This document shows, one piece after another, positions 1-64,000 of a stretch of DNA of 64,000 nucleotides. The stretch covers positions 1 through 64,000 of the forward strand of contig NZ_AUDJ01000001.1 in assembly GCF_000425405.1 (NCBI RefSeq). Reading direction: 5' to 3'. The notes beneath the pieces are model-generated. The model was not told the DNA's origin. It saw nothing but the letters and a program-made list of their open reading frames with translations, and did not search any database. The position numbers and the translations under genes were made by a program. Position 1 is the stretch's first letter, and every line of letters begins with the position of its first letter. This stretch comes from Ferrimonas kyonanensis DSM 18153 (GTDB lineage Bacteria; Pseudomonadota; Gammaproteobacteria; Enterobacterales; Shewanellaceae).

Positions 1-102
1 CCCCTGAAGGGCCGTGGAAGACTACCACGTTGATAGGCAAGGTGTGTAAGCGTTGTGAGGCGTTGAGCTAACTTGTACTAATGACCCGTGAGGCTTAACC
101 AT
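1..102 (+). rRNA. rrl: 23S ribosomal RNA, 3' end (partial)
   Basis: The first ~100 bases end in the typical bacterial 23S 3' terminus: an ACTAATGACCCGTGAGGCTTAACC-like tail, of which ATGACCCGTGAGGCTTAACC is at 81-100. The 5' part lies outside the window. The exact end is estimated by analogy with the E. coli 23S end, which also finishes a few bases after GGCTTAACC. A 5S gene follows about 90 bases later, so this is the distal end of an rRNA operon. Confidence 0.9.
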
Positions 103-194
103 ACAACACCCAATGGGTTTTGATATCCCAGATAGTTAAGCGCTTGCAAGAATGCAAACGAGAAAATCAGCTTGTGCGAATTGATAACAGTTTT

Positions 195-312
195 TGTCTG
201 ACGACAATAGCGCTGTGGCCCCACCTGATCCCATGCCGAACTCAGAAGTGAAACACAGTAGCGCCGATGGTAGTGTGGGAGTTCCCATGTGAGAGTAGGT
301 CATCGTCAGGCG
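195..312 (+). rRNA. rrf: 5S ribosomal RNA
   Basis: The sequence contains the highly conserved 5S core (CCCATGCCGAACTCAGAAGT at 230-249, then GCGCCGATGGTAGTGTGG). The ends TGTCTGACGA and TCGTCAGGC pair to form helix I, which sets the boundaries to within a base or two. Length is about 118 nt, normal for gammaproteobacteria. It lies about 90 bases after 23S, as expected in an rRNA operon, and is followed by a strong terminator. Confidence 0.95.
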
Positions 313-324
313 CCAAATCCAAGA

Positions 325-354
325 AAGCCCGTCGCTAACGCGACGGGCTTTTTT
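325..354 (+). terminator. rho-independent terminator of the rRNA operon
   Basis: An 11-bp perfect stem (AAGCCCGTCGC / GCGACGGGCTT) with a TAAC loop is followed by a run of T. It sits 13 bases after 5S and closes the rRNA operon. Confidence 0.92.
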
Positions 355-413
355 CATTTTTATGGTTTGAAGAAATGCGAGTGCTGCCCGGCTACCGCCA
401 GCCCAACTCATGA

Positions 414-1481
414 GAACCGTCGCCCTTGCGAACGCGAGGGCCCAGAGTCTTTGATTCTACTGCGTGAAAGTCACTGGATTCTCACCTGCGCAAGAAAGAC
501 GAAAGGTAAAGCCGCTGGGTACCCGCGTGCGCGGGCACGACGGAGGGATGTTTGAGGTTGGTGTGGTAATTAATTGCACCGAGCGCTGCCGAAGCCGTAA
601 AAACTGCCGGTTTACTACCAACTCACCCAATTTGCACCGTCGCCCTTGCGAACGCGAGGGGCCAGTGTCTTTGGTTTGAGTACGGTGAATGAAAGCCGCT
701 GGGTACCCGCGTTCGCGGGCACGACGGAGGGATGGTTAGGGTACGTTCGCAACGACTAGCATCGATCTTTGCCGATACCTTAATCACTGCCCGTTTACCA
801 CCAACCCTGCCAACAGCACCGTCGCTCATTGCGAACGCGAGGGGTCAGTGTCTTTGGTTTGAGTACGGTGAACAAAGCCACTGGGTACCCGCGTGCGCGG
901 GCACGACGGAGGGTCGTAGTTGACGCTTTGCGAACTTGATGCAGATGGCGACCACTAACCCTGCCGCCCGCACAACTCTCCAACCGTGTCGCCCTTGCGA
1001 ACGCGAGGGGCCAGTGTCTTTGGTTTGAGTACGGTGAACAAAGCCACTGGGTACCCGCGTGCGCGGGCACGACGGAGGGATGGTTAGGGTACGTTCGCAA
1101 CGACTAGCATCGAGCTCTACCGATACCTCAATAACTGCTCAGTTAGCACCACTCCTCCCCATTAGCACCGTCGTTCATTGCGAATGCGAGGGTCCAGTGT
1201 CTTGGTTTTGAGTACGGTGAATGAAAGCCACTGGTACCCGCGTGCGCGGGCACGACGGAGGGGTGGTTAGGGTACGTTCGCAACGACTAGCACCGATCTT
1301 TGCCGATACCTTAATCACTGCCCGTTTACCACCAACCCTGCCAACAGCACCGTCGCTCATTGCGAACGCGAGGGGCCAGTGTCTTTGGTTCTATTGTGTT
1401 AAAGCCACTGGATTCTCGCCTGCGCAAGAATGACGAAGGGCAAAGCCACTGGGTACCGGCGTTCGCGGGTACGACGTAGGA
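414..1481. repeat. tandem array of ~182-bp units with GC palindromes
   Basis: Six related units begin near 414, 635, 817, 983, 1166 and 1348 (spacing 221, 182, 166, 183, 182). Each unit has a head CACCGTCGCCCTTGCGAACG, then GCCAGTGTCTTTGG, then a GC palindrome GTACCCGCGTGCGCGGGCAC followed by GACGGAGGG. A linker beginning GGTTAGGGTACGTTCGCAAC recurs at about 733, 1080 and 1262. The first and last units carry an extra module (CTGGATTCTC..CCTGCGCAAGAA..GACGAA), so the array is bounded by two longer copies. The palindromic module resembles the dispersed proteobacterial repeat that translates as PACAG-type peptides. ORFs across it are repeat artefacts and are not called. Confidence 0.85.
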
Positions 1482-1791
1482 GGTTTTATCGCTCATTGCG
1501 AACTGGAGGGCAGGGAGGAGAGCTTCTCTGGCACCTCGTTTGCTGGACTATTCTTGCTAGAGGCGGCAAAGGTAAAACCATTTAGCCTTACTTGTGTTCG
1601 CTGAAAAGCGGAAATGTAATCCTTTGGAAAGCTGAATGCCTTCTTAACTGCTCGGATCAGTTGGTGCTTATTGTGCGGTAACGCACAAATTAAGTGGAAT
1701 TGACCTTAACTGGGAGGCGTTAGTTGGGTAAGATTCGTGGCAATCAGTGTACATATGTACGCTAACTTTCCTGTTGTGGTGGGAGTAAGTA
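1482..1791. other. intergenic region upstream of acyl-CoA synthetase
   Basis: There is no convincing ORF here. A degenerate partial copy of the array head (TCGCTCATTGCGAAC) lies near 1488-1502, so the array decays into this spacer. The last ~200 bases are AT-richer and should hold the promoter of the synthetase gene. I see no unambiguous -35/-10 pair. Confidence 0.5.
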
Positions 1792-3630
1792 GTGACCCAA
1801 CTATTAGAAGATCTGCATCTGGTTGATCTGGTTCGTGCACGTATCGATGAGATGCCGGAAAAGGCAGCGTTGTCCTATCGTGAGAAAGGACAGTGGCACG
1901 ACATCAGCTGGAAACAGTTGGGCACTACCGTGACTCAGTTGGCGCGGGTGCTGTTGCACCTCGGCTTGGAACCCCAGGACAAGGTGGCGCTGTTTGGTCA
2001 AAACTCGGAAAAATGGACCATGGCGGATCTGGCCTGTATGCAGGCCAGGGCGGTGGTTGTGCCGATCTACCCGACCAATACTGCCGAACAGGCTGGCTAC
2101 ATCCTCAACGACGCTGCTGCCAAGGTGGTGTTTGTGGGTGATCAGGAGCAGTACGACAAGGCGCTGGAGGCCCTAGCCCAGTGCCCTAGCGTGGCTCACC
2201 TGGTGTTGATGAACGATGCCATTGCCAAGCGTGATGCTGCTGTGATTCAGCACAGCTACGATGAATTGCTGAGATACAACGTCGAATACTGCCGACAGGC
2301 GTTGGAGCAGCGTATCGACGAGTGTAACCTCGACGACCTGTTGACGCTGATTTACACCTCTGGCACCACTGGCGAGCCCAAAGGGGTGATGCTGGATTAC
2401 CGCAACTTCGCCAGTACTACCCGTCAGCATTCGAGAGTACTGGACTATGGGAAGGGCGATCGTAGCCTGGCCTTCCTGCCCCTGTCTCACGTGTTTGAAC
2501 GCGGCTGGACTCTGTATTCGCTCGGTCTGGGTGCGCATGTAGGCCTGCTAGAAAACCCCGCCGACGTTCAACAGGCGATGGTGGAGTTCAAGCCGAACGT
2601 GATGTGCGCCGTTCCCCGTTTCTATGAGAAGGTCTACAGCGCCGTCGCCGATAAAGTTTCCAAGGCGCCGGCACATCGTCGAGCCCTGTTTTACTGGGCC
2701 CTGCGTCAAGGGCAGAAGCGTTTCCAGGCCGACAACGGCGGTCAACCCCTGGGTAAGGTGTCTCAGGCCTTGTATGGACTGGCCGACAAGTTGGTACTGT
2801 CAAAGCTGCGGGCGGTGCTCGGGGGTGAGATGCGGTTCATGCCTTGTGGTGGTGCCAAGCTGGATGAGGTCGTGCATGAATTCTTCCAGTCTATCGGTAT
2901 TACGTTGCTGTGTGGCTATGGCCTGACAGAAACCACGGCCACGGTGACCTGTGGGTTGCCCGGGAGCATCAAGCTGAATGGCAATGGCCGTCCCCTGCCT
3001 GAAGCGCAGGTGAAGATTGGTGCCGAGAATGAGATTCTGGTGAAGGGCGATACCGTGATGCGGGGCTATTACAACCGGCCAGAAGACACCGAAGCGGTGT
3101 TTGAAGATGGTTGGTTTAAGACCGGTGACGCCGGTTACCTGGATGAGCAGGGGATGCTGCACATCACTGATCGCATTAAGGAGTTGATGAAGACTTCTAA
3201 CGGTAAGTACATTGCTCCTCAGCGCGTTGAGGGCATGGTCGGTCGCGACCCGCTGATTGAGCAGGTTGCCATCATCGCTGAAGCACGGAACTATGTATCG
3301 GCCCTGATTGTGCCGGCGTTTGAGTCGCTGGAGGCTTGGGCTAAAGAGAAAGGCATCAAGTACAAGGATCAGCTGGAGCTGATTCAACACTCTGCGGTTG
3401 TCGAACATTTCGAACAGCGTCTGAAAGAGGTGCAGGGCGAGCTGGCGAAATTTGAGCAGGTGAAAAAATTCACTTTGCTGCCGCGGGAGTTCTGCATGAA
3501 GCGGGGCGAGCTGACGCCGACGCTGAAACTGCGCCGTAAGGTAATCAACGAGCGTTTTGAAGCTGAAATTGATGCCATGTACGCCAAAGCCAAGAAGCTG
3601 GTGGGGCGCAAGAAAGCCTCGGCAAAGTAA
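1792..3630 (+). CDS. long-chain acyl-CoA synthetase (AMP-forming)
   Basis: A 612-residue member of the adenylate-forming family that activates fatty acids to acyl-CoA via acyl-AMP. The P-loop-like AMP motif YTSGTTGEPKG is at about residues 188-198. GYGLTETT is near 375, and the TGDAGYLDEQG / DRIKELMKTSNGK hinge region follows near 445-470. It resembles the FAA1/FadD15 type of long-chain synthetase more than E. coli FadD. The start is GTG with GGTGGGAG seven bases upstream. A strong terminator follows at once and a small thioesterase gene comes next, which suggests acyl-CoA metabolism. Exact chain-length preference cannot be read from the sequence. Confidence 0.88.
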   Translation: MTQLLEDLHLVDLVRARIDEMPEKAALSYREKGQWHDISWKQLGTTVTQLARVLLHLGLEPQDKVALFGQNSEKWTMADLACMQARAVVVPIYPTNTAEQAGYILNDAAAKVVFVGDQEQYDKALEALAQCPSVAHLVLMNDAIAKRDAAVIQHSYDELLRYNVEYCRQALEQRIDECNLDDLLTLIYTSGTTGEPKGVMLDYRNFASTTRQHSRVLDYGKGDRSLAFLPLSHVFERGWTLYSLGLGAHVGLLENPADVQQAMVEFKPNVMCAVPRFYEKVYSAVADKVSKAPAHRRALFYWALRQGQKRFQADNGGQPLGKVSQALYGLADKLVLSKLRAVLGGEMRFMPCGGAKLDEVVHEFFQSIGITLLCGYGLTETTATVTCGLPGSIKLNGNGRPLPEAQVKIGAENEILVKGDTVMRGYYNRPEDTEAVFEDGWFKTGDAGYLDEQGMLHITDRIKELMKTSNGKYIAPQRVEGMVGRDPLIEQVAIIAEARNYVSALIVPAFESLEAWAKEKGIKYKDQLELIQHSAVVEHFEQRLKEVQGELAKFEQVKKFTLLPREFCMKRGELTPTLKLRRKVINERFEAEIDAMYAKAKKLVGRKKASAK

Positions 3631-3646
3631 GCTTAGGGTTGACGAG

Positions 3647-3673
3647 AAGGGTGCCGAAAGGCACCCTTTTTTT
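3647..3673 (+). terminator. rho-independent terminator
   Basis: A 9-bp stem AAGGGTGCC / GGCACCCTT with a GAAA tetraloop and a run of T follows the synthetase stop codon. Confidence 0.9.
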
Positions 3674-3697
3674 GTTCATACTAAAAAAGGATTTGTG

Positions 3698-4099
3698 ATG
3701 TACAGAACGTTAATTACACCTCGGTTCTCAGAAACCGATGCTTTGGGGCACATCAATAACACCGTGGTACCCGTGTGGTTTGAAGAGGCTCGCACGCCGA
3801 TCTTCCGCTGTTTCATTCCGACCTTGGACCATCGTCAGTGGAATTTGATTCTGGCGGGATTCAACGTGGACTATCTGCTGCCCACCTATTACGGCGAAGA
3901 CGTTGAGATTCGCTCCGGCATTCATCACATCGGCAACAGCTCACTGAAGATCTGGCATCAGGCCCTGCAAGGGGGCAAGGTGGTGGCCCAAGCCGAAGTG
4001 GCGATGGTGCATTACGATTACGAGGCGGAAAGCTCTACCGCCATTGGTGAAGAGGTACGGTTGCTGTTGGCGGAACTGCAGGATCCCCGCCCCTGGTAG
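3698..4099 (+). CDS. acyl-CoA thioesterase, 4HBT/YbgC-like hotdog family
   Basis: A 133-residue hotdog-fold thioesterase. The signature FSETDALGHINN near the N terminus carries the catalytic Asp and the conserved GH-N-N pattern of 4-hydroxybenzoyl-CoA thioesterase-like enzymes; FEEAR follows. It is expected to hydrolyse an acyl-CoA; the substrate is unknown. The ATG at 3698 is chosen over the longer frame (open from 3557) because that frame runs through the upstream terminator, and AAAAGG lies eight bases before this ATG. It is flanked by terminators, so it is probably monocistronic. Confidence 0.82.
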   Translation: MYRTLITPRFSETDALGHINNTVVPVWFEEARTPIFRCFIPTLDHRQWNLILAGFNVDYLLPTYYGEDVEIRSGIHHIGNSSLKIWHQALQGGKVVAQAEVAMVHYDYEAESSTAIGEEVRLLLAELQDPRPW

Positions 4100-4113
4100 G
4101 CAACAACAGCAAT

Positions 4114-4140
4114 AAAAAAGCGGCCATTGGCCGCTTTTTT
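4114..4140. terminator. bidirectional terminator between convergent genes
   Basis: The stem AAAAAAGCGGCC / GGCCGCTTTTTT with an ATT loop serves the plus-strand thioesterase and the minus-strand mtnC. The last bases overlap the mtnC stop codon. Confidence 0.9.
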
Positions 4141-4826
4141 CAGAACTGGCTGAGTTTCAGCTGGCTGAAGTCGTCGATGACGTGGTGTTTGCCCTGACGC
4201 ACGTCCTTAGAACGCACGACTTGGCAGGTCTTCAGACCGGCGGCCTTGGCCGCATTCAGCTCATCCAGGTTGTCGGAGACAAACAGGATGAGGTTAGGCC
4301 ACATGCTGATGGTGTTGATGATGTTGCGATACGCCTGCGGATCCACTTTCTGACCCACATGGGTGTCGAAGTGGCCATGGAACAGGTCGCGTAAATCACC
4401 AAACTGACTGTGTTGGAACAGCAATTCCTGGGCTTCGGTCGAGCTTGAGGAGTAGCTGTAGATCCGTCTACCGTCCTGCTTCAGAGATTTCAGGCCTTCG
4501 GCGGCATCCGGGTAGATGTGTCCTTCCAGCTCACCGTTTTGGTAGCCTTGACGCCAGATCATCCCTTGCAGGGTTTTCAGTGGGGTGGCCTTCTTATCCT
4601 GTTCGATCCACTCCAGCAGAATGGCAACAACACGGTTAAGGTCTGCCTCTGGCTCTGCAGCCATCTCCTTAACGTCATCGATACAGTGGGATACGACCAC
4701 TTGATCCTGATTGGCCTCAATAAACTTAGCCATCTCTTTGGCTGAGTAAGAGAACAACACGGTCTGAATGAAGTCGTAATCCGTGGTGGTACCTGCGGTA
4801 TCTACGATAACGGCTTGAATTCCCAT
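4140..4826 (-). CDS. mtnC: enolase-phosphatase E1 (MtnC-like), motif I altered
   Basis: A 228-residue HAD-superfamily protein closely resembling MtnC of the methionine salvage pathway, which enolises and dephosphorylates 2,3-diketo-5-methylthiopentyl-1-phosphate. Family signatures are FDTHVGQK (motif III Lys), YSSSSTEAQELLF (motif II) and LFVSDNLDEL (motif IV). The canonical motif I DIEGTTT reads DTAGTTT here (residues 9-15). The nucleophile Asp9 is kept, but the usual Glu two residues on is Ala; the codons GAT ACC GCA GGT confirm this. From memory, some Shewanella homologues share this substitution. No other methionine-salvage gene is in the window. Confidence 0.85.
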   Translation of the reverse strand: MGIQAVIVDTAGTTTDYDFIQTVLFSYSAKEMAKFIEANQDQVVVSHCIDDVKEMAAEPEADLNRVVAILLEWIEQDKKATPLKTLQGMIWRQGYQNGELEGHIYPDAAEGLKSLKQDGRRIYSYSSSSTEAQELLFQHSQFGDLRDLFHGHFDTHVGQKVDPQAYRNIINTISMWPNLILFVSDNLDELNAAKAAGLKTCQVVRSKDVRQGKHHVIDDFSQLKLSQF

Positions 4827-4896
4827 AATCCCTACAATTATTAATCTCGCTTCTGGGCAAATAGTAGCGCCGAGCCGGGTTCATTGCCAGCATTTA

Positions 4897-6126
4897 CTAC
4901 GGCATTCGCACCGGTTGTCCCTGTTTATAAACCGCTGAGCAGGGGTTGGATCCATATTGCCATGCCAACTCGGCGGGGTGGCCGATTCGCCATTGGCTGA
5001 TGTCGGCGTCAAAGCCAACTCTCAACTGGCCACAGCGGGCTTGAACCCCCAGAGCCCGCGCGGCGTGACGGGTGACGCCGGCCAGGGCCTCTGCCGGCGT
5101 CAGGCTGAACAAAGTGCAGCCCATATTGAGCATCAGCAGCGTGGAGCACAGCGGTGAACTGCCGGGGTTAAAGTCAGAGGCCAATGCCATAGGAACCTGG
5201 TGCTTTCTGAGCAGATCCACCGGTGGCTTGCGGGTTTCTTTCAGGAAGTAGAAGGCCCCCGGCAGCAGCACCGCAACGGTGCCGGACTGGGCAATGGCCT
5301 TAACGCCGTCCTCATCCAGGCACTCGATGTGGTCGACCGACAGTGCCTGATGCTGTGCCGCCAGGCGACTGCCGCCCATGTTGGACAGCTGCTCGGCATG
5401 CAGTTTGACCGGTAGATTGTGGGCCTTGGCGGCCTTGAATACCGCCTCGGTCTGGTGGAGATCGAAGGCGATGTTCTCGCAGAACACATCCACGGCGTCC
5501 ATCAATCCGTCGGCGGCCAGTGCCGGCATCATGTCGTTGCAGACGTGGTCGACGTAGTCGTTGTCGCGCCCCTGAAATTCCTTGGGAATGGCGTGCGCCC
5601 CCAGGAAGGTGGTGTGAATGTCGATGGGGTGCAGTTGCCCCAGGTGACGAGCCAGCTCCAGCATCTTGCGCTCGGTGTCCAGATCGAGGCCGTAACCGGA
5701 TTTGATCTCGACTCGGGTCACCCCTTCTCTGAGCAGGCTGTTGAGTCGAAGTCGGGCGTCGTGGAACAGGGACTCGGTGTCGGCGGCGCGGGTGGCATTG
5801 ACCGTCGATTGAATGCCGCCGCCCTGGCGGGCGATCTCTTCATAGGTGGCGCCATTTAACCGGGCTTCGAACTCGTTGGCGCGGTTGCCAGCGAAAATCA
5901 GGTGGGTGTGGCAGTCGATTAACCCCGGGGTCAGCCACTGGCCATTGCCCTTGATCACCGGTACCGAAAAGGGGTCGAACTCAGGCAGGTCGGCGCGGCG
6001 CCCCAGCCAGGCGATTTTGCCGTCTTTCACCGCCAAGGCAGCGTCTTCGATCTCACCGTAACTGCCCGGCTGTTCAGGATCCATGGTGGCCAGATTGACC
6101 TCAATCCACAGTTGGTCCCAGTCCAT
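4897..6126 (-). CDS. hutI: imidazolonepropionase
   Basis: A 409-residue amidohydrolase that opens 4-imidazolone-5-propionate to N-formimino-glutamate, the third step of histidine degradation. Metal-binding HTH is in the motif [12 protein letters not shown] (about residues 68-79). Other conserved blocks are [24 protein letters not shown] and [12 protein letters not shown]. The start ATG has AAGGAG seven bases upstream. It is transcribed divergently from hutC-hutU-hutH. The shared 109-base spacer holds a HutC-type operator. Confidence 0.96.
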
Positions 6127-6175
6127 TGTTCGCTCCTTCGGCGCTGATTGTCTGAGCTCATTCTGGCAATCTTTG

Positions 6176-6189
6176 CTTGTATATACAAG
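6176..6189. promoter_or_regulatory. HutC operator
   Basis: A perfect 14-bp palindrome CTTGTATATACAAG lies between hutI and hutC, about 50 bases upstream of each start. It matches the HutC recognition sequence known from Pseudomonas and enteric bacteria (TGTATATACA-type core). It probably represses both divergent transcripts until urocanate binds HutC. No second copy is seen before hutU, so hutU and hutH are likely co-transcribed with hutC. Confidence 0.88.
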
Positions 6190-6235
6190 TTGTCTGTGTC
6201 ATTTTGTGGCCAGTTATCTTCAGGAGAGTGGACCC

Positions 6236-6940
6236 TTGGCCGCACCAAAGTTTGTCGAAATTAAGCAGCATTTGATCGCCAATATTGAGCGAGGAGTGTG
6301 GCGTGAGCATGCCAAGGTGCCGTCGGAAAACGCGCTGGCCGGCGAGTTTGGTTGCAGCAGAATGACGGCCCGGCGGGCATTGACCGAACTGGTTGAGCAA
6401 GGGGTATTGGTGCGCAGCCAGGGGCAGGGCACCTTTGTGGCGTCACTGAAGTCCCAGGGCTCGATGCTCAACATTCGCAACATTGCCGACGAGGTGCGGG
6501 ATCGGGGCCATGATTATCAGGTACAGGTACTGGAGCAGCTCAGGCTACCGGCCGACGCGTCGGTGGCGATCGCCCTCGGTGTGGCGGTGGGGGCCGAAGT
6601 GGGGCAGACCCGGCTGCTGCACAGTGAAGATGGGCAGCCGGTGCAGTTGGAGTTGCGCTTCGTCAACCTGGCGCTGGTACCGGATTACCTGGAGCAGGAC
6701 TTTTATCGCCAGACGCCCCACGAGTATTTGAGTCAGGTGGCGCCGCTAACGGAAGCCCACCATGAAGTGGAGGCGGTGGTGGTGGACGCTAAGACCGCCT
6801 CGTTACTGCAGATCGATCAGGGTGAGCCCTGTTTACGGATTCATCGTCGTACCTGGAGTCGTTCCGGTACGGTGAGTTTTGCACGATTGACCCACCCAGG
6901 CAGCCGATATCGTCTGGGCGGTCATCTGGTTATGGACTGA
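6236..6940 (+). CDS. hutC: histidine utilisation repressor HutC (GntR family)
   Basis: A 234-residue GntR/HutC regulator. The N-terminal winged helix includes KVPSENALAGEFGCSRMTARRAL-type sequence (key part VPSENALAGEFGCSRMTARR). A UTRA ligand-binding domain follows from about residue 90, where urocanate is the known inducer in the family. Start choice: the frame is open from 6083, but AGGAGAG at 6222-6228 points to the TTG at 6236, which gives the usual family length. It is followed by hutU after 57 bases. The intervening short hairpin GCTCC-TGCG-GGAGC may tune expression. Confidence 0.92.
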   Translation: MAAPKFVEIKQHLIANIERGVWREHAKVPSENALAGEFGCSRMTARRALTELVEQGVLVRSQGQGTFVASLKSQGSMLNIRNIADEVRDRGHDYQVQVLEQLRLPADASVAIALGVAVGAEVGQTRLLHSEDGQPVQLELRFVNLALVPDYLEQDFYRQTPHEYLSQVAPLTEAHHEVEAVVVDAKTASLLQIDQGEPCLRIHRRTWSRSGTVSFARLTHPGSRYRLGGHLVMD

Positions 6941-6997
6941 TGCTGGTGCTCCTGCGGGAGCGATAAGCCAGCCAACGACAACAGTGAGGAAATCACG

Positions 6998-8689
6998 ATG
7001 AGCATTAAGAAGGACACTGCAACGCGCATCGATGAGAGTCGCGTCATTCGCGCTCCACGGGGCACCGAGTTAAATGCCAAGAGCTGGCAGACGGAAGCGC
7101 CGCTGCGAATGTTGATGAATAACCTGGACCCGGAAGTGGCCGAGCATCCGCAAGGGTTGGTGGTGTATGGCGGCATCGGTCGCGCGGCCCGAAACTGGGA
7201 GTGTTTCGATCAGATCGTGTCGACCCTCAAGCGTCTGGAAACCGACGAGACCCTTCTGGTTCAGTCCGGTAAGCCGGTGGGCGTGTTTAAGACCCACGAA
7301 AACGCGCCCCGAGTGCTGATCGCCAACTCCAACCTGGTGCCTCACTGGGCCAACTGGGAACACTTCAATGAACTGGATAAAAAGGGCCTGGCCATGTATG
7401 GCCAGATGACTGCCGGTTCCTGGATTTATATCGGTACCCAGGGCATTGTCCAGGGGACTTACGAGACCTTTGTGTCCGTTGCCAAGAAGCACTTTGGCGG
7501 CGAAGCAAGCGGCCGCTGGATCCTGACCGGAGGCTTGGGTGGCATGGGCGGGGCGCAGCCACTGGCGGCTACCATGGCCGGCTTCTCGATGATTGCGGTG
7601 GAATGCGATGAGACCCGCATCGACTTCCGTTTGCGCACCGGTTACGTGGATAAGAAAGCCACTTCTCTGGATGAAGCCATGACGATGCTGGATCAGGCCA
7701 AGGCCGAAGGCAAGCCGGTGTCCGTCGGGCTGCTGGCTAATGCCGCCGATCTGTTTTCCGAGCTGGTGGACAAGGGCATTACCCCGGACGTGGTCACCGA
7801 TCAGACCTCGGCCCACGATCCGCTCAATGGCTACCTGCCTCAGGGGTGGAGCATGGCCCACGCCGCCGAGATGCGGCTTAAGGATGAAGCCGCAGTGGTG
7901 AAAGCCGCCAAGGCGTCGATGGCGGTTCAGGTGCAGGCGATGCTGACTCTGCAGAGTCGCGGTGCTGCCACTCTGGATTACGGCAACAACATTCGCCAGA
8001 TGGCTTTGGAAGAGGGCGTCAGCAATGCCTTTGATTTTCCTGGTTTCGTTCCGGCCTACATTCGGCCGCTGTTCTGCGAAGGCATCGGGCCGTTCCGTTG
8101 GGTGGCCCTGTCCGGCGATCCGGAAGACATCTACAAGACCGATCAGAAAGTCAAAGAGCTGATTCCGGATGACAAGCACCTGCACAATTGGCTGGACATG
8201 GCCCGTGAACGGATTCAATTCCAGGGGCTACCGGCGCGCATCTGCTGGGTCGGCCTGAAAGATCGGGCTCGTCTGGGTAAGGCGTTTAACGAGATGGTCA
8301 AGAATGGCGAGTTGAAGGCGCCCATCGTTATCGGCCGTGATCACCTGGACTCCGGCTCAGTGGCCTCGCCCAACCGGGAAACCGAAGGGATGATGGACGG
8401 CTCCGATGCGGTCTCCGATTGGCCGCTGCTCAACGCCATGCTGAATACCGCCGGTGGTGCTACCTGGGTCAGCCTGCACCATGGTGGTGGCGTGGGCATG
8501 GGCTTCTCCCAGCACTCTGGCATTGTGATTCTGTGTGATGGCAGCGACGACGCCGACGCCCGCATTGGGCGGGTGCTGTGGAACGATCCGGCCACCGGGG
8601 TGATGCGTCATGCCGATGCCGGCTACGACATCGCCCGTGAGTGTTCCAAACAGCAGGGCCTGGACTTGCCGATGTTGGAGGAGAAGTGA
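6998..8689 (+). CDS. hutU: urocanate hydratase
   Basis: A 563-residue NAD-dependent urocanase converting urocanate to imidazolonepropionate. Conserved features include [13 protein letters not shown], the glycine-rich [12 protein letters not shown] (NAD site) and [17 protein letters not shown] near residues 490-505. The catalytic-region [11 protein letters not shown] is also present. Length is normal for the family. The ATG has GTGAGGAAA upstream. Its TGA overlaps the hutH ATG by one base, indicating translational coupling. Confidence 0.97.
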
Positions 8690-10221
8690 TGTTTGAACTG
8701 ACTCTCAAGCCCGGTACGCTGACCCTGACCCAGCTGCGTCATGTGGATCTGCATGGGGTAAAACTGACCCTGGACGCTGGCGCTTATACCGCCATTGATC
8801 GCAGTGCCGCCATGGTGCAGCAGGTGATTGATGAAGACCGGGTGGTGTACGGCATCAACACCGGCTTTGGCTTACTGGCCAACACCCGCATCGAAAAAGA
8901 CGATTTGGCGTTGTTGCAACGCTCCATCGTGCTGTCCCACGCCGCCGGTACCGGCGAACCCATGAGCGACAGTGCCGTGCGGTTGATGATGGTGCTGAAA
9001 ATTAACTCCCTGGCGCGGGGCTTTTCCGGCATTCGCCGTGAGGTGATCGATGCGCTCATTGCCTTGGTGAATGCCGAGGTGTACCCCATCGTGCCGGAAA
9101 AGGGTTCGGTGGGTGCCTCCGGGGACCTGGCGCCGTTGTCGCACATGGTGCTGCCGCTGTTGGGTGAGGGCGAGGTGCGTTATCACGGCGAAGTGATCGA
9201 TGCCAAGACCGGCCTGATCAAGGCTGGGCTGGCGCCGATGTCACTGGCGCCGAAAGAGGGGTTGGCGTTGCTCAATGGCACCCAGGCCTCTACGGCACTG
9301 GCCCTGCAGGGGTTGTTCCGCGCCGAAGACCTGTGGGCCGGCGCCAGTGTGGTCGGCGCCATGAGCGTCGAGGCCGCCCTGGGCAGCCGTCGTCCTTTCG
9401 ATGCCCGCATTCACGAAGTGCGTGGTCAACAAGGCCAGATCGATTCGGCGGCGGTATTCCGCTTCCTGTTGGAAGACAACTCCGAGTTGGGAGACAGCCA
9501 TGCCGGCTGTGAAAAAGTGCAGGACCCCTACTCCCTGCGCTGTCAGCCCCAGGTGATGGGGGCCTGTCTGACCCAGATTCGCCAGGCGGCAGAGGTGTTG
9601 TTGGTGGAGTCTAACGGGGTTACCGATAATCCGCTGGTGTTTGCCGCCGAGGGCGACATCATCTCCGGGGGGAACTTCCATGCCGAGCCGGTGGCCATGG
9701 CGGCCGACAATCTGGCCCTCGCCATCAGTGAGATTGGCGCGTTGGCGGAGCGTCGCATCGCTCTGCTGATCGACCGCAACCTGTCTGGTTTGCCACCGTT
9801 TTTGGTGGACAACGGCGGGGTCAACTCGGGCTTTATGATTGCCCAGGTCACCGCGGCGGCCCTGGCCAGCGAGAACAAATCTTTGGCTCACCCGGCCTCG
9901 GTGGACAGTTTGCCCACCTCCGCCAACCAGGAGGATCATGTCTCCATGGCCACCTTCGCGGCGCGGCGGTTGCGAGAGATGGCGGACAACAGCCGAGGCG
10001 TACTGGCCGTGGAGTTGTTGGCGGCGGCCCAGGGGCTGGACTTCCGCACGCCGCTGCGGGCCAGCAAGCCGGTAGAGAGTGCCAAGCAGCAACTGCGTCA
10101 GCGGGTCAGTTTTTACGACAAAGACCGCTATTTCGCTCCGGACATCACCGAAGCTACGGCACTGTTGCACCGAGCCAGCTACAATAGCTTATTGCCGGGC
10201 GGCATCCTGCCAAGCTTGTAA
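8689..10221 (+). CDS. hutH: histidine ammonia-lyase
   Basis: A 510-residue member of the aromatic ammonia-lyase family that deaminates histidine to urocanate. The Ala-Ser-Gly that forms the MIO prosthetic group lies in [14 protein letters not shown] (about residues 140-153). Other conserved blocks are [16 protein letters not shown] and the region QEDHVSM. The ATG at 8689 overlaps the hutU stop and has TTGGAGGAGAA upstream. The last gene of the hutC-hutU-hutH operon; a strong terminator follows. Confidence 0.97.
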
Positions 10222-10248
10222 TAGCTAAGTAGCTCAATGCGATACATC

Positions 10249-10274
10249 AAGCCCTGCTCATGCAGGGCTTTTTT
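10249..10274 (+). terminator. rho-independent terminator of the hut operon
   Basis: A 9-bp stem AAGCCCTGC / GCAGGGCTT with a TCAT loop and a T run follows hutH. Confidence 0.92.
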
Positions 10275-10345
10275 CTGTGCGGGCTTGTCAGTATCCTGAA
10301 CCCCTATAATGGGCGGCGCCTACCTTTTCGCAGACTGGAATTATT

Positions 10346-11623
10346 GTGGAACAAGAGATTAAGAACGAGATGCGCCACTGGCTGGCCGAGTGGATGACCA
10401 AGATGGACATTCCTACCAAAGGGGATGACCTGTTGACGGTAGGCATCATTGCCACTGTGGCGTTGATCACCGCTTTTGTGGTGTACAGCCTCTTTATCCG
10501 GATTCTGGTGCACGGTACCCGCCGGGTGATTGAACGCAGCAATACCACCTGGGCATTGCCGGTGAAGCAGCATCGGGTGTTGGAGAAGCTGGCTCAGATT
10601 GCGCCGTTGGTGGTGCTGGATCTGTTCACTCCCATGATGTTGAATCTGTGGCCATTCTGGGAAGACATGGCCTCCAGGTTGCTGGAATTGACCATGTTGG
10701 TGATGTCGATTCGGGTTCTGTACGCCTGCCTGGATACGGTCAGGATGGTGGCATCGACGCGACCCGAAGGGCGGCGGCTGCCGGTACAGAGTATCGTTCA
10801 GCTAACCAAGCTGTTCCTGTTCATTGTCGCCTTGATCCTGTTTATCGGCATCATGCTGGATAAATCGCCGCTGTATCTGCTGTCCGGCTTGGGTGTTGCC
10901 ACCGGTTTGGTGATGTTGGTGTTTCGCGACACCATCTTGGGTTTTGTGGCTGGCATTCAGCTGGCGGCGAACCGCATGGTCAGCCCTGGAGACTGGATCG
11001 AGATGTCCAAGTACGGGGCCGATGGCGAAGTGGTGGAGGTAACGCTGACCACGGTCAAGGTGCAGAATTGGGACAAAACCATCACCATGATCCCCGCGTA
11101 CGCGCTGACCACCGATGCCTTTCGAAACTGGCGTGGCATGCAGGAGTCTGGTGGGCGTCGCATTAAGCGGGCGGTGAATCTGGATGTGAATTCGATCCGT
11201 TTCGTGGATGAGCCGCTGCTGGCTCAGTTGCAACGCATAGAGTTGCTGCAACCCTACCTGGAGCAGAAGTTGGCGGAGTTGAAGCAGGCGAATCTGGGTC
11301 ACAAGGATATGGCGATGACGGTCAATGGCCGCCGCATGACCAACCTGGGGTGTTTGCGCGCGTACCTGGATGCCTACCTGAATGCCCACCCCCAGCTGAC
11401 GCCGGAGATGACCATGATGGTGCGACAACTGGCGCCCTCAGAGTTGGGACTGCCGCTGGAACTGTATTGCTTTACCAACGACACCCGTTGGGCGGTGTAC
11501 GAAGGCATTCAGGCGGACATCTTTGACCACCTGTTTGCCATTCTTCCTGAGTTTGAGCTGCGGCCGATGCAGCGCCCCAGCGGCCTGGATTTTGCCGCGC
11601 TGACGCCGGCTCACGCCGAATAG
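10346..11623 (+). CDS. ybdG: YbdG-type mechanosensitive ion channel (MscS family)
   Basis: A 425-residue inner-membrane MscS-superfamily protein, close in length and sequence blocks to E. coli YbdG (MscM). Several hydrophobic segments occupy residues ~28-185, ending in the pore-lining LSGLGVATGLVMLVFRDTILG segment (key part GLVMLVFRDTILG). The soluble domain follows, with GDWIEMSKYGADGEV, TTVKVQNWDKT, GGRRIKRAVNLDV and QADIFDHLFAILPEF. It protects against osmotic downshock or tunes small conductances. The start is GTG with weak GGAA upstream. The 3' end overlaps the convergent acyltransferase gene by 13 bases. Confidence 0.88.
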   Translation: MEQEIKNEMRHWLAEWMTKMDIPTKGDDLLTVGIIATVALITAFVVYSLFIRILVHGTRRVIERSNTTWALPVKQHRVLEKLAQIAPLVVLDLFTPMMLNLWPFWEDMASRLLELTMLVMSIRVLYACLDTVRMVASTRPEGRRLPVQSIVQLTKLFLFIVALILFIGIMLDKSPLYLLSGLGVATGLVMLVFRDTILGFVAGIQLAANRMVSPGDWIEMSKYGADGEVVEVTLTTVKVQNWDKTITMIPAYALTTDAFRNWRGMQESGGRRIKRAVNLDVNSIRFVDEPLLAQLQRIELLQPYLEQKLAELKQANLGHKDMAMTVNGRRMTNLGCLRAYLDAYLNAHPQLTPEMTMMVRQLAPSELGLPLELYCFTNDTRWAVYEGIQADIFDHLFAILPEFELRPMQRPSGLDFAALTPAHAE

Positions 11624-12162
11624 CGCGGTACTGGCTGCGGGTACTTGCCATGGATGGCGCGGAAAAAATCGAGCATGGTGTTCATGTCGGCAGCCATGTC
11701 GTCGCCGGGAACCAGCGGCTCTCGAATGATCACCGTCTTGGACTTAAAGTCCAGTCCGGCGCAGTAGATGGGAACCTGGGCCTGTTTGGCGATGTGGTAG
11801 AAGCCGGTTTTCCAGCGTGTGACCGGCTTGCGGGTGCCTTCAGGCGCCAGTGCCAGAATGAAGTTCTCCTGGGTGGCGAACAGCTCGACGGCGGTATTCA
11901 CCAGATTGTTCTGCTTACCCCGGTTGACTGGAAAGCCCCCCAGCGCCCGGAATAACCACCCCAGTGGCCAGCGGAACAGCTGGTGCTTGCCGATGAAGTT
12001 GGCGTTCATTCCTAACGCCCACTGGGCCAGGATGCCGATGGGGAAATCCCAGTTGCTGGTATGGGGGCCAACAATGATGATGTGCCGGCCGGTGGCAGGG
12101 ATTCGGCCTTGTATCGACCAGCCCAGGCGCTTAAGCAGCCAGGCCGAGATGCGGTGTGTCAT
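11611..12162 (-). CDS. PlsC-like 1-acyl-glycerol-3-phosphate acyltransferase family protein
   Basis: A short acyltransferase of about 183 residues. It carries the H-x4-D motif (HTSNWD, about residues 34-39), GGFPVNRG and the EGTRK motif (about residue 115), as in the GPAT/AGPAT family. It probably transfers acyl chains to a lysophospholipid or similar acceptor at the inner membrane; the substrate is not assignable. The ATG at 12162 is chosen; the frame also offers TTG at 12189, and neither has a clear ribosome site. The end overlaps the convergent ybdG by 13 bases. Confidence 0.75.
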   Translation of the reverse strand: MTHRISAWLLKRLGWSIQGRIPATGRHIIIVGPHTSNWDFPIGILAQWALGMNANFIGKHQLFRWPLGWLFRALGGFPVNRGKQNNLVNTAVELFATQENFILALAPEGTRKPVTRWKTGFYHIAKQAQVPIYCAGLDFKSKTVIIREPLVPGDDMAADMNTMLDFFRAIHGKYPQPVPRYSA

Positions 12163-12291
12163 AGTGATTGATCTGTGTGTATCGAGCAATGGAGTAAGTA
12201 TACCAACCCCGGCGTTTCAGAGTGGCAATCGCTGTTGTTAAAGCCAGCAGTTAAACTGAATCAATACTCCAAAAAACTAAGGAAGGTGATT

Positions 12292-12705
12292 ATGAGGTGG
12301 CTTTTGGTCTTGATCGGGTTACTGATCAGCCCTTTGACCCTGGCTTCTGAGGCGGACATTCGGGCGGTGCTGGCTCAGCAACAAGCCGCGTGGAACCGGG
12401 CCGACATCGAGGGCTACATGCAGGGGTACTGGCACAGTGAGCAGCTGCGCTTTGTCTCCAGTGGCAAGATCAAGTACGGCTGGGATAACACCCTTAAAGG
12501 GTATCAAGCGCGTTACCCCGATGCCGCGACCATGGGCAAGCTGTTGTTTGAGCTGGAAACGGTGCAGATGTTGTCAGAAGACGCGGCCCTGGTGGTGGGC
12601 CGCTGGCAGCTACTGCGAAAGAAAGATCAGCCCGCGGGAGAGTTTACCCTGATCTTCAAAAAGATAGGGGACGACTGGCGCATCGTCCACGACCACACCA
12701 GTTAG
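12292..12705 (+). CDS. secreted SnoaL-like (DUF4440-type) protein
   Basis: A 137-residue protein with an N-terminal signal peptide (MRWLLVLIGLLISPLTLAS, cleavage near residue 19). A cone-shaped NTF2/SnoaL-like fold follows: VLAQQQAAWNRADIEGYMQGY at the start and FTLIFKKIGDDWRIVHDHTS at the end are typical of the DUF4440/COG4319 group. The ligand or reaction is unknown; the protein is likely periplasmic. GGAAGG is seven bases before the ATG. The stop overlaps the convergent transporter gene by four bases. Confidence 0.78.
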   Translation: MRWLLVLIGLLISPLTLASEADIRAVLAQQQAAWNRADIEGYMQGYWHSEQLRFVSSGKIKYGWDNTLKGYQARYPDAATMGKLLFELETVQMLSEDAALVVGRWQLLRKKDQPAGEFTLIFKKIGDDWRIVHDHTS

Positions 12706-13523
12706 TGCTCATGCTCGTGGTCAGCTTGATCCGATTCTGATTGTGGGTCGTGGCCAAGGTGTACCTCGGAGGCATCGTGCAGGTGTTCACCGGCTTCGCT
12801 GTGGCCGTGGTCCGGATGGGCCGCCATCAGCAGCACCAGGAACAGCAGTCCCAGGCCACCCCCAATCCAGTGACTGGAGTGCAGTTTGGGCAGACCGCTG
12901 TGCTCATGCTCATGGTGGTGGCCGTGGTGCTCATGGGGGCGGTGCCACAACACGTGCAGAATGGAACCGGTGACAAACGCCTGCAGGTATACCACGTGGC
13001 TGGCGGTCATGGTCAGTAGCAACTCTGGCCCCATCACATAGCCAATGATGGTGGTGACCATCATCAGTCCCAACACCGAGGCGGCGATCAGACGGCCGTA
13101 GGCCGGGCGCAATAGCCACCATACCGCCAGGCCCGCTGGCATGCGATGCAGTATGATACCAAACGCCAGCAGCAGTGGCCCCTGGGCATTGGAGGCCATA
13201 AACAGGGCGCTGCCATCGGTGACCGAGTGCAACAGCAGGCCGCCGATCCCCAGAGTTACCGTCAGATTGTGGGCAAAGGCCGAGTGGCGTTTAAACAGTT
13301 TTTCTGTCAGCGTCGGGCCGAACAATCCCAGGGCAATAAAGCCCAATGCGGCAGCGCCGCCCAGGCGGACCACCTGCGGCAAAATATCAAACAACACCAG
13401 TCCGCCGAGAGACACCATCACGAAGGCGCCGATGGCGGTGATGATGCCTCGTTGTTTACGCAGGCCGTGATGCAGAATGGGGCCGACTGCCAAGATCAGC
13501 AGGCTGGCGATTAAATAGTTCAT
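12702..13523 (-). CDS. histidine-rich ZIP-like membrane metal transporter
   Basis: About 273 residues with seven or so hydrophobic segments. It has two ZIP-like helix signatures, HSVTDGSALF and HRMPAGLAVWW, resembling the HNFxDG and HExPH metal-site helices of ZIP transporters. There is a His-rich cytoplasmic or periplasmic stretch (HEHHGHHHEHEH, about residue 205) and a second His/Asp/Glu-rich tail that ends HEHEH. This suggests divalent metal movement or binding (Zn, Fe, Ni or Mn cannot be separated). ATG at 13523 is preferred over TTG at 13541. A Fur-like box covers this start codon. Confidence 0.65.
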   Translation of the reverse strand: MNYLIASLLILAVGPILHHGLRKQRGIITAIGAFVMVSLGGLVLFDILPQVVRLGGAAALGFIALGLFGPTLTEKLFKRHSAFAHNLTVTLGIGGLLLHSVTDGSALFMASNAQGPLLLAFGIILHRMPAGLAVWWLLRPAYGRLIAASVLGLMMVTTIIGYVMGPELLLTMTASHVVYLQAFVTGSILHVLWHRPHEHHGHHHEHEHSGLPKLHSSHWIGGGLGLLFLVLLMAAHPDHGHSEAGEHLHDASEVHLGHDPQSESDQADHEHEH

Positions 13524-13539
13524 AATGATAATTGTTCTC
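13521..13539. promoter_or_regulatory. Fur-like box over the start of the ZIP-like gene
   Basis: CATAATGATAATTGTTCTC matches the 19-bp Fur consensus (GATAATGATAATCATTATC) at 14 positions, including an uninterrupted ATAATGATAAT. It overlaps the ATG of the minus-strand metal transporter, a plausible repressor position. The match is by eye; a Zur or Mur-type regulator is also possible. Confidence 0.5.
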
Positions 13540-13661
13540 AATTGGGAGGCGTACGTTACCTCGTCGTCCCAATGCTGTCCAGCGGGGAATGCGGAAAATT
13601 ATACCCGCAATCGCCTTCAGATGCAGACCGGGTGGTTTTCATGGTCTGCCAGTGGCAAGTT

Positions 13662-14810
13662 CTACAAGTAGTTGGTTAGTTCCAGCTTATGGTCACGGGG
13701 ATCAATCGCTTTCAGAATGTGGTCGTTGTAGCGTTCCAGCTCAATTTCATTGGGCATGATGTGGGTCTGCGTCTTGAGGTTGTAGACCACCTTCACCAAC
13801 GGTTTGGTGGGTTTACGGTTTTCCGTTTCCATCACGATGCCGACCCGGCCGCTGCTGAGTTCCACCATGCAGCCATTGGGGTAGACGCCCAGGCATTGGA
13901 TGAATTTCACCACCAGGTTTTTATCCAGGCCGTTGGGGGTCATTCCCAGCAGGCGCTTGAGTGCCAGGGTGGGTGCCATGCCTTTGTGGTAAACCCGGTC
14001 GGCGGTCATGGCGTCGTAAATGTCACAAATCGCCACCATGCGACCGGCCATGGTGATCTGTTCGCCCTTTAACCCTTGCGGGTAGCCGGTTCCGTCGAGT
14101 TTCTCGTGGTGCATGGCGGCCACATCCAGGCTGACCTTGCTGATGCCAGGGGTGGACGAGATGATCTGGCGGCTGTGTTCGGCATGGGTTTTCATCACCT
14201 CAAACTCCTCCGGGGTCAACTTGCCGGGCTTGTTGAGGATGGCTTCGGGAATGCGGATTTTGCCGATGTCGTGCAGCAGCGAGCCGACGCACAGTTGATG
14301 CAGGGTGGTGCCGCTGATGCCCAGTGCTCGAGCAAACAGGGTCATCAGGATGGTAACCCCCAGCGAGTGTTCCAGCAGGTAGTCGTCTTTGTCTTTGATC
14401 AGTCGCAGACAGGCCAGTGCACTCTGGTTGCGAAATATACTGCCGATGAATTCGTCGGCCATGATGTTAACCGGCTGCAGATCCAGCTGTTGCCCCAATT
14501 TCACGTCGGACATCAGTCGCGACTGCAGCTGTTTGGCTTGGGTCAGCAGTTTCTTGGCTTTGGGCAGTTCGCTTTTCAGGCTGTCTTTTGCCGGAGTCTT
14601 AGCCGCGACTGGTTGGGGCTTGCTGACGGTGGGGGCGCGTTTGGATTTGCTCGGGTCGATGACAATTCGCTCGACGCCAAGGTTGCGCAACATCCCCAGG
14701 GTGGAGGGATCCTTGATGTAGCCCTTTTGAACCATCGACAACTTCGGGTGGTCGGGAATGCTCTCGACATACATCCCTAACGCAAGTTGGTCAATCGTAA
14801 TGATTTTCAT
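13662..14810 (-). CDS. HD-GYP domain c-di-GMP phosphodiesterase
   Basis: A 382-residue cytoplasmic protein with an N-terminal DUF3391-like region (about residues 1-60: KIITIDQLALGMYVESI). A low-complexity Lys/Pro/Ala linker follows, then an HD-GYP domain (about 145-310). The HD pair is in LLHDIGKIRIPE and the GYP element in HHEKLDGTGYPQGL, both intact, so it should cleave cyclic di-GMP. It is divergent from a GGDEF protein across a 359-base spacer, so opposing enzymes share a control region. Confidence 0.9.
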   Translation of the reverse strand: MKIITIDQLALGMYVESIPDHPKLSMVQKGYIKDPSTLGMLRNLGVERIVIDPSKSKRAPTVSKPQPVAAKTPAKDSLKSELPKAKKLLTQAKQLQSRLMSDVKLGQQLDLQPVNIMADEFIGSIFRNQSALACLRLIKDKDDYLLEHSLGVTILMTLFARALGISGTTLHQLCVGSLLHDIGKIRIPEAILNKPGKLTPEEFEVMKTHAEHSRQIISSTPGISKVSLDVAAMHHEKLDGTGYPQGLKGEQITMAGRMVAICDIYDAMTADRVYHKGMAPTLALKRLLGMTPNGLDKNLVVKFIQCLGVYPNGCMVELSSGRVGIVMETENRKPTKPLVKVVYNLKTQTHIMPNEIELERYNDHILKAIDPRDHKLELTNYL

Positions 14811-15169
14811 CGTTGTGATAGTTGTCTTCTTTAGTTGTTCGGGAATGTGATCCGCGCCACCTTCTGTCGGCTAACCTTAACTACTTCTTTATGAATATCA
14901 ACACCCACATGACTGTTTAATATGTGTTTGTAATACCACTAAGTTAGCGATACAGAAGCCTGACTCATTATTATCCATTGCCGCAGTGAAAAAAATGGGT
15001 AGACGCTCATATTTTGCCGACAAATCCGAACAATTATCGATTTTAAATTCTGAGCAAGATGTTGTGTTATGGCGTATTTTTAATGAAGGTTAGCGTCGAG
15101 TTTATGGCATGCCTCAGTGTGCATCAGGGAGAGTGATGGCGGGGGTTCGGCAATCAGGGAGGGGTTGGG
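14811..15169. other. AT-rich divergent spacer between HD-GYP and GGDEF genes
   Basis: This 359-base AT-rich stretch must carry promoters for both flanking genes. It contains one short plus-strand frame, 14995-15093 (32 codons, MGRRSYFADKSEQLSILNSE...), with no convincing ribosome site. It is too weak to call as a gene. No hairpin terminator or obvious operator is seen. Confidence 0.5.
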
Positions 15170-16174
15170 ATGCAACTGCAGGACGTCAAAATACTCCCGG
15201 TGCTGGAGTCCCATGCACAGAAGCAGTGGCAGCACCTGCTGGAGATGCTCAGCCAGGTGACGGGAATGCCCGGAGCCTACCTGTCCCGCTGCAGCAGTCA
15301 GCAGATGCAGATTTTGTCGACCAACCACGGTTGCCCACCCGCCACCCAGGCCGGAGAACAGTTTCCCATCTTGGATCTTTATTGCGAGCAGGTGATGAGC
15401 TCGGGTGAACACCTGGCGGTGGATGATGCCTGGCGGGATCCGAAATGGGCCCATGGCCGCGAGACCCGGGCCGGGATCATCAGCTACCTGGGGCTGCCGG
15501 TTCGCCAGCTCAATGGCTTCCTGTTTGGCACTTTGTGCATCTATGACACTCAGCCCAGGGAGCATTGTCACCAGTGGCTGGCATTGATGCAGTCGGTGGT
15601 GAACATCATCGAGTCGGATCTGAGTCTGTTGGAGGTGGGTAAGGCCCTGGCTACAGAGAGCATGACCGACCCTCTCACCGGCCTTTACAACCGCCGCGGT
15701 ATGGAAGCGCGCCTGGATGAGCTGTTGTCACTGGGGCGGCGTCTGGCTTCCAAGTCGCCGGGCAAACTGGTGCTGGGGATGATGATGATGGACATCGATC
15801 ATTTCAAGCGGGTCAATGACACCTTTGGCCACATCGTTGGCGATCAGTTATTGCAGCACTTCTCCGCCCTGCTGACCGACAATGTCCGCTGTGAGGACAT
15901 GGCGGTGCGCTGGGGTGGGGAGGAGTTTATGCTGCTGATTCCCTGTATCGGCGCCAGGCAGTTGGCGGTGTTGGCAGAGAAGATTCGCCTGACGGTGATG
16001 GCGGCTCCATTGCCGCTGCCGGATCAACCCTTGCCCTTCACCGTCTCCATCGGCTACGGCGGCCTCAATTGCGCACACTTGTCCGGTGATGCACTGGAGC
16101 AACTGGATCAGCTGATGCTGAAGGCCAAGTCGCTGGGTCGCAACCGTTGTTATGGCCTGTCGTCGCTTGCCTGA
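15170..16174 (+). CDS. diguanylate cyclase with N-terminal GAF domain
   Basis: A 334-residue soluble protein. A GAF-like sensory domain covers residues ~15-150 (DAWRDPKWAHGRETRAGIISYLGLPVR region). A GGDEF domain follows from ~165, with TDPLTGLYNRRGMEARLDE, DIDHFKRVNDTFGH and the active-site loop RWGGEEFMLLIP (GGEEF, catalytically competent in the family). It should make cyclic di-GMP in response to a small ligand. The ATG has AGGGAGGGG upstream. The 3' end overlaps the convergent yhhL-like gene by 25 bases. Confidence 0.92.
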   Translation: MQLQDVKILPVLESHAQKQWQHLLEMLSQVTGMPGAYLSRCSSQQMQILSTNHGCPPATQAGEQFPILDLYCEQVMSSGEHLAVDDAWRDPKWAHGRETRAGIISYLGLPVRQLNGFLFGTLCIYDTQPREHCHQWLALMQSVVNIIESDLSLLEVGKALATESMTDPLTGLYNRRGMEARLDELLSLGRRLASKSPGKLVLGMMMMDIDHFKRVNDTFGHIVGDQLLQHFSALLTDNVRCEDMAVRWGGEEFMLLIPCIGARQLAVLAEKIRLTVMAAPLPLPDQPLPFTVSIGYGGLNCAHLSGDALEQLDQLMLKAKSLGRNRCYGLSSLA

Positions 16175-16401
16175 GGTCGGAAAAATTCGAACACCCCAAA
16201 CAGCAATACTCGAGCGACGGCCACCAGACCCTGGCGCTTGTAGAACAGGGTGGTCATGGCCAACGTCAGGTGGGCGGTGACGGTGACCAGCAACAGCAGG
16301 GTGATAAAGTCGCTGAGTGGCAGTGGCCACATCAGGTTGATGATCATCGCCACCCAGGCGATGGCGGTGGCACGACGGCCCCAATAGCACAACTGTTCCA
16401 T
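16150..16401 (-). CDS. yhhL: small membrane protein, DUF1145 (YhhL-like)
   Basis: An 83-residue protein with two or three hydrophobic helices (AIAWVAMIINLMWPLPLSDF and TLLLLVTVTAHLTLAMTTLFY). It matches the DUF1145 family, whose E. coli member yhhL also follows rsmD. The ATG overlaps the rsmD TGA by one base (translational coupling). Function is unknown. Confidence 0.78.
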   Translation of the reverse strand: MEQLCYWGRRATAIAWVAMIINLMWPLPLSDFITLLLLVTVTAHLTLAMTTLFYKRQGLVAVARVLLFGVFEFFRPQASDDRP

Positions 16402-17009
16402 CAGACCTCCTGCCGCTGATAGAGGCGGTAGCAGACCTGGCCGGCCTGCTTCTGCTTCAGGGGTTGCCAGTTGGCGGGTATCGCCAATGGGGCCAGATCT
16501 GTCTCGGTTTCCAAGTAGATCAGCGCGTTGTCATTCAGCCAGCCGTGCTGATCGAGACCATCGATCACCGGCTGAGCCAGGCCCTTATGGAAGGGAGGAT
16601 CGATAAACACCAGATCGTAGGTCTCGGTGGCGCTGGTCGACAACCGCTGCAGGCTGTCTCCGCAGATCACCGTGGCATTGTCTGCCCCCAAGGTGGTGAG
16701 GTTGCGCTGTAATTGGCTGGCGGCGCCTTTATCCAGTTCACACAGGGTCACGGAGGCCGCATGGCGGGACAGGGCTTCCATCCCCAGGGCGCCACTGCCG
16801 GCAAAGCAGTCCAGCACCCGAGCATTGAGGGTGTCGCCCTGCAGCCAGTTGAACAGCGTTTCACGCACCCGATCCGTAGTGGGGCGCAATCCCTGCAGGT
16901 CCGCAACCGGCAGTTTTCGGCCGCGATATTTGCCGCTAATTATGCGGACCTGACCGCCGTTGCCGGCCGTCGATGTGCGGGATTTGGGGTTTCGTGAGCC
17001 TCTGGCCAT
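16401..17009 (-). CDS. rsmD: 16S rRNA (guanine966-N2)-methyltransferase
   Basis: A 202-residue SAM-dependent methyltransferase. It has RIISGKYRGRKL near the N terminus, the SAM-binding loop VLDCFAGSGALGMEALSR and the catalytic FIDPPF motif (DPPY type). The ATG at 17009 with GAGGAATC upstream is chosen over a longer frame to 17090. It is divergent from ftsY, the classical gammaproteobacterial arrangement. Confidence 0.95.
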   Translation of the reverse strand: MARGSRNPKSRTSTAGNGGQVRIISGKYRGRKLPVADLQGLRPTTDRVRETLFNWLQGDTLNARVLDCFAGSGALGMEALSRHAASVTLCELDKGAASQLQRNLTTLGADNATVICGDSLQRLSTSATETYDLVFIDPPFHKGLAQPVIDGLDQHGWLNDNALIYLETETDLAPLAIPANWQPLKQKQAGQVCYRLYQRQEV

Positions 17010-17131
17010 GGATTCCTCGGTTTTTGCTGCGTTTCTGGTTAGACTATGGCGCTTGAAAAACTCGCTATTGTAACAGGGGCCAGGCCCCAAGTATCTAGGG
17101 CGAGCCCCAATGATCAGTAAAGGTTTTGAAG

Positions 17132-18403
<1,272 letters not shown>

Positions 18404-18406
18404 TTC

Positions 18407-19084
18407 ATGATTCGCTTCGAGCAGGTCAGCAAGGTCTACAGTGGCGGCTTCCAGGCCCTGAACCGGGTCAACTTCAGTGTTGACCCCGGTGAAATGGCAT
18501 TTCTGACCGGCCACAGCGGCGCCGGCAAAAGTACCCTGCTGAAGCTGATCACAGCCATTGAGAAACCCACCACCGGCAAGGTGTGGGTGCATGGCCATGA
18601 CATCGGCAAGCTGGCCCGCTCGAAAGTGCCGTTTTTGCGCCGCGAGATTGGCATCATCTTTCAGGATCACAACCTGTTGATGGATAAGTCGGTAAAGGAC
18701 AACGTGGCCCTGCCGCTGCTGATTGAAGGCTTCAGTGGCAGTGAAATCGATAAGCGGGTCGGGGCGGCCTTGGATCTGGTGGGGCTGGGGGACAAGCTCA
18801 ACTACTACCCCATGCATCTGTCCGGCGGCGAACAACAGCGGGTCGGCATCGCCCGTGCCATCGTCACCAAGCCCAAACTGCTGCTAGCGGATGAGCCCAC
18901 CGGTAACCTGGATCCCAAGTTGTCGGTGGAGATCATGCGCCTGTTCGAGACCTTTAACCGAGCCGGTACCACGGTGCTGATCGCCACCCACGATCTTGGC
19001 CTGATTGCCAGGATGCGTTACCGCACCCTGACTCTGCGTAACGGCGCCATGATCAGTGAAGCCTATCAGGGAGCCGAGTTATGA
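18407..19084 (+). CDS. ftsE: cell division ATP-binding protein FtsE
   Basis: A 225-residue ABC ATPase that with FtsX links the Z-ring to septal murein hydrolase activation. Walker A is GHSGAGKST, signature LSGGEQQRVGIARA, Walker B LLLADEPTGNLD and switch His ATHD. It starts three bases after ftsY with AGGAAACAGGA as ribosome site, and its end overlaps ftsX by four bases (ATGA). EnvC, the FtsEX-controlled activator, is encoded in the same window (23279-24424). Confidence 0.97.
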   Translation: MIRFEQVSKVYSGGFQALNRVNFSVDPGEMAFLTGHSGAGKSTLLKLITAIEKPTTGKVWVHGHDIGKLARSKVPFLRREIGIIFQDHNLLMDKSVKDNVALPLLIEGFSGSEIDKRVGAALDLVGLGDKLNYYPMHLSGGEQQRVGIARAIVTKPKLLLADEPTGNLDPKLSVEIMRLFETFNRAGTTVLIATHDLGLIARMRYRTLTLRNGAMISEAYQGAEL

Positions 19085-20034
19085 GTCTGTCCGGCCGTAA
19101 GATGAGCCTGGGGCGCCGCATCAGCGTCTACTGTCAGGGCCACCTGCGCCATGCGTTGGGCAGCCTCGGCGAGCTGTGGCGACTGCCGCTGACGTCGTTG
19201 CTGACCATGGCGGTGTTGGGGATCAGCCTCAGCCTGCCGACGGTGTTGGCGGTGCTGGTAAAAAACAGCGCTCAGATGCAGCAGCAGTGGACCGATCCCA
19301 CCGAAATCAGCCTGTTCCTTCGCGCCGATCTCAGCGATGCTCGATTGCAGGGGCTGCAGTCGCGGCTCAAAGGGATGGCGGAGATCGACCGGTTTGAGTA
19401 CCTGTCGGCGGAGCAATCGCTGCAGGACTTTAAGGCGATGTCTCAGTACGGCGATGCCCTGCAGTATCTGGACAATAACCCGCTGCCAGCGGTGATTCGA
19501 GTGATCCCCAGCCTGCGGCATCGCGAGTTGGAACCACTGCAACAACTTAAGCTGAAGCTGGAGGCGTTGTCGGAAGTGGACATCGCCCGCCTGGATTTGG
19601 ATTGGTTGATGCAGCTCAAGGCGTTGATGAACAGCCTGGCCAAGATGGCCTGGGGGCTGGCAGCGTTGCTGGTGGGCACCGTGGTGCTGGTGACTGCCAA
19701 CACCATTCGCATGGCCATTACTCAGCGCCAGGATGAGATTCGAGTGATGAAGTTGGTGGGTGCCACCAACGGCTTTGTTCGTCGCCCCTTCCTTTATGCC
19801 GGGGTCTGGTACGGCGTCATCGCCGCGGTGATCGCCTGGACCCTGGTCAGTGCTACCCTGGTGTGGTTTGACCGAGCGTTGGGTGAGTTTATCAGCAGCT
19901 ATCAGTCCGGTTTCCAATTGGCGGGCCTCAGCGGGGCCGAGCTCGGCACCATGATGCTGGCGTCGGTGCTGCTGTGTTGGCTCGGCGCCTGGCTGTCGGT
20001 GCAGCGCCACCTCACTGCCATTGAACCTCAATAG
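19081..20034 (+). CDS. ftsX: cell division protein FtsX
   Basis: A 317-residue permease-like protein. It has a cytoplasmic N-tail, one transmembrane helix near residues 38-60, and a periplasmic loop that in E. coli binds EnvC. Three more helices follow from ~190, with the conserved ANTIRMAITQRQDEIRVMKLVGATNGF region. Its start codon overlaps the ftsE stop. Confidence 0.96.
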   Translation: MSLSGRKMSLGRRISVYCQGHLRHALGSLGELWRLPLTSLLTMAVLGISLSLPTVLAVLVKNSAQMQQQWTDPTEISLFLRADLSDARLQGLQSRLKGMAEIDRFEYLSAEQSLQDFKAMSQYGDALQYLDNNPLPAVIRVIPSLRHRELEPLQQLKLKLEALSEVDIARLDLDWLMQLKALMNSLAKMAWGLAALLVGTVVLVTANTIRMAITQRQDEIRVMKLVGATNGFVRRPFLYAGVWYGVIAAVIAWTLVSATLVWFDRALGEFISSYQSGFQLAGLSGAELGTMMLASVLLCWLGAWLSVQRHLTAIEPQ

Positions 20035-20117
20035 CCATTGCGGGTCATAAACACAGCGTGTGAAGCGGATCCCGTTTCGTGCTAGACTCCCAAGCCAAGC
20101 GTTTTTCAGAGGTATCA

Positions 20118-20981
<864 letters not shown>

Positions 20982-21005
20982 TCGGGTGTTTGCGGGTTTG
21001 ATTAT

Positions 21006-21034
21006 CGGGTCGGCACTGCCGGCCCGTTTCGTTT
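21006..21034 (+). terminator. likely rho-independent terminator of rpoH
   Basis: A 9-bp stem CGGGTCGGC / GCCGGCCCG with an ACT loop is followed by TTTCGTTT. The T tract is interrupted, so strength is uncertain. Confidence 0.65.
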
Positions 21035-21047
21035 ATGGAGGTATGTC

Positions 21048-21353
21048 GTGGAATGCCGTTTAGGCTGTGGTGCCTGCTGCATTGCGCCGTCCATCAGTTC
21101 GCCCATACCGGGGATGCCAGAGGGCAAGCCCGCCGGCGTGCGCTGCGTGCAGCTGAACGACGACAACCTGTGCAAGCTGTTCGGTCAGCCGTCACGGCCG
21201 GTGGTGTGTGGCGCGTTTAAGCCGGACGCCGACCTGTGCGGCGGCACCGATCAGCAGGCTATGGCGACGCTGACGGTACTGGAGCAGGCAACTTATGAAG
21301 ATATGCGGTCGGGGGCTGTACTGGCCGCATCCATTGGCGCTGGCGGTCGCTGA
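21048..21353 (+). CDS. YkgJ-family cysteine cluster protein
   Basis: A 101-residue protein with the Cys pattern C-x3-C-x2-CC near the N terminus (MECRLGCGACC), CVQL.DDNLC and VVCGAFK. This is the Fe/Zn-chelating YkgJ/UPF0153 type, related to E. coli YeiW. A start at GTG 21048 follows GGAGGTAT. The last ~32 codons overlap the convergent yibQ-like gene by 95 bases. That is unusual, so either stop region may be less constrained. Confidence 0.78.
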   Translation: MECRLGCGACCIAPSISSPIPGMPEGKPAGVRCVQLNDDNLCKLFGQPSRPVVCGAFKPDADLCGGTDQQAMATLTVLEQATYEDMRSGAVLAASIGAGGR

Positions 21354-22080
21354 GCAGTGTCGACGTCGGCACCAGCCGGATTCCCATCTCGGGCAGACGT
21401 GACAGGTTGCGCTCCAGGTAGCTGAGTGTTTCCGGGTAGGGGTGGCCGATAAGCACCGCCTTACCGTATTTTTGGGCGATGGTCAGTGCCTGTTCAAACT
21501 GGCGATTCAGATCCACATCCTGGGTTTCATTATCGAGAAACACGTGTCGTTTCAGGGCCGGAATGCCGTGGGCGGCGGCGCTGTCGTAGGCCACCGAATC
21601 CGGGGTGGTCAGACTGTCGACAAAAAACAGTTTGCGCTCGGCCAGCTCGGTCATCACTTTATCCATCATCGGTCGTTGCCGAGTCAGTTCACTGCCCATG
21701 TGGTTGTTGACGCCCCGGACAAAGGGGACGTCGGCCAGGGCACGCTTGATGGTCAGCTGTACCTGCCACTGGCTCATGCCCGGCAGCAGGGCGCTGGGCC
21801 CCAAGGCGTTGCCAGCCTCGGCCAGCATCGGCAGGTGCAGCATGATTTCGTGCCCCTGACGCCAGCCGGACACCGCCAACTGCCGGCCCCAAGGAGTATT
21901 GGGCAGCACGCTAAGGGTGGTGCCTGCGGGCAGGTTCAGCACGCGATGATCGGTGTGCCGGTAGCCCACATCATCGATGATCAGGCTCAGTTCGGCGGCC
22001 GTTGCCAGGGTGCTGCAACACAGCAGCACGGCGGCGACAATCTGTTTTATGGTGACTCCTGATCCGGTTGCAACACCCAT
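21259..22080 (-). CDS. yibQ: divergent polysaccharide deacetylase (YibQ-like)
   Basis: About 273 residues, exported (hydrophobic IVAAVLLCCSTLATAA, cleavage before ELSLIIDDVG). Family blocks are LIIDDVGYR, NNHMGSELT, FVDSLTTP and AVLIGHPYPETL. The reaction is unproven even for E. coli YibQ. It lies downstream of ctpA and envC, as in other gammaproteobacteria, which suggests a cell-envelope role. The start is uncertain: ATG at 22080 lies inside ctpA with no ribosome site, while a good AGGAG at 22057-22061 precedes an ATA codon rather than a normal start. Confidence 0.8.
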   Translation of the reverse strand: MGVATGSGVTIKQIVAAVLLCCSTLATAAELSLIIDDVGYRHTDHRVLNLPAGTTLSVLPNTPWGRQLAVSGWRQGHEIMLHLPMLAEAGNALGPSALLPGMSQWQVQLTIKRALADVPFVRGVNNHMGSELTRQRPMMDKVMTELAERKLFFVDSLTTPDSVAYDSAAAHGIPALKRHVFLDNETQDVDLNRQFEQALTIAQKYGKAVLIGHPYPETLSYLERNLSRLPEMGIRLVPTSTLLSDRQRQWMRPVQPPTAYLHKLPAPVPSASP

Positions 22081-23243
22081 TCATAGGCGGCAGCCAACTG
22101 GCTATCCTGTTGCCAGCGACCGCTGATGTCGGTGTTTTCCATTATAGGAGTTTCTTTTTCATTCTCCAGTAACACACTGACGTCAGGAGAGATCCCCTGC
22201 TTATCGATGAAGGTGCCATTGGGGGTGGCGTAGCGGGCGGTGGTGAGTTTGATGGCGCCTTGCTGGCCCATCAGCGGAATCAGGCTCTGCACCGTGCCTT
22301 TGCCAAACGAGGTTTGACCAAACACCGTGGCCCGGCGGTGGTCTTGCAGGGCACCGGCCAGAATCTCTGCCGCCGAGGCGCTGCCTTCGTTGATCAATAC
22401 CCCTACTTTCATCTGCTGAAACAGGCTGTTCTCCGAGGCATAGTAGTCGTTATTGGCGTCGAGGAAGCGGCCGTGAGTGGAGACGATGAGGCCACTTTGC
22501 AGGAACATGTCGGCCACCTGTACCGCCGCATCAAACATGCCTCCTGGGTTGTTGCGCAGGTCCAAGATCAGTTGCTGGTACCCCTGCTGCTGCATGCGGT
22601 CGGCCACCGTGGCCACCTCTTCGGCGGTCTGGCGGTTGAAGTTGGTGATCTGCAGGTAGCCCACCTGTTGAGGCAGCTCGAAAAACAGGGCGCTGTTGAT
22701 GCTGATGTTGCTGGGTTGCAGCAGCACGGTCACCGGCTCGGCCAGGTTGCGGCGGCTGAGTACCAGCGACAGTGAGCGATCTTCTTTGCTGGCGGTTTTG
22801 ATGTAACGGATCAGGGTATCGATGGTGTCGGGGGAGGCGGTCAGGTCGTCGACCTTGACCAGAATGTCGCCGGGCTTCACCCCGGCATAGTCGGCGGCGC
22901 TGTGGGCCAGTGGTGCGATGACCTGAATCTGATCCTCTTCGATACTGACTTCGATGCCATAGCCGTAATAGTGTCCGTTATTGGCCTCCCGCAGCAGTTG
23001 CAGGGTTTGAGGCGTCAGGTAGGTGGAGTGAGGATCCAGGGATTCGAAGATGCCCTTGAGCGCGGCTTCGAGCATCGCCTGGCGATCCACCGAGTCCACG
23101 TAGTAGTAATCGACGATGTCCTGCACCGTGATCAGGAGTTGCTGAGCTTCCTCTAATGTCGGCGGTGCCACCTCCTTGTGCTCCTGAGCGTTGACGGTAA
23201 ACGCAAACAGGATGCCGACCAGTAAGGCACCAATACGCGACAT
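22047..23243 (-). CDS. ctpA: carboxy-terminal processing protease CtpA (S41 family)
   Basis: A 398-residue periplasmic serine protease with a signal peptide (MSRIGALLVGILFAFTVNAQ). A PDZ domain follows (about residues 90-175, YYGYGIEV... GVKPGDILVKVD), then the S41 catalytic core. The nucleophile Ser is in NEGSASAAEILAGALQ and the general-base Lys in FGQTSFGKGTVQSL. It probably trims or degrades periplasmic substrates, including cell-wall enzymes. It is the third gene of the minus-strand gpmI-envC-ctpA-yibQ run. Confidence 0.93.
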   Translation of the reverse strand: MSRIGALLVGILFAFTVNAQEHKEVAPPTLEEAQQLLITVQDIVDYYYVDSVDRQAMLEAALKGIFESLDPHSTYLTPQTLQLLREANNGHYYGYGIEVSIEEDQIQVIAPLAHSAADYAGVKPGDILVKVDDLTASPDTIDTLIRYIKTASKEDRSLSLVLSRRNLAEPVTVLLQPSNISINSALFFELPQQVGYLQITNFNRQTAEEVATVADRMQQQGYQQLILDLRNNPGGMFDAAVQVADMFLQSGLIVSTHGRFLDANNDYYASENSLFQQMKVGVLINEGSASAAEILAGALQDHRRATVFGQTSFGKGTVQSLIPLMGQQGAIKLTTARYATPNGTFIDKQGISPDVSVLLENEKETPIMENTDISGRWQQDSQLAAAYEWVLQPDQESP

Positions 23244-23278
23244 GGCGTACCCCTCTGGTCACTGATTTTGGGGAGGAT

Positions 23279-24424
23279 TTAGCGTCTTTTCAGGTAAGGC
23301 GCCGGATCAACTGCAAGTCCCCGATGGCGAATTTCAAAGTATAGTCCGCTATCGAGTTGCCCGCCTGATCTTCCGCTCAGGGCGATCACTTCACCACTTT
23401 CGACCCGTTCACCCACCTCTTTAAGCAGACTCTGGGCGTGGCCGTACAGGCTCAGGTAGTCGTCGCCGTGATCCAGTACCACCACCAGGCCATAGCCACG
23501 CAGCCAGTCGGCAAACACCACCTGACCGGGCGCCACCGCTTCGACGTTGCGGCCCTCTTTGGCATCGATGAGCATGCCATTCCAGCGCAGCTGCCCCTGA
23601 CGGTGGTTGCCAAAGCCCTGCTTGACTCGACCGCTGATGGGCCAGGGCAGTTTGCGTTTCAGCTTGCTGAGGCCGTCCAGGGACACCGGTTGGGCCGCCA
23701 GAGCCGCCAGGGCCTGTTCGATGGCCTGGGCCAGCACTTCGCTGTCCACTTCGAGCCGGTTCAGTCGGCTGCTCTCTTTCTTCAGTTGCTGGTCGAGTTT
23801 GGCCAGGGTCTGTTTGCGCCGCTGCTGCTGTTTCTTCAGCTGTTGCTGCTGGTCGTCCAGCCGTTGCTGAGTCTGCTCCAGTTGCTGCTTTCGAGCCAGT
23901 TGCTGGCTGTGGTTGTCTTCCAACGCCTGCTTGGTGCTGGCGATGGCTTCCATCGCTTCGACCCGGGCCTGGTTCAGGTAGTGATAGTAGGTCAGCAGCC
24001 GCTGTTTATCGGCGCTGTTCTGATTCAGCAGCAGTTGCCCGACTTCGCCTTGCCCGGCGATCCAGGAGGCTTTGATTTGATCGGCCAGTTGTTGCTGCTG
24101 TTGGGAATATTGGGTCTCCAGTTGGCGTTGTTCGCCACTAAGGACCGTCAGTTGTCGGTTCAGTTGGGTCAATTTGCCCTGGTTGGCATTAATGGCCGCC
24201 GCCTGTTTGTTGATCGCCAGTTCATCCTCTCGCAGGGCCCGGCTGGCCTTATCGCGGCCGGCCTTGCTCTTGATCAGCGCCGATTGGCTGGACTTGATCT
24301 GTTTTTGCAGTTGCTGCAATTGCTGCTGCTGTTGATCGATCTCCTCCTGGCTGGCGCCAGCGGAAACACTGAGCAGGCCCGCCATTACAATGGCGGGCCA
24401 CAAACGGGTGCGGCCACTCATCAT
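23279..24424 (-). CDS. envC: murein hydrolase activator EnvC
   Basis: A 381-residue secreted protein. It has a signal peptide (to about residue 24, SVSAGASQ) and a long Gln/Lys-rich coiled coil (about 25-240). The C-terminal LytM domain (about 270-381) shows WLRGYGLVVVLDHGDDYLSLYGHAQ and LYFEIRHRG blocks. The LytM site is degenerate in EnvC, which activates amidases rather than cutting murein. It partners FtsEX, encoded in the same window. It overlaps gpmI by one base. Confidence 0.93.
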   Translation of the reverse strand: MMSGRTRLWPAIVMAGLLSVSAGASQEEIDQQQQQLQQLQKQIKSSQSALIKSKAGRDKASRALREDELAINKQAAAINANQGKLTQLNRQLTVLSGEQRQLETQYSQQQQQLADQIKASWIAGQGEVGQLLLNQNSADKQRLLTYYHYLNQARVEAMEAIASTKQALEDNHSQQLARKQQLEQTQQRLDDQQQQLKKQQQRRKQTLAKLDQQLKKESSRLNRLEVDSEVLAQAIEQALAALAAQPVSLDGLSKLKRKLPWPISGRVKQGFGNHRQGQLRWNGMLIDAKEGRNVEAVAPGQVVFADWLRGYGLVVVLDHGDDYLSLYGHAQSLLKEVGERVESGEVIALSGRSGGQLDSGLYFEIRHRGLAVDPAPYLKRR

Positions 24425-25959
24425 CAGTTTTTCAGGGTCATGATCGGCGTGCCGGACATCTCTTCGGGAATCTCCATTCCCATCAGATGCAGCATGGTCG
24501 GCGCCACATCCGATAGGCGGCCACCTTCACGGGCGTCGGCGTCGCGGCCCACGTAGATGAACGGCACCGGCTCACTGGTGTGGGCGGTATGGGCCTGACC
24601 GGTGGCGGCGTTCTGCATCTGTTCGGCGTTGCCGTGGTCGGCGGTGATCAGACACTCGCCGCCCACCTTCTGCAGGGCTGCTACCACTCGGGCAATGCTG
24701 GCGTCGACGGCTTCGCAAGCCTTGACGGCAGCGTCGAAGTCACCGGTGTGGCCAACCATGTCGCCATTGGGGTAGTTGCAGATGATGGCATCGAATTCGC
24801 CGTTTTCGATGGCGTTAACCAGCTTGTCGGTCAACTCGGCGCTGCTCATCTCTGGCTGCAGGTCGTAGGTGGCGACGTTGGGGGATTTGATCAGAATCCG
24901 CTCTTCGCCTTCAAACGGTTGCTCGATGCCGCCGTTAAAGAAGAAGGTGACGTGGGCGTATTTCTCGGTCTCTGAGATTCGCAACTGACGCTTGCCGTGG
25001 TTGGCCATCAGTTCGCCGAAGGTGTTTTTCAGCGATGCCGGCGGGAAGGCGCAGGCGGTATCGATGTCGGCGGCGTATTCGGTCAGCATCACAAACTCGG
25101 CCAGCTTTGGCTGCTTGCTGCGCTCAAAACCGTCGAAGTCGGCGTCGGTGAAGGTGCGGGTCAGTTGACGGGCACGGTCGGCGCGGAAGTTCATGAACAC
25201 CACTGCATCGCCATCGTTAAAGGTGGCGTCGGCGTTGATGCTGCTGGCGGCGACAAACTCATCGTTTTCATCGCGATCGTAAGCGGCCTGCAGGGCGTCG
25301 GTGGCGGACTCAAACTGGTACTCGGCCTTAGCCTGAGTCAGCAGGTCGTAGGCGCTCTGTACCCGCTCCCAGCGCTGGTCGCGATCCATGGCGTAGTAGC
25401 GACCGATGATCGAGCCGATGGCGCCACAGCCCAGTTCGCTAAACAGGGCATCGAAGCGGGCCAGGGAATCGTGGGCGCTGCGCGGCGGCGTGTCGCGGCC
25501 GTCGAGGAAGGCGTGCAGATACACTTTTTTCGCACCGCGGCCGGCGGCCATGCGAACGGCGGCTTCCAGATGATCTTCGTGGCTGTGGACACCACCGGGA
25601 GACAGCAGCCCCATGATGTGGACGGCGCCGTCGTTGGCCAGTGCCTTGTCGACGGCCTGACACAGCACCGGGTTGTGCTCGAATTCGCCGTCGTCGATGG
25701 ACTTACCGATGCGGGTCAGATCCTGGTAGACGATGCGACCGGCACCGAGGTTGATGTGACCCACTTCGGAGTTACCCATCTGGCCATCGGGCAGGCCGAC
25801 GTCAATGCCGGAGCCGGAGATCAACGTGGAGGGATAGTCATTGAACAGGCGGTCAATGTTTGGCGTGTTCGCTTTGCTGATGGCGTTGTCATCAGCGTCT
25901 TGACGGTGGCCCCAGCCGTCGAGGATCAGCAGGGCAAGGGGAGTAGTACGCTTGGTCAT
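24424..25959 (-). CDS. gpmI: cofactor-independent phosphoglycerate mutase
   Basis: A 511-residue Mn-dependent enzyme interconverting 3- and 2-phosphoglycerate. The N terminus [10 protein letters not shown] holds the metal Asp, [14 protein letters not shown] holds the catalytic Ser, and FLDGRDTPP and [10 protein letters not shown] are conserved. Length is normal. First gene of the minus-strand run that ends with yibQ, divergent from yibN. Confidence 0.96.
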
Positions 25960-26123
25960 CTACGGTCCTTTTTGCCGCGTAGGCAATTTAAAAATACTGC
26001 CATCAGTGTACAACGTAACCAGCGGTCGTCACCACTTCCAACGCACAATCCTGTAATTTTATTACAGCTGCGCTTTTTGGTCGCCGTCGTGATCTCGGGC
26101 AGTGCCCTTTGTGGTGTCAGCAC

Positions 26124-26151
26124 TTCACAAGCGGGGTAATCGGGTTATACT
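26124..26151 (+). promoter_or_regulatory. probable sigma70 promoter of yibN
   Basis: TTCACA (26124-26129), a 16-base spacer and TATACT (26146-26151) lie about 44 bases upstream of the yibN start. The fit to consensus is good by eye. Confidence 0.6.
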
Positions 26152-26194
26152 GGCGATTTTCAGCCCCCCGAAGATAACCAAATTAGGCAACGAC

Positions 26195-26629
26195 ATGCAG
26201 GAATACATCGATTTTCTAAGCCGCCATCCAATGCTGAGTGCAGCCTGGGTTGGTTTGCTGGGCGCCTGGGTGTTTACCATGGCCAAATCCAGCTTCTCTA
26301 AGGTGAAAAACGTCGCCGCTCAGGAAGCGGTACGTATGATCAACAAAGAGGATGCTGTGGTGGTAGACGTGCGCGGTGAAGATGAGTTCCGCAAGGGCCA
26401 CATCGCCAACGCCATCCATCTGCCACTGGCAGAAATTAAAAATAATCAGCTCTCAACCCTTGAAAAGCACAAGGACGCACCCATTATAGTTGTGTGTAAC
26501 GCTGGCGTTAGCTCCGTTCAGGCGGCGCAAATGTTGGTATCCGCGGGCTTTGGACAGGTTTTCAGCCTGCAGGGCGGCATGACCGATTGGAAGTCTGCCA
26601 ACTTGCTGGTAGTGCGCAAAAAGCGCTAA
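26195..26629 (+). CDS. yibN: membrane-anchored rhodanese-like protein YibN
   Basis: A 144-residue protein with one N-terminal transmembrane helix (MLSAAWVGLLGAWVFTM) and a rhodanese domain. The catalytic Cys is in VVCNAGVSSVQAA, an active-site loop like E. coli YibN. ATG at 26195 is used; the frame continues to 26102 but lacks a ribosome site there. The order gpmI/yibN/secB/gpsA matches enteric bacteria except that grxC, normally between yibN and secB, is absent; the 139-base gap has no room for it. Confidence 0.9.
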   Translation: MQEYIDFLSRHPMLSAAWVGLLGAWVFTMAKSSFSKVKNVAAQEAVRMINKEDAVVVDVRGEDEFRKGHIANAIHLPLAEIKNNQLSTLEKHKDAPIIVVCNAGVSSVQAAQMLVSAGFGQVFSLQGGMTDWKSANLLVVRKKR

Positions 26630-26768
26630 ACCCAGGATTCAGGTCGCGCGATCACTATTAATTACGGCGAATGGACCCTGTCACAGGCATGCACGGCGCG
26701 ACCGCCAGGAGTGCAGCCGACCATGACGGGACGCCCAGAACGATTACAACAATTTTAGGATTAGACAC

Positions 26769-27257
26769 ATGGCAGAAGCAGCTAACAACGCAGCGACCAA
26801 CGAGCAAGCGGCACCTCAGTTCCAGATTCAGCGCGTTTACACCAAAGACATCTCTTTCGAGACTCCAAACTCGCCAGCCATCTTCCAGAAAGAGTGGAAG
26901 CCTGAAGTTAAGCTGGACCTGGACACCCGCAGCAACAAGCTGGCCGATGACGTTTACGAAGTGGTTCTGAACATCACCGTAACCACCAAGGTTGAAGACG
27001 AAGTGGCCTTCCTGTGTGAAGTGCAGCAAGCGGGTATCTTCTCCATCGCCAACCTGCCTGAGCCACAGCTGGCCCACGCTCTGGGTGCCGGCTGCCCGAA
27101 CATCCTGTTCCCATACGCTCGTGAAGCCGTAGCCAGCCAGGTTAACCGTGGTACTTTCCCTCCACTGAACCTGGCCCCAGTGAACTTTGATGCCCTGTTT
27201 GCTCAGTACATGCAGAAGCGTCAACAGGAAGCTGCTGGCGAACAAGCCGAAGCGTAA
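26769..27257 (+). CDS. secB: protein-export chaperone SecB
   Basis: A 162-residue tetrameric chaperone that keeps preproteins unfolded and hands them to SecA. Typical blocks are [20 protein letters not shown], the [14 protein letters not shown] strand, [13 protein letters not shown] and [17 protein letters not shown]. The ATG has TTAGGATTAG upstream. It lies 14 bases before gpsA. Confidence 0.97.
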
Positions 27258-27271
27258 GCGGGAGCTGTCAG

Positions 27272-28276
27272 TTGACTGAACCAGCCGCAGTAACGGTATT
27301 GGGGGCGGGGTCGTACGGCACCGCCCTCGCTATTTCCCTGGCGCGTAATGGTCATCGCACCATCATTTGGGGACATTTGCCGGATCATATGGCCCAGCTG
27401 CAGGCGGATCGTCGCAACGAGGAGTTTCTCCCCGGCGTCGATTTTCCTGATGAGCTGATTGTCGAAGCCGACCTGAAAAAGGCCCTGGCTGCCAGCCGCA
27501 ATGTGCTGGTGGTGGTGCCGAGTCACGTCTTTGGTGTGGTGCTTAAGCAAGCCCAGCCATTGTTGCGTGATGATGCCCGGGTCGTGTGGGCAACCAAAGG
27601 GTTGGAGCCGGAAAGCGGCCGCCTGCTGCAGGATGTGGCCCGGGAGATTCTCGGCGACGGCATTCCGCTGGCGGTGATGTCTGGCCCCACCTTTGCTAAA
27701 GAGATGGCGGCGGGCCTGCCCACGGCCATCTCTCTGGCGTCCACCGACGACGAGTTCGCCGAGGACATGGCCAGCCTGATGCACTGCGGCACCTGGTTGC
27801 GGGTGTACCGTAACTCCGATTTCATCGGCATGCAGCTGGGCGGGGCGGTGAAAAACGTCATCGCCATCGGCGCCGGCATGTCCGACGGCATCGGCTTCGG
27901 TGCCAATGCCCGTACCGCCCTGATCACTCGGGGCCTGGTGGAACTGTGTCGTCTGGGCTGTGCCCTGGGCGCCGAGAAAGACACCTTTATGGGCATGGCC
28001 GGCCTGGGGGATCTGGTGCTGACCTGCACCGACAACCAGTCCCGGAACCGCCGTTTTGGTCTGGCCCTGGGCCAGGGTAAAGACGTCGATACCGCCATGG
28101 CCGAAATTGGCCAGGTGGTGGAAGGCTATCGCAACACCAAAGAGGTGTTCATGCTGGCTCAGCGGGTGGGTGTAGAGATGCCCATTACCGAGCAGCTGTA
28201 CCAGGTGTTGTACCAGGATAAGCCGGTGCGTGAGGTGGCGAAACAATTGCTGTCTCGGGACCCCAAGTCCGAGTAA
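27272..28276 (+). CDS. gpsA: glycerol-3-phosphate dehydrogenase [NAD(P)+]
   Basis: A 334-residue enzyme reducing dihydroxyacetone phosphate for phospholipid synthesis. The Rossmann [10 protein letters not shown] motif is at residues ~10-19. GPTFAKEMA, the catalytic [13 protein letters not shown] region (Lys) and [10 protein letters not shown] are conserved. The start is TTG at 27272 with GGGAG upstream. A terminator follows. Confidence 0.96.
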
Positions 28277-28301
28277 AATAGCCCCCGCTATGACCAGAAT
28301 A

Positions 28302-28327
28302 AAGGGATGCCAGGCGCATCCCTTTTT
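28302..28327 (+). terminator. rho-independent terminator after gpsA
   Basis: The stem GGGATGC / GCATCCC (extended by flanking A/T pairs) with a CAGGC loop and a T run lies 26 bases after gpsA. Confidence 0.85.
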
Positions 28328-28350
28328 GTTTTTTGACTGAGTGAAACGAG

Positions 28351-29538
28351 ATGAGTGTACAGACAGACGTACTGGTGATTGGTGCCGGCGCCGCCGGCCT
28401 GATGTGTGCCGCCACCGCCGCTGCCCGCGGTCGCCGGGTGATGGTGATCGACCACGCCAAGCAGGCAGGCAAGAAGATCCTCATCAGTGGCGGTGGGCGG
28501 TGTAACTTCACCAACCTGTACCTGGAGCCCGCCAACTATCTGTGCGGCAACCGTCATTTCGTCAAGTCGGCACTGGCCCAGTACACTCAGTGGGATTTTA
28601 TCGATATGGTGATGCGCCACGGCATCGCCTATCACGAACGGGATCACGGCCAGCTGTTCTGCGACGACAGCGCCAAGGAGATCGTCAAGATGCTGCTGGC
28701 GGAGTGCGACAACGGCGGCGTGCAGCTGCGGCTGCGCACCGAGGTGGAGTCGGTCAGCAAGCTTGATCAGGGCTTTGCGGTTGCCACCAGCATCGGCCGC
28801 ATCCAGTGCCAGTCGCTGGTGGTGGCCACCGGCGGCCTGTCGATGCCCAAATTGGGAGCCAGTGCCTACGGCTACCGACTGGCGGAGCAGTTTGGCCTGA
28901 CGGTACTGCCAACCCGGGCCGGACTGGTGCCCTTCACCCTGCAACCTCAGGACAAGCAGCACTTTGAACCGCTGTCGGGCATCAGCCTGACCACCACGGT
29001 GGCGGCCCAGCGCGGGCCGGCATTTACCGAACAGCTGCTGATCACCCACCGCGGTGTGTCTGGCCCGTCGGTGCTGCAGGCCTCCAACTATCGCCAGCCG
29101 GGGGAAGCGGTCAGCGTCGATCTGCTGCCGTCAGTGGACGTGGCCGAGGCACTGGCCCAGGCCCGCCAGGCTCACCCGAAGCGACACCTGCAAACCTGGT
29201 TGTCGGAGCACTTTCCCGCCCGGCTGGCGGAGACTCTGATCGCCTACCATGGCTGGCAAAACCTGCCCCTGGGACAGCTCAACAAGGCGACGCTGGAGGC
29301 GATTCCGGCGCAACTGAATCGCTGGCAGCTTAAGCCGGGGGGAGACGAAGGCTACCGCACTGCCGAGGTCACCCTGGGCGGGGTGGATACCGACCAGCTC
29401 AGCTCCAAGACCATGGAGTGCAAGACGGTGCCCGGGCTGTTCTTTGTCGGCGAGGTGATGGACGTCACCGGCTGGCTCGGCGGCTTTAACTTCCAGTGGG
29501 CCTGGAGCTCCGGTTACGTGGCGGGGCAGAACGTCTGA
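28351..29538 (+). CDS. yhiN: HI0933/YhiN-family flavoprotein (NAD(P)/FAD-dependent oxidoreductase)
   Basis: A 395-residue FAD protein. It has dinucleotide motif VIGAGAAGLMCAATAA at the N terminus and the family hallmark KILISGGGRCNFTN. VVATGGLSMPKLGASAYGY is near residue 155, and the C-terminal block ETM.CKTVPGLFFVGEVMDVTGWLGG-type sequence is present (seen as VPGLFFVGEVMDVTGWLGG). The substrate is not known for the family. It is preceded by its own spacer and terminator and followed by a long AT-rich gap. Confidence 0.9.
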   Translation: MSVQTDVLVIGAGAAGLMCAATAAARGRRVMVIDHAKQAGKKILISGGGRCNFTNLYLEPANYLCGNRHFVKSALAQYTQWDFIDMVMRHGIAYHERDHGQLFCDDSAKEIVKMLLAECDNGGVQLRLRTEVESVSKLDQGFAVATSIGRIQCQSLVVATGGLSMPKLGASAYGYRLAEQFGLTVLPTRAGLVPFTLQPQDKQHFEPLSGISLTTTVAAQRGPAFTEQLLITHRGVSGPSVLQASNYRQPGEAVSVDLLPSVDVAEALAQARQAHPKRHLQTWLSEHFPARLAETLIAYHGWQNLPLGQLNKATLEAIPAQLNRWQLKPGGDEGYRTAEVTLGGVDTDQLSSKTMECKTVPGLFFVGEVMDVTGWLGGFNFQWAWSSGYVAGQNV

Positions 29539-30058
29539 GCGCTTGAAAAGAAGGGCCGCAGCCTCTGTAACGCAGTGTCGGCTTGCTCCTGGGGTAGACT
29601 GGAAGCTTGTGCGCTAGGGAGCGGTTTTGTTTTTTCCCTGTAGGTTGAGAAGGCTCCCTTGCAGCCGTTTTCTTTGCGGCATCAAACAGCGTGGTAGTTG
29701 CTTCTCTCTGGCTTCATGATATTGAAAAATATATATATTATCCCTTTGTCACGTTCGGGCTAACTCAGTTTACGAGGCGTGGTCCAGTTATTCCGCTCAA
29801 ATTTTCTCTGACTCCTAGTTCCTGACCGTGGGCACAGTCTCATCCTTGAAACTGATAAAACCGCAGTATAGCTTATGGCTAGAAGCACTTATCTGTGTTG
29901 GATGTCTGATTAATTGCCATTTGTGTTAAGAATCGGTAGTCCTGTGAGGGGGTTGGGGCCAAATGAAACATTTGCCGTTAGGCATACCAATCTGATTCGC
30001 CAACAATCCGGATTGAGCTATAGAAGAACCCATTATCTTCAGGAAGGAAACCTATGCT
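29539..30058. other. AT-rich intergenic region at the edge of the accessory island
   Basis: This 520-base gap has no credible gene. It contains an AT-rich tract (AAAAATATATATATTATCCC, about 29729-29748) and the solo 92-bp repeat at 29822-29913. Base composition drops compared with the flanking core genes. Confidence 0.6.
29822..29913. repeat. 92-bp direct repeat, solo copy of the transposase promoter region
   Basis: It is identical at 89 of 92 positions to 31905-31996, in the same orientation, 2083 bases away. Read on the minus strand, it holds the promoter, ribosome site and first codons of the REP-associated transposase. Here the ATG has become GTG and a TAG follows within about six codons, so it is a non-coding remnant. 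Confidence 0.92.
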
Positions 30059-30688
30059 ATGTCGATTAAACTTAAGGTGCTTTGGGCGTTACTTCTTGTA
30101 GGTTTAATGAGTGGCTGTAACGACCAAACGAGTGACGCTGCTAGTCATTTTGATTATTGCGTGAGCAATTGGGGAGTCAATGATGACAAGGCTCTTTTGA
30201 TGAAAAGCGCATTATCGAGCGAGGATGATATTGATAGCTATGTTGCACTGAAGCAAGGCTCAACTAGTCATTACACTTATTCATTAATTATGGTTGCTCA
30301 TAATCAAAGTGAAAGTTTTGCTGTTGTTATGACTAACTCCATGAAGGAGCCTGTCAGGGTAAATATTGACTCATCATTAATGGGTGAACTATTGAATCAA
30401 GGTAGGTTACTCTCGGAGGGTACTACAACCGACTCTGCTATGGCTGAATCTGGCAACACATCCTGTTACGCTTTTCAAATAAAGAGTAATGATAAGGTTT
30501 CTGCTAAAAGCTACATAGGGGCATTAAGCAGTGATTCTGCAATAAATCTACTGTCTAGGCTGGACGCTCTGACTGTAGAGATTGAAAGTCAGAATGTTCA
30601 ACAATTAGACTTAGAGGGGGTCTCACCCTTGACCTTGAAAGGCGGCAACAAAAAGAACCTCATATGGGAGTTGGACGGGATTAAGTAG
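30059..30688 (+). CDS. hypothetical lipoprotein
   Basis: A 209-residue protein I do not recognise. The N terminus is a lipoprotein signal (MSIKLKVLWALLLVGLMSGC, lipobox LMSG-C at residue 20). The mature part is polar, Ser/Asn/Asp-rich, and has two further Cys (CVSNWG and SCYAF) that could pair. AGGAAGGAAA precedes the ATG. Codon use is AT-richer than the neighbours. With the transposase and direct repeats on each side, it is likely transferred DNA. Membrane-attached location is inferred; no function is assigned. Confidence 0.75.
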   Translation: MSIKLKVLWALLLVGLMSGCNDQTSDAASHFDYCVSNWGVNDDKALLMKSALSSEDDIDSYVALKQGSTSHYTYSLIMVAHNQSESFAVVMTNSMKEPVRVNIDSSLMGELLNQGRLLSEGTTTDSAMAESGNTSCYAFQIKSNDKVSAKSYIGALSSDSAINLLSRLDALTVEIESQNVQQLDLEGVSPLTLKGGNKKNLIWELDGIK

Positions 30689-30937
30689 GGTTAAATTGGC
30701 TGGACAGCAAAGGGACAGCAAAGCGATTAGGAGCAAAGTAGACACCCAATTAAAAATCGTTCACTGAGCATTTGTGGCCCCTCTTGGGCTGGCCGATGGG
30801 AGTGTTTTAAAAAGCTGAGATTGTGACCAACCTGATCGGTTTTGGCGCGTTCTGTAAGACAATCCACTGAATAACGGACAGCAGAGCGGCTCTTGGAGGG
30901 AAAGAGTTTTAAATTTAAGAGCTAAGAAGCGTACCGA

Positions 30938-31918
30938 TTAAGCACCAAGCAAGCGTTTGGCGTTTCCAGAGCCACGAATTCGGTGCATACCATCGGTTTG
31001 CCGGCAGTGCTGCAGGCTGTGCAGTCGTCCTGCTAAGTGGCAGAACTGGTACTCAAAGCCCTCGGTGAGCTCCATCCAACTGTCTAAGTCGATATCGAGT
31101 CGTTGCAGTAGCGTGCCGCAGGTGGTTGGGATAGCCCCGGTTTTATCGCCTCTGATGGCGCGACCAGTAAACTCCATCAATTCCAGATAATCATTGAGAT
31201 GACAGGGTAATGCATGCAAGCCCAAATTGTTGGCATCAAACGGTTTTAGCGGCTCTGGCTGTTTGCCTCGAAGGGCTGCGCGGATGCGCATTTGAATGCT
31301 GGTAAAGTCCGATTGCTCCGGGGTCTTGGCAATACCTGCCCGAATAGGGTTGAGGTCAACGTAAGCCATACACGCCAGCAGAGCCTGCTCATCGAGCAAC
31401 GCCTGAGATTTGAAACGGCCCTCCCAGAACCGGCCGGTGCACTCGTCCTCTTTGTTGGCTTCGCGAGCAATGTATTCGTTCAGGGAACGCATAAACCAAC
31501 TTAAATCGACCAGGCGAGAGCGGTAGAGCGCTGCTTTGCGTTCCACCTGGTGGCGCTCAACACTGGCTAGATTGTCACGCTGCTCGTCGTCACAATAACG
31601 GCGAGTAACTTCAGTCCCGGCAAACACTCGGTGCCAGCGGTTGAGTACCTCTAGGGTGCTCCAGTCGTTGGCCTGTTGGGCATCGATATGCAGTACCACA
31701 TGGGTATGATTGCTCATCACCGCATAGGCACAGACTTCGATGGCAAACGCCTGACTTAATTCGAGTAACCGTTTTTCGACCCAGTCGCGGCGGTGTTCGT
31801 AACTGATGCCGGTGTAGGTATCGATGCCACAAAGGAAACTGCGGCGAACACAACGACTGACGCAGTGATAGAACGGGGTATCTTGCAATGATACCTGCTG
31901 GCTTCTGGCCGTGGGCAT
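30938..31918 (-). CDS. REP-associated (Y1/HUH) transposase
   Basis: A 326-residue transposase of the IS200-related RAYT group. The HUH motif is in VMSNHTHVVLH, and the FYHCVSRCVRRSFLCG start and YVDLNPIRAGI block are typical. A candidate nucleophile Tyr is in LNEYIAREANK. The ATG at 31918 (MPTARSQQVSLQ) follows AAGGATGAG; the open frame extends to 32041 without a ribosome site. A TATACT-type -10 lies inside the 92-bp repeat upstream. Such enzymes act on REP hairpins rather than carrying inverted-repeat ends. Confidence 0.88.
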   Translation of the reverse strand: MPTARSQQVSLQDTPFYHCVSRCVRRSFLCGIDTYTGISYEHRRDWVEKRLLELSQAFAIEVCAYAVMSNHTHVVLHIDAQQANDWSTLEVLNRWHRVFAGTEVTRRYCDDEQRDNLASVERHQVERKAALYRSRLVDLSWFMRSLNEYIAREANKEDECTGRFWEGRFKSQALLDEQALLACMAYVDLNPIRAGIAKTPEQSDFTSIQMRIRAALRGKQPEPLKPFDANNLGLHALPCHLNDYLELMEFTGRAIRGDKTGAIPTTCGTLLQRLDIDLDSWMELTEGFEYQFCHLAGRLHSLQHCRQTDGMHRIRGSGNAKRLLGA

Positions 31919-31996
31919 AGTCTCATCCTTGAAACTGATAAAACCGCAGTATAGCTTATGGCTAGAAGCACTTATCTGTGTTGGGTGTCTGATTAA
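31905..31996. repeat. 92-bp direct repeat, copy at the transposase 5' end
   Basis: The intact copy spans the transposase start codon, ribosome site and putative promoter (minus strand). Differences from the solo copy fall at three positions only. Together the two copies bracket the lipoprotein and the transposase gene. Confidence 0.92.
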
Positions 31997-32076
31997 CTCC
32001 TCGGTGGTTTTGACCAAGGTCACACAAAGGCTATCTTGCACGGTATAAGAAATGAATTGGAAACAGGGTATAAGTC

Positions 32077-32610
32077 ATGGTAAATAGCGTATATTCTTTA
32101 GAATTTGATGATGATTCTGGCGCAGTAGGTTTTGCAAAAAGTGAGGATGTAAGACGGTTCAGGCACGCTTTTCTTGGCACAGATACAGTTTCCAGTGAGT
32201 TTGATGATTTAGAACTTACTTGTGAGCATGACCGTATGCCTCATAATAGTAGTGACTTTAAGGATTTTTTTGTCGGCGGACTTCTGGTTGTCGAAGGTGG
32301 AAAGAAAAAATTAGAGGGTGTCTTAGGTGGGCTGGGGCAGTGGATTCCAATGAGATTGGGCAATGAAAGTGTGTTTTACTTCCACCCTACAAAGGCATTG
32401 GACATTGTCGATAAGGACAACTCTGATTTGCTTTACTATGACGGCTACCTGACCGGAGTGAATAAGTTTGCATTTAGAGAGCTTGACGATGATTTGCCAC
32501 TAATATTCAAAATGTCTGGGTTTGAGAACTATGGGCTGGTTGTTTCATGTGAGTTTAAAAAATACGTTGAAGAAAGTGCTCTGACAGGGTTGAGCTTTAA
32601 GAAACTTTAG
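32077..32610 (+). CDS. orphan immunity-like protein (Imm11/DUF1629-type)
   Basis: A 177-residue cytoplasmic protein. The C-terminal half resembles the Imm11 (MXAN_0049/DUF1629) immunity family: ..LGQWIPMRL.., YYDGYLTGVNKFAFRE, LPLIFKMSG and the ending FKKYVEESALTGLSFKKL. Members usually protect against a contact-delivered toxin encoded alongside. No toxin gene is adjacent here. AT-rich codon use and the adjoining transposase suggest acquisition. A weak ribosome site (CAGGG) precedes the ATG. Assignment is by recall of the family pattern. Confidence 0.6.
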   Translation: MVNSVYSLEFDDDSGAVGFAKSEDVRRFRHAFLGTDTVSSEFDDLELTCEHDRMPHNSSDFKDFFVGGLLVVEGGKKKLEGVLGGLGQWIPMRLGNESVFYFHPTKALDIVDKDNSDLLYYDGYLTGVNKFAFRELDDDLPLIFKMSGFENYGLVVSCEFKKYVEESALTGLSFKKL

Positions 32611-32670
32611 CGTTAACCTTTGCCAAAAGTGTTATGGTAAAGTTCTTTTAAAGTTGAGCTAACGCTATAT

Positions 32671-32709
32671 ATTGGCCAGCTTTCCCCGGAAGGCTGGCCA
32701 ATCTTTTTT
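32671..32709 (+). terminator. rho-independent terminator after the immunity-like gene
   Basis: A 10-bp stem ATTGGCCAGC / GCTGGCCAAT, extended by TTTCC/GGAAG pairing, is followed by six T. Confidence 0.9.
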
Positions 32710-32944
32710 GGAGGCGTGGCTAGTTTTGTGCGGACGGGTGGTCGAGGTGGGGTGGAATATACAGGGTTAGTTCAGACTCCAGTTGCCCGTTCGATTTGAA
32801 AGGTGTCCAGCACCAGTAGAACCGTCCAGCCCTTTCCAGCAGGCTGGTCGGCGCTCGCCAGCGCCGCTACTAGTGGGTGCTGGCGATACTGGTCAGTTCT
32901 GCTAGCTTGGCTCGGCCGGTCGAGTTAGGGCGAATAGGCACCGG
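32710..32944. other. intergenic region after the island
   Basis: Together with the preceding terminator this makes a 334-base gene-free stretch. It contains an inverted repeat TCGCCAGC (32855-32862) / GCTGGCGA (32879-32886) without a T run. This may act as a weak stop or mRNA 3' hairpin for the minus-strand lipoprotein gene. Nothing else is recognised. Confidence 0.5.
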
Positions 32945-33442
32945 CTACCGGTTTACCACCTGCGATAACAGATAGCACTGCGGGTGGCCGCCGATTCGAT
33001 CCAGGCACACGGTGTCCTGGTCGTACTGCAGAACCTCAAACTGCAGCTTGCCTCGACGCACTAGTGCTGGCACATCGACCATTGCTAACTCCGGCCTGGG
33101 TTGGCTGACAAAGCGACGATACAAATCCGCATCCATTTCCATTTTGACCTGGTTCAGTGCCACAGTCAGCTGGCCTGACTGGCGGGTCAATTCTCCGGCC
33201 AGGGTCATAACCCCGATGTCCTGATCGGTGTGGCTGGTACCGTCATTGTGCTTAATTCGATAACTGCGAATCTCCATAAACTGGTCGTCGGAAAATTTGA
33301 CCCGGCTGTGGATACTCAGGCGGTAGCCGTCGAAGATGTGGTGACTGATGCGGCTGGAGAAGATGCCCCTAACCTCCGGGGTGTCCGACTCACAGCCCAG
33401 TAAGGTGCTGCAGGCCAACAGGCTTATCAACAAACGCGTCAT
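32945..33442 (-). CDS. small lipoprotein downstream of a ToxR-like regulator
   Basis: 165 residues; a lipoprotein signal with lipobox TLLG-C at residue 17 (MTRLLISLLACSTLLGC). The mature part is unrecognised; two Cys near the end (TVCLDRIGGHPQCYLL) could pair. Its ATG overlaps the stop of the wHTH membrane regulator by four bases, so the two are coupled. By position it resembles ToxS-like periplasmic partners of ToxR-type regulators; this is inference from context only. Confidence 0.7.
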   Translation of the reverse strand: MTRLLISLLACSTLLGCESDTPEVRGIFSSRISHHIFDGYRLSIHSRVKFSDDQFMEIRSYRIKHNDGTSHTDQDIGVMTLAGELTRQSGQLTVALNQVKMEMDADLYRRFVSQPRPELAMVDVPALVRRGKLQFEVLQYDQDTVCLDRIGGHPQCYLLSQVVNR

Positions 33443-34209
33443 CGATAGCCTCCCTCGGCAAAGCAGCGGCTAAGTATTGATTCGGCCAGTTCGGAAGGCG
33501 GCGACAGGGGCAGGCTGAACTGCCGTTGCCGAACCCAAGCCGGTTTATGATAGACGCAATCGAACAGCATAAAATCGTCGAAGGGAGTGAGCACCAGTGA
33601 CAACGGCTCAGGGGTGTCCTGATAGCGCAGTTTTAGTGCCTCGGTGAGTGCCGGCAAGTCAGGGTAGGGGTTGGGTTGCACCAGTAGCTGAAGCTGGCCA
33701 AATTGTTGCCATCTAGGCTGGGTTCTGTGCTGAGGAGTAGTGCTCCACCAGCTGACCGCTGCCATCGCCAACGCCGGGGCAAGCAGTAACATCAGTGGCC
33801 ACCAGCGTCGAGAGGGTGTTGTCACAGTTGGCTCGCCGGGTTGAGAGGCAAAAGCAGGCTGCACAGCCTGGTAACTGGCCAGGTAATAGCCCTGGCGGGG
33901 TACGGTAACAATCAGCTTGTGGTTTTGGCTGTAGGGAGACAACAGCGCCCGCACTGAAGACACCAGTTGATTAATGCTGCCTTGGGAAACCATACGATTG
34001 CCCCAGATTCGATCAAGAATCAGCGTCCGCGAGACCACCTCCCCTGGCTGTGACAACAGCAATTTCAGTAGCTGGATTTCGGCGTTGGTCATCGCAATGG
34101 GGTCGGCCTGAAGCTGATGGTTGGCTTTGACCGTCAGTTGCGGCACGGGCTGGGTTGCCAGTTCAAACCTATGACTGGGCGAGGTGAAAATCAGTGTGGG
34201 CGTGGTCAT
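33439..34209 (-). CDS. ToxR/CadC-like membrane-bound transcriptional regulator
   Basis: 256 residues. An N-terminal OmpR-type winged helix spans about residues 38-112 (MTNAEIQLLKLLLSQPGEVVSR.. DRIWGN.. GSINQLVSSVRALL.. VPRQGYYL). A Pro/Thr-rich linker follows, then one transmembrane helix at about 137-155 (WWPLMLLLAPALAMAAVSWW). The remaining ~100 residues would be periplasmic. This is the architecture of one-component membrane regulators. It lies three bases after the kinase gene and overlaps the lipoprotein gene. Confidence 0.8.
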   Translation of the reverse strand: MTTPTLIFTSPSHRFELATQPVPQLTVKANHQLQADPIAMTNAEIQLLKLLLSQPGEVVSRTLILDRIWGNRMVSQGSINQLVSSVRALLSPYSQNHKLIVTVPRQGYYLASYQAVQPAFASQPGEPTVTTPSRRWWPLMLLLAPALAMAAVSWWSTTPQHRTQPRWQQFGQLQLLVQPNPYPDLPALTEALKLRYQDTPEPLSLVLTPFDDFMLFDCVYHKPAWVRQRQFSLPLSPPSELAESILSRCFAEGGYR

Positions 34210-34212
34210 GAT

Positions 34213-35427
34213 TCAGAACCTTACCTCAACGTGATGAATACCGGCTTCAGAGCGAACGTGGTAGTGCCAGCCAAACTGGCCCGCCAGTTGTTGCACCAAC
34301 ATCAGCCCCAGGCCAAAGCCTTGCTGGTTATTGGCGGCGATGCCGTTGGACAGCGTAATGCGATTGTCCTTTTGGCGTAGCTGAATCTCTCCGCTGCCGT
34401 GCTCCAGACTGTTTCTCAGCAGGTTGTTGAGAAGTATCTGTACCGGCGGCCTGATGGCCGTCAGCGTATAGGGTGAGGTGTGGCAACGCAGGGACACTCG
34501 AGGGCTGACAATGCGTTGGTGGCTGGCAACGGTGGTTTGCACCAGCTGATCCAGCCGAATGGGTTCGGCGGTCATATTGAGATGGTCGGTTCGGCCCAGC
34601 CAAAGCAGGGTGTCCACCACAGCCTGCATCTCTTCACTGGCGTCTTGGGCACGCTGTAGAGGCGGTGTCAGCTCGCCGTGTCGTCGTTGTTCGAGCTCGA
34701 GCGAGCTTTGCATGACGGCGATGGGTGAGCGCAGTTCGTGGCTGGCGTAGCGCAGAAACTGCGCCTCTTTTTGTTGCTGCTGTTTTAGCTGGGATACCGA
34801 GCTGAACAGGGCGTCGTAGACGGTTTGCAGTTCGCGGTATCTGAGCCGGGGTGGCTGGCCCAGATCCAAATCGTGCCAGTTCAGGTAACGCAGCTGGCGA
34901 CTCATGGCGCGAATGGGTTTGAGCACTTGAGCACTTAAAAACCAGCCAATCAACAAGATGAGCACAAAGGTGGTCAGGTTCAACAGTAATTGAGTCCACA
35001 GCAGCCGGCCCGAGCCCAGGTTGGATCCAAGCAGTTGCGGGTCAAAATAGAGGTGGACGTACAGGTCTTTATCGCCGTCAACCGGGTATCGCATCAGGGC
35101 GCCAATTCTGGGATCTTCTGTGTCGTTCAGCAGCATGGTCAGGGTGTCGTCGGGCCGCTGGTTGCCGGTGATCAGTCGAACCGTCGGTGGCAGGCTGTGC
35201 CAGCCGCGGTAGACATGCAGATTTTCGGTGTTGAGCAGTTCGGCATCGGGATTGAGCCGCAGCGCCTGTTGACTGCGTTCGGCGGCATGTCGCATCAATG
35301 CTTCCTGTGCCGATAAACGCCCGTCGTTGACCAGGGTGTTGGTGATCCACAGGTTGGCGACCACCACCAGCAGCAGCAGCAGGGCGGCGGTGGCCATAAA
35401 CGAAGTGCGCAGACTGAGGTTATTCAT
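34213..35427 (-). CDS. sensor histidine kinase
   Basis: 404 residues: transmembrane helices at about 9-28 and 147-166 flank a periplasmic domain of ~115 residues. A HAMP-like linker (LKPIRAMSRQLRYL) and the H-box ASHELRSPIAVM with phospho-accepting His230 follow. The ATPase has N-box NNLLRNSLEHG and a short glycine-rich G-box FGLGLML. The gene overlaps its response regulator by eight bases. Signal unknown. Confidence 0.88.
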   Translation of the reverse strand: MNNLSLRTSFMATAALLLLLVVVANLWITNTLVNDGRLSAQEALMRHAAERSQQALRLNPDAELLNTENLHVYRGWHSLPPTVRLITGNQRPDDTLTMLLNDTEDPRIGALMRYPVDGDKDLYVHLYFDPQLLGSNLGSGRLLWTQLLLNLTTFVLILLIGWFLSAQVLKPIRAMSRQLRYLNWHDLDLGQPPRLRYRELQTVYDALFSSVSQLKQQQQKEAQFLRYASHELRSPIAVMQSSLELEQRRHGELTPPLQRAQDASEEMQAVVDTLLWLGRTDHLNMTAEPIRLDQLVQTTVASHQRIVSPRVSLRCHTSPYTLTAIRPPVQILLNNLLRNSLEHGSGEIQLRQKDNRITLSNGIAANNQQGFGLGLMLVQQLAGQFGWHYHVRSEAGIHHVEVRF

Positions 35428-36079
35428 GATTTTCCGCCAGGCTGACGCCCTGGCCGCGATGGGTACAGATCAGCGCCGAGGCAAAGGGTTTGTCCACCAC
35501 CTGACGCAGGCGGTACAGATGGCTGCGCAGGGAATCGCTGTCGGGAGCGCCATCGGGCCATAGGGCCCGCTCCAGCTCCTGCTTGGAGACCATGGCGGGG
35601 CTGCGGCGTGCCAGCAGTTCCAGTAACTGCCAGCCTGAACCGGTGAGGAGGAGTTGCCGGCCTTGGCGAGTTGCCTGATGTCGGGTCAGATCCAGCTCAA
35701 GATCCCCGATGCACAGCCGCACGCGTTCCGGTCTGCGTCGATGCAGAGCCTTAAGTCTGGCCACCAGTTCTGGCATGGCAAAAGGCTTAACCAGGTAGTC
35801 ATCGGCACCGGCGGCGAATCCTTCCAATCGTTGCTCCACTTCGCCACGGGCGGTCAGCATCAGCACCGGCGCTTCCGCAAGGCGTTGCTGACACCAGTGA
35901 ACGCCGTCACCATCGGGCAAATTGAGATCCAGCACAATCGCGTCGAATCCACTGGTGGCCAGCCGTTGTTCCGCCTGGGACAGGGACTCGGCGTAGTCAC
36001 ACTCAATCTCGTCCAGAGCCAGATACTCGATGATGTTGGCAGCCAGATTGCGATTGTCTTCGACTAGTAGCACTAACAT
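35420..36079 (-). CDS. OmpR-family response regulator
   Basis: 219 residues: receiver domain with acidic pair VEDN, phospho-acceptor Asp in VLDLNLPDGDG, Thr in MLTARGE and Lys in LVKPFAMPEL. A winged-helix output domain follows from about residue 125 (LTRHQATRQGRQLLLTGSGWQLLELL.. LRSHLYRLRQVVD). It resembles the QseB/PmrA subgroup. Cotranscribed with the kinase downstream and the LuxR regulator upstream (nine-base gap). Confidence 0.9.
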   Translation of the reverse strand: MLVLLVEDNRNLAANIIEYLALDEIECDYAESLSQAEQRLATSGFDAIVLDLNLPDGDGVHWCQQRLAEAPVLMLTARGEVEQRLEGFAAGADDYLVKPFAMPELVARLKALHRRRPERVRLCIGDLELDLTRHQATRQGRQLLLTGSGWQLLELLARRSPAMVSKQELERALWPDGAPDSDSLRSHLYRLRQVVDKPFASALICTHRGQGVSLAENHE

Positions 36080-36088
36080 GGCAGGCTC

Positions 36089-36856
36089 CTAAACCAGATC
36101 AAATTGATGGGCCAGATGAATCAGGTGAACCCGGTTGTTCGCTCCCAGTTTCTGCTTCAGAGCTTCAAGATGGTAGTCGACTCCCCGCTCGCTGAGATGA
36201 ATCTGTTTGGCGATCGCCTTGGTCGGCAGACCCTGGGCAACCAATTCCAACACTCGCAAAGAGGTAGGGTTGAACGCGCCTAGCTGCCGAAATGGATTGA
36301 ATTGCTGCTTGTTCTGTTCAAGCATGCTGAGCTGCAGCCGGGACAGATAGCGATCCAGCTCAGCGTTTTCAAGCACGGCGGTGGGGGCCGGCGTGCCGAA
36401 CAGCAGTATGAAGGCGCCACACCAGCCGGGGCGACTGTAGCGTCGTACTGGCCAGTGCACGATGCTGGCCACATGATGCTGAGCAAACAGTCGGGCGGTT
36501 TTGCTGCCGGGCACCAATCGGAACAGAAACGGCGCGTGGAGCTGGAGGCAGCGCAAGAAGTTGGGGTCTTGGGCGGCCCCGGCTTTGAGGTATTGGGCTT
36601 GAAGTTCGTTCACCCAACCAGGATGGGCCACGCTGGCGTTACGGCTCAGCAGTTGGCTGCGTTTGAACAAGGTACCGGGGTCGGTGTTCAGCCAGTCGCG
36701 GGCGCCGCAAAAGGGGCGACCGGAAAAGCAGACGCCAATCACGCCGAGCGTGGCCAGAGTACGGCAGCACTCACTCAGCAACTGCTCGACATTGTTCGAG
36801 AAGTTGCTGCGCTGTGTCGTGTCCCACGGGGGGAGCAGCAAACTGGAGTGCAACAT
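36089..36856 (-). CDS. LuxR-family transcriptional regulator
   Basis: 255 residues. A C-terminal LuxR-type HTH spans about residues 190-250 (FNPTSLRVLELVAQGLPTKAIAKQIHLSERGVDYHLEALKQKLG, key motif LPTKAIAKQIHLSERGVDYH). The N-terminal ~180 residues could be an autoinducer-binding-like or other sensory domain; I see no decisive ligand motif. No luxI-type synthase is in the window. First gene of a five-gene minus-strand regulatory run. Confidence 0.82.
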   Translation of the reverse strand: MLHSSLLLPPWDTTQRSNFSNNVEQLLSECCRTLATLGVIGVCFSGRPFCGARDWLNTDPGTLFKRSQLLSRNASVAHPGWVNELQAQYLKAGAAQDPNFLRCLQLHAPFLFRLVPGSKTARLFAQHHVASIVHWPVRRYSRPGWCGAFILLFGTPAPTAVLENAELDRYLSRLQLSMLEQNKQQFNPFRQLGAFNPTSLRVLELVAQGLPTKAIAKQIHLSERGVDYHLEALKQKLGANNRVHLIHLAHQFDLV

Positions 36857-37034
36857 AATGAACGCCTTGAATGACCATCGGTAAGGCTATTGTGGCAACG
36901 GTTAAACGCTTGGGTAAAGCTCGGGGTGCTCAGTCTGACGACAGGGTGTCAGAAATGAAAAAATGATGGGGAACGGCGGGAATTGTCACGTTGCGGCGAC
37001 ATAGGTTGGGGTATCCCTTGCGAGTTGGGCGATG

Positions 37035-37058
37035 AAAACAGAGGCGCCGAAACGCCTC
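37035..37058 (-). terminator. possible terminator after the tetraheme lipoprotein gene
   Basis: On the minus strand, GGAGGCG TTTCG GCGCCTC-type pairing (GAGGCG / CGCCTC arms) is followed by TGTTTTC. The T tract is short, so this is moderate evidence. Confidence 0.5.
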
Positions 37059-37082
37059 CGGGTTGGGCTTGAAGACCGAGAG

Positions 37083-38759
37083 TTACGGTTGCTGGATAAA
37101 CTCCATGTCCAGGGTAATGGCAGGATCGGTGATGCCGTCCCAGTCGTTGCGGTGACAAGTCACGCAACTGTAGGGATCGGGGAAACGGTCGGCGGTATGG
37201 GACAGGCCATCGCCGTTGTCGGCCATGTCGCGGTGACCAATCACACTCTGGTGGCACCAGAAGCAACGGCCGTTCATTTCGTGGCCTTTGGGGGCGCCAT
37301 TACTGCCATGGCATTCGGCGCACTCATAAGCCCGCACCCGCTCGAACCGTTCACCGGCGTCATTTTTAGCGTGGATGCCTTCTACGCTGTGGCACTGGCT
37401 GCAGTCGGCCACGCCCCAGCCGAAGTGGCTGTTGGTTAATGGCGCCAGGGCGTTGTTGATGTCTTTCAGGTCTTTAATGCCGTCTGGTATCGGGTTGGTT
37501 GGATCCATATAAAACTGATAGTGCTCCGGCTTGGCGGGCCACTTTTTCTTGCTGCGCGTCTCTCCTTGCTCGGGGTCCAACGTCACCCACAAGTCATACC
37601 AAAACAGGTGTATCTCCTCGGTGGCATGGCGCAGAACCCGGTTGTCGGGCATCACGTGGATCAGGTGACCGCCGAAGAAGGCACAGAACTCCGGTGATTG
37701 ACCCGGGCCACTGCCACACTTGCTGCCGCCGCCGTTGAAGAAGTCGCTGCGGCTCATGGACTCTCCGGCGAACAGTGACCAGGCGGCCAGGGTGTCTTCG
37801 TGTTTGCCGGCAATCTGGGTAACGGCATAGGATTCCACCTCGGCCCAATGATCCCGATCGGGGCCGATGCGCAGGGTTGGCCAATACACCATCTGCAGTT
37901 TGCGCTCGTCGGGGGCAAAGGTGTTGTTGTACTCCGGCGTGGCAGCAATGGTGGCAAACACATCGGCCATGGTTACGGTACCGGGTTGCCACAAGTCGGG
38001 GCGCAGATCGAAGGGCTGAACCTCGACGTTGTCGAAGGTGTAGTCAGGCTGACCCAGATAGGGGGTGCCTCCCCCCTCTGGAAGCGCTCTCATTTTCAGA
38101 TGGATGTAGACCTTGGGCACCACCACTTTACCGGTTTCTGCAAAGTCGGTACGGCTCATTTCGCTGTCTCTGACCTTGGTCAGTTCGCGACTGAAGTCGG
38201 GCGTGTGTAAAAACTGCAGGATGGTGCCGTTTTTTACCAGGAACTGGTCGATGCGGTCGTAGGTGTATTCCACTTCCAGGGCACCAGCTTGGTATTGTTC
38301 CAGCATCGATTCAATGGTGTAGGAGTTGTGGTTAAATTTGAACCACCAGTCGGGCTGGCCGTTGACGGTGAAGTTGACGGTGTCCTGAGCCGTGATGCCG
38401 CCGTCCCAATCCAGATCGATCATGCCTTCATCGGCCAGATAACGCAGAACGTCGAACGCACTGTGCTGACCTTCGGCAAAGATGTCCGGCCGGGTTGTGG
38501 GCAGTGTTATGCGGCTGAGATCCAACAGCCACGGCTGCTCGGAGCCAATTTGTACCCCGATCTTGCCATCCAGTTCGGTGTGTTTGGGTACGCCCACCAG
38601 TTCGATGTTTTTGTGGGGGCGCAGGATGGGGCTGGAGGACTCCGGGGGCTGCGGCACTTCGGGCGTGCTGGCCGAACCGTCGTTGTCGCTGCCACATCCG
38701 GTCAGTGCCAGCGGCAGGATGAGGGCCAGGGCCCGCCACAGCGGGGAGGGGAATGACAT
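37083..38759 (-). CDS. tetraheme c-type cytochrome lipoprotein, novel N-terminal region
   Basis: 558 residues. The signal peptide ends in a lipobox (LALTG-C, about residue 22). Four CxxCH heme sites cluster in the last ~120 residues: CSQCH, CAECH, CFWCH and CVTCH. The preceding ~400 residues contain no heme site and no domain I recognise. They include IHLKMRALPEGGG, FDLRPDLWQPGTVTMADV and EIHLFWYDLWVTLDPE. Likely outer-membrane or periplasmic anchored, with the N-terminal region acting as a binding or catalytic domain feeding a tetraheme wire. A regulatory run follows on the same strand. Confidence 0.82.
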   Translation of the reverse strand: MSFPSPLWRALALILPLALTGCGSDNDGSASTPEVPQPPESSSPILRPHKNIELVGVPKHTELDGKIGVQIGSEQPWLLDLSRITLPTTRPDIFAEGQHSAFDVLRYLADEGMIDLDWDGGITAQDTVNFTVNGQPDWWFKFNHNSYTIESMLEQYQAGALEVEYTYDRIDQFLVKNGTILQFLHTPDFSRELTKVRDSEMSRTDFAETGKVVVPKVYIHLKMRALPEGGGTPYLGQPDYTFDNVEVQPFDLRPDLWQPGTVTMADVFATIAATPEYNNTFAPDERKLQMVYWPTLRIGPDRDHWAEVESYAVTQIAGKHEDTLAAWSLFAGESMSRSDFFNGGGSKCGSGPGQSPEFCAFFGGHLIHVMPDNRVLRHATEEIHLFWYDLWVTLDPEQGETRSKKKWPAKPEHYQFYMDPTNPIPDGIKDLKDINNALAPLTNSHFGWGVADCSQCHSVEGIHAKNDAGERFERVRAYECAECHGSNGAPKGHEMNGRCFWCHQSVIGHRDMADNGDGLSHTADRFPDPYSCVTCHRNDWDGITDPAITLDMEFIQQP

Positions 38760-38973
38760 GGTTGTTATCCTTTGGGTTGTGAAGGACCGTTATGGTGCTT
38801 CTGTCATTCAGTGTCCCTGGCAGTGGTCGGTCGGTCGGCTACGCCTGTCACCTAAAGAGCGTTATTGAGATGGAATCAGCGTAATTGAGCGTGATTGATG
38901 TTCATTTGAGGCCGAAGTTCAGGTGGTTGAGGCGCAGGAAGCCCACAGAGCTATCGAGCCGCCCACCCGGCAT

Positions 38974-39789
38974 TCAGTGGGCGCTGTTGCCGCTGGCCAG
39001 AACCTGCTCGATGGCTTCAACCAACTCGGCGCACTTTTGCGGGTTCAAGGCATCGGCATGGGGATCGGCAAAACGGCCAATGTCGTTGTCAAAATAGCGG
39101 CCACCGGCTCCGGCGAACTCATCGGCCAGGGCGGCACGGCACAGGATGTCGGCACCGATGCTCAGGTCGCCACCGTCAACGCCGTAGGCGTCCTTCACCA
39201 TTTTACTGCCCAGCATCGACGCCGGATTGACGGCGACCACCATCGGCCCCTGATGTTGCAGAGCCTGGCCCAGTTGACGGCTCCACATGGTGAGCGCCAG
39301 TTTGCTTTGCGCGTAGGCGGCGCTGGCAGACAGCGGTGTGCCTTGGGTCAGGGCGCTCAGGTCCACCGGTGCCTGAGCGGCCGACGACAGGTTCACCACC
39401 CGGCCGGTTTTACCCAGCAAGGGGCGCAGCCGCTGGGTCAGCCGGTAGGGTGCTAAGGTATTCACCGCAAACCGGATGTCGAAGCCGTCCGCAGTGAGCC
39501 GGGTGGGAACGTCGTACACTCCGGCATTGTTAATCAGCACATCCAGGTGCTCCAACTGCTGAACCAGCCGAGTGGCAAAGGCGTCCACGTCCGCCAGGGA
39601 GGACAGATCTGCAATCATGCCTTCGACCGCGTTTCCGCCACACAGTGGTGCCAGTTGCTGCTGAACCCGCTGCAGTTTTTGCAAGCTGCGGCCATGGAGT
39701 ATGACTCGATGCCCCATTTGGAGCAGTTGCTTGGCGGTCTCCAGGCCAATGCCGTCGGTGGAGCCGGTAATGAGAATGGTCTTGGTCAT
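38974..39789 (-). CDS. short-chain dehydrogenase/reductase
   Basis: A 271-residue SDR with cofactor motif TGSTDGIG (residues ~8-15), NNAGVYD and catalytic Ser..Tyr-x3-Lys (NLSSAAQ; AAYAQSKLAL). The length and C-terminal part suggest a retinol dehydrogenase/WW-oxidoreductase-like SDR. The substrate is unknown. ATG at 39789 is preferred over TTG at 39822. It stands alone between a cytochrome gene upstream and a lipoprotein gene. Confidence 0.88.
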   Translation of the reverse strand: MTKTILITGSTDGIGLETAKQLLQMGHRVILHGRSLQKLQRVQQQLAPLCGGNAVEGMIADLSSLADVDAFATRLVQQLEHLDVLINNAGVYDVPTRLTADGFDIRFAVNTLAPYRLTQRLRPLLGKTGRVVNLSSAAQAPVDLSALTQGTPLSASAAYAQSKLALTMWSRQLGQALQHQGPMVVAVNPASMLGSKMVKDAYGVDGGDLSIGADILCRAALADEFAGAGGRYFDNDIGRFADPHADALNPQKCAELVEAIEQVLASGNSAH

Positions 39790-39922
39790 GGCTGTGCGCT
39801 TCAACGGATGGGATGTGAACAAAAGCGTAGCAATGGGCGATGGGGTTTGAAAACCGGCCTCAGATTGAAACAGTCTCCCGGTTGGTTTGATAATGCTTTG
39901 GCCCTGCGGCGATGCCGATAAC

Positions 39923-39948
39923 GCAAAAAGCCGCCCGAAGGCGGCTTT
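39923..39948 (-). terminator. rho-independent terminator after the CC0125-like lipoprotein gene
   Basis: On the minus strand, AAAGCCGCC / GGCGGCTTT with a TTCG loop is followed by TTTGCG. Lies six bases past the lipoprotein stop. Confidence 0.85.
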
Positions 39949-39954
39949 GCGGTG

Positions 39955-40413
39955 TCAGTCAGTGACCTTGACGTGGGCAAGGATGTAGTCGGTATCGTAC
40001 ACCCGCGAGGCCGACGCCTCTGGCTTACTGGTGAAACCGGTTACCTCAACCACGACCGAGGTCTCTTTGTTGATGGCGGAACTGCCCCACAGCAGATCGT
40101 GGCTGCCATCGACGCCGACGCCAAACTGGCCGACGGAATCGCGGTCCGTCTGTTCACTGGTAAAGGTGAAGTAGGGGTAGCCCGCTTGTTGGCACAGCTC
40201 TGCCGATTTGCGCATTACGTACTTCCTGGCCAGGGCCCGGTCGGTGTTGGTGTTGCCAACAAAGCTGATCTGCCAGCCGTCCGGCGCAATCTGCACGGTT
40301 TCAAATCCTTCGCCGAAGGACCAGAAGTTCTTCTCGGTATCGTAAGGGGTGGCACAGGCGGCCAGCATCAGCGCCAGTCCCGCACACACGCACGCATTTC
40401 TGATCGATTTCAT
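39955..40413 (-). CDS. CC0125/CC1285-like lipoprotein
   Basis: 152 residues with a lipoprotein signal (MKSIRNACVCAGLALMLAAC, lipobox LAA-C). The mature part has the pattern WQISFVGNTNTDRALARKYVMRKSAELCQQAGYPYF, typical of the small CC0125-type lipoprotein family (key part FVGNTNTDRALARKYVMR). Function unknown. It lies 22 bases after the OmpV-like gene on the same strand and may be co-transcribed with it. Confidence 0.75.
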   Translation of the reverse strand: MKSIRNACVCAGLALMLAACATPYDTEKNFWSFGEGFETVQIAPDGWQISFVGNTNTDRALARKYVMRKSAELCQQAGYPYFTFTSEQTDRDSVGQFGVGVDGSHDLLWGSSAINKETSVVVEVTGFTSKPEASASRVYDTDYILAHVKVTD

Positions 40414-40435
40414 GGTTGAGGTCCTGTGGTGTTGA

Positions 40436-41212
40436 TTAGAAGCTGTAGTTCACGCCCAGGCTGGTGGCCCACTGGTTGTTGCTGTTTACCAGTGGCGAGT
40501 CGCCCATGTTGGAGCCCAGACGGGAATAGCCGGTGGACTGGGTGATGTCCAAGTGCTTGGTCACCGGAATCACCAGTGCGTAACCAACGTTGTAACTAAA
40601 GGCGCCGCTGCTCTGGTAGGCCGGGCGATGCACCTTGGCTTCTGAGCGGGATACGCCAGTGTAGTAGTTGACGTAGTCTTTGCTGAAGTAGTGCACTCCG
40701 GCGTAGGGAACGAAATCCGCAAAGCCCAGGTTCATTGGGTGGTAGTAAGTCAGGTCGGCCTGGTAGCCCTTGTAGACGCCGGTGACGTCGTGTTGGAATT
40801 TGCTGGACAGTGTGCCCTGGCCCAGGTGCAGGTCGGCGTTCAGGCCCAGGTCACCACTGATGTCGCGATCTTTCATGCCGGACAGAATGTCGGCATCGTC
40901 CGAATCGAAGCCAGGATTGGCGACCAAAAAGGCGCTGAAGTTGACTGCGCTGTCGTTGTCGCCGAAAAAACGGTAGTTGATGCCGGCCAGGTCGGCGTTG
41001 AAGTCTTCACCGTGGTAACCGCCGTTGAGGTAGGCACCGGTCTGATGATCCTGCCCCTTGTAGAACTTGCTGCCGGTGATGACGCCGGCGCCGGCAAAGT
41101 ACTGGCCCTGGTGGCTGTAGACATTACCGTTACGAATGTAGGTGTTGCCGGCGTCTGCGAACGCGTGGCTGGACAGCAGGGCGGCGGAGATAACGAAGCA
41201 CAGTTTTTTCAT
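40436..41212 (-). CDS. MipA/OmpV-family outer membrane protein (copy 1)
   Basis: 258 residues: signal peptide MKKLCFVISAALLSSHAFA, then alternating amphipathic strands and a terminal aromatic residue (SLGVNYSF), as in beta-barrels. The pattern GAGVITGSKFYKGQDHQTGAYLNGGY and GYALVIPVTKHLDI fits the MipA/OmpV scaffold or porin-like family. It is divergent from a second family member across 211 bases, near two two-component systems. Confidence 0.8.
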   Translation of the reverse strand: MKKLCFVISAALLSSHAFADAGNTYIRNGNVYSHQGQYFAGAGVITGSKFYKGQDHQTGAYLNGGYHGEDFNADLAGINYRFFGDNDSAVNFSAFLVANPGFDSDDADILSGMKDRDISGDLGLNADLHLGQGTLSSKFQHDVTGVYKGYQADLTYYHPMNLGFADFVPYAGVHYFSKDYVNYYTGVSRSEAKVHRPAYQSSGAFSYNVGYALVIPVTKHLDITQSTGYSRLGSNMGDSPLVNSNNQWATSLGVNYSF

Positions 41213-41423
41213 CTTTTTGATCCTTTAACGTCTGTCGAATGACTGTGGGGCTACTATATTCCGCTCGTGGATGGGACTCTGTATCTGAATGTATCCTGGA
41301 GGAAGTTGGGCTTGGCACGGGCGGCGATTAGGATAGAGGCAGGCAACGGTTACGCCAATGACTGGAGTTTGGTGGTGGCTAACGGAATTGCCGGCAAATT
41401 TCGGTACTATGTAGCGCAACGCG

Positions 41424-42296
41424 ATGATGAATAAAGTGAAAACAATGAAGGTGCGTCAATTCGGTCCCTGGCTGTGGTTGCTGGCCTGTCTGCCTGGCAT
41501 GGCGACGGCCTCGGACATTGCCAGCAGTGTCTCCTCCGGTGTCGATAATCGCTTCGCCGATGGCGGTTATTTTGAGCTGGGCGGCAGTGTGTTCTCGGTG
41601 AATAAAGTGGATGTCAGGCAGACCGACTACGAGCCGGTGCAGGCATCGTTGCTGATCAGCGGCACCTATCAGTACAAAGGGCTGTTTGTGGAGATGATCC
41701 ATCAGTCTCAGGATGGCATTAATCTGGGGGTCAATTTCTGGAACTCGGAAAACTGGTCACTGGATCTGTTGGTGGCCAACCTGCAAAGCTCCTGGGCCCG
41801 CCCGGAGGGGATTGACCCTTCTGAACTGGATGAAGCCGGCCGTAATGCCTACCTGATGTCGGAAGAGTCGCTCTACATTGGCGCCGGCTTTCGAGCCACC
41901 CGTTACTGGGGCGATCATTACGTGTTTCAGTACCGGTTGATGGCCGATTATTACGACGACCAGGGGGTGCTCAGTACCGCCCGTCTGGGCAAATCCTGGC
42001 AGGTGCGCAACTGGAACTTCCATATGCTCGGCAGCATCGAGTATGTCTCGTCTAAGCTGAACCGCCACCTGTTTGGGGTCAAGGCCAACGAGGCCACCGA
42101 GCTGTTTCCGGAGTACACGCCGGACGACTCTTTTAACTATGGGGTCGAGCTGGGCGTGGCCTACCCGCTGAGCGAAAACTGCGTATTCCGGGCCATGTAT
42201 CGCCTCAATATGCTGTCGGACGAAGTGACCAACAGCCCCTTTAACCGGGCGGATCACGTGTCGTTTTTCAACGCGTCCGTCAGCTATGTGTTTTAG
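41424..42296 (+). CDS. MipA/OmpV-family outer membrane protein (copy 2)
   Basis: About 290 residues with a signal peptide (WLWLLACLPGMATAS) and beta-barrel-like C terminus ending in SVSYVF. The region GGYFELGGSVFSVNKVD.. and the YRLMADYYD block suit MipA/OmpV. The start is uncertain among ATG 41424, 41427 and 41445; none has a strong ribosome site. It heads an apparent plus-strand unit: this gene, DUF3019, response regulator and kinase, with 2-9-base gaps or a 4-base overlap. Confidence 0.8.
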   Translation: MMNKVKTMKVRQFGPWLWLLACLPGMATASDIASSVSSGVDNRFADGGYFELGGSVFSVNKVDVRQTDYEPVQASLLISGTYQYKGLFVEMIHQSQDGINLGVNFWNSENWSLDLLVANLQSSWARPEGIDPSELDEAGRNAYLMSEESLYIGAGFRATRYWGDHYVFQYRLMADYYDDQGVLSTARLGKSWQVRNWNFHMLGSIEYVSSKLNRHLFGVKANEATELFPEYTPDDSFNYGVELGVAYPLSENCVFRAMYRLNMLSDEVTNSPFNRADHVSFFNASVSYVF

Positions 42297-42305
42297 GGGG
42301 GCGGC

Positions 42306-42695
42306 ATGAACAGACTCAGTCAATGTGTCGGTGTGGTCCTGCTGGGGCTGCCGCTGACGGCCTGGAGCCTGGACGAGTCGGTGGCCTTTACCGCCACCCC
42401 GGAACGTTGCATTGCCCTGCACAAAGGGCAGACGTGCTACCAGGAGGTGCAGTTCCGCTGGCAGACTCCGGACAGCGGTCAGTATTGCCTGGTGCTAAAT
42501 CGCAACCGTCGACAACTGACGTGCTGGAACGGCAACGCCATGCAGCAATATCAGTACAATTTTGAGGGTGAGAAGACCACCACCTTCAGCCTGATCCGCG
42601 ACGATGAAGCGCGGCCTCTGGCGGAGGTGAAAGTGGTGGTAACCTGGGTGTATAAGGCTCCGAAACAGAGCCGGTCTGGCTGGAGGTTATTCTGA
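42306..42695 (+). CDS. DUF3019-family secreted protein
   Basis: 129 residues with a signal peptide (VGVVLLGLPLTAWS). Three Cys-rich spots (RCIALHKGQTCYQ, QYCLVLN, LTCWNG) suggest disulphides. The pattern matches the DUF3019 family often found beside MipA-like porins and OmpR-type systems in Shewanella-like genomes. Function unknown; a periplasmic partner or sensor accessory is an inference. Confidence 0.78.
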   Translation: MNRLSQCVGVVLLGLPLTAWSLDESVAFTATPERCIALHKGQTCYQEVQFRWQTPDSGQYCLVLNRNRRQLTCWNGNAMQQYQYNFEGEKTTTFSLIRDDEARPLAEVKVVVTWVYKAPKQSRSGWRLF

Positions 42696-42697
42696 GT

Positions 42698-43402
42698 ATG
42701 TCGATCGCCAAACAGATACTGGTGGTGGAAGATGATGCCTCGCTGGCGGAGTGGATCAGCGATTATCTGCTGGACCACGGCTACGGGGTGACCGTGGCCA
42801 GCCAGGGGGATTACGCCTTGGAGATGATCGCCGAGGAGTTGCCGGACCTGGTGCTGCTGGATGTGATGATGCCGGTAAAAAATGGCTTCGATGTCTGCCA
42901 GGAGGCGCGGGCGTTTTATTCCGGCCCGATTCTGTTTATGACCGCCTGCAGCGAAGAAGGGGATGAGATTCAGGGATTGGAAGTCGGTGCCGATGACTAT
43001 CTGACCAAGCCTATTCGCCCCCAGGTGCTGCTGGCCCGAATCAAGGCGCTGCTGCGCCGCGCCAGTGATGAAGAGGTTAAACAGCAACTGGTGTTCGGCG
43101 CCCTGGTGCTCAATGCCACCGCCAAGTCGGTGACCATCGATCATCAGCCCATCGGCCTCAATGCCAATGAGTTCGACGTGCTGTGGCAGTTGGCGCTGAA
43201 GGCCGGCACCATCGTCAGCCGGGTCGAGCTGGTGTCGCAGCTGCGGGGCATCGAGTACGATGGCCTGGATCGCTCGGTGGACATTCGCATCTCCCGTCTG
43301 CGTAAAAAACTGCAGGAGGGCCCTAGCCAGCCCTACAGGGTGAAAACCGTTCGAGGCAAGGGCTACCTGTTTTGCCGGGATGACAGCGAGCCCGCTCAAT
43401 GA
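42698..43402 (+). CDS. OmpR-family response regulator (RstA-like)
   Basis: 234 residues: receiver domain with VVEDD, Asp in LLDVMMPVKNG, Thr in MTACSEEG and Lys in LTKPIRP. A winged helix (IGLNANEFDVLWQLAL.. LRGIEYDGLDRSVDIRISRLRKKL) follows. Gene overlaps its kinase by four bases. The regulator at 46044-46724 has nearly the same blocks (CQxARxFY, LRGIxYDGxDRSVDxRIS), so the two systems are paralogues. Confidence 0.9.
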   Translation: MSIAKQILVVEDDASLAEWISDYLLDHGYGVTVASQGDYALEMIAEELPDLVLLDVMMPVKNGFDVCQEARAFYSGPILFMTACSEEGDEIQGLEVGADDYLTKPIRPQVLLARIKALLRRASDEEVKQQLVFGALVLNATAKSVTIDHQPIGLNANEFDVLWQLALKAGTIVSRVELVSQLRGIEYDGLDRSVDIRISRLRKKLQEGPSQPYRVKTVRGKGYLFCRDDSEPAQ

Positions 43403-44703
43403 GAAAGCTGATTGTGTCGCTGGTGCTGGTGGTGCTGGCGTCCATTGCCGGCTTGGGCTGGTCCATCAGTGAGTTTGCCGCTTTGCAGACTCAGCAGGAT
43501 GACACGCCGGGGGTGGCCAGTCGCATCGCGGCACTGAAGCTGGTGGGGGAGTCGCTGGCGCTGAGCCTGGACAACGACGAGGCCAGTAGCGACCCCTTTA
43601 TCGACAACTGGAACCGACGCAATGCCGAACAGCTGTCGTTGGTGACCGAAGACCAGTTTGGGTTACCGGCGCCGTTGCGGCAGCAGTTTGATGCCGGCGA
43701 ACCGCTGCTGCTGGAGTCCGACGAAGGGATCTCTTTGCACTACCGGTTGCCGGAGACCGGCCAGGTACTCAACATCACGACCGCCCTGATTACTCCTGCC
43801 GATCCGCCCCTGAGTCTGAATGAGCTGTACACCATGGTGTTTTACGGCGGGGTGGTGTTGATTCTGTTGGTGTGGGTATCGCCGCTGATTCGGCGGCTGT
43901 TGAACCTCAGCCGGGTGACCCAGGCCTTTGGCATGGGGCAGATGGAGCAGCGCATCGATATCAGCAGCACCTCCTACATCCGTTCCATCGAGACCGAGTT
44001 TAACCGCATGGCCGATCGCATTCAGCAGCTGCTGGATGACAACAAATTGCTGAGTCGGGCGGTGTCTCATGATCTGAAAACCCCCATCGCCCGGTTGAGA
44101 TTTGGCATCGAGGCGCTGGAGGAGACCCGCAGCGACACGCTGCGGGTCAAGTATTTCCAACGACTGAACCGGGATCTGGATGCCATGGAGGAGTTGGTGG
44201 CGACGCTGCTCAGTTATGCTCGGCTGGATCAGGCCAACATTCAGCCGGATTGGCACTCCATCGAGCTCAACGACTGGTTGCAGGAGCGACTGGATGCCAC
44301 GGCGGACTCGCAGCATTTGGTGACCTTCAGCCCGGCACCGACGCCGGTGACGGTTCGCAGTGACCCCAAATACCTGTCGATGCAGGTCAATAACTTGCTG
44401 AGTAATGCCAGACGTTTTGGTCGTTCAAACATCGAGGTGGTGTTGGAACAGACCGATGGCGGTGTGTGGATTCACATCGATGACGATGGCCAGGGCATTG
44501 ATGAGCAAGAAGCGAAAGAGGTGATCAAACCCTTCGTCCGTGGCCAGCACAGTCGGGGCAACGCCGGCCATGGCATGGGGCTGGCGATTGTCGACCGTAT
44601 CGGCCAGTGGATGGGGGCGACGCTGCACATCGGTCGCTCGCCCAAGTTGGGCGGCGCCCGAATGTCGCTGTGCATCGCCAGCGCTCAGGGCGACCGCCGA
44701 TGA
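43399..44703 (+). CDS. sensor histidine kinase (RstB-like)
   Basis: 434 residues: N-terminal transmembrane helix (LIVSLVLVVLASIAGLGW), periplasmic domain, second helix (FYGGVVLILLVWVSPLI, about 148-165) and a HAMP region. The H-box AVSHDLKTPIARLRFGIE has His224. The ATPase has NNLLSNARRFG and GHGMGLAIVDR. Partner of the regulator immediately upstream. Its end is four bases from the convergent kinase gene. Confidence 0.9.
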   Translation: MRKLIVSLVLVVLASIAGLGWSISEFAALQTQQDDTPGVASRIAALKLVGESLALSLDNDEASSDPFIDNWNRRNAEQLSLVTEDQFGLPAPLRQQFDAGEPLLLESDEGISLHYRLPETGQVLNITTALITPADPPLSLNELYTMVFYGGVVLILLVWVSPLIRRLLNLSRVTQAFGMGQMEQRIDISSTSYIRSIETEFNRMADRIQQLLDDNKLLSRAVSHDLKTPIARLRFGIEALEETRSDTLRVKYFQRLNRDLDAMEELVATLLSYARLDQANIQPDWHSIELNDWLQERLDATADSQHLVTFSPAPTPVTVRSDPKYLSMQVNNLLSNARRFGRSNIEVVLEQTDGGVWIHIDDDGQGIDEQEAKEVIKPFVRGQHSRGNAGHGMGLAIVDRIGQWMGATLHIGRSPKLGGARMSLCIASAQGDRR

Positions 44704-44707
44704 GGCG

Positions 44708-46051
44708 TTAGCGAGCAGCGCTGATGGGAATGAACACGGTAAATTTGGCTCCGCCCAAGGGGCTGTCACTGACCTGAATCTTGGCCCCCATTCGATTGGC
44801 GGCCGCCTGGGCGATGGCCAGGCCTAACCCCAACCCGCCGGTGGCCTGATTGCGGCTGGCATCCAGGCGGGAAAAGGGCAGGAAGATCAGCTCATGGTCT
44901 TCGGCACTGATGCCCTGACCGTCTTCTTCAACCGCGATTTGAATGCCGTCCGGCATTGCCTCTGCGGTGACCTGAACCTGACTGTGGCCATAGCGCTGGG
45001 CATTGCTGACCAGGTTGTCGAACAGCAGCCGAAAGCAGCTGCCGTCAACGGCGTACTGTGGCAACGGTTTCACAAAGCAGCGCAGCGGCAGGGCGTCGAG
45101 TTTTTTGAACCAGGCCAGGCGCTGCTCCAGTAGCTGAGACAGGTCCTGAAGTTGTTGTTCTGGCTGGCGGTCGAGGGAGTGCAGCCTGACTAAGGTCAGC
45201 ACCTGGTTGGTGAGCTGATCCATGTCTTCGACGTAGGCATCGATGTTGTCCAGCAGGGCGATTTGATCGGCGTTGGAGCACTGTTTGCGCAGCAAGCCGT
45301 TGGCCAGTTGAATGCGGCTGAGCGGGGTGCGCAGTTCGTGGGGGACCGCCTGGGCAAACACGCGGCTTTCATGAACCGAGGTGCTGATGGCGGACGCCAT
45401 GGTGTTAAAGCTGTTGGCCAATTGCCGAACCGGTTCGGCGTCCGGCACCTCTGCCCGGGCATCCAGTTGGCCCTGACCGAAGCGCTGTTGGGTGTCGGTG
45501 AGGGCCTGGATCTGAGTCTGTAGCTGCCGTGCTGGCACGTACAGGGCGGCGCCCATGGCCAAAATGGCCATCAGGAACAACAGGTAGGGGAAGAACTCTT
45601 CGGGATCGTCCTCCCAGGCGGCTTCCAGATCGGCGGGCATGCCTGAGGCGCCCAGATGATCGATCAGCAGCAACCGGCCCTCGCTGCCTTCCATGCTGAA
45701 ACTGGCAAGCAGGTCGTCATTGTCGCGAAAGCGGTAGACATCGGCCAGGTCAAACTTAGCCACCAGGTCGCACTCAGTGCAGGGCGGCATCGGAACCACC
45801 TGCCAGCGAACTTCAAACGGGAAATTCCACAAATCCAGGGCATCAAAGAACTCGGCCGGCGGCAGTGGCTGTAGGCGCCAGCTGTTGTACAGAAACGAAT
45901 AGGCGGCGTGGGTATCGGCGTAGAAGTCTTTGGTGTCGCTGTCGTCCAACACCAGCGAGGCAAAGTTCAGGGTCAGCACGATGCTGCCCACCAGAGCCAG
46001 GATCATGCTGAGGTACAGGCGGGTGAACAGCGGTGGAATCAGTTTAGTCAT
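44708..46051 (-). CDS. sensor histidine kinase (RstB-like), convergent paralogue
   Basis: 447 residues: helices at about 12-32 and 166-185 flank a periplasmic region with a Cys pair (PPCTEC). HAMP and H-box follow; the H-box reads AVPHELRTPLSRIQ with His238 preceded by Pro instead of the usual Ser/Ala. N-box NLVSNAQRYG and G-box GLGLGLAIAQ are intact. Its start overlaps the stop of its regulator gene by eight bases. Arranged tail to tail with the 42698-44703 system. Confidence 0.88.
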   Translation of the reverse strand: MTKLIPPLFTRLYLSMILALVGSIVLTLNFASLVLDDSDTKDFYADTHAAYSFLYNSWRLQPLPPAEFFDALDLWNFPFEVRWQVVPMPPCTECDLVAKFDLADVYRFRDNDDLLASFSMEGSEGRLLLIDHLGASGMPADLEAAWEDDPEEFFPYLLFLMAILAMGAALYVPARQLQTQIQALTDTQQRFGQGQLDARAEVPDAEPVRQLANSFNTMASAISTSVHESRVFAQAVPHELRTPLSRIQLANGLLRKQCSNADQIALLDNIDAYVEDMDQLTNQVLTLVRLHSLDRQPEQQLQDLSQLLEQRLAWFKKLDALPLRCFVKPLPQYAVDGSCFRLLFDNLVSNAQRYGHSQVQVTAEAMPDGIQIAVEEDGQGISAEDHELIFLPFSRLDASRNQATGGLGLGLAIAQAAANRMGAKIQVSDSPLGGAKFTVFIPISAAR

Positions 46052-46724
46052 GAACCAGCATGTACCCGCGGTTACGAACGGTGAGAATCATCTTGTAAGG
46101 TGCCCGATCGTCGTTGAGCTTTTTGCGCAGACCGCTGATGCGCATATCAACCGAGCGATCGTGGCCGTCGTAGTTAATGCCTCTGAGTGCTTTGCAGCAG
46201 GCTTCGCGGGTCACCACCTGGCCAGTGTGCTCGGCCAGCAGCAGTAACATTCGGTATTCCGATTCGGTGAGGTCGATGGGGTTGCCATCGAACTGCACCC
46301 GCTGTTGGCGGGGGTGAATGACAACCTTGCCGCAGTTGATGCTGTCGACGTTGACCGGGTGCCACCGGCGCAGCAACGCTTCGATGCGGGCTGCCATGAC
46401 ATGGGGTTTAACCGGTTTCGTCAGGTAGTCATCGGCGCCCATCTTCAGCAGGCTGATCTCGCTGAACTCATCGTCACAGGCGGTCATCACCATGATCGGC
46501 TTCTGATAGAAGGTGCGAGCCTGCTGGCAAACCTCGATGCCACTTAAGCCTGGAAGCATCAGATCCAGTACCACCATATCCGGATCAAAGCTCTTGATCG
46601 CCGTCAGGGCGTCGGCGCCATTATCAACGATCTGCGGTTGGTACTGCTCCGCCTGCAGATACATGGCTGTCAGGCGGGCGATCTCGGCATCGTCCTCGAC
46701 AATCAAAATTTTGGCTTTGGTCAC
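46044..46724 (-). CDS. OmpR-family response regulator (RstA-like), convergent paralogue
   Basis: 226 residues: receiver with IVEDD, Asp in VLDLMLPGLSG, Thr in MTACDDE and Lys in LTKPVKP. The winged helix contains LRGINYDGHDRSVDMRIS. Forms a pair with the downstream kinase; it is a paralogue of 42698-43402. Confidence 0.9.
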   Translation of the reverse strand: MTKAKILIVEDDAEIARLTAMYLQAEQYQPQIVDNGADALTAIKSFDPDMVVLDLMLPGLSGIEVCQQARTFYQKPIMVMTACDDEFSEISLLKMGADDYLTKPVKPHVMAARIEALLRRWHPVNVDSINCGKVVIHPRQQRVQFDGNPIDLTESEYRMLLLLAEHTGQVVTREACCKALRGINYDGHDRSVDMRISGLRKKLNDDRAPYKMILTVRNRGYMLVHD

Positions 46725-46814
46725 GGCTGGGTCACTAGTGAGTATTAGGGATAGTGTCTATTGTAACGGGCTGGAACGGAATGCCCAGCCCGCTTACACC
46801 GGCTTACATGGTTG

Positions 46815-47798
46815 TCATTCCGGCTGACAGATTTCGTTACGCCAGACGGCGGCAAAGGTTTTCATCAGCAACACCAGAATCACCAGTGACGCCAGTGACA
46901 ACAGGGCAAACGACAGGTATCCAAAGAGTGGCTTGGAGGTGGCGCTGTACATCACTTGGGCGGCGATGCTGGCGGCAGCCAGTGGGAATGAGTAGGCCCA
47001 CCAGGAGACATAGAAGCGGATCTTGGAGAAGCGGGCAAACTGAGTCAGTAGCAGCAGTACCAGAAACATGGCGACGTTGAACAGCACCTGGGCCAGGGTA
47101 TCGATGGTGCCAGTGAGCTTCAGATAGGCGGTAAAACCGACTGCCGGCGGGGCGATGAAGATAAACAGGGTGGGCAGCAACTTCTCTGGCAGAGGATCAT
47201 GAAAGATAACTCTATTCAAAATCAATGCTTTAAGTATTATCCAGAACAACAAGCCGATGGAAAAGAAGAACCAGCTGATCTCCATAAAGCCATGTTCCAC
47301 ACCGGCAATGGGGACGATGATGTTGCCGACAATGGGAATAAACCAGGCCGGGGTGCTGTGGGCAATCTGAAATTTGGGGTGGTGAATCCACTGGGTCAGC
47401 ACATACAGGGTAAATAACAGGTGCAATACCGCCCCGACGCTCCAGAATGCCAGTGACAATGGCTTGGACAGCGGCAATAACGCGGCACTGAGTAGCAGCA
47501 GGCTGATGGAGAATGTAGGGAAGAAGCTGAGTTTAATGGGGTGGTTGAGTTCGGCGCGTACCGCCTCGGGCTGGGTGAACAGCTTCATCAGGTAACTGCC
47601 ACACAGGGCGGTGAACAGCACCAGGGTCAAAATCAACAACAGTTGATTGATGATTGACGGGGCGCCGAGTACCTGTGCGGCCTTGCCCCAGGCCAGGGTT
47701 AACCCGCTCATGCCCATGATCATGGCAAAGAACGAAACCGGGAAATACGCCAGTTGCGAGGAGCGAGAGAGTTCCGCTTGCTGATTCATAATCATCAT
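46815..47798 (-). CDS. SLAC1/TehA-family anion channel or exporter
   Basis: About 327 residues with ten hydrophobic segments, starting with FPVSFFAMIMGMSGLTLAWG, the typical first helix of the tellurite-resistance/dicarboxylate (TDT) group. SLAC1-like WFIPIVGNIIVPIAG and PPAVGFTAYLKLTG are present. Known family members pass small anions such as nitrate, chloride or sulfite. Several start codons are stacked at 47798, 47795 and 47789. A perfect palindrome lies just upstream. On the same strand after the octaheme gene. Confidence 0.82.
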   Translation of the reverse strand: MMIMNQQAELSRSSQLAYFPVSFFAMIMGMSGLTLAWGKAAQVLGAPSIINQLLLILTLVLFTALCGSYLMKLFTQPEAVRAELNHPIKLSFFPTFSISLLLLSAALLPLSKPLSLAFWSVGAVLHLLFTLYVLTQWIHHPKFQIAHSTPAWFIPIVGNIIVPIAGVEHGFMEISWFFFSIGLLFWIILKALILNRVIFHDPLPEKLLPTLFIFIAPPAVGFTAYLKLTGTIDTLAQVLFNVAMFLVLLLLTQFARFSKIRFYVSWWAYSFPLAAASIAAQVMYSATSKPLFGYLSFALLSLASLVILVLLMKTFAAVWRNEICQPE

Positions 47799-47805
47799 CC
47801 GTAAT

Positions 47806-47819
47806 TTAGAATATTCTAA
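47806..47819. promoter_or_regulatory. 14-bp perfect palindrome upstream of the SLAC1 gene
   Basis: TTAGAATATTCTAA is self-complementary and sits eight bases upstream of the first possible start codon, overlapping the likely ribosome-site or promoter region. Size and AT-rich symmetry suit a dimeric repressor, for example of the ArsR type. The regulator is not identified. Confidence 0.5.
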
Positions 47820-47916
47820 TACGCTATGCCTGACCGGCATTCAAGTCCAGTACCGATAGGACAGTTTTTGCTGTGAGTTGGTAAATCTGTGAACTGACGA
47901 CGGTTGCCCCGAATCC

Positions 47917-47945
47917 ACAAAAAAGCCGCCCCGAGGGGCGGCTTG
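47917..47945 (-). terminator. rho-independent terminator after the octaheme gene
   Basis: On the minus strand, GCCGCCCC / GGGGCGGC with a TC-type loop is followed by TTTTTTG. It separates the octaheme transcript from the SLAC1 gene. Confidence 0.88.
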
Positions 47946-47967
47946 CAGGTTTGACGTATGATGAGTG

Positions 47968-49584
47968 TTACTGGTGCATCTTGCCGCCAAGCTCGGTCAG
48001 GCGATCCAGTTTCTCGCCGACTTCGTGGCACTGACCGCAGGCGAAACCTTCCTGCAGATAGGGGTACATGAAGTGACCATCTTCGGTGAACTGGCCGCGA
48101 TCATCGTACAAATCAATCTTAAACAGGTGAATCATCTCGTCACCGAATTTAACCCCGTTTTTCTCGACGTAGGTGGCGTTCTTCACCGCGTCTGGCATGT
48201 GACAGGTGGTGCACTCCATGCTGTTGTGCAGGCTGAGCATGCCACCGGTTTCCATCGGCTTGTCACCGTGGCAGTCGGAGCAGACTTTGGTGACGGCACC
48301 GGCGTGTTCCGGCTGGTCCTGGTTCAGGGTTGATTTATGCGGGTTGTGGCAGCTGTTGCAGCTCATACCCAGCTTGTAGTGTGCGCCCATCACTTCACCG
48401 TTGTCCGGGTCGATGCCCATCAGCTCATCGTGGCCCTGGTGGTGCTTGGGTAAGCCGCCGGAGACCGCGATACGGCCACCAAACTCTTCTCCTTCGGGGA
48501 AGGCGGTTTTGTATGGGTTGGTGTAGTCGTTGCTGTGAGTACGGTTACCGTCGCGAGTGTGACACTCAGAACAGTGCACCGGCAGACCATAGCCCTGGTC
48601 ATCGGCGCGCAGTTGCTCACTGGTCCGTGGGGTCGCAGTCTTGACGATGTTGTCGGCTGACGGCGCCTTGATGTGCTCGGAACCGGCGCCGTGGCAGGCT
48701 TCACATTGCACTCCGGCGTAAGCATAGGTGCCCATGATACCGGGTAAGTCATCTTGCTTGTGGGGGTTCAGGCTGCCCTCTTCGGTGCCGGTAAAGGGTT
48801 TCCAGCCGGTGTTGTGGCAGTTACCACAACCGTAGGCGTAGTCGAACTTGTCACCCTTGTAGGCGCCCATCACCTGATCGTTCAGCCCCAGGTTCTCGGC
48901 GTGGATGTTGTATTGCACCGCGCTGCCGGTGACGACGTAGCCGTCTTTATCGAACCAGCGGTACTTCCAGCCATAGCCGCCGGAGGTGTAAGTCACGTCG
49001 TCGTAGCTTTCGGGGATTCCCAGGGTGTTGTTGCTGCCGTTGCCGTCGTTACCGACCATCTCCAGTGCACCGGTCATGTTGGTGTAGGGGAACTCGGGCA
49101 TTTCGCCGTCAATTTCACTGATCTTGAAGTTATGTCCGGTTAACTGGTGGGTGGCAAATTCCTGGGCGTGGCAACTGCCACAGGCTTCGGAGCCCACGTA
49201 GCTGAGGCTGACCTGACCGTCGGCGGTGACGGTGACTCGCACCTTGGCGCTGGCGTCATCACTGCCGTCGCTGATGGTGTAGTCGATGGTGGCGCTGCCC
49301 ACGAACCCGTCCGGGTCGTAGTGCACCAGTCCGTCGGCGATGCTGGCGACGCCTTGATCGGCGACGGCGCTGCTTAATGTCAGAGTATCACCATCGGCAT
49401 CACTGGCTTGAGCCAGTACATCGATGCTGATGGCCTCGCTGGCGGTGGTTTCGGCGCTGAGATCGGCGGCAACCGGTGGGGTATTTGGATCGGGCACGAC
49501 CACAGTGTTGTCATCGTCGTCGCTACAGGCAGTCATCAGACTGGCTGCAATCAGGGTGGCTAAAAGCCGGGTGTGGGTTTTCAT
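47968..49584 (-). CDS. octaheme c-type cytochrome lipoprotein with Ig-like N-terminal domain
   Basis: About 538 residues. Signal peptide with lipobox (LMTA-C), then an Asp-rich linker. A single cadherin/tandem-95-like Ig domain follows (about residues 35-115, PPVAADLS.. ASDADGDTLTL.. YTISDGSDDASA). Eight CxxCH sites follow: CGSCH, CGNCH, CEACH, CSECH, CNSCH, CSDCH, CTTCH and CGQCH. It is a multiheme electron carrier or reductase anchored on the membrane surface; the substrate is unknown. Three ATGs are stacked at 49590, 49587 and 49584. AGGAG spacing favours the last. Confidence 0.85.
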   Translation of the reverse strand: MKTHTRLLATLIAASLMTACSDDDDNTVVVPDPNTPPVAADLSAETTASEAISIDVLAQASDADGDTLTLSSAVADQGVASIADGLVHYDPDGFVGSATIDYTISDGSDDASAKVRVTVTADGQVSLSYVGSEACGSCHAQEFATHQLTGHNFKISEIDGEMPEFPYTNMTGALEMVGNDGNGSNNTLGIPESYDDVTYTSGGYGWKYRWFDKDGYVVTGSAVQYNIHAENLGLNDQVMGAYKGDKFDYAYGCGNCHNTGWKPFTGTEEGSLNPHKQDDLPGIMGTYAYAGVQCEACHGAGSEHIKAPSADNIVKTATPRTSEQLRADDQGYGLPVHCSECHTRDGNRTHSNDYTNPYKTAFPEGEEFGGRIAVSGGLPKHHQGHDELMGIDPDNGEVMGAHYKLGMSCNSCHNPHKSTLNQDQPEHAGAVTKVCSDCHGDKPMETGGMLSLHNSMECTTCHMPDAVKNATYVEKNGVKFGDEMIHLFKIDLYDDRGQFTEDGHFMYPYLQEGFACGQCHEVGEKLDRLTELGGKMHQ

Positions 49585-49597
49585 CATCATTCTCCTG

Positions 49598-49613
49598 CAG
49601 TGGTGGACCACTG
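49598..49613. promoter_or_regulatory. palindrome upstream of the octaheme gene
   Basis: CAGTGGT GG ACCACTG: perfect 7-bp arms with a 2-bp centre, immediately upstream of the ribosome site of the octaheme gene. Candidate operator or 5' UTR hairpin. Confidence 0.4.
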
Positions 49614-49673
49614 TCTACATCCTGCAAGGAGTATCGAATGTGTGAATTTTTGTCGCCAGATTAGGGAAGTTGT

Positions 49674-49722
49674 CACCCTGAACCGGGTTGATAAGTTTTG
49701 TTATCAGAACTGGTTCAGGGTG
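49674..49722. promoter_or_regulatory. 49-bp interrupted palindrome between regulator and octaheme genes
   Basis: Outer arms CACCCTGAACC / GGTTCAGGGTG (11 bp, perfect) and inner arms TGATAA / TTATCA. It lies 15 bases after the REC-ArsR gene. It could be a terminator-like hairpin (no T run on the minus strand) or a binding site. Confidence 0.5.
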
Positions 49723-49737
49723 ATGTTTTATAAGGAT

Positions 49738-50382
49738 TTATTCGTCGGATGAGGCGGCAATAAATTGCACCATTTGTTGGCCGTGAGCTGTTAAAAAGTA
49801 GATCTTGTTCGCATTTTGTTCCACCAGTCCGCTCTGCTTTAATTGGCGCAGGTGAAAATTGAACTGAGTGTGGTTGTCGACGCCCGCCAAGCGGCACAGA
49901 TCCATGAAGCGCAGCTTCTTGTGCAGGGACAGTTGTTGCAATACGGCCCGGCGCATGGGGTTGGACAGCGCCGAAAACACCTTGTTGGCCTCCTCCTCCG
50001 GCAGCGACAGTGCCGGTTGCCGCTGAGCCTGAACCCGTCGGAGGGTGGTGGCCAGGGTCGCCAGGTTAAAGGGTTTGGTGACAAAGTCATCGGCGCCCCG
50101 TTTCATGGCGTCGACGGCGGTATCGACGGTGGCGAAGGCGGTGGTGATGACGATGCCAATGCCGGGTTGCAGTCGCCGCAGGGCGGCGATGGCATCGACT
50201 CCGGTCATGCCCGGCATCACCAGATCCAGCAGCGCAATATCAAATTTTTGCTGTTCGGCCTGATCCAACGCCTGTTCGGCGCTGTGACAACTGACGACGG
50301 TGAAGCCTTCGCAGTGCAGGGCTTCTTCGATAGCACTGTTGAGTTCGACGTCGTCTTCGGCAAGCAGAATCGACAGGGTCAT
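49738..50382 (-). CDS. response regulator with ArsR-like winged-helix output domain
   Basis: 214 residues. The receiver (1-120) has AEDD, phospho-acceptor Asp in LLDLVMPGMTG, TTAFATVDT and TKPFN. The output domain (about 130-205) is an ArsR-type winged helix: VFSALSNPMRRAVLQQLSLHK, LCRLAGVDNHTQFNFHLRQL and LVEQNANKIYFLTAHG. This REC-ArsR combination is uncommon; most regulators end in OmpR, LuxR or Fis-type domains. No metal-binding Cys typical of ArsR sensors is seen. Overlaps the kinase gene by four bases and lies upstream of the octaheme gene. Confidence 0.85.
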   Translation of the reverse strand: MTLSILLAEDDVELNSAIEEALHCEGFTVVSCHSAEQALDQAEQQKFDIALLDLVMPGMTGVDAIAALRRLQPGIGIVITTAFATVDTAVDAMKRGADDFVTKPFNLATLATTLRRVQAQRQPALSLPEEEANKVFSALSNPMRRAVLQQLSLHKKLRFMDLCRLAGVDNHTQFNFHLRQLKQSGLVEQNANKIYFLTAHGQQMVQFIAASSDE

Positions 50383-51764
50383 GAAGCGCTCCTTGGCAGA
50401 GTAAACTGAGCCACCAATCCGGTGTCTCCATTGCTCAGGGTCAGTTCGCCCTGATGCTGTTGAATGATTTGCTGGCAGATGGTCAGCCCCAGGCCGGTGC
50501 CTTGCCCCTGAGGTTTGGTGGTGAAAAACGGGCTCAATGCCTGAGTCAGCAGCGCGGGGGCCATGCCGCTGCCACAGTCACTGATCCTTACCTCAATGCC
50601 GTTGGCGCCGGCAGTGGCACTGATGGTCAGTTTCAGGGTGTCGCTACTGGCATCGATGGCGTTGCTGACCAGGTTGATGATCACCTCTTCCAGCTTGATT
50701 TCGTCACCCATCACCCGCAGGTTCGGTTCCAGATCCAGCTGTACCTGAAACGGCTTGAGTCGATGTTGCATCAGATCCAGGGCCGAATGGATGACTTGAC
50801 CCAGATCGACGGGCTGAACTTCGGCGGTGCTGTTGCGGGCAAAGTGCAGCACCTCCTGGCTGATGTGATTGGCCCGGTTGAGGCCGTGACGAATGCGCTG
50901 TAACTGTTTTTGTTGAGCCTCATCCGGTTGCAGTTGGCGCTCAAGCAGGTCGCAGCCCAGGGTGGCGTAGCTCAATGGCGTCTTGATCTCATGGGCGATG
51001 CCGGAGGCTAACTCTCCGATGGCTCGCAGTTTTTCTCCGCGCATTACCCGTCGTTGCTGCTCCTCAATCTGCTGCTGGTATTCCAAATCAAACAGCTTGA
51101 GCGCCTGCAATAGTCCTAATAGCAGGCCGAAGGCACTGAGCATGCGCACCATGGGCACCCAGATGCCCCAGTTGGAAGAGAGCAGACCGGCAGCGATGGC
51201 GTAGCACAACAGGGCCACGCCACAATAGCCAAACCACTGGGCCCCCTGATGATGGTTGGCGGACAGTTCGCGGGCGTAGTAGATCATGGCGACCCCGGCC
51301 AGGCTGCCGCCGGCCAGGCCGAAGATCCAGCGGGTCAGTTGCACCGACAGCAGCAGTGAGCGTTCCACGGGGAAGATCAGCAGATGAATCAGGGTGGCGG
51401 ACAGATACAATGCCAGCAGTATCGGCACCAGGTAGCTCAGCCAGCGCCGGTGCGGTGCCGCGAGGATGTCCAGCATCTGCCAGGCAAACCACACCAGCGC
51501 CAGGAACGAAATCAGCAGTTTGGCGATACGCAGCAATTTCACCTGTATCCACCACTGCTGAGACAGTTCGCCGCCCACCAGTTTCAGGTACAGTTCGGAC
51601 CATTCGTGGAAGGCATGGGTAAAGCCAAACAATGCCAGCGCCGGCAGCGCCGAGGCGATGGCCAGCTTACTGAATTTGAGGTTACGAAAGCTGATGACGC
51701 AGCCGATGGTGAAGAACACCAGACCGTAGAACAGGTAAACATTGAACAGGATCAGCTCTTTCAT
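50379..51764 (-). CDS. sensor histidine kinase with multi-helix membrane domain
   Basis: 461 residues. About seven transmembrane helices fill residues ~1-230, without a large periplasmic domain. A coiled linker (YQQQIEEQQRRVMRGEKLRAIGELAS) leads to the H-box GIAHEIKTPLSYATLG with His258. The ATPase has NLVSNAIDAS, DCGSGM and GTGLGLTICQQI. The PAS-less NtrB/ZraS-like kinase core suits sensing in or at the membrane, for example of redox carriers or lipids. Cognate of the REC-ArsR regulator. Confidence 0.85.
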   Translation of the reverse strand: MKELILFNVYLFYGLVFFTIGCVISFRNLKFSKLAIASALPALALFGFTHAFHEWSELYLKLVGGELSQQWWIQVKLLRIAKLLISFLALVWFAWQMLDILAAPHRRWLSYLVPILLALYLSATLIHLLIFPVERSLLLSVQLTRWIFGLAGGSLAGVAMIYYARELSANHHQGAQWFGYCGVALLCYAIAAGLLSSNWGIWVPMVRMLSAFGLLLGLLQALKLFDLEYQQQIEEQQRRVMRGEKLRAIGELASGIAHEIKTPLSYATLGCDLLERQLQPDEAQQKQLQRIRHGLNRANHISQEVLHFARNSTAEVQPVDLGQVIHSALDLMQHRLKPFQVQLDLEPNLRVMGDEIKLEEVIINLVSNAIDASSDTLKLTISATAGANGIEVRISDCGSGMAPALLTQALSPFFTTKPQGQGTGLGLTICQQIIQQHQGELTLSNGDTGLVAQFTLPRSAS

Positions 51765-51845
51765 CGGCTAAAGGCTAGCCAATTCCTGAGGTGTCTGCTG
51801 TGACCGCTCTGGGGTTCTGGGGGCAAAAAGGCCGGTAAGGATCAC

Positions 51846-51875
51846 AAAAAAGCCTCCACGGGTGGAGGCTTTTTA
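51846..51875. terminator. bidirectional rho-independent terminator
   Basis: The stem AAAAAGCCTCCAC / GTGGAGGCTTTTT with a short GG loop lies downstream of the dsbA-like gene (minus strand), between it and the kinase gene. Confidence 0.88.
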
Positions 51876-51897
51876 CTGGAATAAGAGGCGTTTCGAT

Positions 51898-52548
51898 TTA
51901 CTTCTGGGTAGCAAGGTAGTTCATCAGGTCGGTCAGTTGTCCCAGAGTTTCGATGTTGCGCATGTTGATCATGTACTTATCGTTGATGATGAAGGTGGGT
52001 ACACTCTGAATGCGAAACTTCTGCTGTTCCATCATCCAGGTCATCACCTTCTTTTGTACCGCTTTGCTGGTGGCGATCTTGTCGTAATCGCTGACGTCGA
52101 CGCCGTTATCGGTAAACACCTTTTTGATGTCATCGCGAGTCTTGATTTTATCCTCTTTCTCGGCGTCGTGGGCGCCCGGGGCGTGATCGTGGGCACCGCC
52201 GGCAAGGATGTCGAACATCGGAATCTTGACCTTGTCGGTCACGCCCATCTCTTGCATTACAGCCAAAGACAGGATCACCTCGTTGCCGATGTCGCTGTTC
52301 ATGAAATCAACGTGCGCCTGTTGGAAGTCGATGCTTTTGTCCAGGCCGGGTTTGATCAGCGGCAGGTAGCGCTTCTCCATGGTGATGCAGTTGTGGCAGT
52401 ACAGGGAGAAGAACTCCTTGATGGTTGGTTGCTCAGTCGCTGGACCCTGGCTCACTACGCTGTAGTGGGTGCCTTCGGTAAATTGGGCTGCCCAGGTCGC
52501 CAGGGGGGCGATCATCAGGGCGACGGCTAGGGCGATACGCTTGCTCAC
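51898..52548 (-). CDS. dsbA: DsbA-like thiol:disulfide oxidoreductase, CHNC active site
   Basis: 216 residues: signal peptide (MSKRIALAVALMIAPLATWA) and a thioredoxin fold with inserted helices. The active site in FFSLYCHNCITMEK reads CHNC, where E. coli DsbA has CPHC. A cis-Pro loop SVPTFII is present. A His/Asp/Ala-rich insert (GGAHDHAPGAHDAEKED, about residues 118-134) is unusual. It probably introduces disulphides in the periplasm. In this heme-rich locus, a role in cytochrome assembly is possible but unproven. Confidence 0.85.
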   Translation of the reverse strand: MSKRIALAVALMIAPLATWAAQFTEGTHYSVVSQGPATEQPTIKEFFSLYCHNCITMEKRYLPLIKPGLDKSIDFQQAHVDFMNSDIGNEVILSLAVMQEMGVTDKVKIPMFDILAGGAHDHAPGAHDAEKEDKIKTRDDIKKVFTDNGVDVSDYDKIATSKAVQKKVMTWMMEQQKFRIQSVPTFIINDKYMINMRNIETLGQLTDLMNYLATQK

Positions 52549-52934
52549 AATGTGTGTCCTCGTTGTCTCTACAGGAGAAATAAGTGGGGGAACCGTTCAG
52601 GGGCCTAAGCTAACCTATGGAGCTACTGCAAGGTCAATAAATATCGCTTTCAATCTGCACTAATGTTGAACTGGTTCGCTTTTTGCCAACTCTTCGGTTT
52701 CAGGCGGAACTTTTTGGCGTTTTAACGAGTGAGTGGTACAGGTTGGGGAAGGGTTTTTTTCGACCGCGGTTGGGGGGCGCTGGGGCCGAGGCCCAGAGCA
52801 CGGTCGCGTTTGTGGGCATCGACCGTGGCCAACATCAGTCGTCCTAACTCAGGCAGTGGTGGATAACCTGCCGATTCAACCGGCAGCGGTCGGTGCTGAC
52901 TAGATAGCCACCCCGCTGCCAGTGGTGGCGGCCA
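52549..52934. other. gap between dsbA-like and ubiK genes
   Basis: 386 bases. AT-rich near the dsbA side, which should hold its promoter; GC-rich toward ubiK. After the ubiK TGA, the same minus-strand frame stays open for ~75 codons, but has no independent start and ribosome site. I call no gene here. Confidence 0.45.
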
Positions 52935-53210
52935 TCAGGCTTGAGGCTGTTGGTCGTCCTGGTCAACGGTCGGCTGGCCTTCCAGGGTTGCTAGGCGTGC
53001 TTCCAGTGCCTCGACCATCTGGCGGGTTTTGGCCAGCACAGCCGTTTGACGATCGAACTCTTCGCGGCTGACCATGTCCAGCTTGGACAGCTGGCTTTGC
53101 AGAATGGTTTTGGCCTTGGCTTCGAAGTCGTCTGCGGCGGCCTTGATACCGGAGGGCAGGGCGTCGTTCATCTGCTTGGCGATTTGTTCCAGTTTATCCG
53201 TATTGATCAT
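52935..53210 (-). CDS. ubiK: ubiquinone biosynthesis accessory factor UbiK
   Basis: 91 residues: MINTDKLEQIAKQMNDALPSG with an amphipathic start and a C-terminal coiled coil (TAVLAKTRQMVEALEARLATLE). It matches the YqiC/BMFP family, which supports aerobic ubiquinone synthesis with UbiJ. ATG at 53210 is chosen (frame open to 53237). Divergent from rep. Confidence 0.9.
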   Translation of the reverse strand: MINTDKLEQIAKQMNDALPSGIKAAADDFEAKAKTILQSQLSKLDMVSREEFDRQTAVLAKTRQMVEALEARLATLEGQPTVDQDDQQPQA

Positions 53211-53338
53211 GGTTTCATTACTCCGTAACGCTTGCATTTATGGTAACAAAGTTTGCCTGGGGATTCCCCCTTTGTTCGGTTGCGGCGCTGAGCGGTCGTT
53301 TTAGGTAGAATGACGCGGTATTTTGGTTTGGAGCAACA

Positions 53339-55354
53339 ATGAGACTTAATCCTGGTCAGCAGGCGGCTGTGGAGTTCGTATCCGGCCCCTGTCTGGTGTT
53401 GGCGGGTGCCGGCAGTGGCAAAACCCGGGTGATCACCAATAAGATCGCCCACCTGGTGCAGCAGTGCGGTTATCAGGCTCGGCACATTGCTGCCGTGACC
53501 TTTACCAACAAGGCGTCCCGCGAGATGCGGGAGCGGGTGGCGCAGACTCTGGGCAAGAAAGAGGCTCGGGGGCTGTGGGTGTCGACCTTCCATACCCTGG
53601 GGTTGGAGATCATTCGCCGTGAGCACAAGTCGCTGGGACTCAAGCCCAACTTTACCCTGTTTGACGATCAGGACAGCCTGGCCCTGCTCAAAGAGCTGAC
53701 CGCCGATGAGCTGGAGGAAGACAAGGACCTGCTCAACCAGCTGATCAGTACCATCAGCAACTGGAAAAACGATCTGATCCTGCCGGCCAAGGCCACCGAA
53801 CTGGCCCAGGATGCACAAACGGCGTTGTTTGCTCAGCTGTATCAGCGCTACCGGGATCATCTGCAGGCCTACAATGCCCTCGATTTCGATGACCTGATCA
53901 TGGTGCCGACCTTGCTTCTGGCCAGCAACGAAGAGGTGCGGGATCGCTGGCAGAACCGCATTCGTTACTTGCTGGTGGACGAGTATCAGGACACCAACAC
54001 CAGCCAGTATCAGTTGGTGAAGCTGTTGGTGGGCAACCGAGCCCGCTTTACCGTGGTGGGGGACGACGATCAGTCGATCTACTCCTGGCGTGGTGCCAAG
54101 CCGCAGAACCTGGTGCTGTTGCAGAAGGATTTCCCCAAACTGAATCTGATTAAGCTGGAGCAGAACTACCGTTCCAGCCAGCGAATACTGAAGTCGGCCA
54201 ACATTCTGATCGCCAACAACCCGCACGTGTACGAGAAAACCCTGTTCTCCGAGCTGGGCTATGGCGACACCCTCAAGGTGCTCAGTGCCAACAACGAGGA
54301 CCATGAGGCCGAGCGGGTGGTGGCCGAACTGATTCGGCATAAGTTCGTGAATCGCACCGACTACAAGGAATACGCGGTGCTGTATCGGGGCAATCACCAG
54401 GCGCGACTGTTTGAAAAGGCGATGATGACCAACCGCATCCCCTACAAACTGTCTGGCGGCACCTCGTTTTTCTCCCGGGCGGAGATCAAAGACATCATGG
54501 GTTACCTGCGATTGCTGGTGAACGCCGATGACGACAACGCCTTTCTGAGGATCTGCAACGTGCCCAAGCGCGGGCTGGGACCGGCAACGCTGGAGAAACT
54601 GGGGCGTTTGGCCAATAAACGTCAGATCAGCCTGTTTGCGGCGGCATTTGAGCCGGACATGGAGCAGCACCTGCCCAAGGGCGCGGCCGAATCGGTGATG
54701 GTGTTTACCCGTTGGGTGGTGGAGCTGGCGGATCGGGCTCAGCGCGGCGATACCCTGGCGGCGCTGAAGGACCTGGTGCGAGAGATCAACTACGAAGATT
54801 TCCTCTACGACACCTCGCCCAGCCCCAAGGCGGCCGAGATGCGGATGAAGAACGTCTCCGAGTTGTACCGCTGGATCACCGACATGCTCGAAGGCGATGA
54901 GCTGGAAGAGCCGATGACCCTGCCTCAGGTGGTGACTCGGCTGACCCTGAGAGACATGATGGAACGCAACCAGGAGGACGAGGAATCGGATCAGGTGCAA
55001 CTGATGACGCTGCACGCCTCCAAGGGATTGGAGTTCCACTATGTGTTCATGGTGGGCATGGAGGAGGGATTGTTGCCGCACCAGAGCAGCCTCGATGAAG
55101 GCAACGTCGAGGAGGAGCGGCGACTGGCCTACGTCGGCATTACCCGGGCCCAGAAAGAGCTGATTTTCACCCTGTGTCGGGAACGGCGCCAGTACGGTGA
55201 ACAGATCCGTTGTGAACCCAGCCGGTTCCTGGCGGAATTGCCCCAGGATGATCTGGAATGGGATCGAGGCAAAAAGCGTCAGAGCGAGCAGCAGCGGCAG
55301 CAGGCGGGCAAGGCCAATATTGCCGCGTTGCGGGCGATGTTGAAGGGAAAATAG
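53339..55354 (+). CDS. rep: ATP-dependent DNA helicase Rep
   Basis: 671 residues, UvrD/Rep superfamily 1A helicase. [20 protein letters not shown] (Q motif), Walker [22 protein letters not shown] (motif II), [12 protein letters not shown] (motif III), QNYRS (motif IV), [11 protein letters not shown] (motif V) and VGITRAQ (motif VI). Unwinds 3'-5' and clears protein blocks ahead of forks. It is monocistronic; the tRNA cluster follows. Confidence 0.96.
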
Positions 55355-55435
55355 GGTTTTGCGAACGGAGTCAGTGACAAAAAGCGCCGGGTTAGCTATT
55401 TTTTGCTCGGTTGAACGGTTTTTCTTGAAAAATTG

Positions 55436-55465
55436 TTGGACGTTGGCGGGCGTTCACCGTAAGAT
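55436..55465 (+). promoter_or_regulatory. probable promoter of the tRNA-Arg/tRNA-His operon
   Basis: TTGGAC (55436-55441), an 18-base spacer and TAAGAT (55460-55465), followed by the GC-rich discriminator GGCCGCC, as is typical of stringently controlled tRNA promoters. Confidence 0.5.
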
Positions 55466-55483
55466 GGCCGCCGTCAAAAGGAA

Positions 55484-55560
55484 GCGCCCATAGCTCAGCT
55501 GGATAGAGCGCACCCCTCCGGAGGGTGAGGCCGGGGGTTCGAATCCTCCTGGGCGCGCCA
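55484..55560 (+). tRNA. tRNA-Arg (anticodon CCG)
   Basis: 77 nt including encoded CCA. Acceptor GCGCCCA / TGGGCGC, D-arm AGCTCAGCTGGATAGAGC, anticodon loop CTCCGGA (CCG) and T-loop GGTTCGAATCC. The architecture is standard. Confidence 0.96.
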
Positions 55561-55597
55561 TGTTCTTTGCGCGTGGCATGACGAAAAAAATCTCTAT

Positions 55598-55674
55598 GGT
55601 GGCTGTAGCTCAGTTGGTAGAGTCCCGGATTGTGATTCCGGTTGTCGTGGGTTCAATCCCCATCAGCCACCCCA
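55598..55674 (+). tRNA. tRNA-His (anticodon GTG)
   Basis: 77 nt with the extra 5' G (G-GTGGCTG) and encoded CCA. Anticodon loop TTGTGAT (GTG at 55632-55634). T-loop TTCAATC is seven bases. Downstream of tRNA-Arg by 37 bases, probably same transcript. Confidence 0.95.
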
Positions 55675-55681
55675 TATTCTG

Positions 55682-55709
55682 AAAAGCCAGTCGAAAGACT
55701 GGCTTTTTT
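55682..55709 (+). terminator. rho-independent terminator of the tRNA operon
   Basis: The stem AAAAGCCAGTC / GACTGGCTTTT with a GAAA loop and T run lies eight bases after tRNA-His. Confidence 0.92.
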
Positions 55710-55743
55710 GGTTCCTGGCCTCGGAAACTGGAGCTTTCGCTTC

Positions 55744-55820
55744 GGGGCTTGTAGGCCAAATCGAATGAGCCCCGGATTGTGAGTCGGGCCGAGGTGGGTC
55801 AATCCCCGGGAGCCACCCCA
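55744..55820 (+). pseudogene. decayed tRNA-His copy
   Basis: The 3' half (CCCGGATTGTGA.. and GTCAATCCCCGGGAGCCACCCCA, in part AGCCACCCCA at 55811-55820) clearly derives from tRNA-His. The 5' half is degraded: TTGTAGGCCAAATCGAATGAGC against TGTAGCTCAGTTGGTAGAGT. The anticodon stem is broken, so it is probably nonfunctional. It is followed by a copy of the same terminator at 55828-55855. Confidence 0.85.
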
Positions 55821-55827
55821 TATTTTG

Positions 55828-55855
55828 AAAAGCCAGTCGAAAGACTGGCTTTTTT
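55828..55855 (+). terminator. duplicated terminator after the tRNA-His pseudogene
   Basis: Stem, loop and T run are identical to the terminator at 55682-55709; duplicated together with the tRNA. Confidence 0.88.
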
Positions 55856-55976
55856 GGTTTCTGGCCTCGGAAACTTGAGTGTCCAGTCTCGTACTCTGTC
55901 CATCCCATCTGTCACCGAACCGTCCTAAAATGGCACTCCGCAAGGTGAGTGTTGTGTTTGCCGGATCCGCAGAAAT

Positions 55977-56014
55977 AAAAAAACCGCAGGCCGATGGCGC
56001 TGCGGTTTTTTTTT
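55977..56014 (-). terminator. terminator after moaA
   Basis: AAACCGCAG (55981-55989) pairs with CTGCGGTTT (56000-56008). T/A tracts on both sides allow use in both directions; moaA ends 18 bases away on the minus strand. Confidence 0.88.
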
Positions 56015-56031
56015 GATCGGCAAAGGCGGGG

Positions 56032-57018
56032 TTAGCCGCCGGTCAGACTCATAAAGCGCAGAATCTGAGTGCCGTCGTCGTGGCCGAACAGGTGCTTTTC
56101 CGGTTTGACCTTCATGGCGGTCACGATGGCGGCCTTCACCGCTTCTACGTCACCGTCGTTGTCCCGCAGTACCTGTTTCAGATCCACCGAGTTCTCGTTG
56201 CCCAGACACAGCAGCAGTTCCCCTTTCACGGTGACCCGGACCCGGTTGCACTCATGACAGAAGTTGTGGCTGTGGGGAGAGATAAAGCCGATGCGCGACT
56301 CGCTGCCTTCCATGCGGTAATAACGCGCCGGACCGCCGGTGCGCTCACTGCTGGGGATCAGCGGGTAGGTTGGCTCAATCAGCGCTCGCACCTCTTCACT
56401 GGTACACAGGGTCTGTTCACGGCGATCGGTGTCGAAGGCGCCCAGCGGCATCTCTTCGATGAAGCTGATGTCGATGTTGCGGTCACGGGCGAAGTTGACC
56501 AGGTCCAGCACTTCGTGGTCGTTCTTGCCTTTCATCACCACGGCATTGAGCTTAACCCGCTCAAAATTGGCGTCACAGGCGGCGTCGATGCCGGCCAGTA
56601 CCCGCTCCAGGTTGCCCTTGCGGGTCACCTGAGTGAAGCGTTCCGGTTCCAGGGTGTCCAGGCTGATATTGAGGCGCTGCAGACCGTTGCCGGCCAGTAC
56701 ATGGGCGAACTTGGTCAGTCGAGAACCGTTGGTGGTCATCGACAGATCTTTCAGTCCGGGCAGTTTGCCGAGTTTGCGCACCAGCACCGGCAGGTCGGTG
56801 CGCACCAGTGGCTCGCCACCGGTCAGGCGGATGCGTTCAACACCGAGTTCGGTGAAGGCGCGGGCGATGGTACCTAACTCTTCCAGGGTCAGGACGTCGT
56901 CCCGTCTCAGGAAGGTGGGATTCTCGTCCATGCAGTAGACGCAGCGGAAGTCACAGCGGTCGGTGACCGACAGCCGCAGGTAATCGATTTTGCGTCCAAA
57001 GCCGTCTATCAGGCTCAT
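56032..57018 (-). CDS. moaA: GTP 3',8-cyclase MoaA
   Basis: 328-residue radical-SAM enzyme making the first intermediate of molybdenum cofactor from GTP. The N-terminal SAM cluster is CDFRCVYC. GGEPL follows, the C-terminal cluster is in CHECNRVRV and CLG, and the protein ends with the Gly-Gly tail (SLTGG) needed for function. Last gene of the minus-strand tupABC-mobA-mobB/moeA-moaA run, 15 bases after the fusion gene. Confidence 0.95.
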   Translation of the reverse strand: MSLIDGFGRKIDYLRLSVTDRCDFRCVYCMDENPTFLRRDDVLTLEELGTIARAFTELGVERIRLTGGEPLVRTDLPVLVRKLGKLPGLKDLSMTTNGSRLTKFAHVLAGNGLQRLNISLDTLEPERFTQVTRKGNLERVLAGIDAACDANFERVKLNAVVMKGKNDHEVLDLVNFARDRNIDISFIEEMPLGAFDTDRREQTLCTSEEVRALIEPTYPLIPSSERTGGPARYYRMEGSESRIGFISPHSHNFCHECNRVRVTVKGELLLCLGNENSVDLKQVLRDNDGDVEAVKAAIVTAMKVKPEKHLFGHDDGTQILRFMSLTGG

Positions 57019-57033
57019 TCTGTGTTCCTCGCT

Positions 57034-58833
57034 CTACAACAGATCCGCGAAGGGTTGTACCCAAACGCTGTCGCCGGCGGCGACGTCACCCTGGCACTCT
57101 TCGACCACGATCAGGCAGTTGCCTTCTACCATGGAGCTGAGTATGCCGGAGCCTTGGGCGCCGGTGGTGGTCACCGTCAGTTCGCCCAGGGCGTTGAGCT
57201 GCATTATGCCACGCTGGAATTCGGTTCGACCGACTTTACTGCGAAGCGGTTCACAAGTTGTGGCCCGCATCATCTGTGGCTTCCAGTTTGGCTCGCCCAT
57301 CATCTTGCGCAGGGCCGGTTGGACAAACTGCATGAAGGACACCATTACCGCTACCGGGTTGCCAGGCAGGCCAAACAACAGGGTGTCGTTGATCTTGCCA
57401 AAGGCCAGCGGTCGGCCCGGGCGCATGGCGATTTTCCAGAAATCAATGCTGCCCAGTCGCTCCATCACCGGCTTGATGAAATCGGCATCACCGACGGAGA
57501 CGCCGCCGGAGGTCAATACCACGTCGGCGGTTTCACTGGCTTCCTGCAGGGCAGACGCCATCGCCTCTTCGGTGTCTTCGAGGATACCCAGATCGATCAC
57601 CTCGCAGCCCAACTTGGCCAGCATACCCTGAATGGTGAAACGGTTAGAATCGAAGATGCAGTTGGGCTTCAGCGGTTCACCGGGTTGGCAGACCTCGTCG
57701 CCGGTGGAGAACACCGCCACTTTAGGGCGACGCAATACCGGCAGTTGTCCCAGACCCAAAGAGCCCAGCAGGCCCAATTCGGCGGGGCCGATGCGCTTGC
57801 CGGCGGTCAGGGCACAGGCGCCTTCGGCGATGTCTTCGCCGGCCTTGCGGATGTTCTGCCCCAGCTCGATCTCGGTCTGGAAGCACACCTGATCCCCTTG
57901 CTGATCGGCCACTTCGCGCATGATCACCGCGTTGGTGCCTGCAGGAACCGGCGCACCGGTCATGATCTTCACCGCCTGGCCCGGCTGCAGCGTGCCGTCG
58001 TAGCCGTATCCGGCCAGTACCTCGGCGACCACGGTGTAGTGGCTGGCTTGAGGGTCATGACAGATGGCGTAGCCATCCATGGCGGAGTTGGTGTGCTGAG
58101 GCACGTTGATCGGTGAGGCCATGTCCTGTGCCAGCACTCGATTCTGAGCATCCAGCAGCGACAGGGTTTCGGTGCTGGACACCGGTTTGACCTCTTTCAG
58201 AATGCGGGCGATGCCCTGGGCAACCGACAGCTGTTTGCGCTCGACGTCGTCGCAACCACAGCTACCCAGTGGCGCGTAGCCCACCGGTTTCCAGTCGGCG
58301 ACGAAAGATTCGATGAAGTTGGCGATGGCATCGACGTCGTTGATGTCCATCACCGGCAGGCTCAGATCCGCAGGCAGTTGAGTCTCGGCATCCACCGCCA
58401 GGGCCTGAATGGCGTCATCCTGAGTGTAAACGAACGGCTTGCCGACTTCGGCGCGGTGCAGTTCCAGCTTCGGCAGAGGCAGCTTTTTAAAGCCCTCCAC
58501 CAGAATCATGTCGACCCGGCTCTGGTCGATCATCGCCAGCAACTCTTTCAGGTCCGGATCACCGTCGGTGATTTTCTCCGCCATCAGGCAGCGGCGTACG
58601 TGTGAGGCGACCAGCATCTGCTCGGCGCCGGCTTTGCGCAGCTCGTAAGAGTCTTTGCCGGGAATGTCGACATCGAAGTTGTGGTGAGCGTGCTTAACCA
58701 CCGCCAGACGCTTGCCGCGGCGGTTGAGCTCAGGAATCAGTTTTTTCAGCAGCGTGGTTTTACCGGTGCCGCTGTAGGCACAGATACCCAGAACCGGAAC
58801 CCGGCAATCCGCCAGGATTTGATCCACATTCAT
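57034..58833 (-). CDS. moeA: MobB-MoeA fusion protein
   Basis: 599 residues joining two cofactor steps. Residues ~1-170 are MobB-like, a GTP-binding adaptor with P-loop GICAYSGTGKTTL. Residues ~205-599 are MoeA, molybdopterin molybdenumtransferase, with PQHTNSAMDGYAI, KIMTGAPVPAGTNAV, STGDEV, TSGGVSVGDADF and LPGNPVAVMVSF. Usual MoeA is about 400 residues, so the fusion is real and frame-continuous. Molybdenum (or tungsten) insertion is thereby linked to the guanylyltransferase partner encoded upstream (mobA). Confidence 0.92.
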   Translation of the reverse strand: MNVDQILADCRVPVLGICAYSGTGKTTLLKKLIPELNRRGKRLAVVKHAHHNFDVDIPGKDSYELRKAGAEQMLVASHVRRCLMAEKITDGDPDLKELLAMIDQSRVDMILVEGFKKLPLPKLELHRAEVGKPFVYTQDDAIQALAVDAETQLPADLSLPVMDINDVDAIANFIESFVADWKPVGYAPLGSCGCDDVERKQLSVAQGIARILKEVKPVSSTETLSLLDAQNRVLAQDMASPINVPQHTNSAMDGYAICHDPQASHYTVVAEVLAGYGYDGTLQPGQAVKIMTGAPVPAGTNAVIMREVADQQGDQVCFQTEIELGQNIRKAGEDIAEGACALTAGKRIGPAELGLLGSLGLGQLPVLRRPKVAVFSTGDEVCQPGEPLKPNCIFDSNRFTIQGMLAKLGCEVIDLGILEDTEEAMASALQEASETADVVLTSGGVSVGDADFIKPVMERLGSIDFWKIAMRPGRPLAFGKINDTLLFGLPGNPVAVMVSFMQFVQPALRKMMGEPNWKPQMMRATTCEPLRSKVGRTEFQRGIMQLNALGELTVTTTGAQGSGILSSMVEGNCLIVVEECQGDVAAGDSVWVQPFADLL

Positions 58834-58835
58834 AG

Positions 58836-59447
58836 TTACGAATCCTTATCTGCCAGCAGCAGTTGCTCTAGCTGATCTCGCTGCTCGGCTGTATTGATAT
58901 TGGCAAAGGCCTGCGCTTGGCCTGCAAAGGTCACTTTGGTGACTCGATGTTGGTTGTACCAAAGTAAAATCTTGCGATCGCCATTGGCCAAAAAGGCATC
59001 AATGGAGTCCGTCAGGTTTGCTTTCATCAGCAGGATGACGGAGTGCTCGCGCTCATCGTCGCAGGCTACGGCGATCTCTGCATCGGTGGCTTGCAATTGC
59101 TCGAGCAGTTTGTGAACCAGGTCACGGGGGGCCATGGGGACATCGCAGGGGAGTACCACTAAATAGGGAGTGGTGCAGTGGGCCAGCGCGGTGCGCATGC
59201 CCGCCATCGGCCCTTGAAAGCCTTCCAGGTCATCGGCATGAACCGGGTAGCCCAGTTGCCGGTATCGGTCCTGGTTGCGGTTGGCGATGATCTGTACCTG
59301 GGCCGCGTCGTCGGCGAAGCGATCCAGAACATGGCTGACCATGGGCTTTCCGGCGACGGTGATCAGACCTTTGTCTTCACCGTCCATGCGACGGGCCCGG
59401 CCACCGGCCAGTACCGCAAGGGTAATACGTTGATCTATTGCTGACAC
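58836..59447 (-). CDS. mobA: molybdenum cofactor guanylyltransferase MobA
   Basis: 203 residues: nucleotidyltransferase motif LAGGRARRMDGEDKGL near the N terminus, KPMVSHVLDR and LPCDVPM. Attaches GMP to molybdopterin to make the bis-MGD cofactor of enzymes such as DMSO/nitrate reductases. It overlaps tupC by 13 bases and is two bases from the MobB-MoeA start. Confidence 0.93.
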   Translation of the reverse strand: MSAIDQRITLAVLAGGRARRMDGEDKGLITVAGKPMVSHVLDRFADDAAQVQIIANRNQDRYRQLGYPVHADDLEGFQGPMAGMRTALAHCTTPYLVVLPCDVPMAPRDLVHKLLEQLQATDAEIAVACDDEREHSVILLMKANLTDSIDAFLANGDRKILLWYNQHRVTKVTFAGQAQAFANINTAEQRDQLEQLLLADKDS

Positions 59448-60112
59448 GCGTAGGGTTCCTCGCTGACAGATTGAAGCAGGTGACCATTATGCAACTGCCA
59501 GCGTTGCCGGCACAGCTTAGTGACCTCGGTGGTTTGATGGCTGGTAACCAGAATGCCGCACCCCTGTTGTTGCAGTTGAGTCACCATCTTGGCGACCACC
59601 TCGATGGAGTGGTCATCCAGGTTGGCGGTGGGTTCGTCCAGCATCAGAATCTCCGGCCGCACCACCCAGGCGCGGGCCAATGCCAGTCGCTGCCGCTCAC
59701 CGCCGGACAACACCTGGGCAGGACGATCGACCAGGTGGGCCAGTTCGGCTACCTCCAGCGCTTGCTCGATTCGCCGTTGCTGCTCCTCTTTACTGAGGGA
59801 CTGCAGGCTGAGGCTGTAGGCCAGGTTCTGCTGGACGCTGCCGTCGAACAGGTAGGGAGTCTGGTGCAGATAAACAATTTGACCGGCGCCGATACGCAGT
59901 CGCCACCAGGGGCCGTTGGCCCCGTCCACTTGGCGACTGCCGCGGTCCGGTTTTCGCAGTCCGGCCAGGGTTTTCAGTAGGGTGGTTTTGCCGACGCCAT
60001 TGGCGCCTCGCAGCCAGACACTCTGGCCGCTGCCGATGCTGATGTGGTCGATATTGAGCAATGGCCGACCATCGATGCTGATCAGCAGGTCCGACAGCGA
60101 AACTTTAACCAT
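59435..60112 (-). CDS. tupC: tungstate ABC transporter ATP-binding protein TupC
   Basis: 225-residue ABC ATPase: Walker A GANGVGKTT, signature LSGGERQRLALARA, Walker B ILMLDEPTANLD and switch TSHQ. Context (TupA/TupB genes, cofactor genes) gives the tungstate assignment; a molybdate role is not excluded. Overlaps tupB by eight bases. Confidence 0.9.
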   Translation of the reverse strand: MVKVSLSDLLISIDGRPLLNIDHISIGSGQSVWLRGANGVGKTTLLKTLAGLRKPDRGSRQVDGANGPWWRLRIGAGQIVYLHQTPYLFDGSVQQNLAYSLSLQSLSKEEQQRRIEQALEVAELAHLVDRPAQVLSGGERQRLALARAWVVRPEILMLDEPTANLDDHSIEVVAKMVTQLQQQGCGILVTSHQTTEVTKLCRQRWQLHNGHLLQSVSEEPYACQQ

Positions 60113-60812
60113 GTTGTCGGTGCTCCTGTTTGCCGCGCAGCGCGCTCAGAGAAAAGTTTAGCAACAGCGCCAAAAACACCAGCACCATTCCCAGTGCTGC
60201 CGCCTGAGCGAACTCGCCCTTGCTGGTTTCCAGGGCGATGGCGGTGGGCATGTTTCGGGTCAGGTTTTGAATGTTGCCACCCACCAGCATGGAGCTGCCC
60301 ACTTCGGTGATGATGCGGCTGAAGGCGGCAATGATAGCCACCATCAGTGGTACCCGCAATTCATGGCACAGGGTGATAAAGGCACGCAGCTTGGTGGCAC
60401 CCAGGGTACGGGCGGTTTCCCAGGCGCGCCAGTCGCCGGCACTGAAGGCGGCATAACTGGTGGACACCAGCACCGGGGTGGCCAGAAATATCTGACCCAG
60501 CATCATGGCGTTTTGGGTAAACAGCCAACGCAGATCGCCCAGCGGTCCTTGACGGAACAGCAACAGGTAGACCATCAGACCCACCACCACCGTTGGGATG
60601 GCTTGCAGGGTCTGAAACAGGGCGATGAGGGTGGCACGGCCAAAAAAGCGCCCCTGTGCAAGCACGAAACCCGCCAGGATGGCGGGTATCAGGCACAGGG
60701 CCATGGCTTTGACGGACACCGAAAAGGACACCAGGATGATGCTCCAGACTTTCGGGTCAAAGCTAAGCAGCAGGCCAATGGCCTGCTGTAGGGTTTCGAG
60801 AGTACTACTCAT
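60105..60812 (-). CDS. tupB: tungstate ABC transporter permease TupB
   Basis: 235 residues with about five or six transmembrane helices. The EAA-like loop ETARTLGATKLRAFITLCHELRVPLMVAI faces the ATPase (key part TLGATKLRAFITLCHELRVP). GSSMLVGGNIQNLTRNMPTAIALE is typical of TupB/WtpB-like permeases. Five bases separate it from tupA. Confidence 0.91.
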   Translation of the reverse strand: MSSTLETLQQAIGLLLSFDPKVWSIILVSFSVSVKAMALCLIPAILAGFVLAQGRFFGRATLIALFQTLQAIPTVVVGLMVYLLLFRQGPLGDLRWLFTQNAMMLGQIFLATPVLVSTSYAAFSAGDWRAWETARTLGATKLRAFITLCHELRVPLMVAIIAAFSRIITEVGSSMLVGGNIQNLTRNMPTAIALETSKGEFAQAAALGMVLVFLALLLNFSLSALRGKQEHRQHG

Positions 60813-60817
60813 TCACG

Positions 60818-61615
60818 CTACTTATTGTAGGTTGCTCTAAACAGAGGCTGACCCTGAACGCGGAACGCGTCGATCAGTTTTTGACCTTTGTCGCTGGCCA
60901 GCCAGTCGCTGAATGCCTTGGCGCCTTCGTGGTTCAGATCAGGGTACTTCTTATCGCTGATCAGAATCACCTGGTAAGGGTTCATCAGCGACGCATCGCC
61001 TTCAAACAGTACCTTCAGCTTCAGTTTGTGCATGAAAGCCAGGTAGGTACCGCGGTCTGCCAGCAGGTAACCCTGCATTTCGTTGGCGGTCAGCAGTGCT
61101 GGACCCATGCCCTGGCCGATGGCGCGGTAGCCGTCGTAGTCGGTAGTGACACCGGCTTTTTTCCACAGGTTCAGTTCTTTCATGTGGGTGCCGGACTCAT
61201 CGCCACGGGATACGAAGATGGCGTTGCTGTCGTGGATGCGCTTCATGGCATCGACGATGCCCTTGGCGTCAGCCAGCTTGGCTGGATCGCTGTCCGGGCC
61301 GAGAATGATGAAGTCGTTGGCCATGATCTGACGAGGCATGCGGCCGAAACCGTCCTCGACAAATTTAGCCTCGGCGCCTGGGGCGTGAGTCATGACCACA
61401 TCCACATCGCCGTTACGGCCGTGGCGCAGGGCCTTACCGGTACCGGTGGCGATCACCTGAACGTGGTAACCGCTGTCTTTTTCGAAAGTAGGCAGCAGGT
61501 AAGCCAGCAGGCCTGAGTTGTCAGTGCTGGTGGTGGTGGCCAGTTTAATGTCCTGCGCTGCGAAAACCGCAAAGCTAAGGGTGAAGGCCAACAAGCCAGT
61601 CAGTATGCGCTTCAT
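60818..61615 (-). CDS. tupA: tungstate-binding periplasmic protein TupA
   Basis: 265 residues: signal peptide (MKRILTGLLAFTLSFAVFA). The TupA hallmark TTTSTDNSGLL directly follows the mature start. GTGKAL and VDVVMTHAPGAE are the oxyanion-binding blocks shared with the family. ATG at 61615 with GGAGAAATTG is chosen over the frame to 61630. A sigma54-type promoter lies just upstream, facing this gene. Confidence 0.94.
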   Translation of the reverse strand: MKRILTGLLAFTLSFAVFAAQDIKLATTTSTDNSGLLAYLLPTFEKDSGYHVQVIATGTGKALRHGRNGDVDVVMTHAPGAEAKFVEDGFGRMPRQIMANDFIILGPDSDPAKLADAKGIVDAMKRIHDSNAIFVSRGDESGTHMKELNLWKKAGVTTDYDGYRAIGQGMGPALLTANEMQGYLLADRGTYLAFMHKLKLKVLFEGDASLMNPYQVILISDKKYPDLNHEGAKAFSDWLASDKGQKLIDAFRVQGQPLFRATYNK

Positions 61616-61666
61616 CAATTTCTCCGTCATTTGAATAGATGTTGCTGTGTTCTACTCAAAATACAT

Positions 61667-61682
61667 AGCAAGGAGGGTGCCA
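61667..61682 (-). promoter_or_regulatory. sigma54 (-24/-12) promoter of tupA
   Basis: Minus-strand TGGCAC (61682-61677), five bases, TTGCT (61671-61667) fits the sigma54 consensus TGGCAC-N5-TTGCW. The expected start point near 61656 leaves about 40 bases before the tupA ATG. The neighbouring divergent gene is a sigma54-dependent activator. Confidence 0.82.
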
Positions 61683-61703
61683 ACCTGTATCGGGTGGAAA
61701 ATA

Positions 61704-61748
61704 TGACCCAGGTCACAGGATTTGGCTGGTCAACTAGGTCAAAATGAC
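61704..61748. promoter_or_regulatory. candidate activator-binding sites upstream of tupA
   Basis: Inverted pairs TGACC-CA-GGTCA (61704-61715) and GTCA-AAA-TGAC (61738-61748), with a further GGTCA at 61728-61732. They lie 20-80 bases upstream of the -24 element, so they may be enhancer sites for the divergent NtrC-type regulator and/or autoregulation. Confidence 0.5.
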
Positions 61749-61827
61749 GCACCCTTTGTGGTGCCTTAGCCAAAATGCCCTAGTTTGCGACATATTGGCT
61801 CCATTTGCCTCGAGAAAAGAAGAGATT

Positions 61828-63201
61828 ATGACTCAAGAATCGTTTCAGGCTCCGGCGTTATCGGTGTTGATTGTGGACGATGAGCCGGGCATGCGCTCAT
61901 TTTTGAAAAAAGCGCTGTCGAAGCGGTTTGCCCTGGTGGAAGCTGCCGGCAGTGTCGAGGACGCCGAGCGTCTGCGCAGCCGTTGCCATTTTGATCTGTT
62001 GATCGTCGACATTCGCCTGCCGGGCCGCGATGGCATCGAGTGGAACGAGGCGCTGGATCCGGGCAGTCGTCGTTCGGACATTATCTTTATGACCGGCTAT
62101 GCCGACATGGAAACCGCCATTCGCGCCCTGCGGGCCGGCGCCGCCGACTTTATTCTGAAACCCTTCCATCTGGAGCAGATGATGCAGGCGGTGGATCGCT
62201 GCCTGGAGCGACGGTTGCTGCGCCGGGAAAACTTGCTGCTGAAGCGGGAAGTGGAGCAGAGCCACGTCGGCCACAACACCCTGATTGGCATCAGCGACGC
62301 CATGGCGCAGGTGAAGGACGTCATTGGCCGGGTCGCCCCCACCAATTCGGTGGTGCTGATCGAAGGCGAGTCGGGCACCGGCAAGGAGTTGGTGGCGCGG
62401 ATGCTGCACCAGAAGTCCGGTCGCAGCGGGCCTTTCGTGCCGGTGAACTGTGGCGCCATCGCTCCGGAGTTGCTGGAGAGTGAGTTGTTTGGCCATGTGG
62501 CCGGGGCCTTTACCGGTGCCCGTAGTGCACGGGAAGGGCTGTTCAGCTTTGCCAGCGGCGGTACCATCTTCCTCGATGAGATTGGCGAAATGCCGCTGCA
62601 GATGCAGACCGCACTGTTGCGGGTGCTGGAGCAGCGGGCCATTCGGCCAGTAGGCTCGGAAAAGGAGACGCCGGTGGACGTGCGGGTGATCGCCGCCACC
62701 AACCGTGAGCTGATGGATGAGGTCAATGAAAACCGCTTCCGCCGCGACCTGTATTACCGGCTGAACGTGCTCAACGTGCGCATTCCAGCCCTGCGGGAGC
62801 GTCAGGATGACATCGTTGAGCTGGTGCATCACTTTACCCGTCAATTGTCGTCGGAACTGGGCCTGAAAGAGGTCAGCTGGAGCCACGAAGACCTGGATTT
62901 GATGACTCGCCACGACTGGCCGGGCAACATTCGTGAATTGCGAAACCTGGTGGAGCGCTGCCTGTTGCTGGGCAAGCCGCCGGCGGAGTACTGGCGTCAG
63001 CAGCAGAGCGTGCCGGTGGCGTCGGCCGAGGCTACCGAGAGTGGCTACCCTAACGAGATGCCGCTGAAAGAGGTGGAGCGGATGCACGTGATGCAGGTCG
63101 TGGACAGTCAACAAGGCAACAAATCGGCCGCTGCCCGAGTGCTGGGAGTGTCTCGCAAGACCCTGGATCGTAAATTCAAAGAGTGGGGCTTGCAGGAGTG
63201 A
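61828..63201 (+). CDS. NtrC-family sigma54-dependent response regulator
   Basis: 457 residues. The receiver has IVDDEPGM, phospho-acceptor Asp in IVDIRLPGRDG and LKPFH. The AAA+ domain has Walker A GESGTGKE, the intact sigma54-contacting GAFTGA loop, Walker B GGTIFLDEIGEMPL and RFRRDLYYRLNV. The Fis-type C-terminal HTH is NKSAAARVLGVSRKTLDRKF. ATG at 61828 is used; the frame runs back to 61744 without a ribosome site. TGA overlaps the kinase ATG by one base. Divergent from tupABC. Confidence 0.94.
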   Translation: MTQESFQAPALSVLIVDDEPGMRSFLKKALSKRFALVEAAGSVEDAERLRSRCHFDLLIVDIRLPGRDGIEWNEALDPGSRRSDIIFMTGYADMETAIRALRAGAADFILKPFHLEQMMQAVDRCLERRLLRRENLLLKREVEQSHVGHNTLIGISDAMAQVKDVIGRVAPTNSVVLIEGESGTGKELVARMLHQKSGRSGPFVPVNCGAIAPELLESELFGHVAGAFTGARSAREGLFSFASGGTIFLDEIGEMPLQMQTALLRVLEQRAIRPVGSEKETPVDVRVIAATNRELMDEVNENRFRRDLYYRLNVLNVRIPALRERQDDIVELVHHFTRQLSSELGLKEVSWSHEDLDLMTRHDWPGNIRELRNLVERCLLLGKPPAEYWRQQQSVPVASAEATESGYPNEMPLKEVERMHVMQVVDSQQGNKSAAARVLGVSRKTLDRKFKEWGLQE

Positions 63202-64000
63202 TGCTGTCCTCCTGGCGCGATCGAATCGAAGGGGATGTGCGGCTGCTGACCAGCACCGTGCGTTACCGTTTGCTGGTGCTGATGCTGTTGCCGGTGCTGC
63301 TGACCCTGGCCAGCCTGGTGTTCATTACCATCTACTGGAACGTCTCCTACACCGGCAGCCAGCTGTTTATGAAGGTGCGGGCGGATCTCGGCGTGGCTCA
63401 GGGGGTGATCCTGGAGCAGCTCAATGATCAGGAGCAGGTGATCTCTCAGGTTCAGAGTGCCTGGCGCCTGAAGAGCCTGCTGGGGGCCAAAGATTCCCAT
63501 GGGGTGGCCATCAATCAGCTGCTGGAACGCAACCGCGAGTTGTTGGGCCTGGATTTTCTGCGCTTGATTTCATTGCCGCAGGCCTCGGTGGATCCACGCC
63601 TTCGTAAACTGATTCCGGCGGAGCATGAGCGGGCCCGCTCCGGTATTCAGGTGCTGGACAAGCCGGAGCTGGCGGATCTGGGGCCGGTGCTGGCGCGGCA
63701 GGCGCAGATGCCAATCCAATCGACACCGATGGCCGCCGACAGCGTTCAGGGGATGGAGAGCCGCGGCATGGTGATGCGCACCCTGCTGAAGGTCAAAGAC
63801 ACCGATGGAACCGTGGTCGGCTACCTCGATGGCGGTGTGTTGCTGAACCGCAACCGCGACATGGTGGATAACATTCGCGATCTGCTGTACGCCCCGGGCA
63901 CTCTGCCCAACGGGGCGGTGGGGACCGTGACGCTGTTCCTGGATAACGTGCGCATCAGCACCAACGTTCCCGGTGGCGACAGCGGTGAACGGCGGGCCAT
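63201..64000 (+). CDS. sensor histidine kinase with Cache-like periplasmic domain (partial)
   Basis: 266 codons are present and the frame is open to the window end. ATG overlaps the regulator stop (CAGGAG upstream). One transmembrane helix lies at about residues 23-46 (RLLVLMLLPVLLTLASLVFITIYW). A large periplasmic region follows with RVQGxE-like DSVQGMESRGM, DTDGTVVGYLDGGVLLNRN and VTLFLDNVRISTNVP, blocks seen in double-Cache sensor kinases. The kinase core lies beyond the window. Partner of the preceding regulator; its ligand may be tungstate, molybdate or a related condition (inference). Confidence 0.85.
   Translation, partial: MLSSWRDRIEGDVRLLTSTVRYRLLVLMLLPVLLTLASLVFITIYWNVSYTGSQLFMKVRADLGVAQGVILEQLNDQEQVISQVQSAWRLKSLLGAKDSHGVAINQLLERNRELLGLDFLRLISLPQASVDPRLRKLIPAEHERARSGIQVLDKPELADLGPVLARQAQMPIQSTPMAADSVQGMESRGMVMRTLLKVKDTDGTVVGYLDGGVLLNRNRDMVDNIRDLLYAPGTLPNGAVGTVTLFLDNVRISTNVPGGDSGERRA

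Follow-up and report, generated by a model that had tools for sequence, protein, structure and literature searches.

What switches on the tungstate/molybdate uptake genes of Ferrimonas kyonanensis DSM 18153, and to which signal does that switch respond? The question is raised by the last part of the window, the 64,000-nucleotide stretch of DNA analyzed here, which carries the following features:

56032..57018, minus strand: moaA
57034..58833, minus strand: mobB-moeA fusion
58836..59447, minus strand: mobA
59435..60112, minus strand: tupC, ATPase
60105..60812, minus strand: tupB, permease
60818..61615, minus strand: tupA, tungstate/molybdate-type binding protein
61667..61682, minus strand: predicted sigma54 -24/-12 promoter of tupA, near-consensus, rare in the genome and conserved
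61702..61717, read on the minus strand: CRP-like site TGTGACCTGGGTCATA, enriched in this family only
61738..61748: palindrome GTCAAAATGAC, centered at -87, probable binding site of the regulator
61789..61799: second, weaker copy of the palindrome (one mismatch), centered at -138
61828..63201, plus strand: NtrC-family response regulator with receiver, Sigma54_activat AAA+ and Fis-type HTH domains
63201..64000, plus strand: first 266 of the 696 residues of a sensor histidine kinase (remainder at contig C1:64001-65291)

The six genes from tupA to moaA are consecutive on the minus strand, and neighbors either overlap or lie 2 to 15 bases apart, an arrangement that bears out the placement of mobA, mobB-moeA and moaA behind the tup genes in a first-pass annotation made from the sequence alone. 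In the PDB, the tupA product strongly matches 3LR1 (tungstate-binding) and 5MY5; it is termed TupA-like here because its 215 bits against the TupA profile NCBIfam NF041772 fall below the curated cut-off of 400. ModE and TunR control oxyanion transporters; the present system is comparable in its transporter target but is of the sigma54 two-component type. The TOBE domain (PF03459) has no matches in this genome (the same profile matched in 12 of 14 control genomes) and no ModE-type protein was therefore found, in keeping with the earlier expectation of a control unlike the usual ModE/TunR type.

The sigma54 site TGGCAC-N5-TTGCT that had been claimed to face tupA is indeed present: the minus strand from 61682 down to 61667 reads TGGCAC-CCTCC-TTGCT, a near-perfect match with correctly spaced GG and GC elements. 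With GC set as -13/-12, the predicted +1 falls at 61656, giving a leader of 41 bases (rather than the 40 first stated) to the ATG at 61615, which is preceded by GGAG. The pattern TGGCAYNNNNNTTGCW has 20 matches (7 forward, 13 reverse) in the 4.93 Mb genome versus one for the backwards control pattern, and none of 40 shuffles of the tupA-regulator intergenic region gave a site with an equal score. RpoN is encoded in the genome (PF04552 match). Across genomes, TGGYAY-N5-YTGC occurs on the tup strand in 59/59 regulator-linked tupA loci, and the stricter TGGCAY-N5-TTGCW in 57 of these, the exceptions being G001 (CTGC) and G006 (TGGTAT).

The divergent genes likewise agree with their initial description. 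The regulator combines its NtrC-family domains with an intact GAFTGA motif in the translation, and the kinase comprises sCache_3_3 (E 5e-26; 91.5 bits against a Pfam cut-off of 28.8), HAMP, HisKA and HATPase_c domains. The window stops before the end of the kinase, which lies at contig position 65291, and does not include a formate dehydrogenase operon (fdhD/formate dehydrogenase) ~7 kb farther along the same genome. Synteny in relatives, which the first-pass annotation had named as a check, was observed: the kinase-regulator pair adjoins tup in every one of the 59 regulator-linked loci, and all regulator genomes (45/247) fall among the TupA genomes (47/247).

The GGTCA-based inverted sites proposed upstream of the promoter are present but prove to be of two kinds, namely the conserved palindrome at 61738-61748 and, in place of a second such site, the CRP-like sequence at 61702-61717, in which TGACCCAGGTCA (61704-61715) falls inside the CRP-like site TATGACCCAGGTCACA. 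A GGTCA direct repeat also occurs at 61728-61741. The palindrome consensus G[AT]CA-N3-TG[AT]C is perfect in 57/59 regulator-linked tupA loci and accompanies the promoter in 56/59; the combination appeared in none of 20 shuffle rounds of the tupA loci and in neither of the two regulator-less tupA loci examined, both of which are devoid of the palindrome itself. It is very improbable that a different NtrC-type protein acts at the sigma54 promoter of tupA, or that tupA depends mainly on a CRP-controlled promoter, with the divergent pair as no more than a neighbor: the genome does encode other NtrC-type proteins and the CRP-like site lies in the tupA-regulator region, but palindrome, sigma54 site and adjacent regulator occur together in those 56 loci, and loci lacking the regulator also lack the palindrome. 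The conserved promoter, upstream site and co-occurrence support the claimed control of tupA by sigma54 and the divergent two-component system. As a regulon search, the palindrome alone was rejected, with 11 genome matches versus 17 for the backwards control. A further palindrome copy lies in L112 between norV-type and norR-type genes (identified by eye) and was left out of the target count. Regulation by an RNA element was also rejected, with Rfam finding just two tRNAs in positions 50000-64000 of the window and nothing in L005.

The same DNA element extends to a second set of genes. In 26/28 regulator genomes tested, the palindrome and promoter also stand together ahead of the formate dehydrogenase operon, a combination that did not appear in 10 shuffle rounds. 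It is missing at the formate dehydrogenase operon of G111, a regulator-less genome and the only such control for this operon because the DUF3305 marker of formate dehydrogenase was found in 0/25 regulator-less genomes (the same query matched 29/30 elsewhere). In G141, formate dehydrogenase and the palindrome are gone and the regulator and kinase are reduced to remnants, while tupA is retained. On these sequence grounds, we consider it highly probable that the promoters, the upstream site, the two target sets and their co-occurrence constitute the architecture of a single regulon. The palindrome-promoter pair before formate dehydrogenase seems to be a new observation: in a literature search whose coverage mostly excluded subscription journals, we recognized no published description of a sigma54 regulon uniting tup and formate dehydrogenase.

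The sigma54 route to tup was initially regarded as distinctive, but the idea already exists as annotation in Shewanella oneidensis, where SO_4718 is named a 'two component Sigma54 specific transcriptional regulator for tungstate (molybdate) transport' (PMC2667191) and SO_4717 a 'Tungstate-responsive histidine kinase' (PMC5148205), beside SO_4719/SO_4720, printed as TupA/TupB. Judged by gene context, the regulator at 61828-63201 is the orthologue of SO_4718, and the Shewanella loci examined here have a like gene set and promoter; however, in the accessible parts of those sources, the two names stand as annotation, and neither a site bound by the regulator, nor formate dehydrogenase as a target, nor formate as the ligand is mentioned. 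Similarly, in Vibrio parahaemolyticus and V. cholerae the available text reports that formate dehydrogenase and VP1501 fall in an rpoN deletion and that both gene sets carry RpoN sites (PMC9817140). The VP1501 site is identical to those that our site mapping places before tupA in Vibrio, and VP1501 is probably the Vibrio tupA; whereas the activator is unnamed in the part of that work available, we propose the regulator and its palindrome for this role. Co-expression in the parts seen of three further studies (PMC5816637, PMC2535785, PMC5826389) was counted in support of the regulon.

As to the signal, the printed names of SO_4717/SO_4718 and the adjacency of the pair to tup in 59/59 loci would fit a kinase sensing tungstate/molybdate, directly or via TupA, such that metal availability sets uptake and cofactor genes and formate dehydrogenase is co-controlled because the enzyme needs the metal. 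We regard this as rather unlikely, as G141 retains tup but not the pair, and formate is the ligand of the structurally characterized relatives of the sensor. When the sensor profile was compared with PDB sequences, the only matches under E 0.001 were 8PY0 and 8PY1, both formate complexes. With the PacF formate-binding residues R142, T145 and T158 as reference, the Arg (R251 in the window's kinase) and Thr(+3) are invariant in the 25 sensors aligned (of 29 loci tried; L230, L159, L193 and L252 were dropped as the gene finder missed their genes), and the third position is Ser or Thr, with Ser in this genome's kinase versus Thr in PacF. The kinase thus has the Arg and Thr(+3) in common with the formate-binding Cache domains of 8PY0, 8PY1 and PacF, but those belong to chemoreceptors, whereas here the matching module is the membrane-proximal one of a histidine kinase. 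The sensor resembles a formate detector more closely than the tungstate detector of its printed name, and formate as its signal, taken alone, stands at about an even chance.

A blind pattern scan for the DNA element alone recovered at least 118 loci. Among the matches listed, Shewanella and Vibrio accounted for 14 loci with tupA and 19 with formate dehydrogenase, and Methylococcaceae for a single tupA locus. In 21 listed loci from Alphaproteobacteria, a gene for a homologous sensor adjoins the element, and 20 of these also encode a regulator with a similar DNA-binding domain; 63 further loci listed showed none of these features within the retrieved stretch and may represent chance or other systems. 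The alphaproteobacterial pairs adjoin MFS transporter, FdhD, chaperone or formate dehydrogenase-like genes (the last in four of the listed loci), and no tup genes were seen in their 8-kb loci among the matches listed, which again argues against metal sensing. The oxyanion sensing envisaged in the first-pass annotation is therefore doubtful, given these neighbors, the sites before formate dehydrogenase and the formate-bound PDB matches. Certain neighbors could instead indicate the same regulon with a different signal, be it a small carboxylate other than formate (lactate, oxalate) or a redox/stress cue: in L172 and L201, the top-scoring assignment of the target beside the pair is an L-lactate MFS transporter and the next is the oxalate/formate antiporter family, and in L149, L263 and L185 the element is followed by genes for ClpB, DnaK and superoxide dismutase. 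We consider such a signal improbable, since the gamma lineages share formate dehydrogenase as a target and the PDB matches of the sensor are formate complexes.

We accordingly give a modest preference, somewhat beyond even, to the whole proposal of a formate-type sigma54 two-component system supplying both an enzyme and its metal cofactor; that the sensor and its DNA-binding partner switch on both tungstate/molybdate uptake and formate dehydrogenase is very probable. The periplasmic Cache domain of the kinase would be engaged, most likely by formate, and the kinase would then phosphorylate the regulator, with both the phosphotransfer and the binding of the regulator to the GWCA-N3-TGWC palindromes being steps that we infer. 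With its GAFTGA loop, the regulator would open sigma54-RNA polymerase at two places: tupABC-mobA-mobB/moeA-moaA, which serves to import the metal and make the cofactor, and fdhD/formate dehydrogenase, which in this genome lies ~7 kb away; this joint control would match enzyme synthesis to the supply of metal and cofactor. FhlA of Escherichia coli, a formate-sensing sigma54 activator tied to molybdenum supply, offers a precedent in linking sigma54 activation to formate metabolism; however, FhlA is a one-component, cytoplasmic protein, in contrast to the membrane kinase and receiver-domain regulator found here.

Somewhat short of even, in our estimate, is the broader generalization that the 'tungstate-responsive' kinase is a formate sensor governing a sigma54 regulon of Gamma- and Alphaproteobacteria that turns on formate dehydrogenase, to which the gamma lineages add the genes for metal uptake and cofactor synthesis needed by the enzyme. 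If true, the printed ligand annotation would be corrected, the formate dehydrogenase of Vibrio and Shewanella, which is RpoN-dependent, would gain a named activator, and the palindrome with its spacing would let the regulon be predicted from sequence. It would also mean that the substrate of a metalloenzyme calls for its metal, a clear case of metal import triggered by that substrate and not by the metal.

The tungstate-uptake genes and the neighboring contig carry the following features:

56032-61615, minus strand: tight tupA-tupB-tupC-mobA-mobB/moeA-moaA cluster, starting at 61615
61667-61682, minus strand: sigma54 site TGGCAC-CCTCC-TTGCT before tupA (predicted +1 at 61656)
61738-61748: palindrome G[AT]CA-N3-TG[AT]C before tupA
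61828-63201, plus strand: NtrC-family regulator, divergent from tupA
contig C1:66910-67815 (L005:6910-7815, downstream of the window): HTH_17 and PBP_like (PF12727) protein, gene overlapping fdhD
contig 68784-68794: palindrome between two divergent sigma54-like sites
contig 69896: palindrome of a third palindrome-sigma54 pair, before an FeS gene

The regulator gene overlaps by one base that of a 696-residue kinase (start 63201; Cache, HAMP, HisKA, and HATPase_c domains), and the genome encodes RpoN. The regulator is present in 28 of 60 relatives, own genome counted (E ≤ 1e-100), and, of 247 genomes across the order, 45 have it (E ≤ 1e-130), all of them among the 47 with TupA (E ≤ 1e-50). The two sets yield 59 different regulator genomes, whose tupA-regulator regions were all inspected together with those of two TupA genomes lacking the regulator, G111 and G141. 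The first-pass annotation had placed a sigma54 site and a divergent NtrC-type regulator and kinase at tupA, and this is borne out: in 59/59 regulator-linked loci tupA and the regulator are divergent neighbors followed by a kinase match, with TGGYAY-N5-YTGC facing tupA. The tup genes of G111 adjoin fdhD and have no such site; those of G141 (L051) form an intact operon beside short, decayed remnants of the regulator and kinase, with a sigma54 box ending TTGCC and the palindrome lost.

A sigma54 match is present in 60 regions (59 regulator-linked plus G141); a tally of their spaced 4-base palindromes recovered GACA-N3-TGTC in 44 and GTCA-N3-TGAC in 14, where five shuffles peaked at 4 to 8 loci, and the GTCA form occurs in all 14 own-genus loci. 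Among the 59 regulator-linked loci, 57 have the combined palindrome in perfect form and two carry it with a single mismatch; in 56 (misses: G001, G183, G261) it is followed within 40-190 bases by the sigma54 site, as against none in 20 shuffle rounds and 0/2 loci without the regulator. This distribution points to the palindrome as the likely binding site of the regulator. The GTCATTTTGAC form, with a sigma54-like site, also lies between seeming norV- and norR-type genes (L112, contig C2:115643); the same motif may serve NorR. Elsewhere in the window, at 1529-1544 (plus strand), TGGCACCTCGTTTGCT is another perfect sigma54 site, and an acyl-CoA synthetase-like gene (1792-3630) begins ~250 bases beyond it.

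CRP-like sites (TGTGA-N6-TCACA-like, ≤ 2 mismatches) occur in 12/14 own-genus (shuffle maximum 6) and 15/17 Shewanella-type tup regions (maximum 8), which fits the assignment of SO4718 to an anaerobic module with a CRP motif (PMC2667191); the remaining regions show no enrichment, since 9/30 have a site against a shuffle maximum of 11. No TOBE-domain protein was found in the genome. The second half of the HTH_17/PBP_like protein, whose gene overlaps fdhD, is akin to the final part of molybdopterin biosynthesis fusions, and it may therefore be a one-component oxyanion regulator of another kind. By eye, window 49738-51764 (minus strand) encodes a response regulator with receiver and ArsR-like winged helix, adjoining a histidine kinase that spans the membrane many times. 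Window 55484-55943 holds two tRNA genes, then short open frames with a repeated SEARNQKSQSFDWLF-like stretch.

Of the two sigma54-like sites that flank the palindrome at 68784-68794, TGGAACGAATTTTGCT faces fdhD and TGGAACGCTTTTTGCT faces DUF3305-DUF3306-FeS-chaperone-formate dehydrogenase. The DUF3305 marker was sought in G111, G141, and 28 of the 59 regulator genomes; of these 30, 29 have it and only G141 lacks it. Of the 28 regulator genomes, 26 (all but G001 and G009) bear the palindrome-sigma54 pair at the formate dehydrogenase cluster, against none in 10 shuffle rounds; the cluster of G111 is without it. The palindrome precedes DUF3305 in 16/18 genomes of the organism's family, and the pair precedes the FeS gene in 10/10 other-family and 4/8 own-genus genomes; sigma54-like sites that lack the palindrome are also seen in other-family genomes, at fdhD or DUF3305. 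G141 has no formate dehydrogenase large subunit (best match 38%, against 65-66% identity in three genus-mates), nor do G024, G028, and G032, which also lack the regulator and TupA; G111 retains it (66%) without the regulator. On these genomic patterns, formate dehydrogenase is likely an added target of the tup-linked regulator.

Published expression data bear on both loci. In a Vibrio parahaemolyticus rpoN deletion, VP1501 (log2 -1.45), VP1508 (-1.84), and VP1510-VP1515 (-3.2 to -4.8) are reported as down; that study also flags VP1501, VP1508, and VP1510 as peaks in V. cholerae RpoN ChIP-seq, gives sites for them, and saw no binding of RpoN alone to the VP1510 promoter by gel shift (PMC9817140). 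The VP1501 site is present in 15/227 Vibrio genomes, and 10/10 places inspected stand before tupA with the regulator divergent; we therefore take VP1501 to be tupA. Elsewhere, VC1510-VC1518 and VC1523-VC1524 are reported as up in a V. cholerae riboflavin transcriptome (PMC5816637), SO4502-SO4506, SO4509, and SO4719 are listed as down in a Shewanella oneidensis SO2426 mutant (PMC2535785), and one class in a S. oneidensis Fur/RyhB study holds SO_4719, SO_4720, and the formate dehydrogenase subunit SO_4513 (PMC5826389).

A blind scan of the GTDB genome collection with GACAWWWTGTC-N50-80-TGGCAYN5TTGCW returned at least 118 loci, the matches listed including 14 at tupA and 19 at formate dehydrogenase genes in Shewanella and Vibrio; in the six formate dehydrogenase loci from Vibrio the element precedes the FeS gene. 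In at least 21 alphaproteobacterial loci there is a kinase whose sensor is homologous (36-40% identical over 314-343 residues); 20 of the 21 among the matches listed also match the DNA-binding domain of the regulator, with a similar recognition helix. Downstream of the element, inspected in 16 of these loci, the first gene could be named in 13: an MFS transporter in nine (a family scan names it in L172 and L201, with L-lactate as best family and oxalate/formate antiporter next; the others are placed by N-terminal likeness), FdhD in L193, ClpB in L149 and L156, and DnaK in L263. The remaining three loci are truncated or ambiguous there. In Bradyrhizobium L172 there follow NuoE/NuoF-like and NuoG/formate dehydrogenase alpha-like genes, which would fit a soluble NAD-linked formate dehydrogenase; the start of the NuoE/NuoF-like gene can be recognized in L177, L214, and L240 as well. 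Across the alphaproteobacterial loci L149, L156, L263, and L185 the genes behind the element encode ClpB, DnaK, and superoxide dismutase; in a Methylococcaceae MAG (L250:4292-8000) it precedes an outer-membrane-like gene and tupA, with a divergent regulator having a related DNA-binding domain and an odd receiver.

Control of tup by sigma54 and the regulator, as the first-pass annotation proposed, is very probably right and is not new, being already in print as annotation; its proposed signal is probably wrong or incomplete, and the kinase may well be a formate sensor. What is added here is this possible sensory role, the likely binding site, formate dehydrogenase as a likely target, and the alphaproteobacterial relatives.
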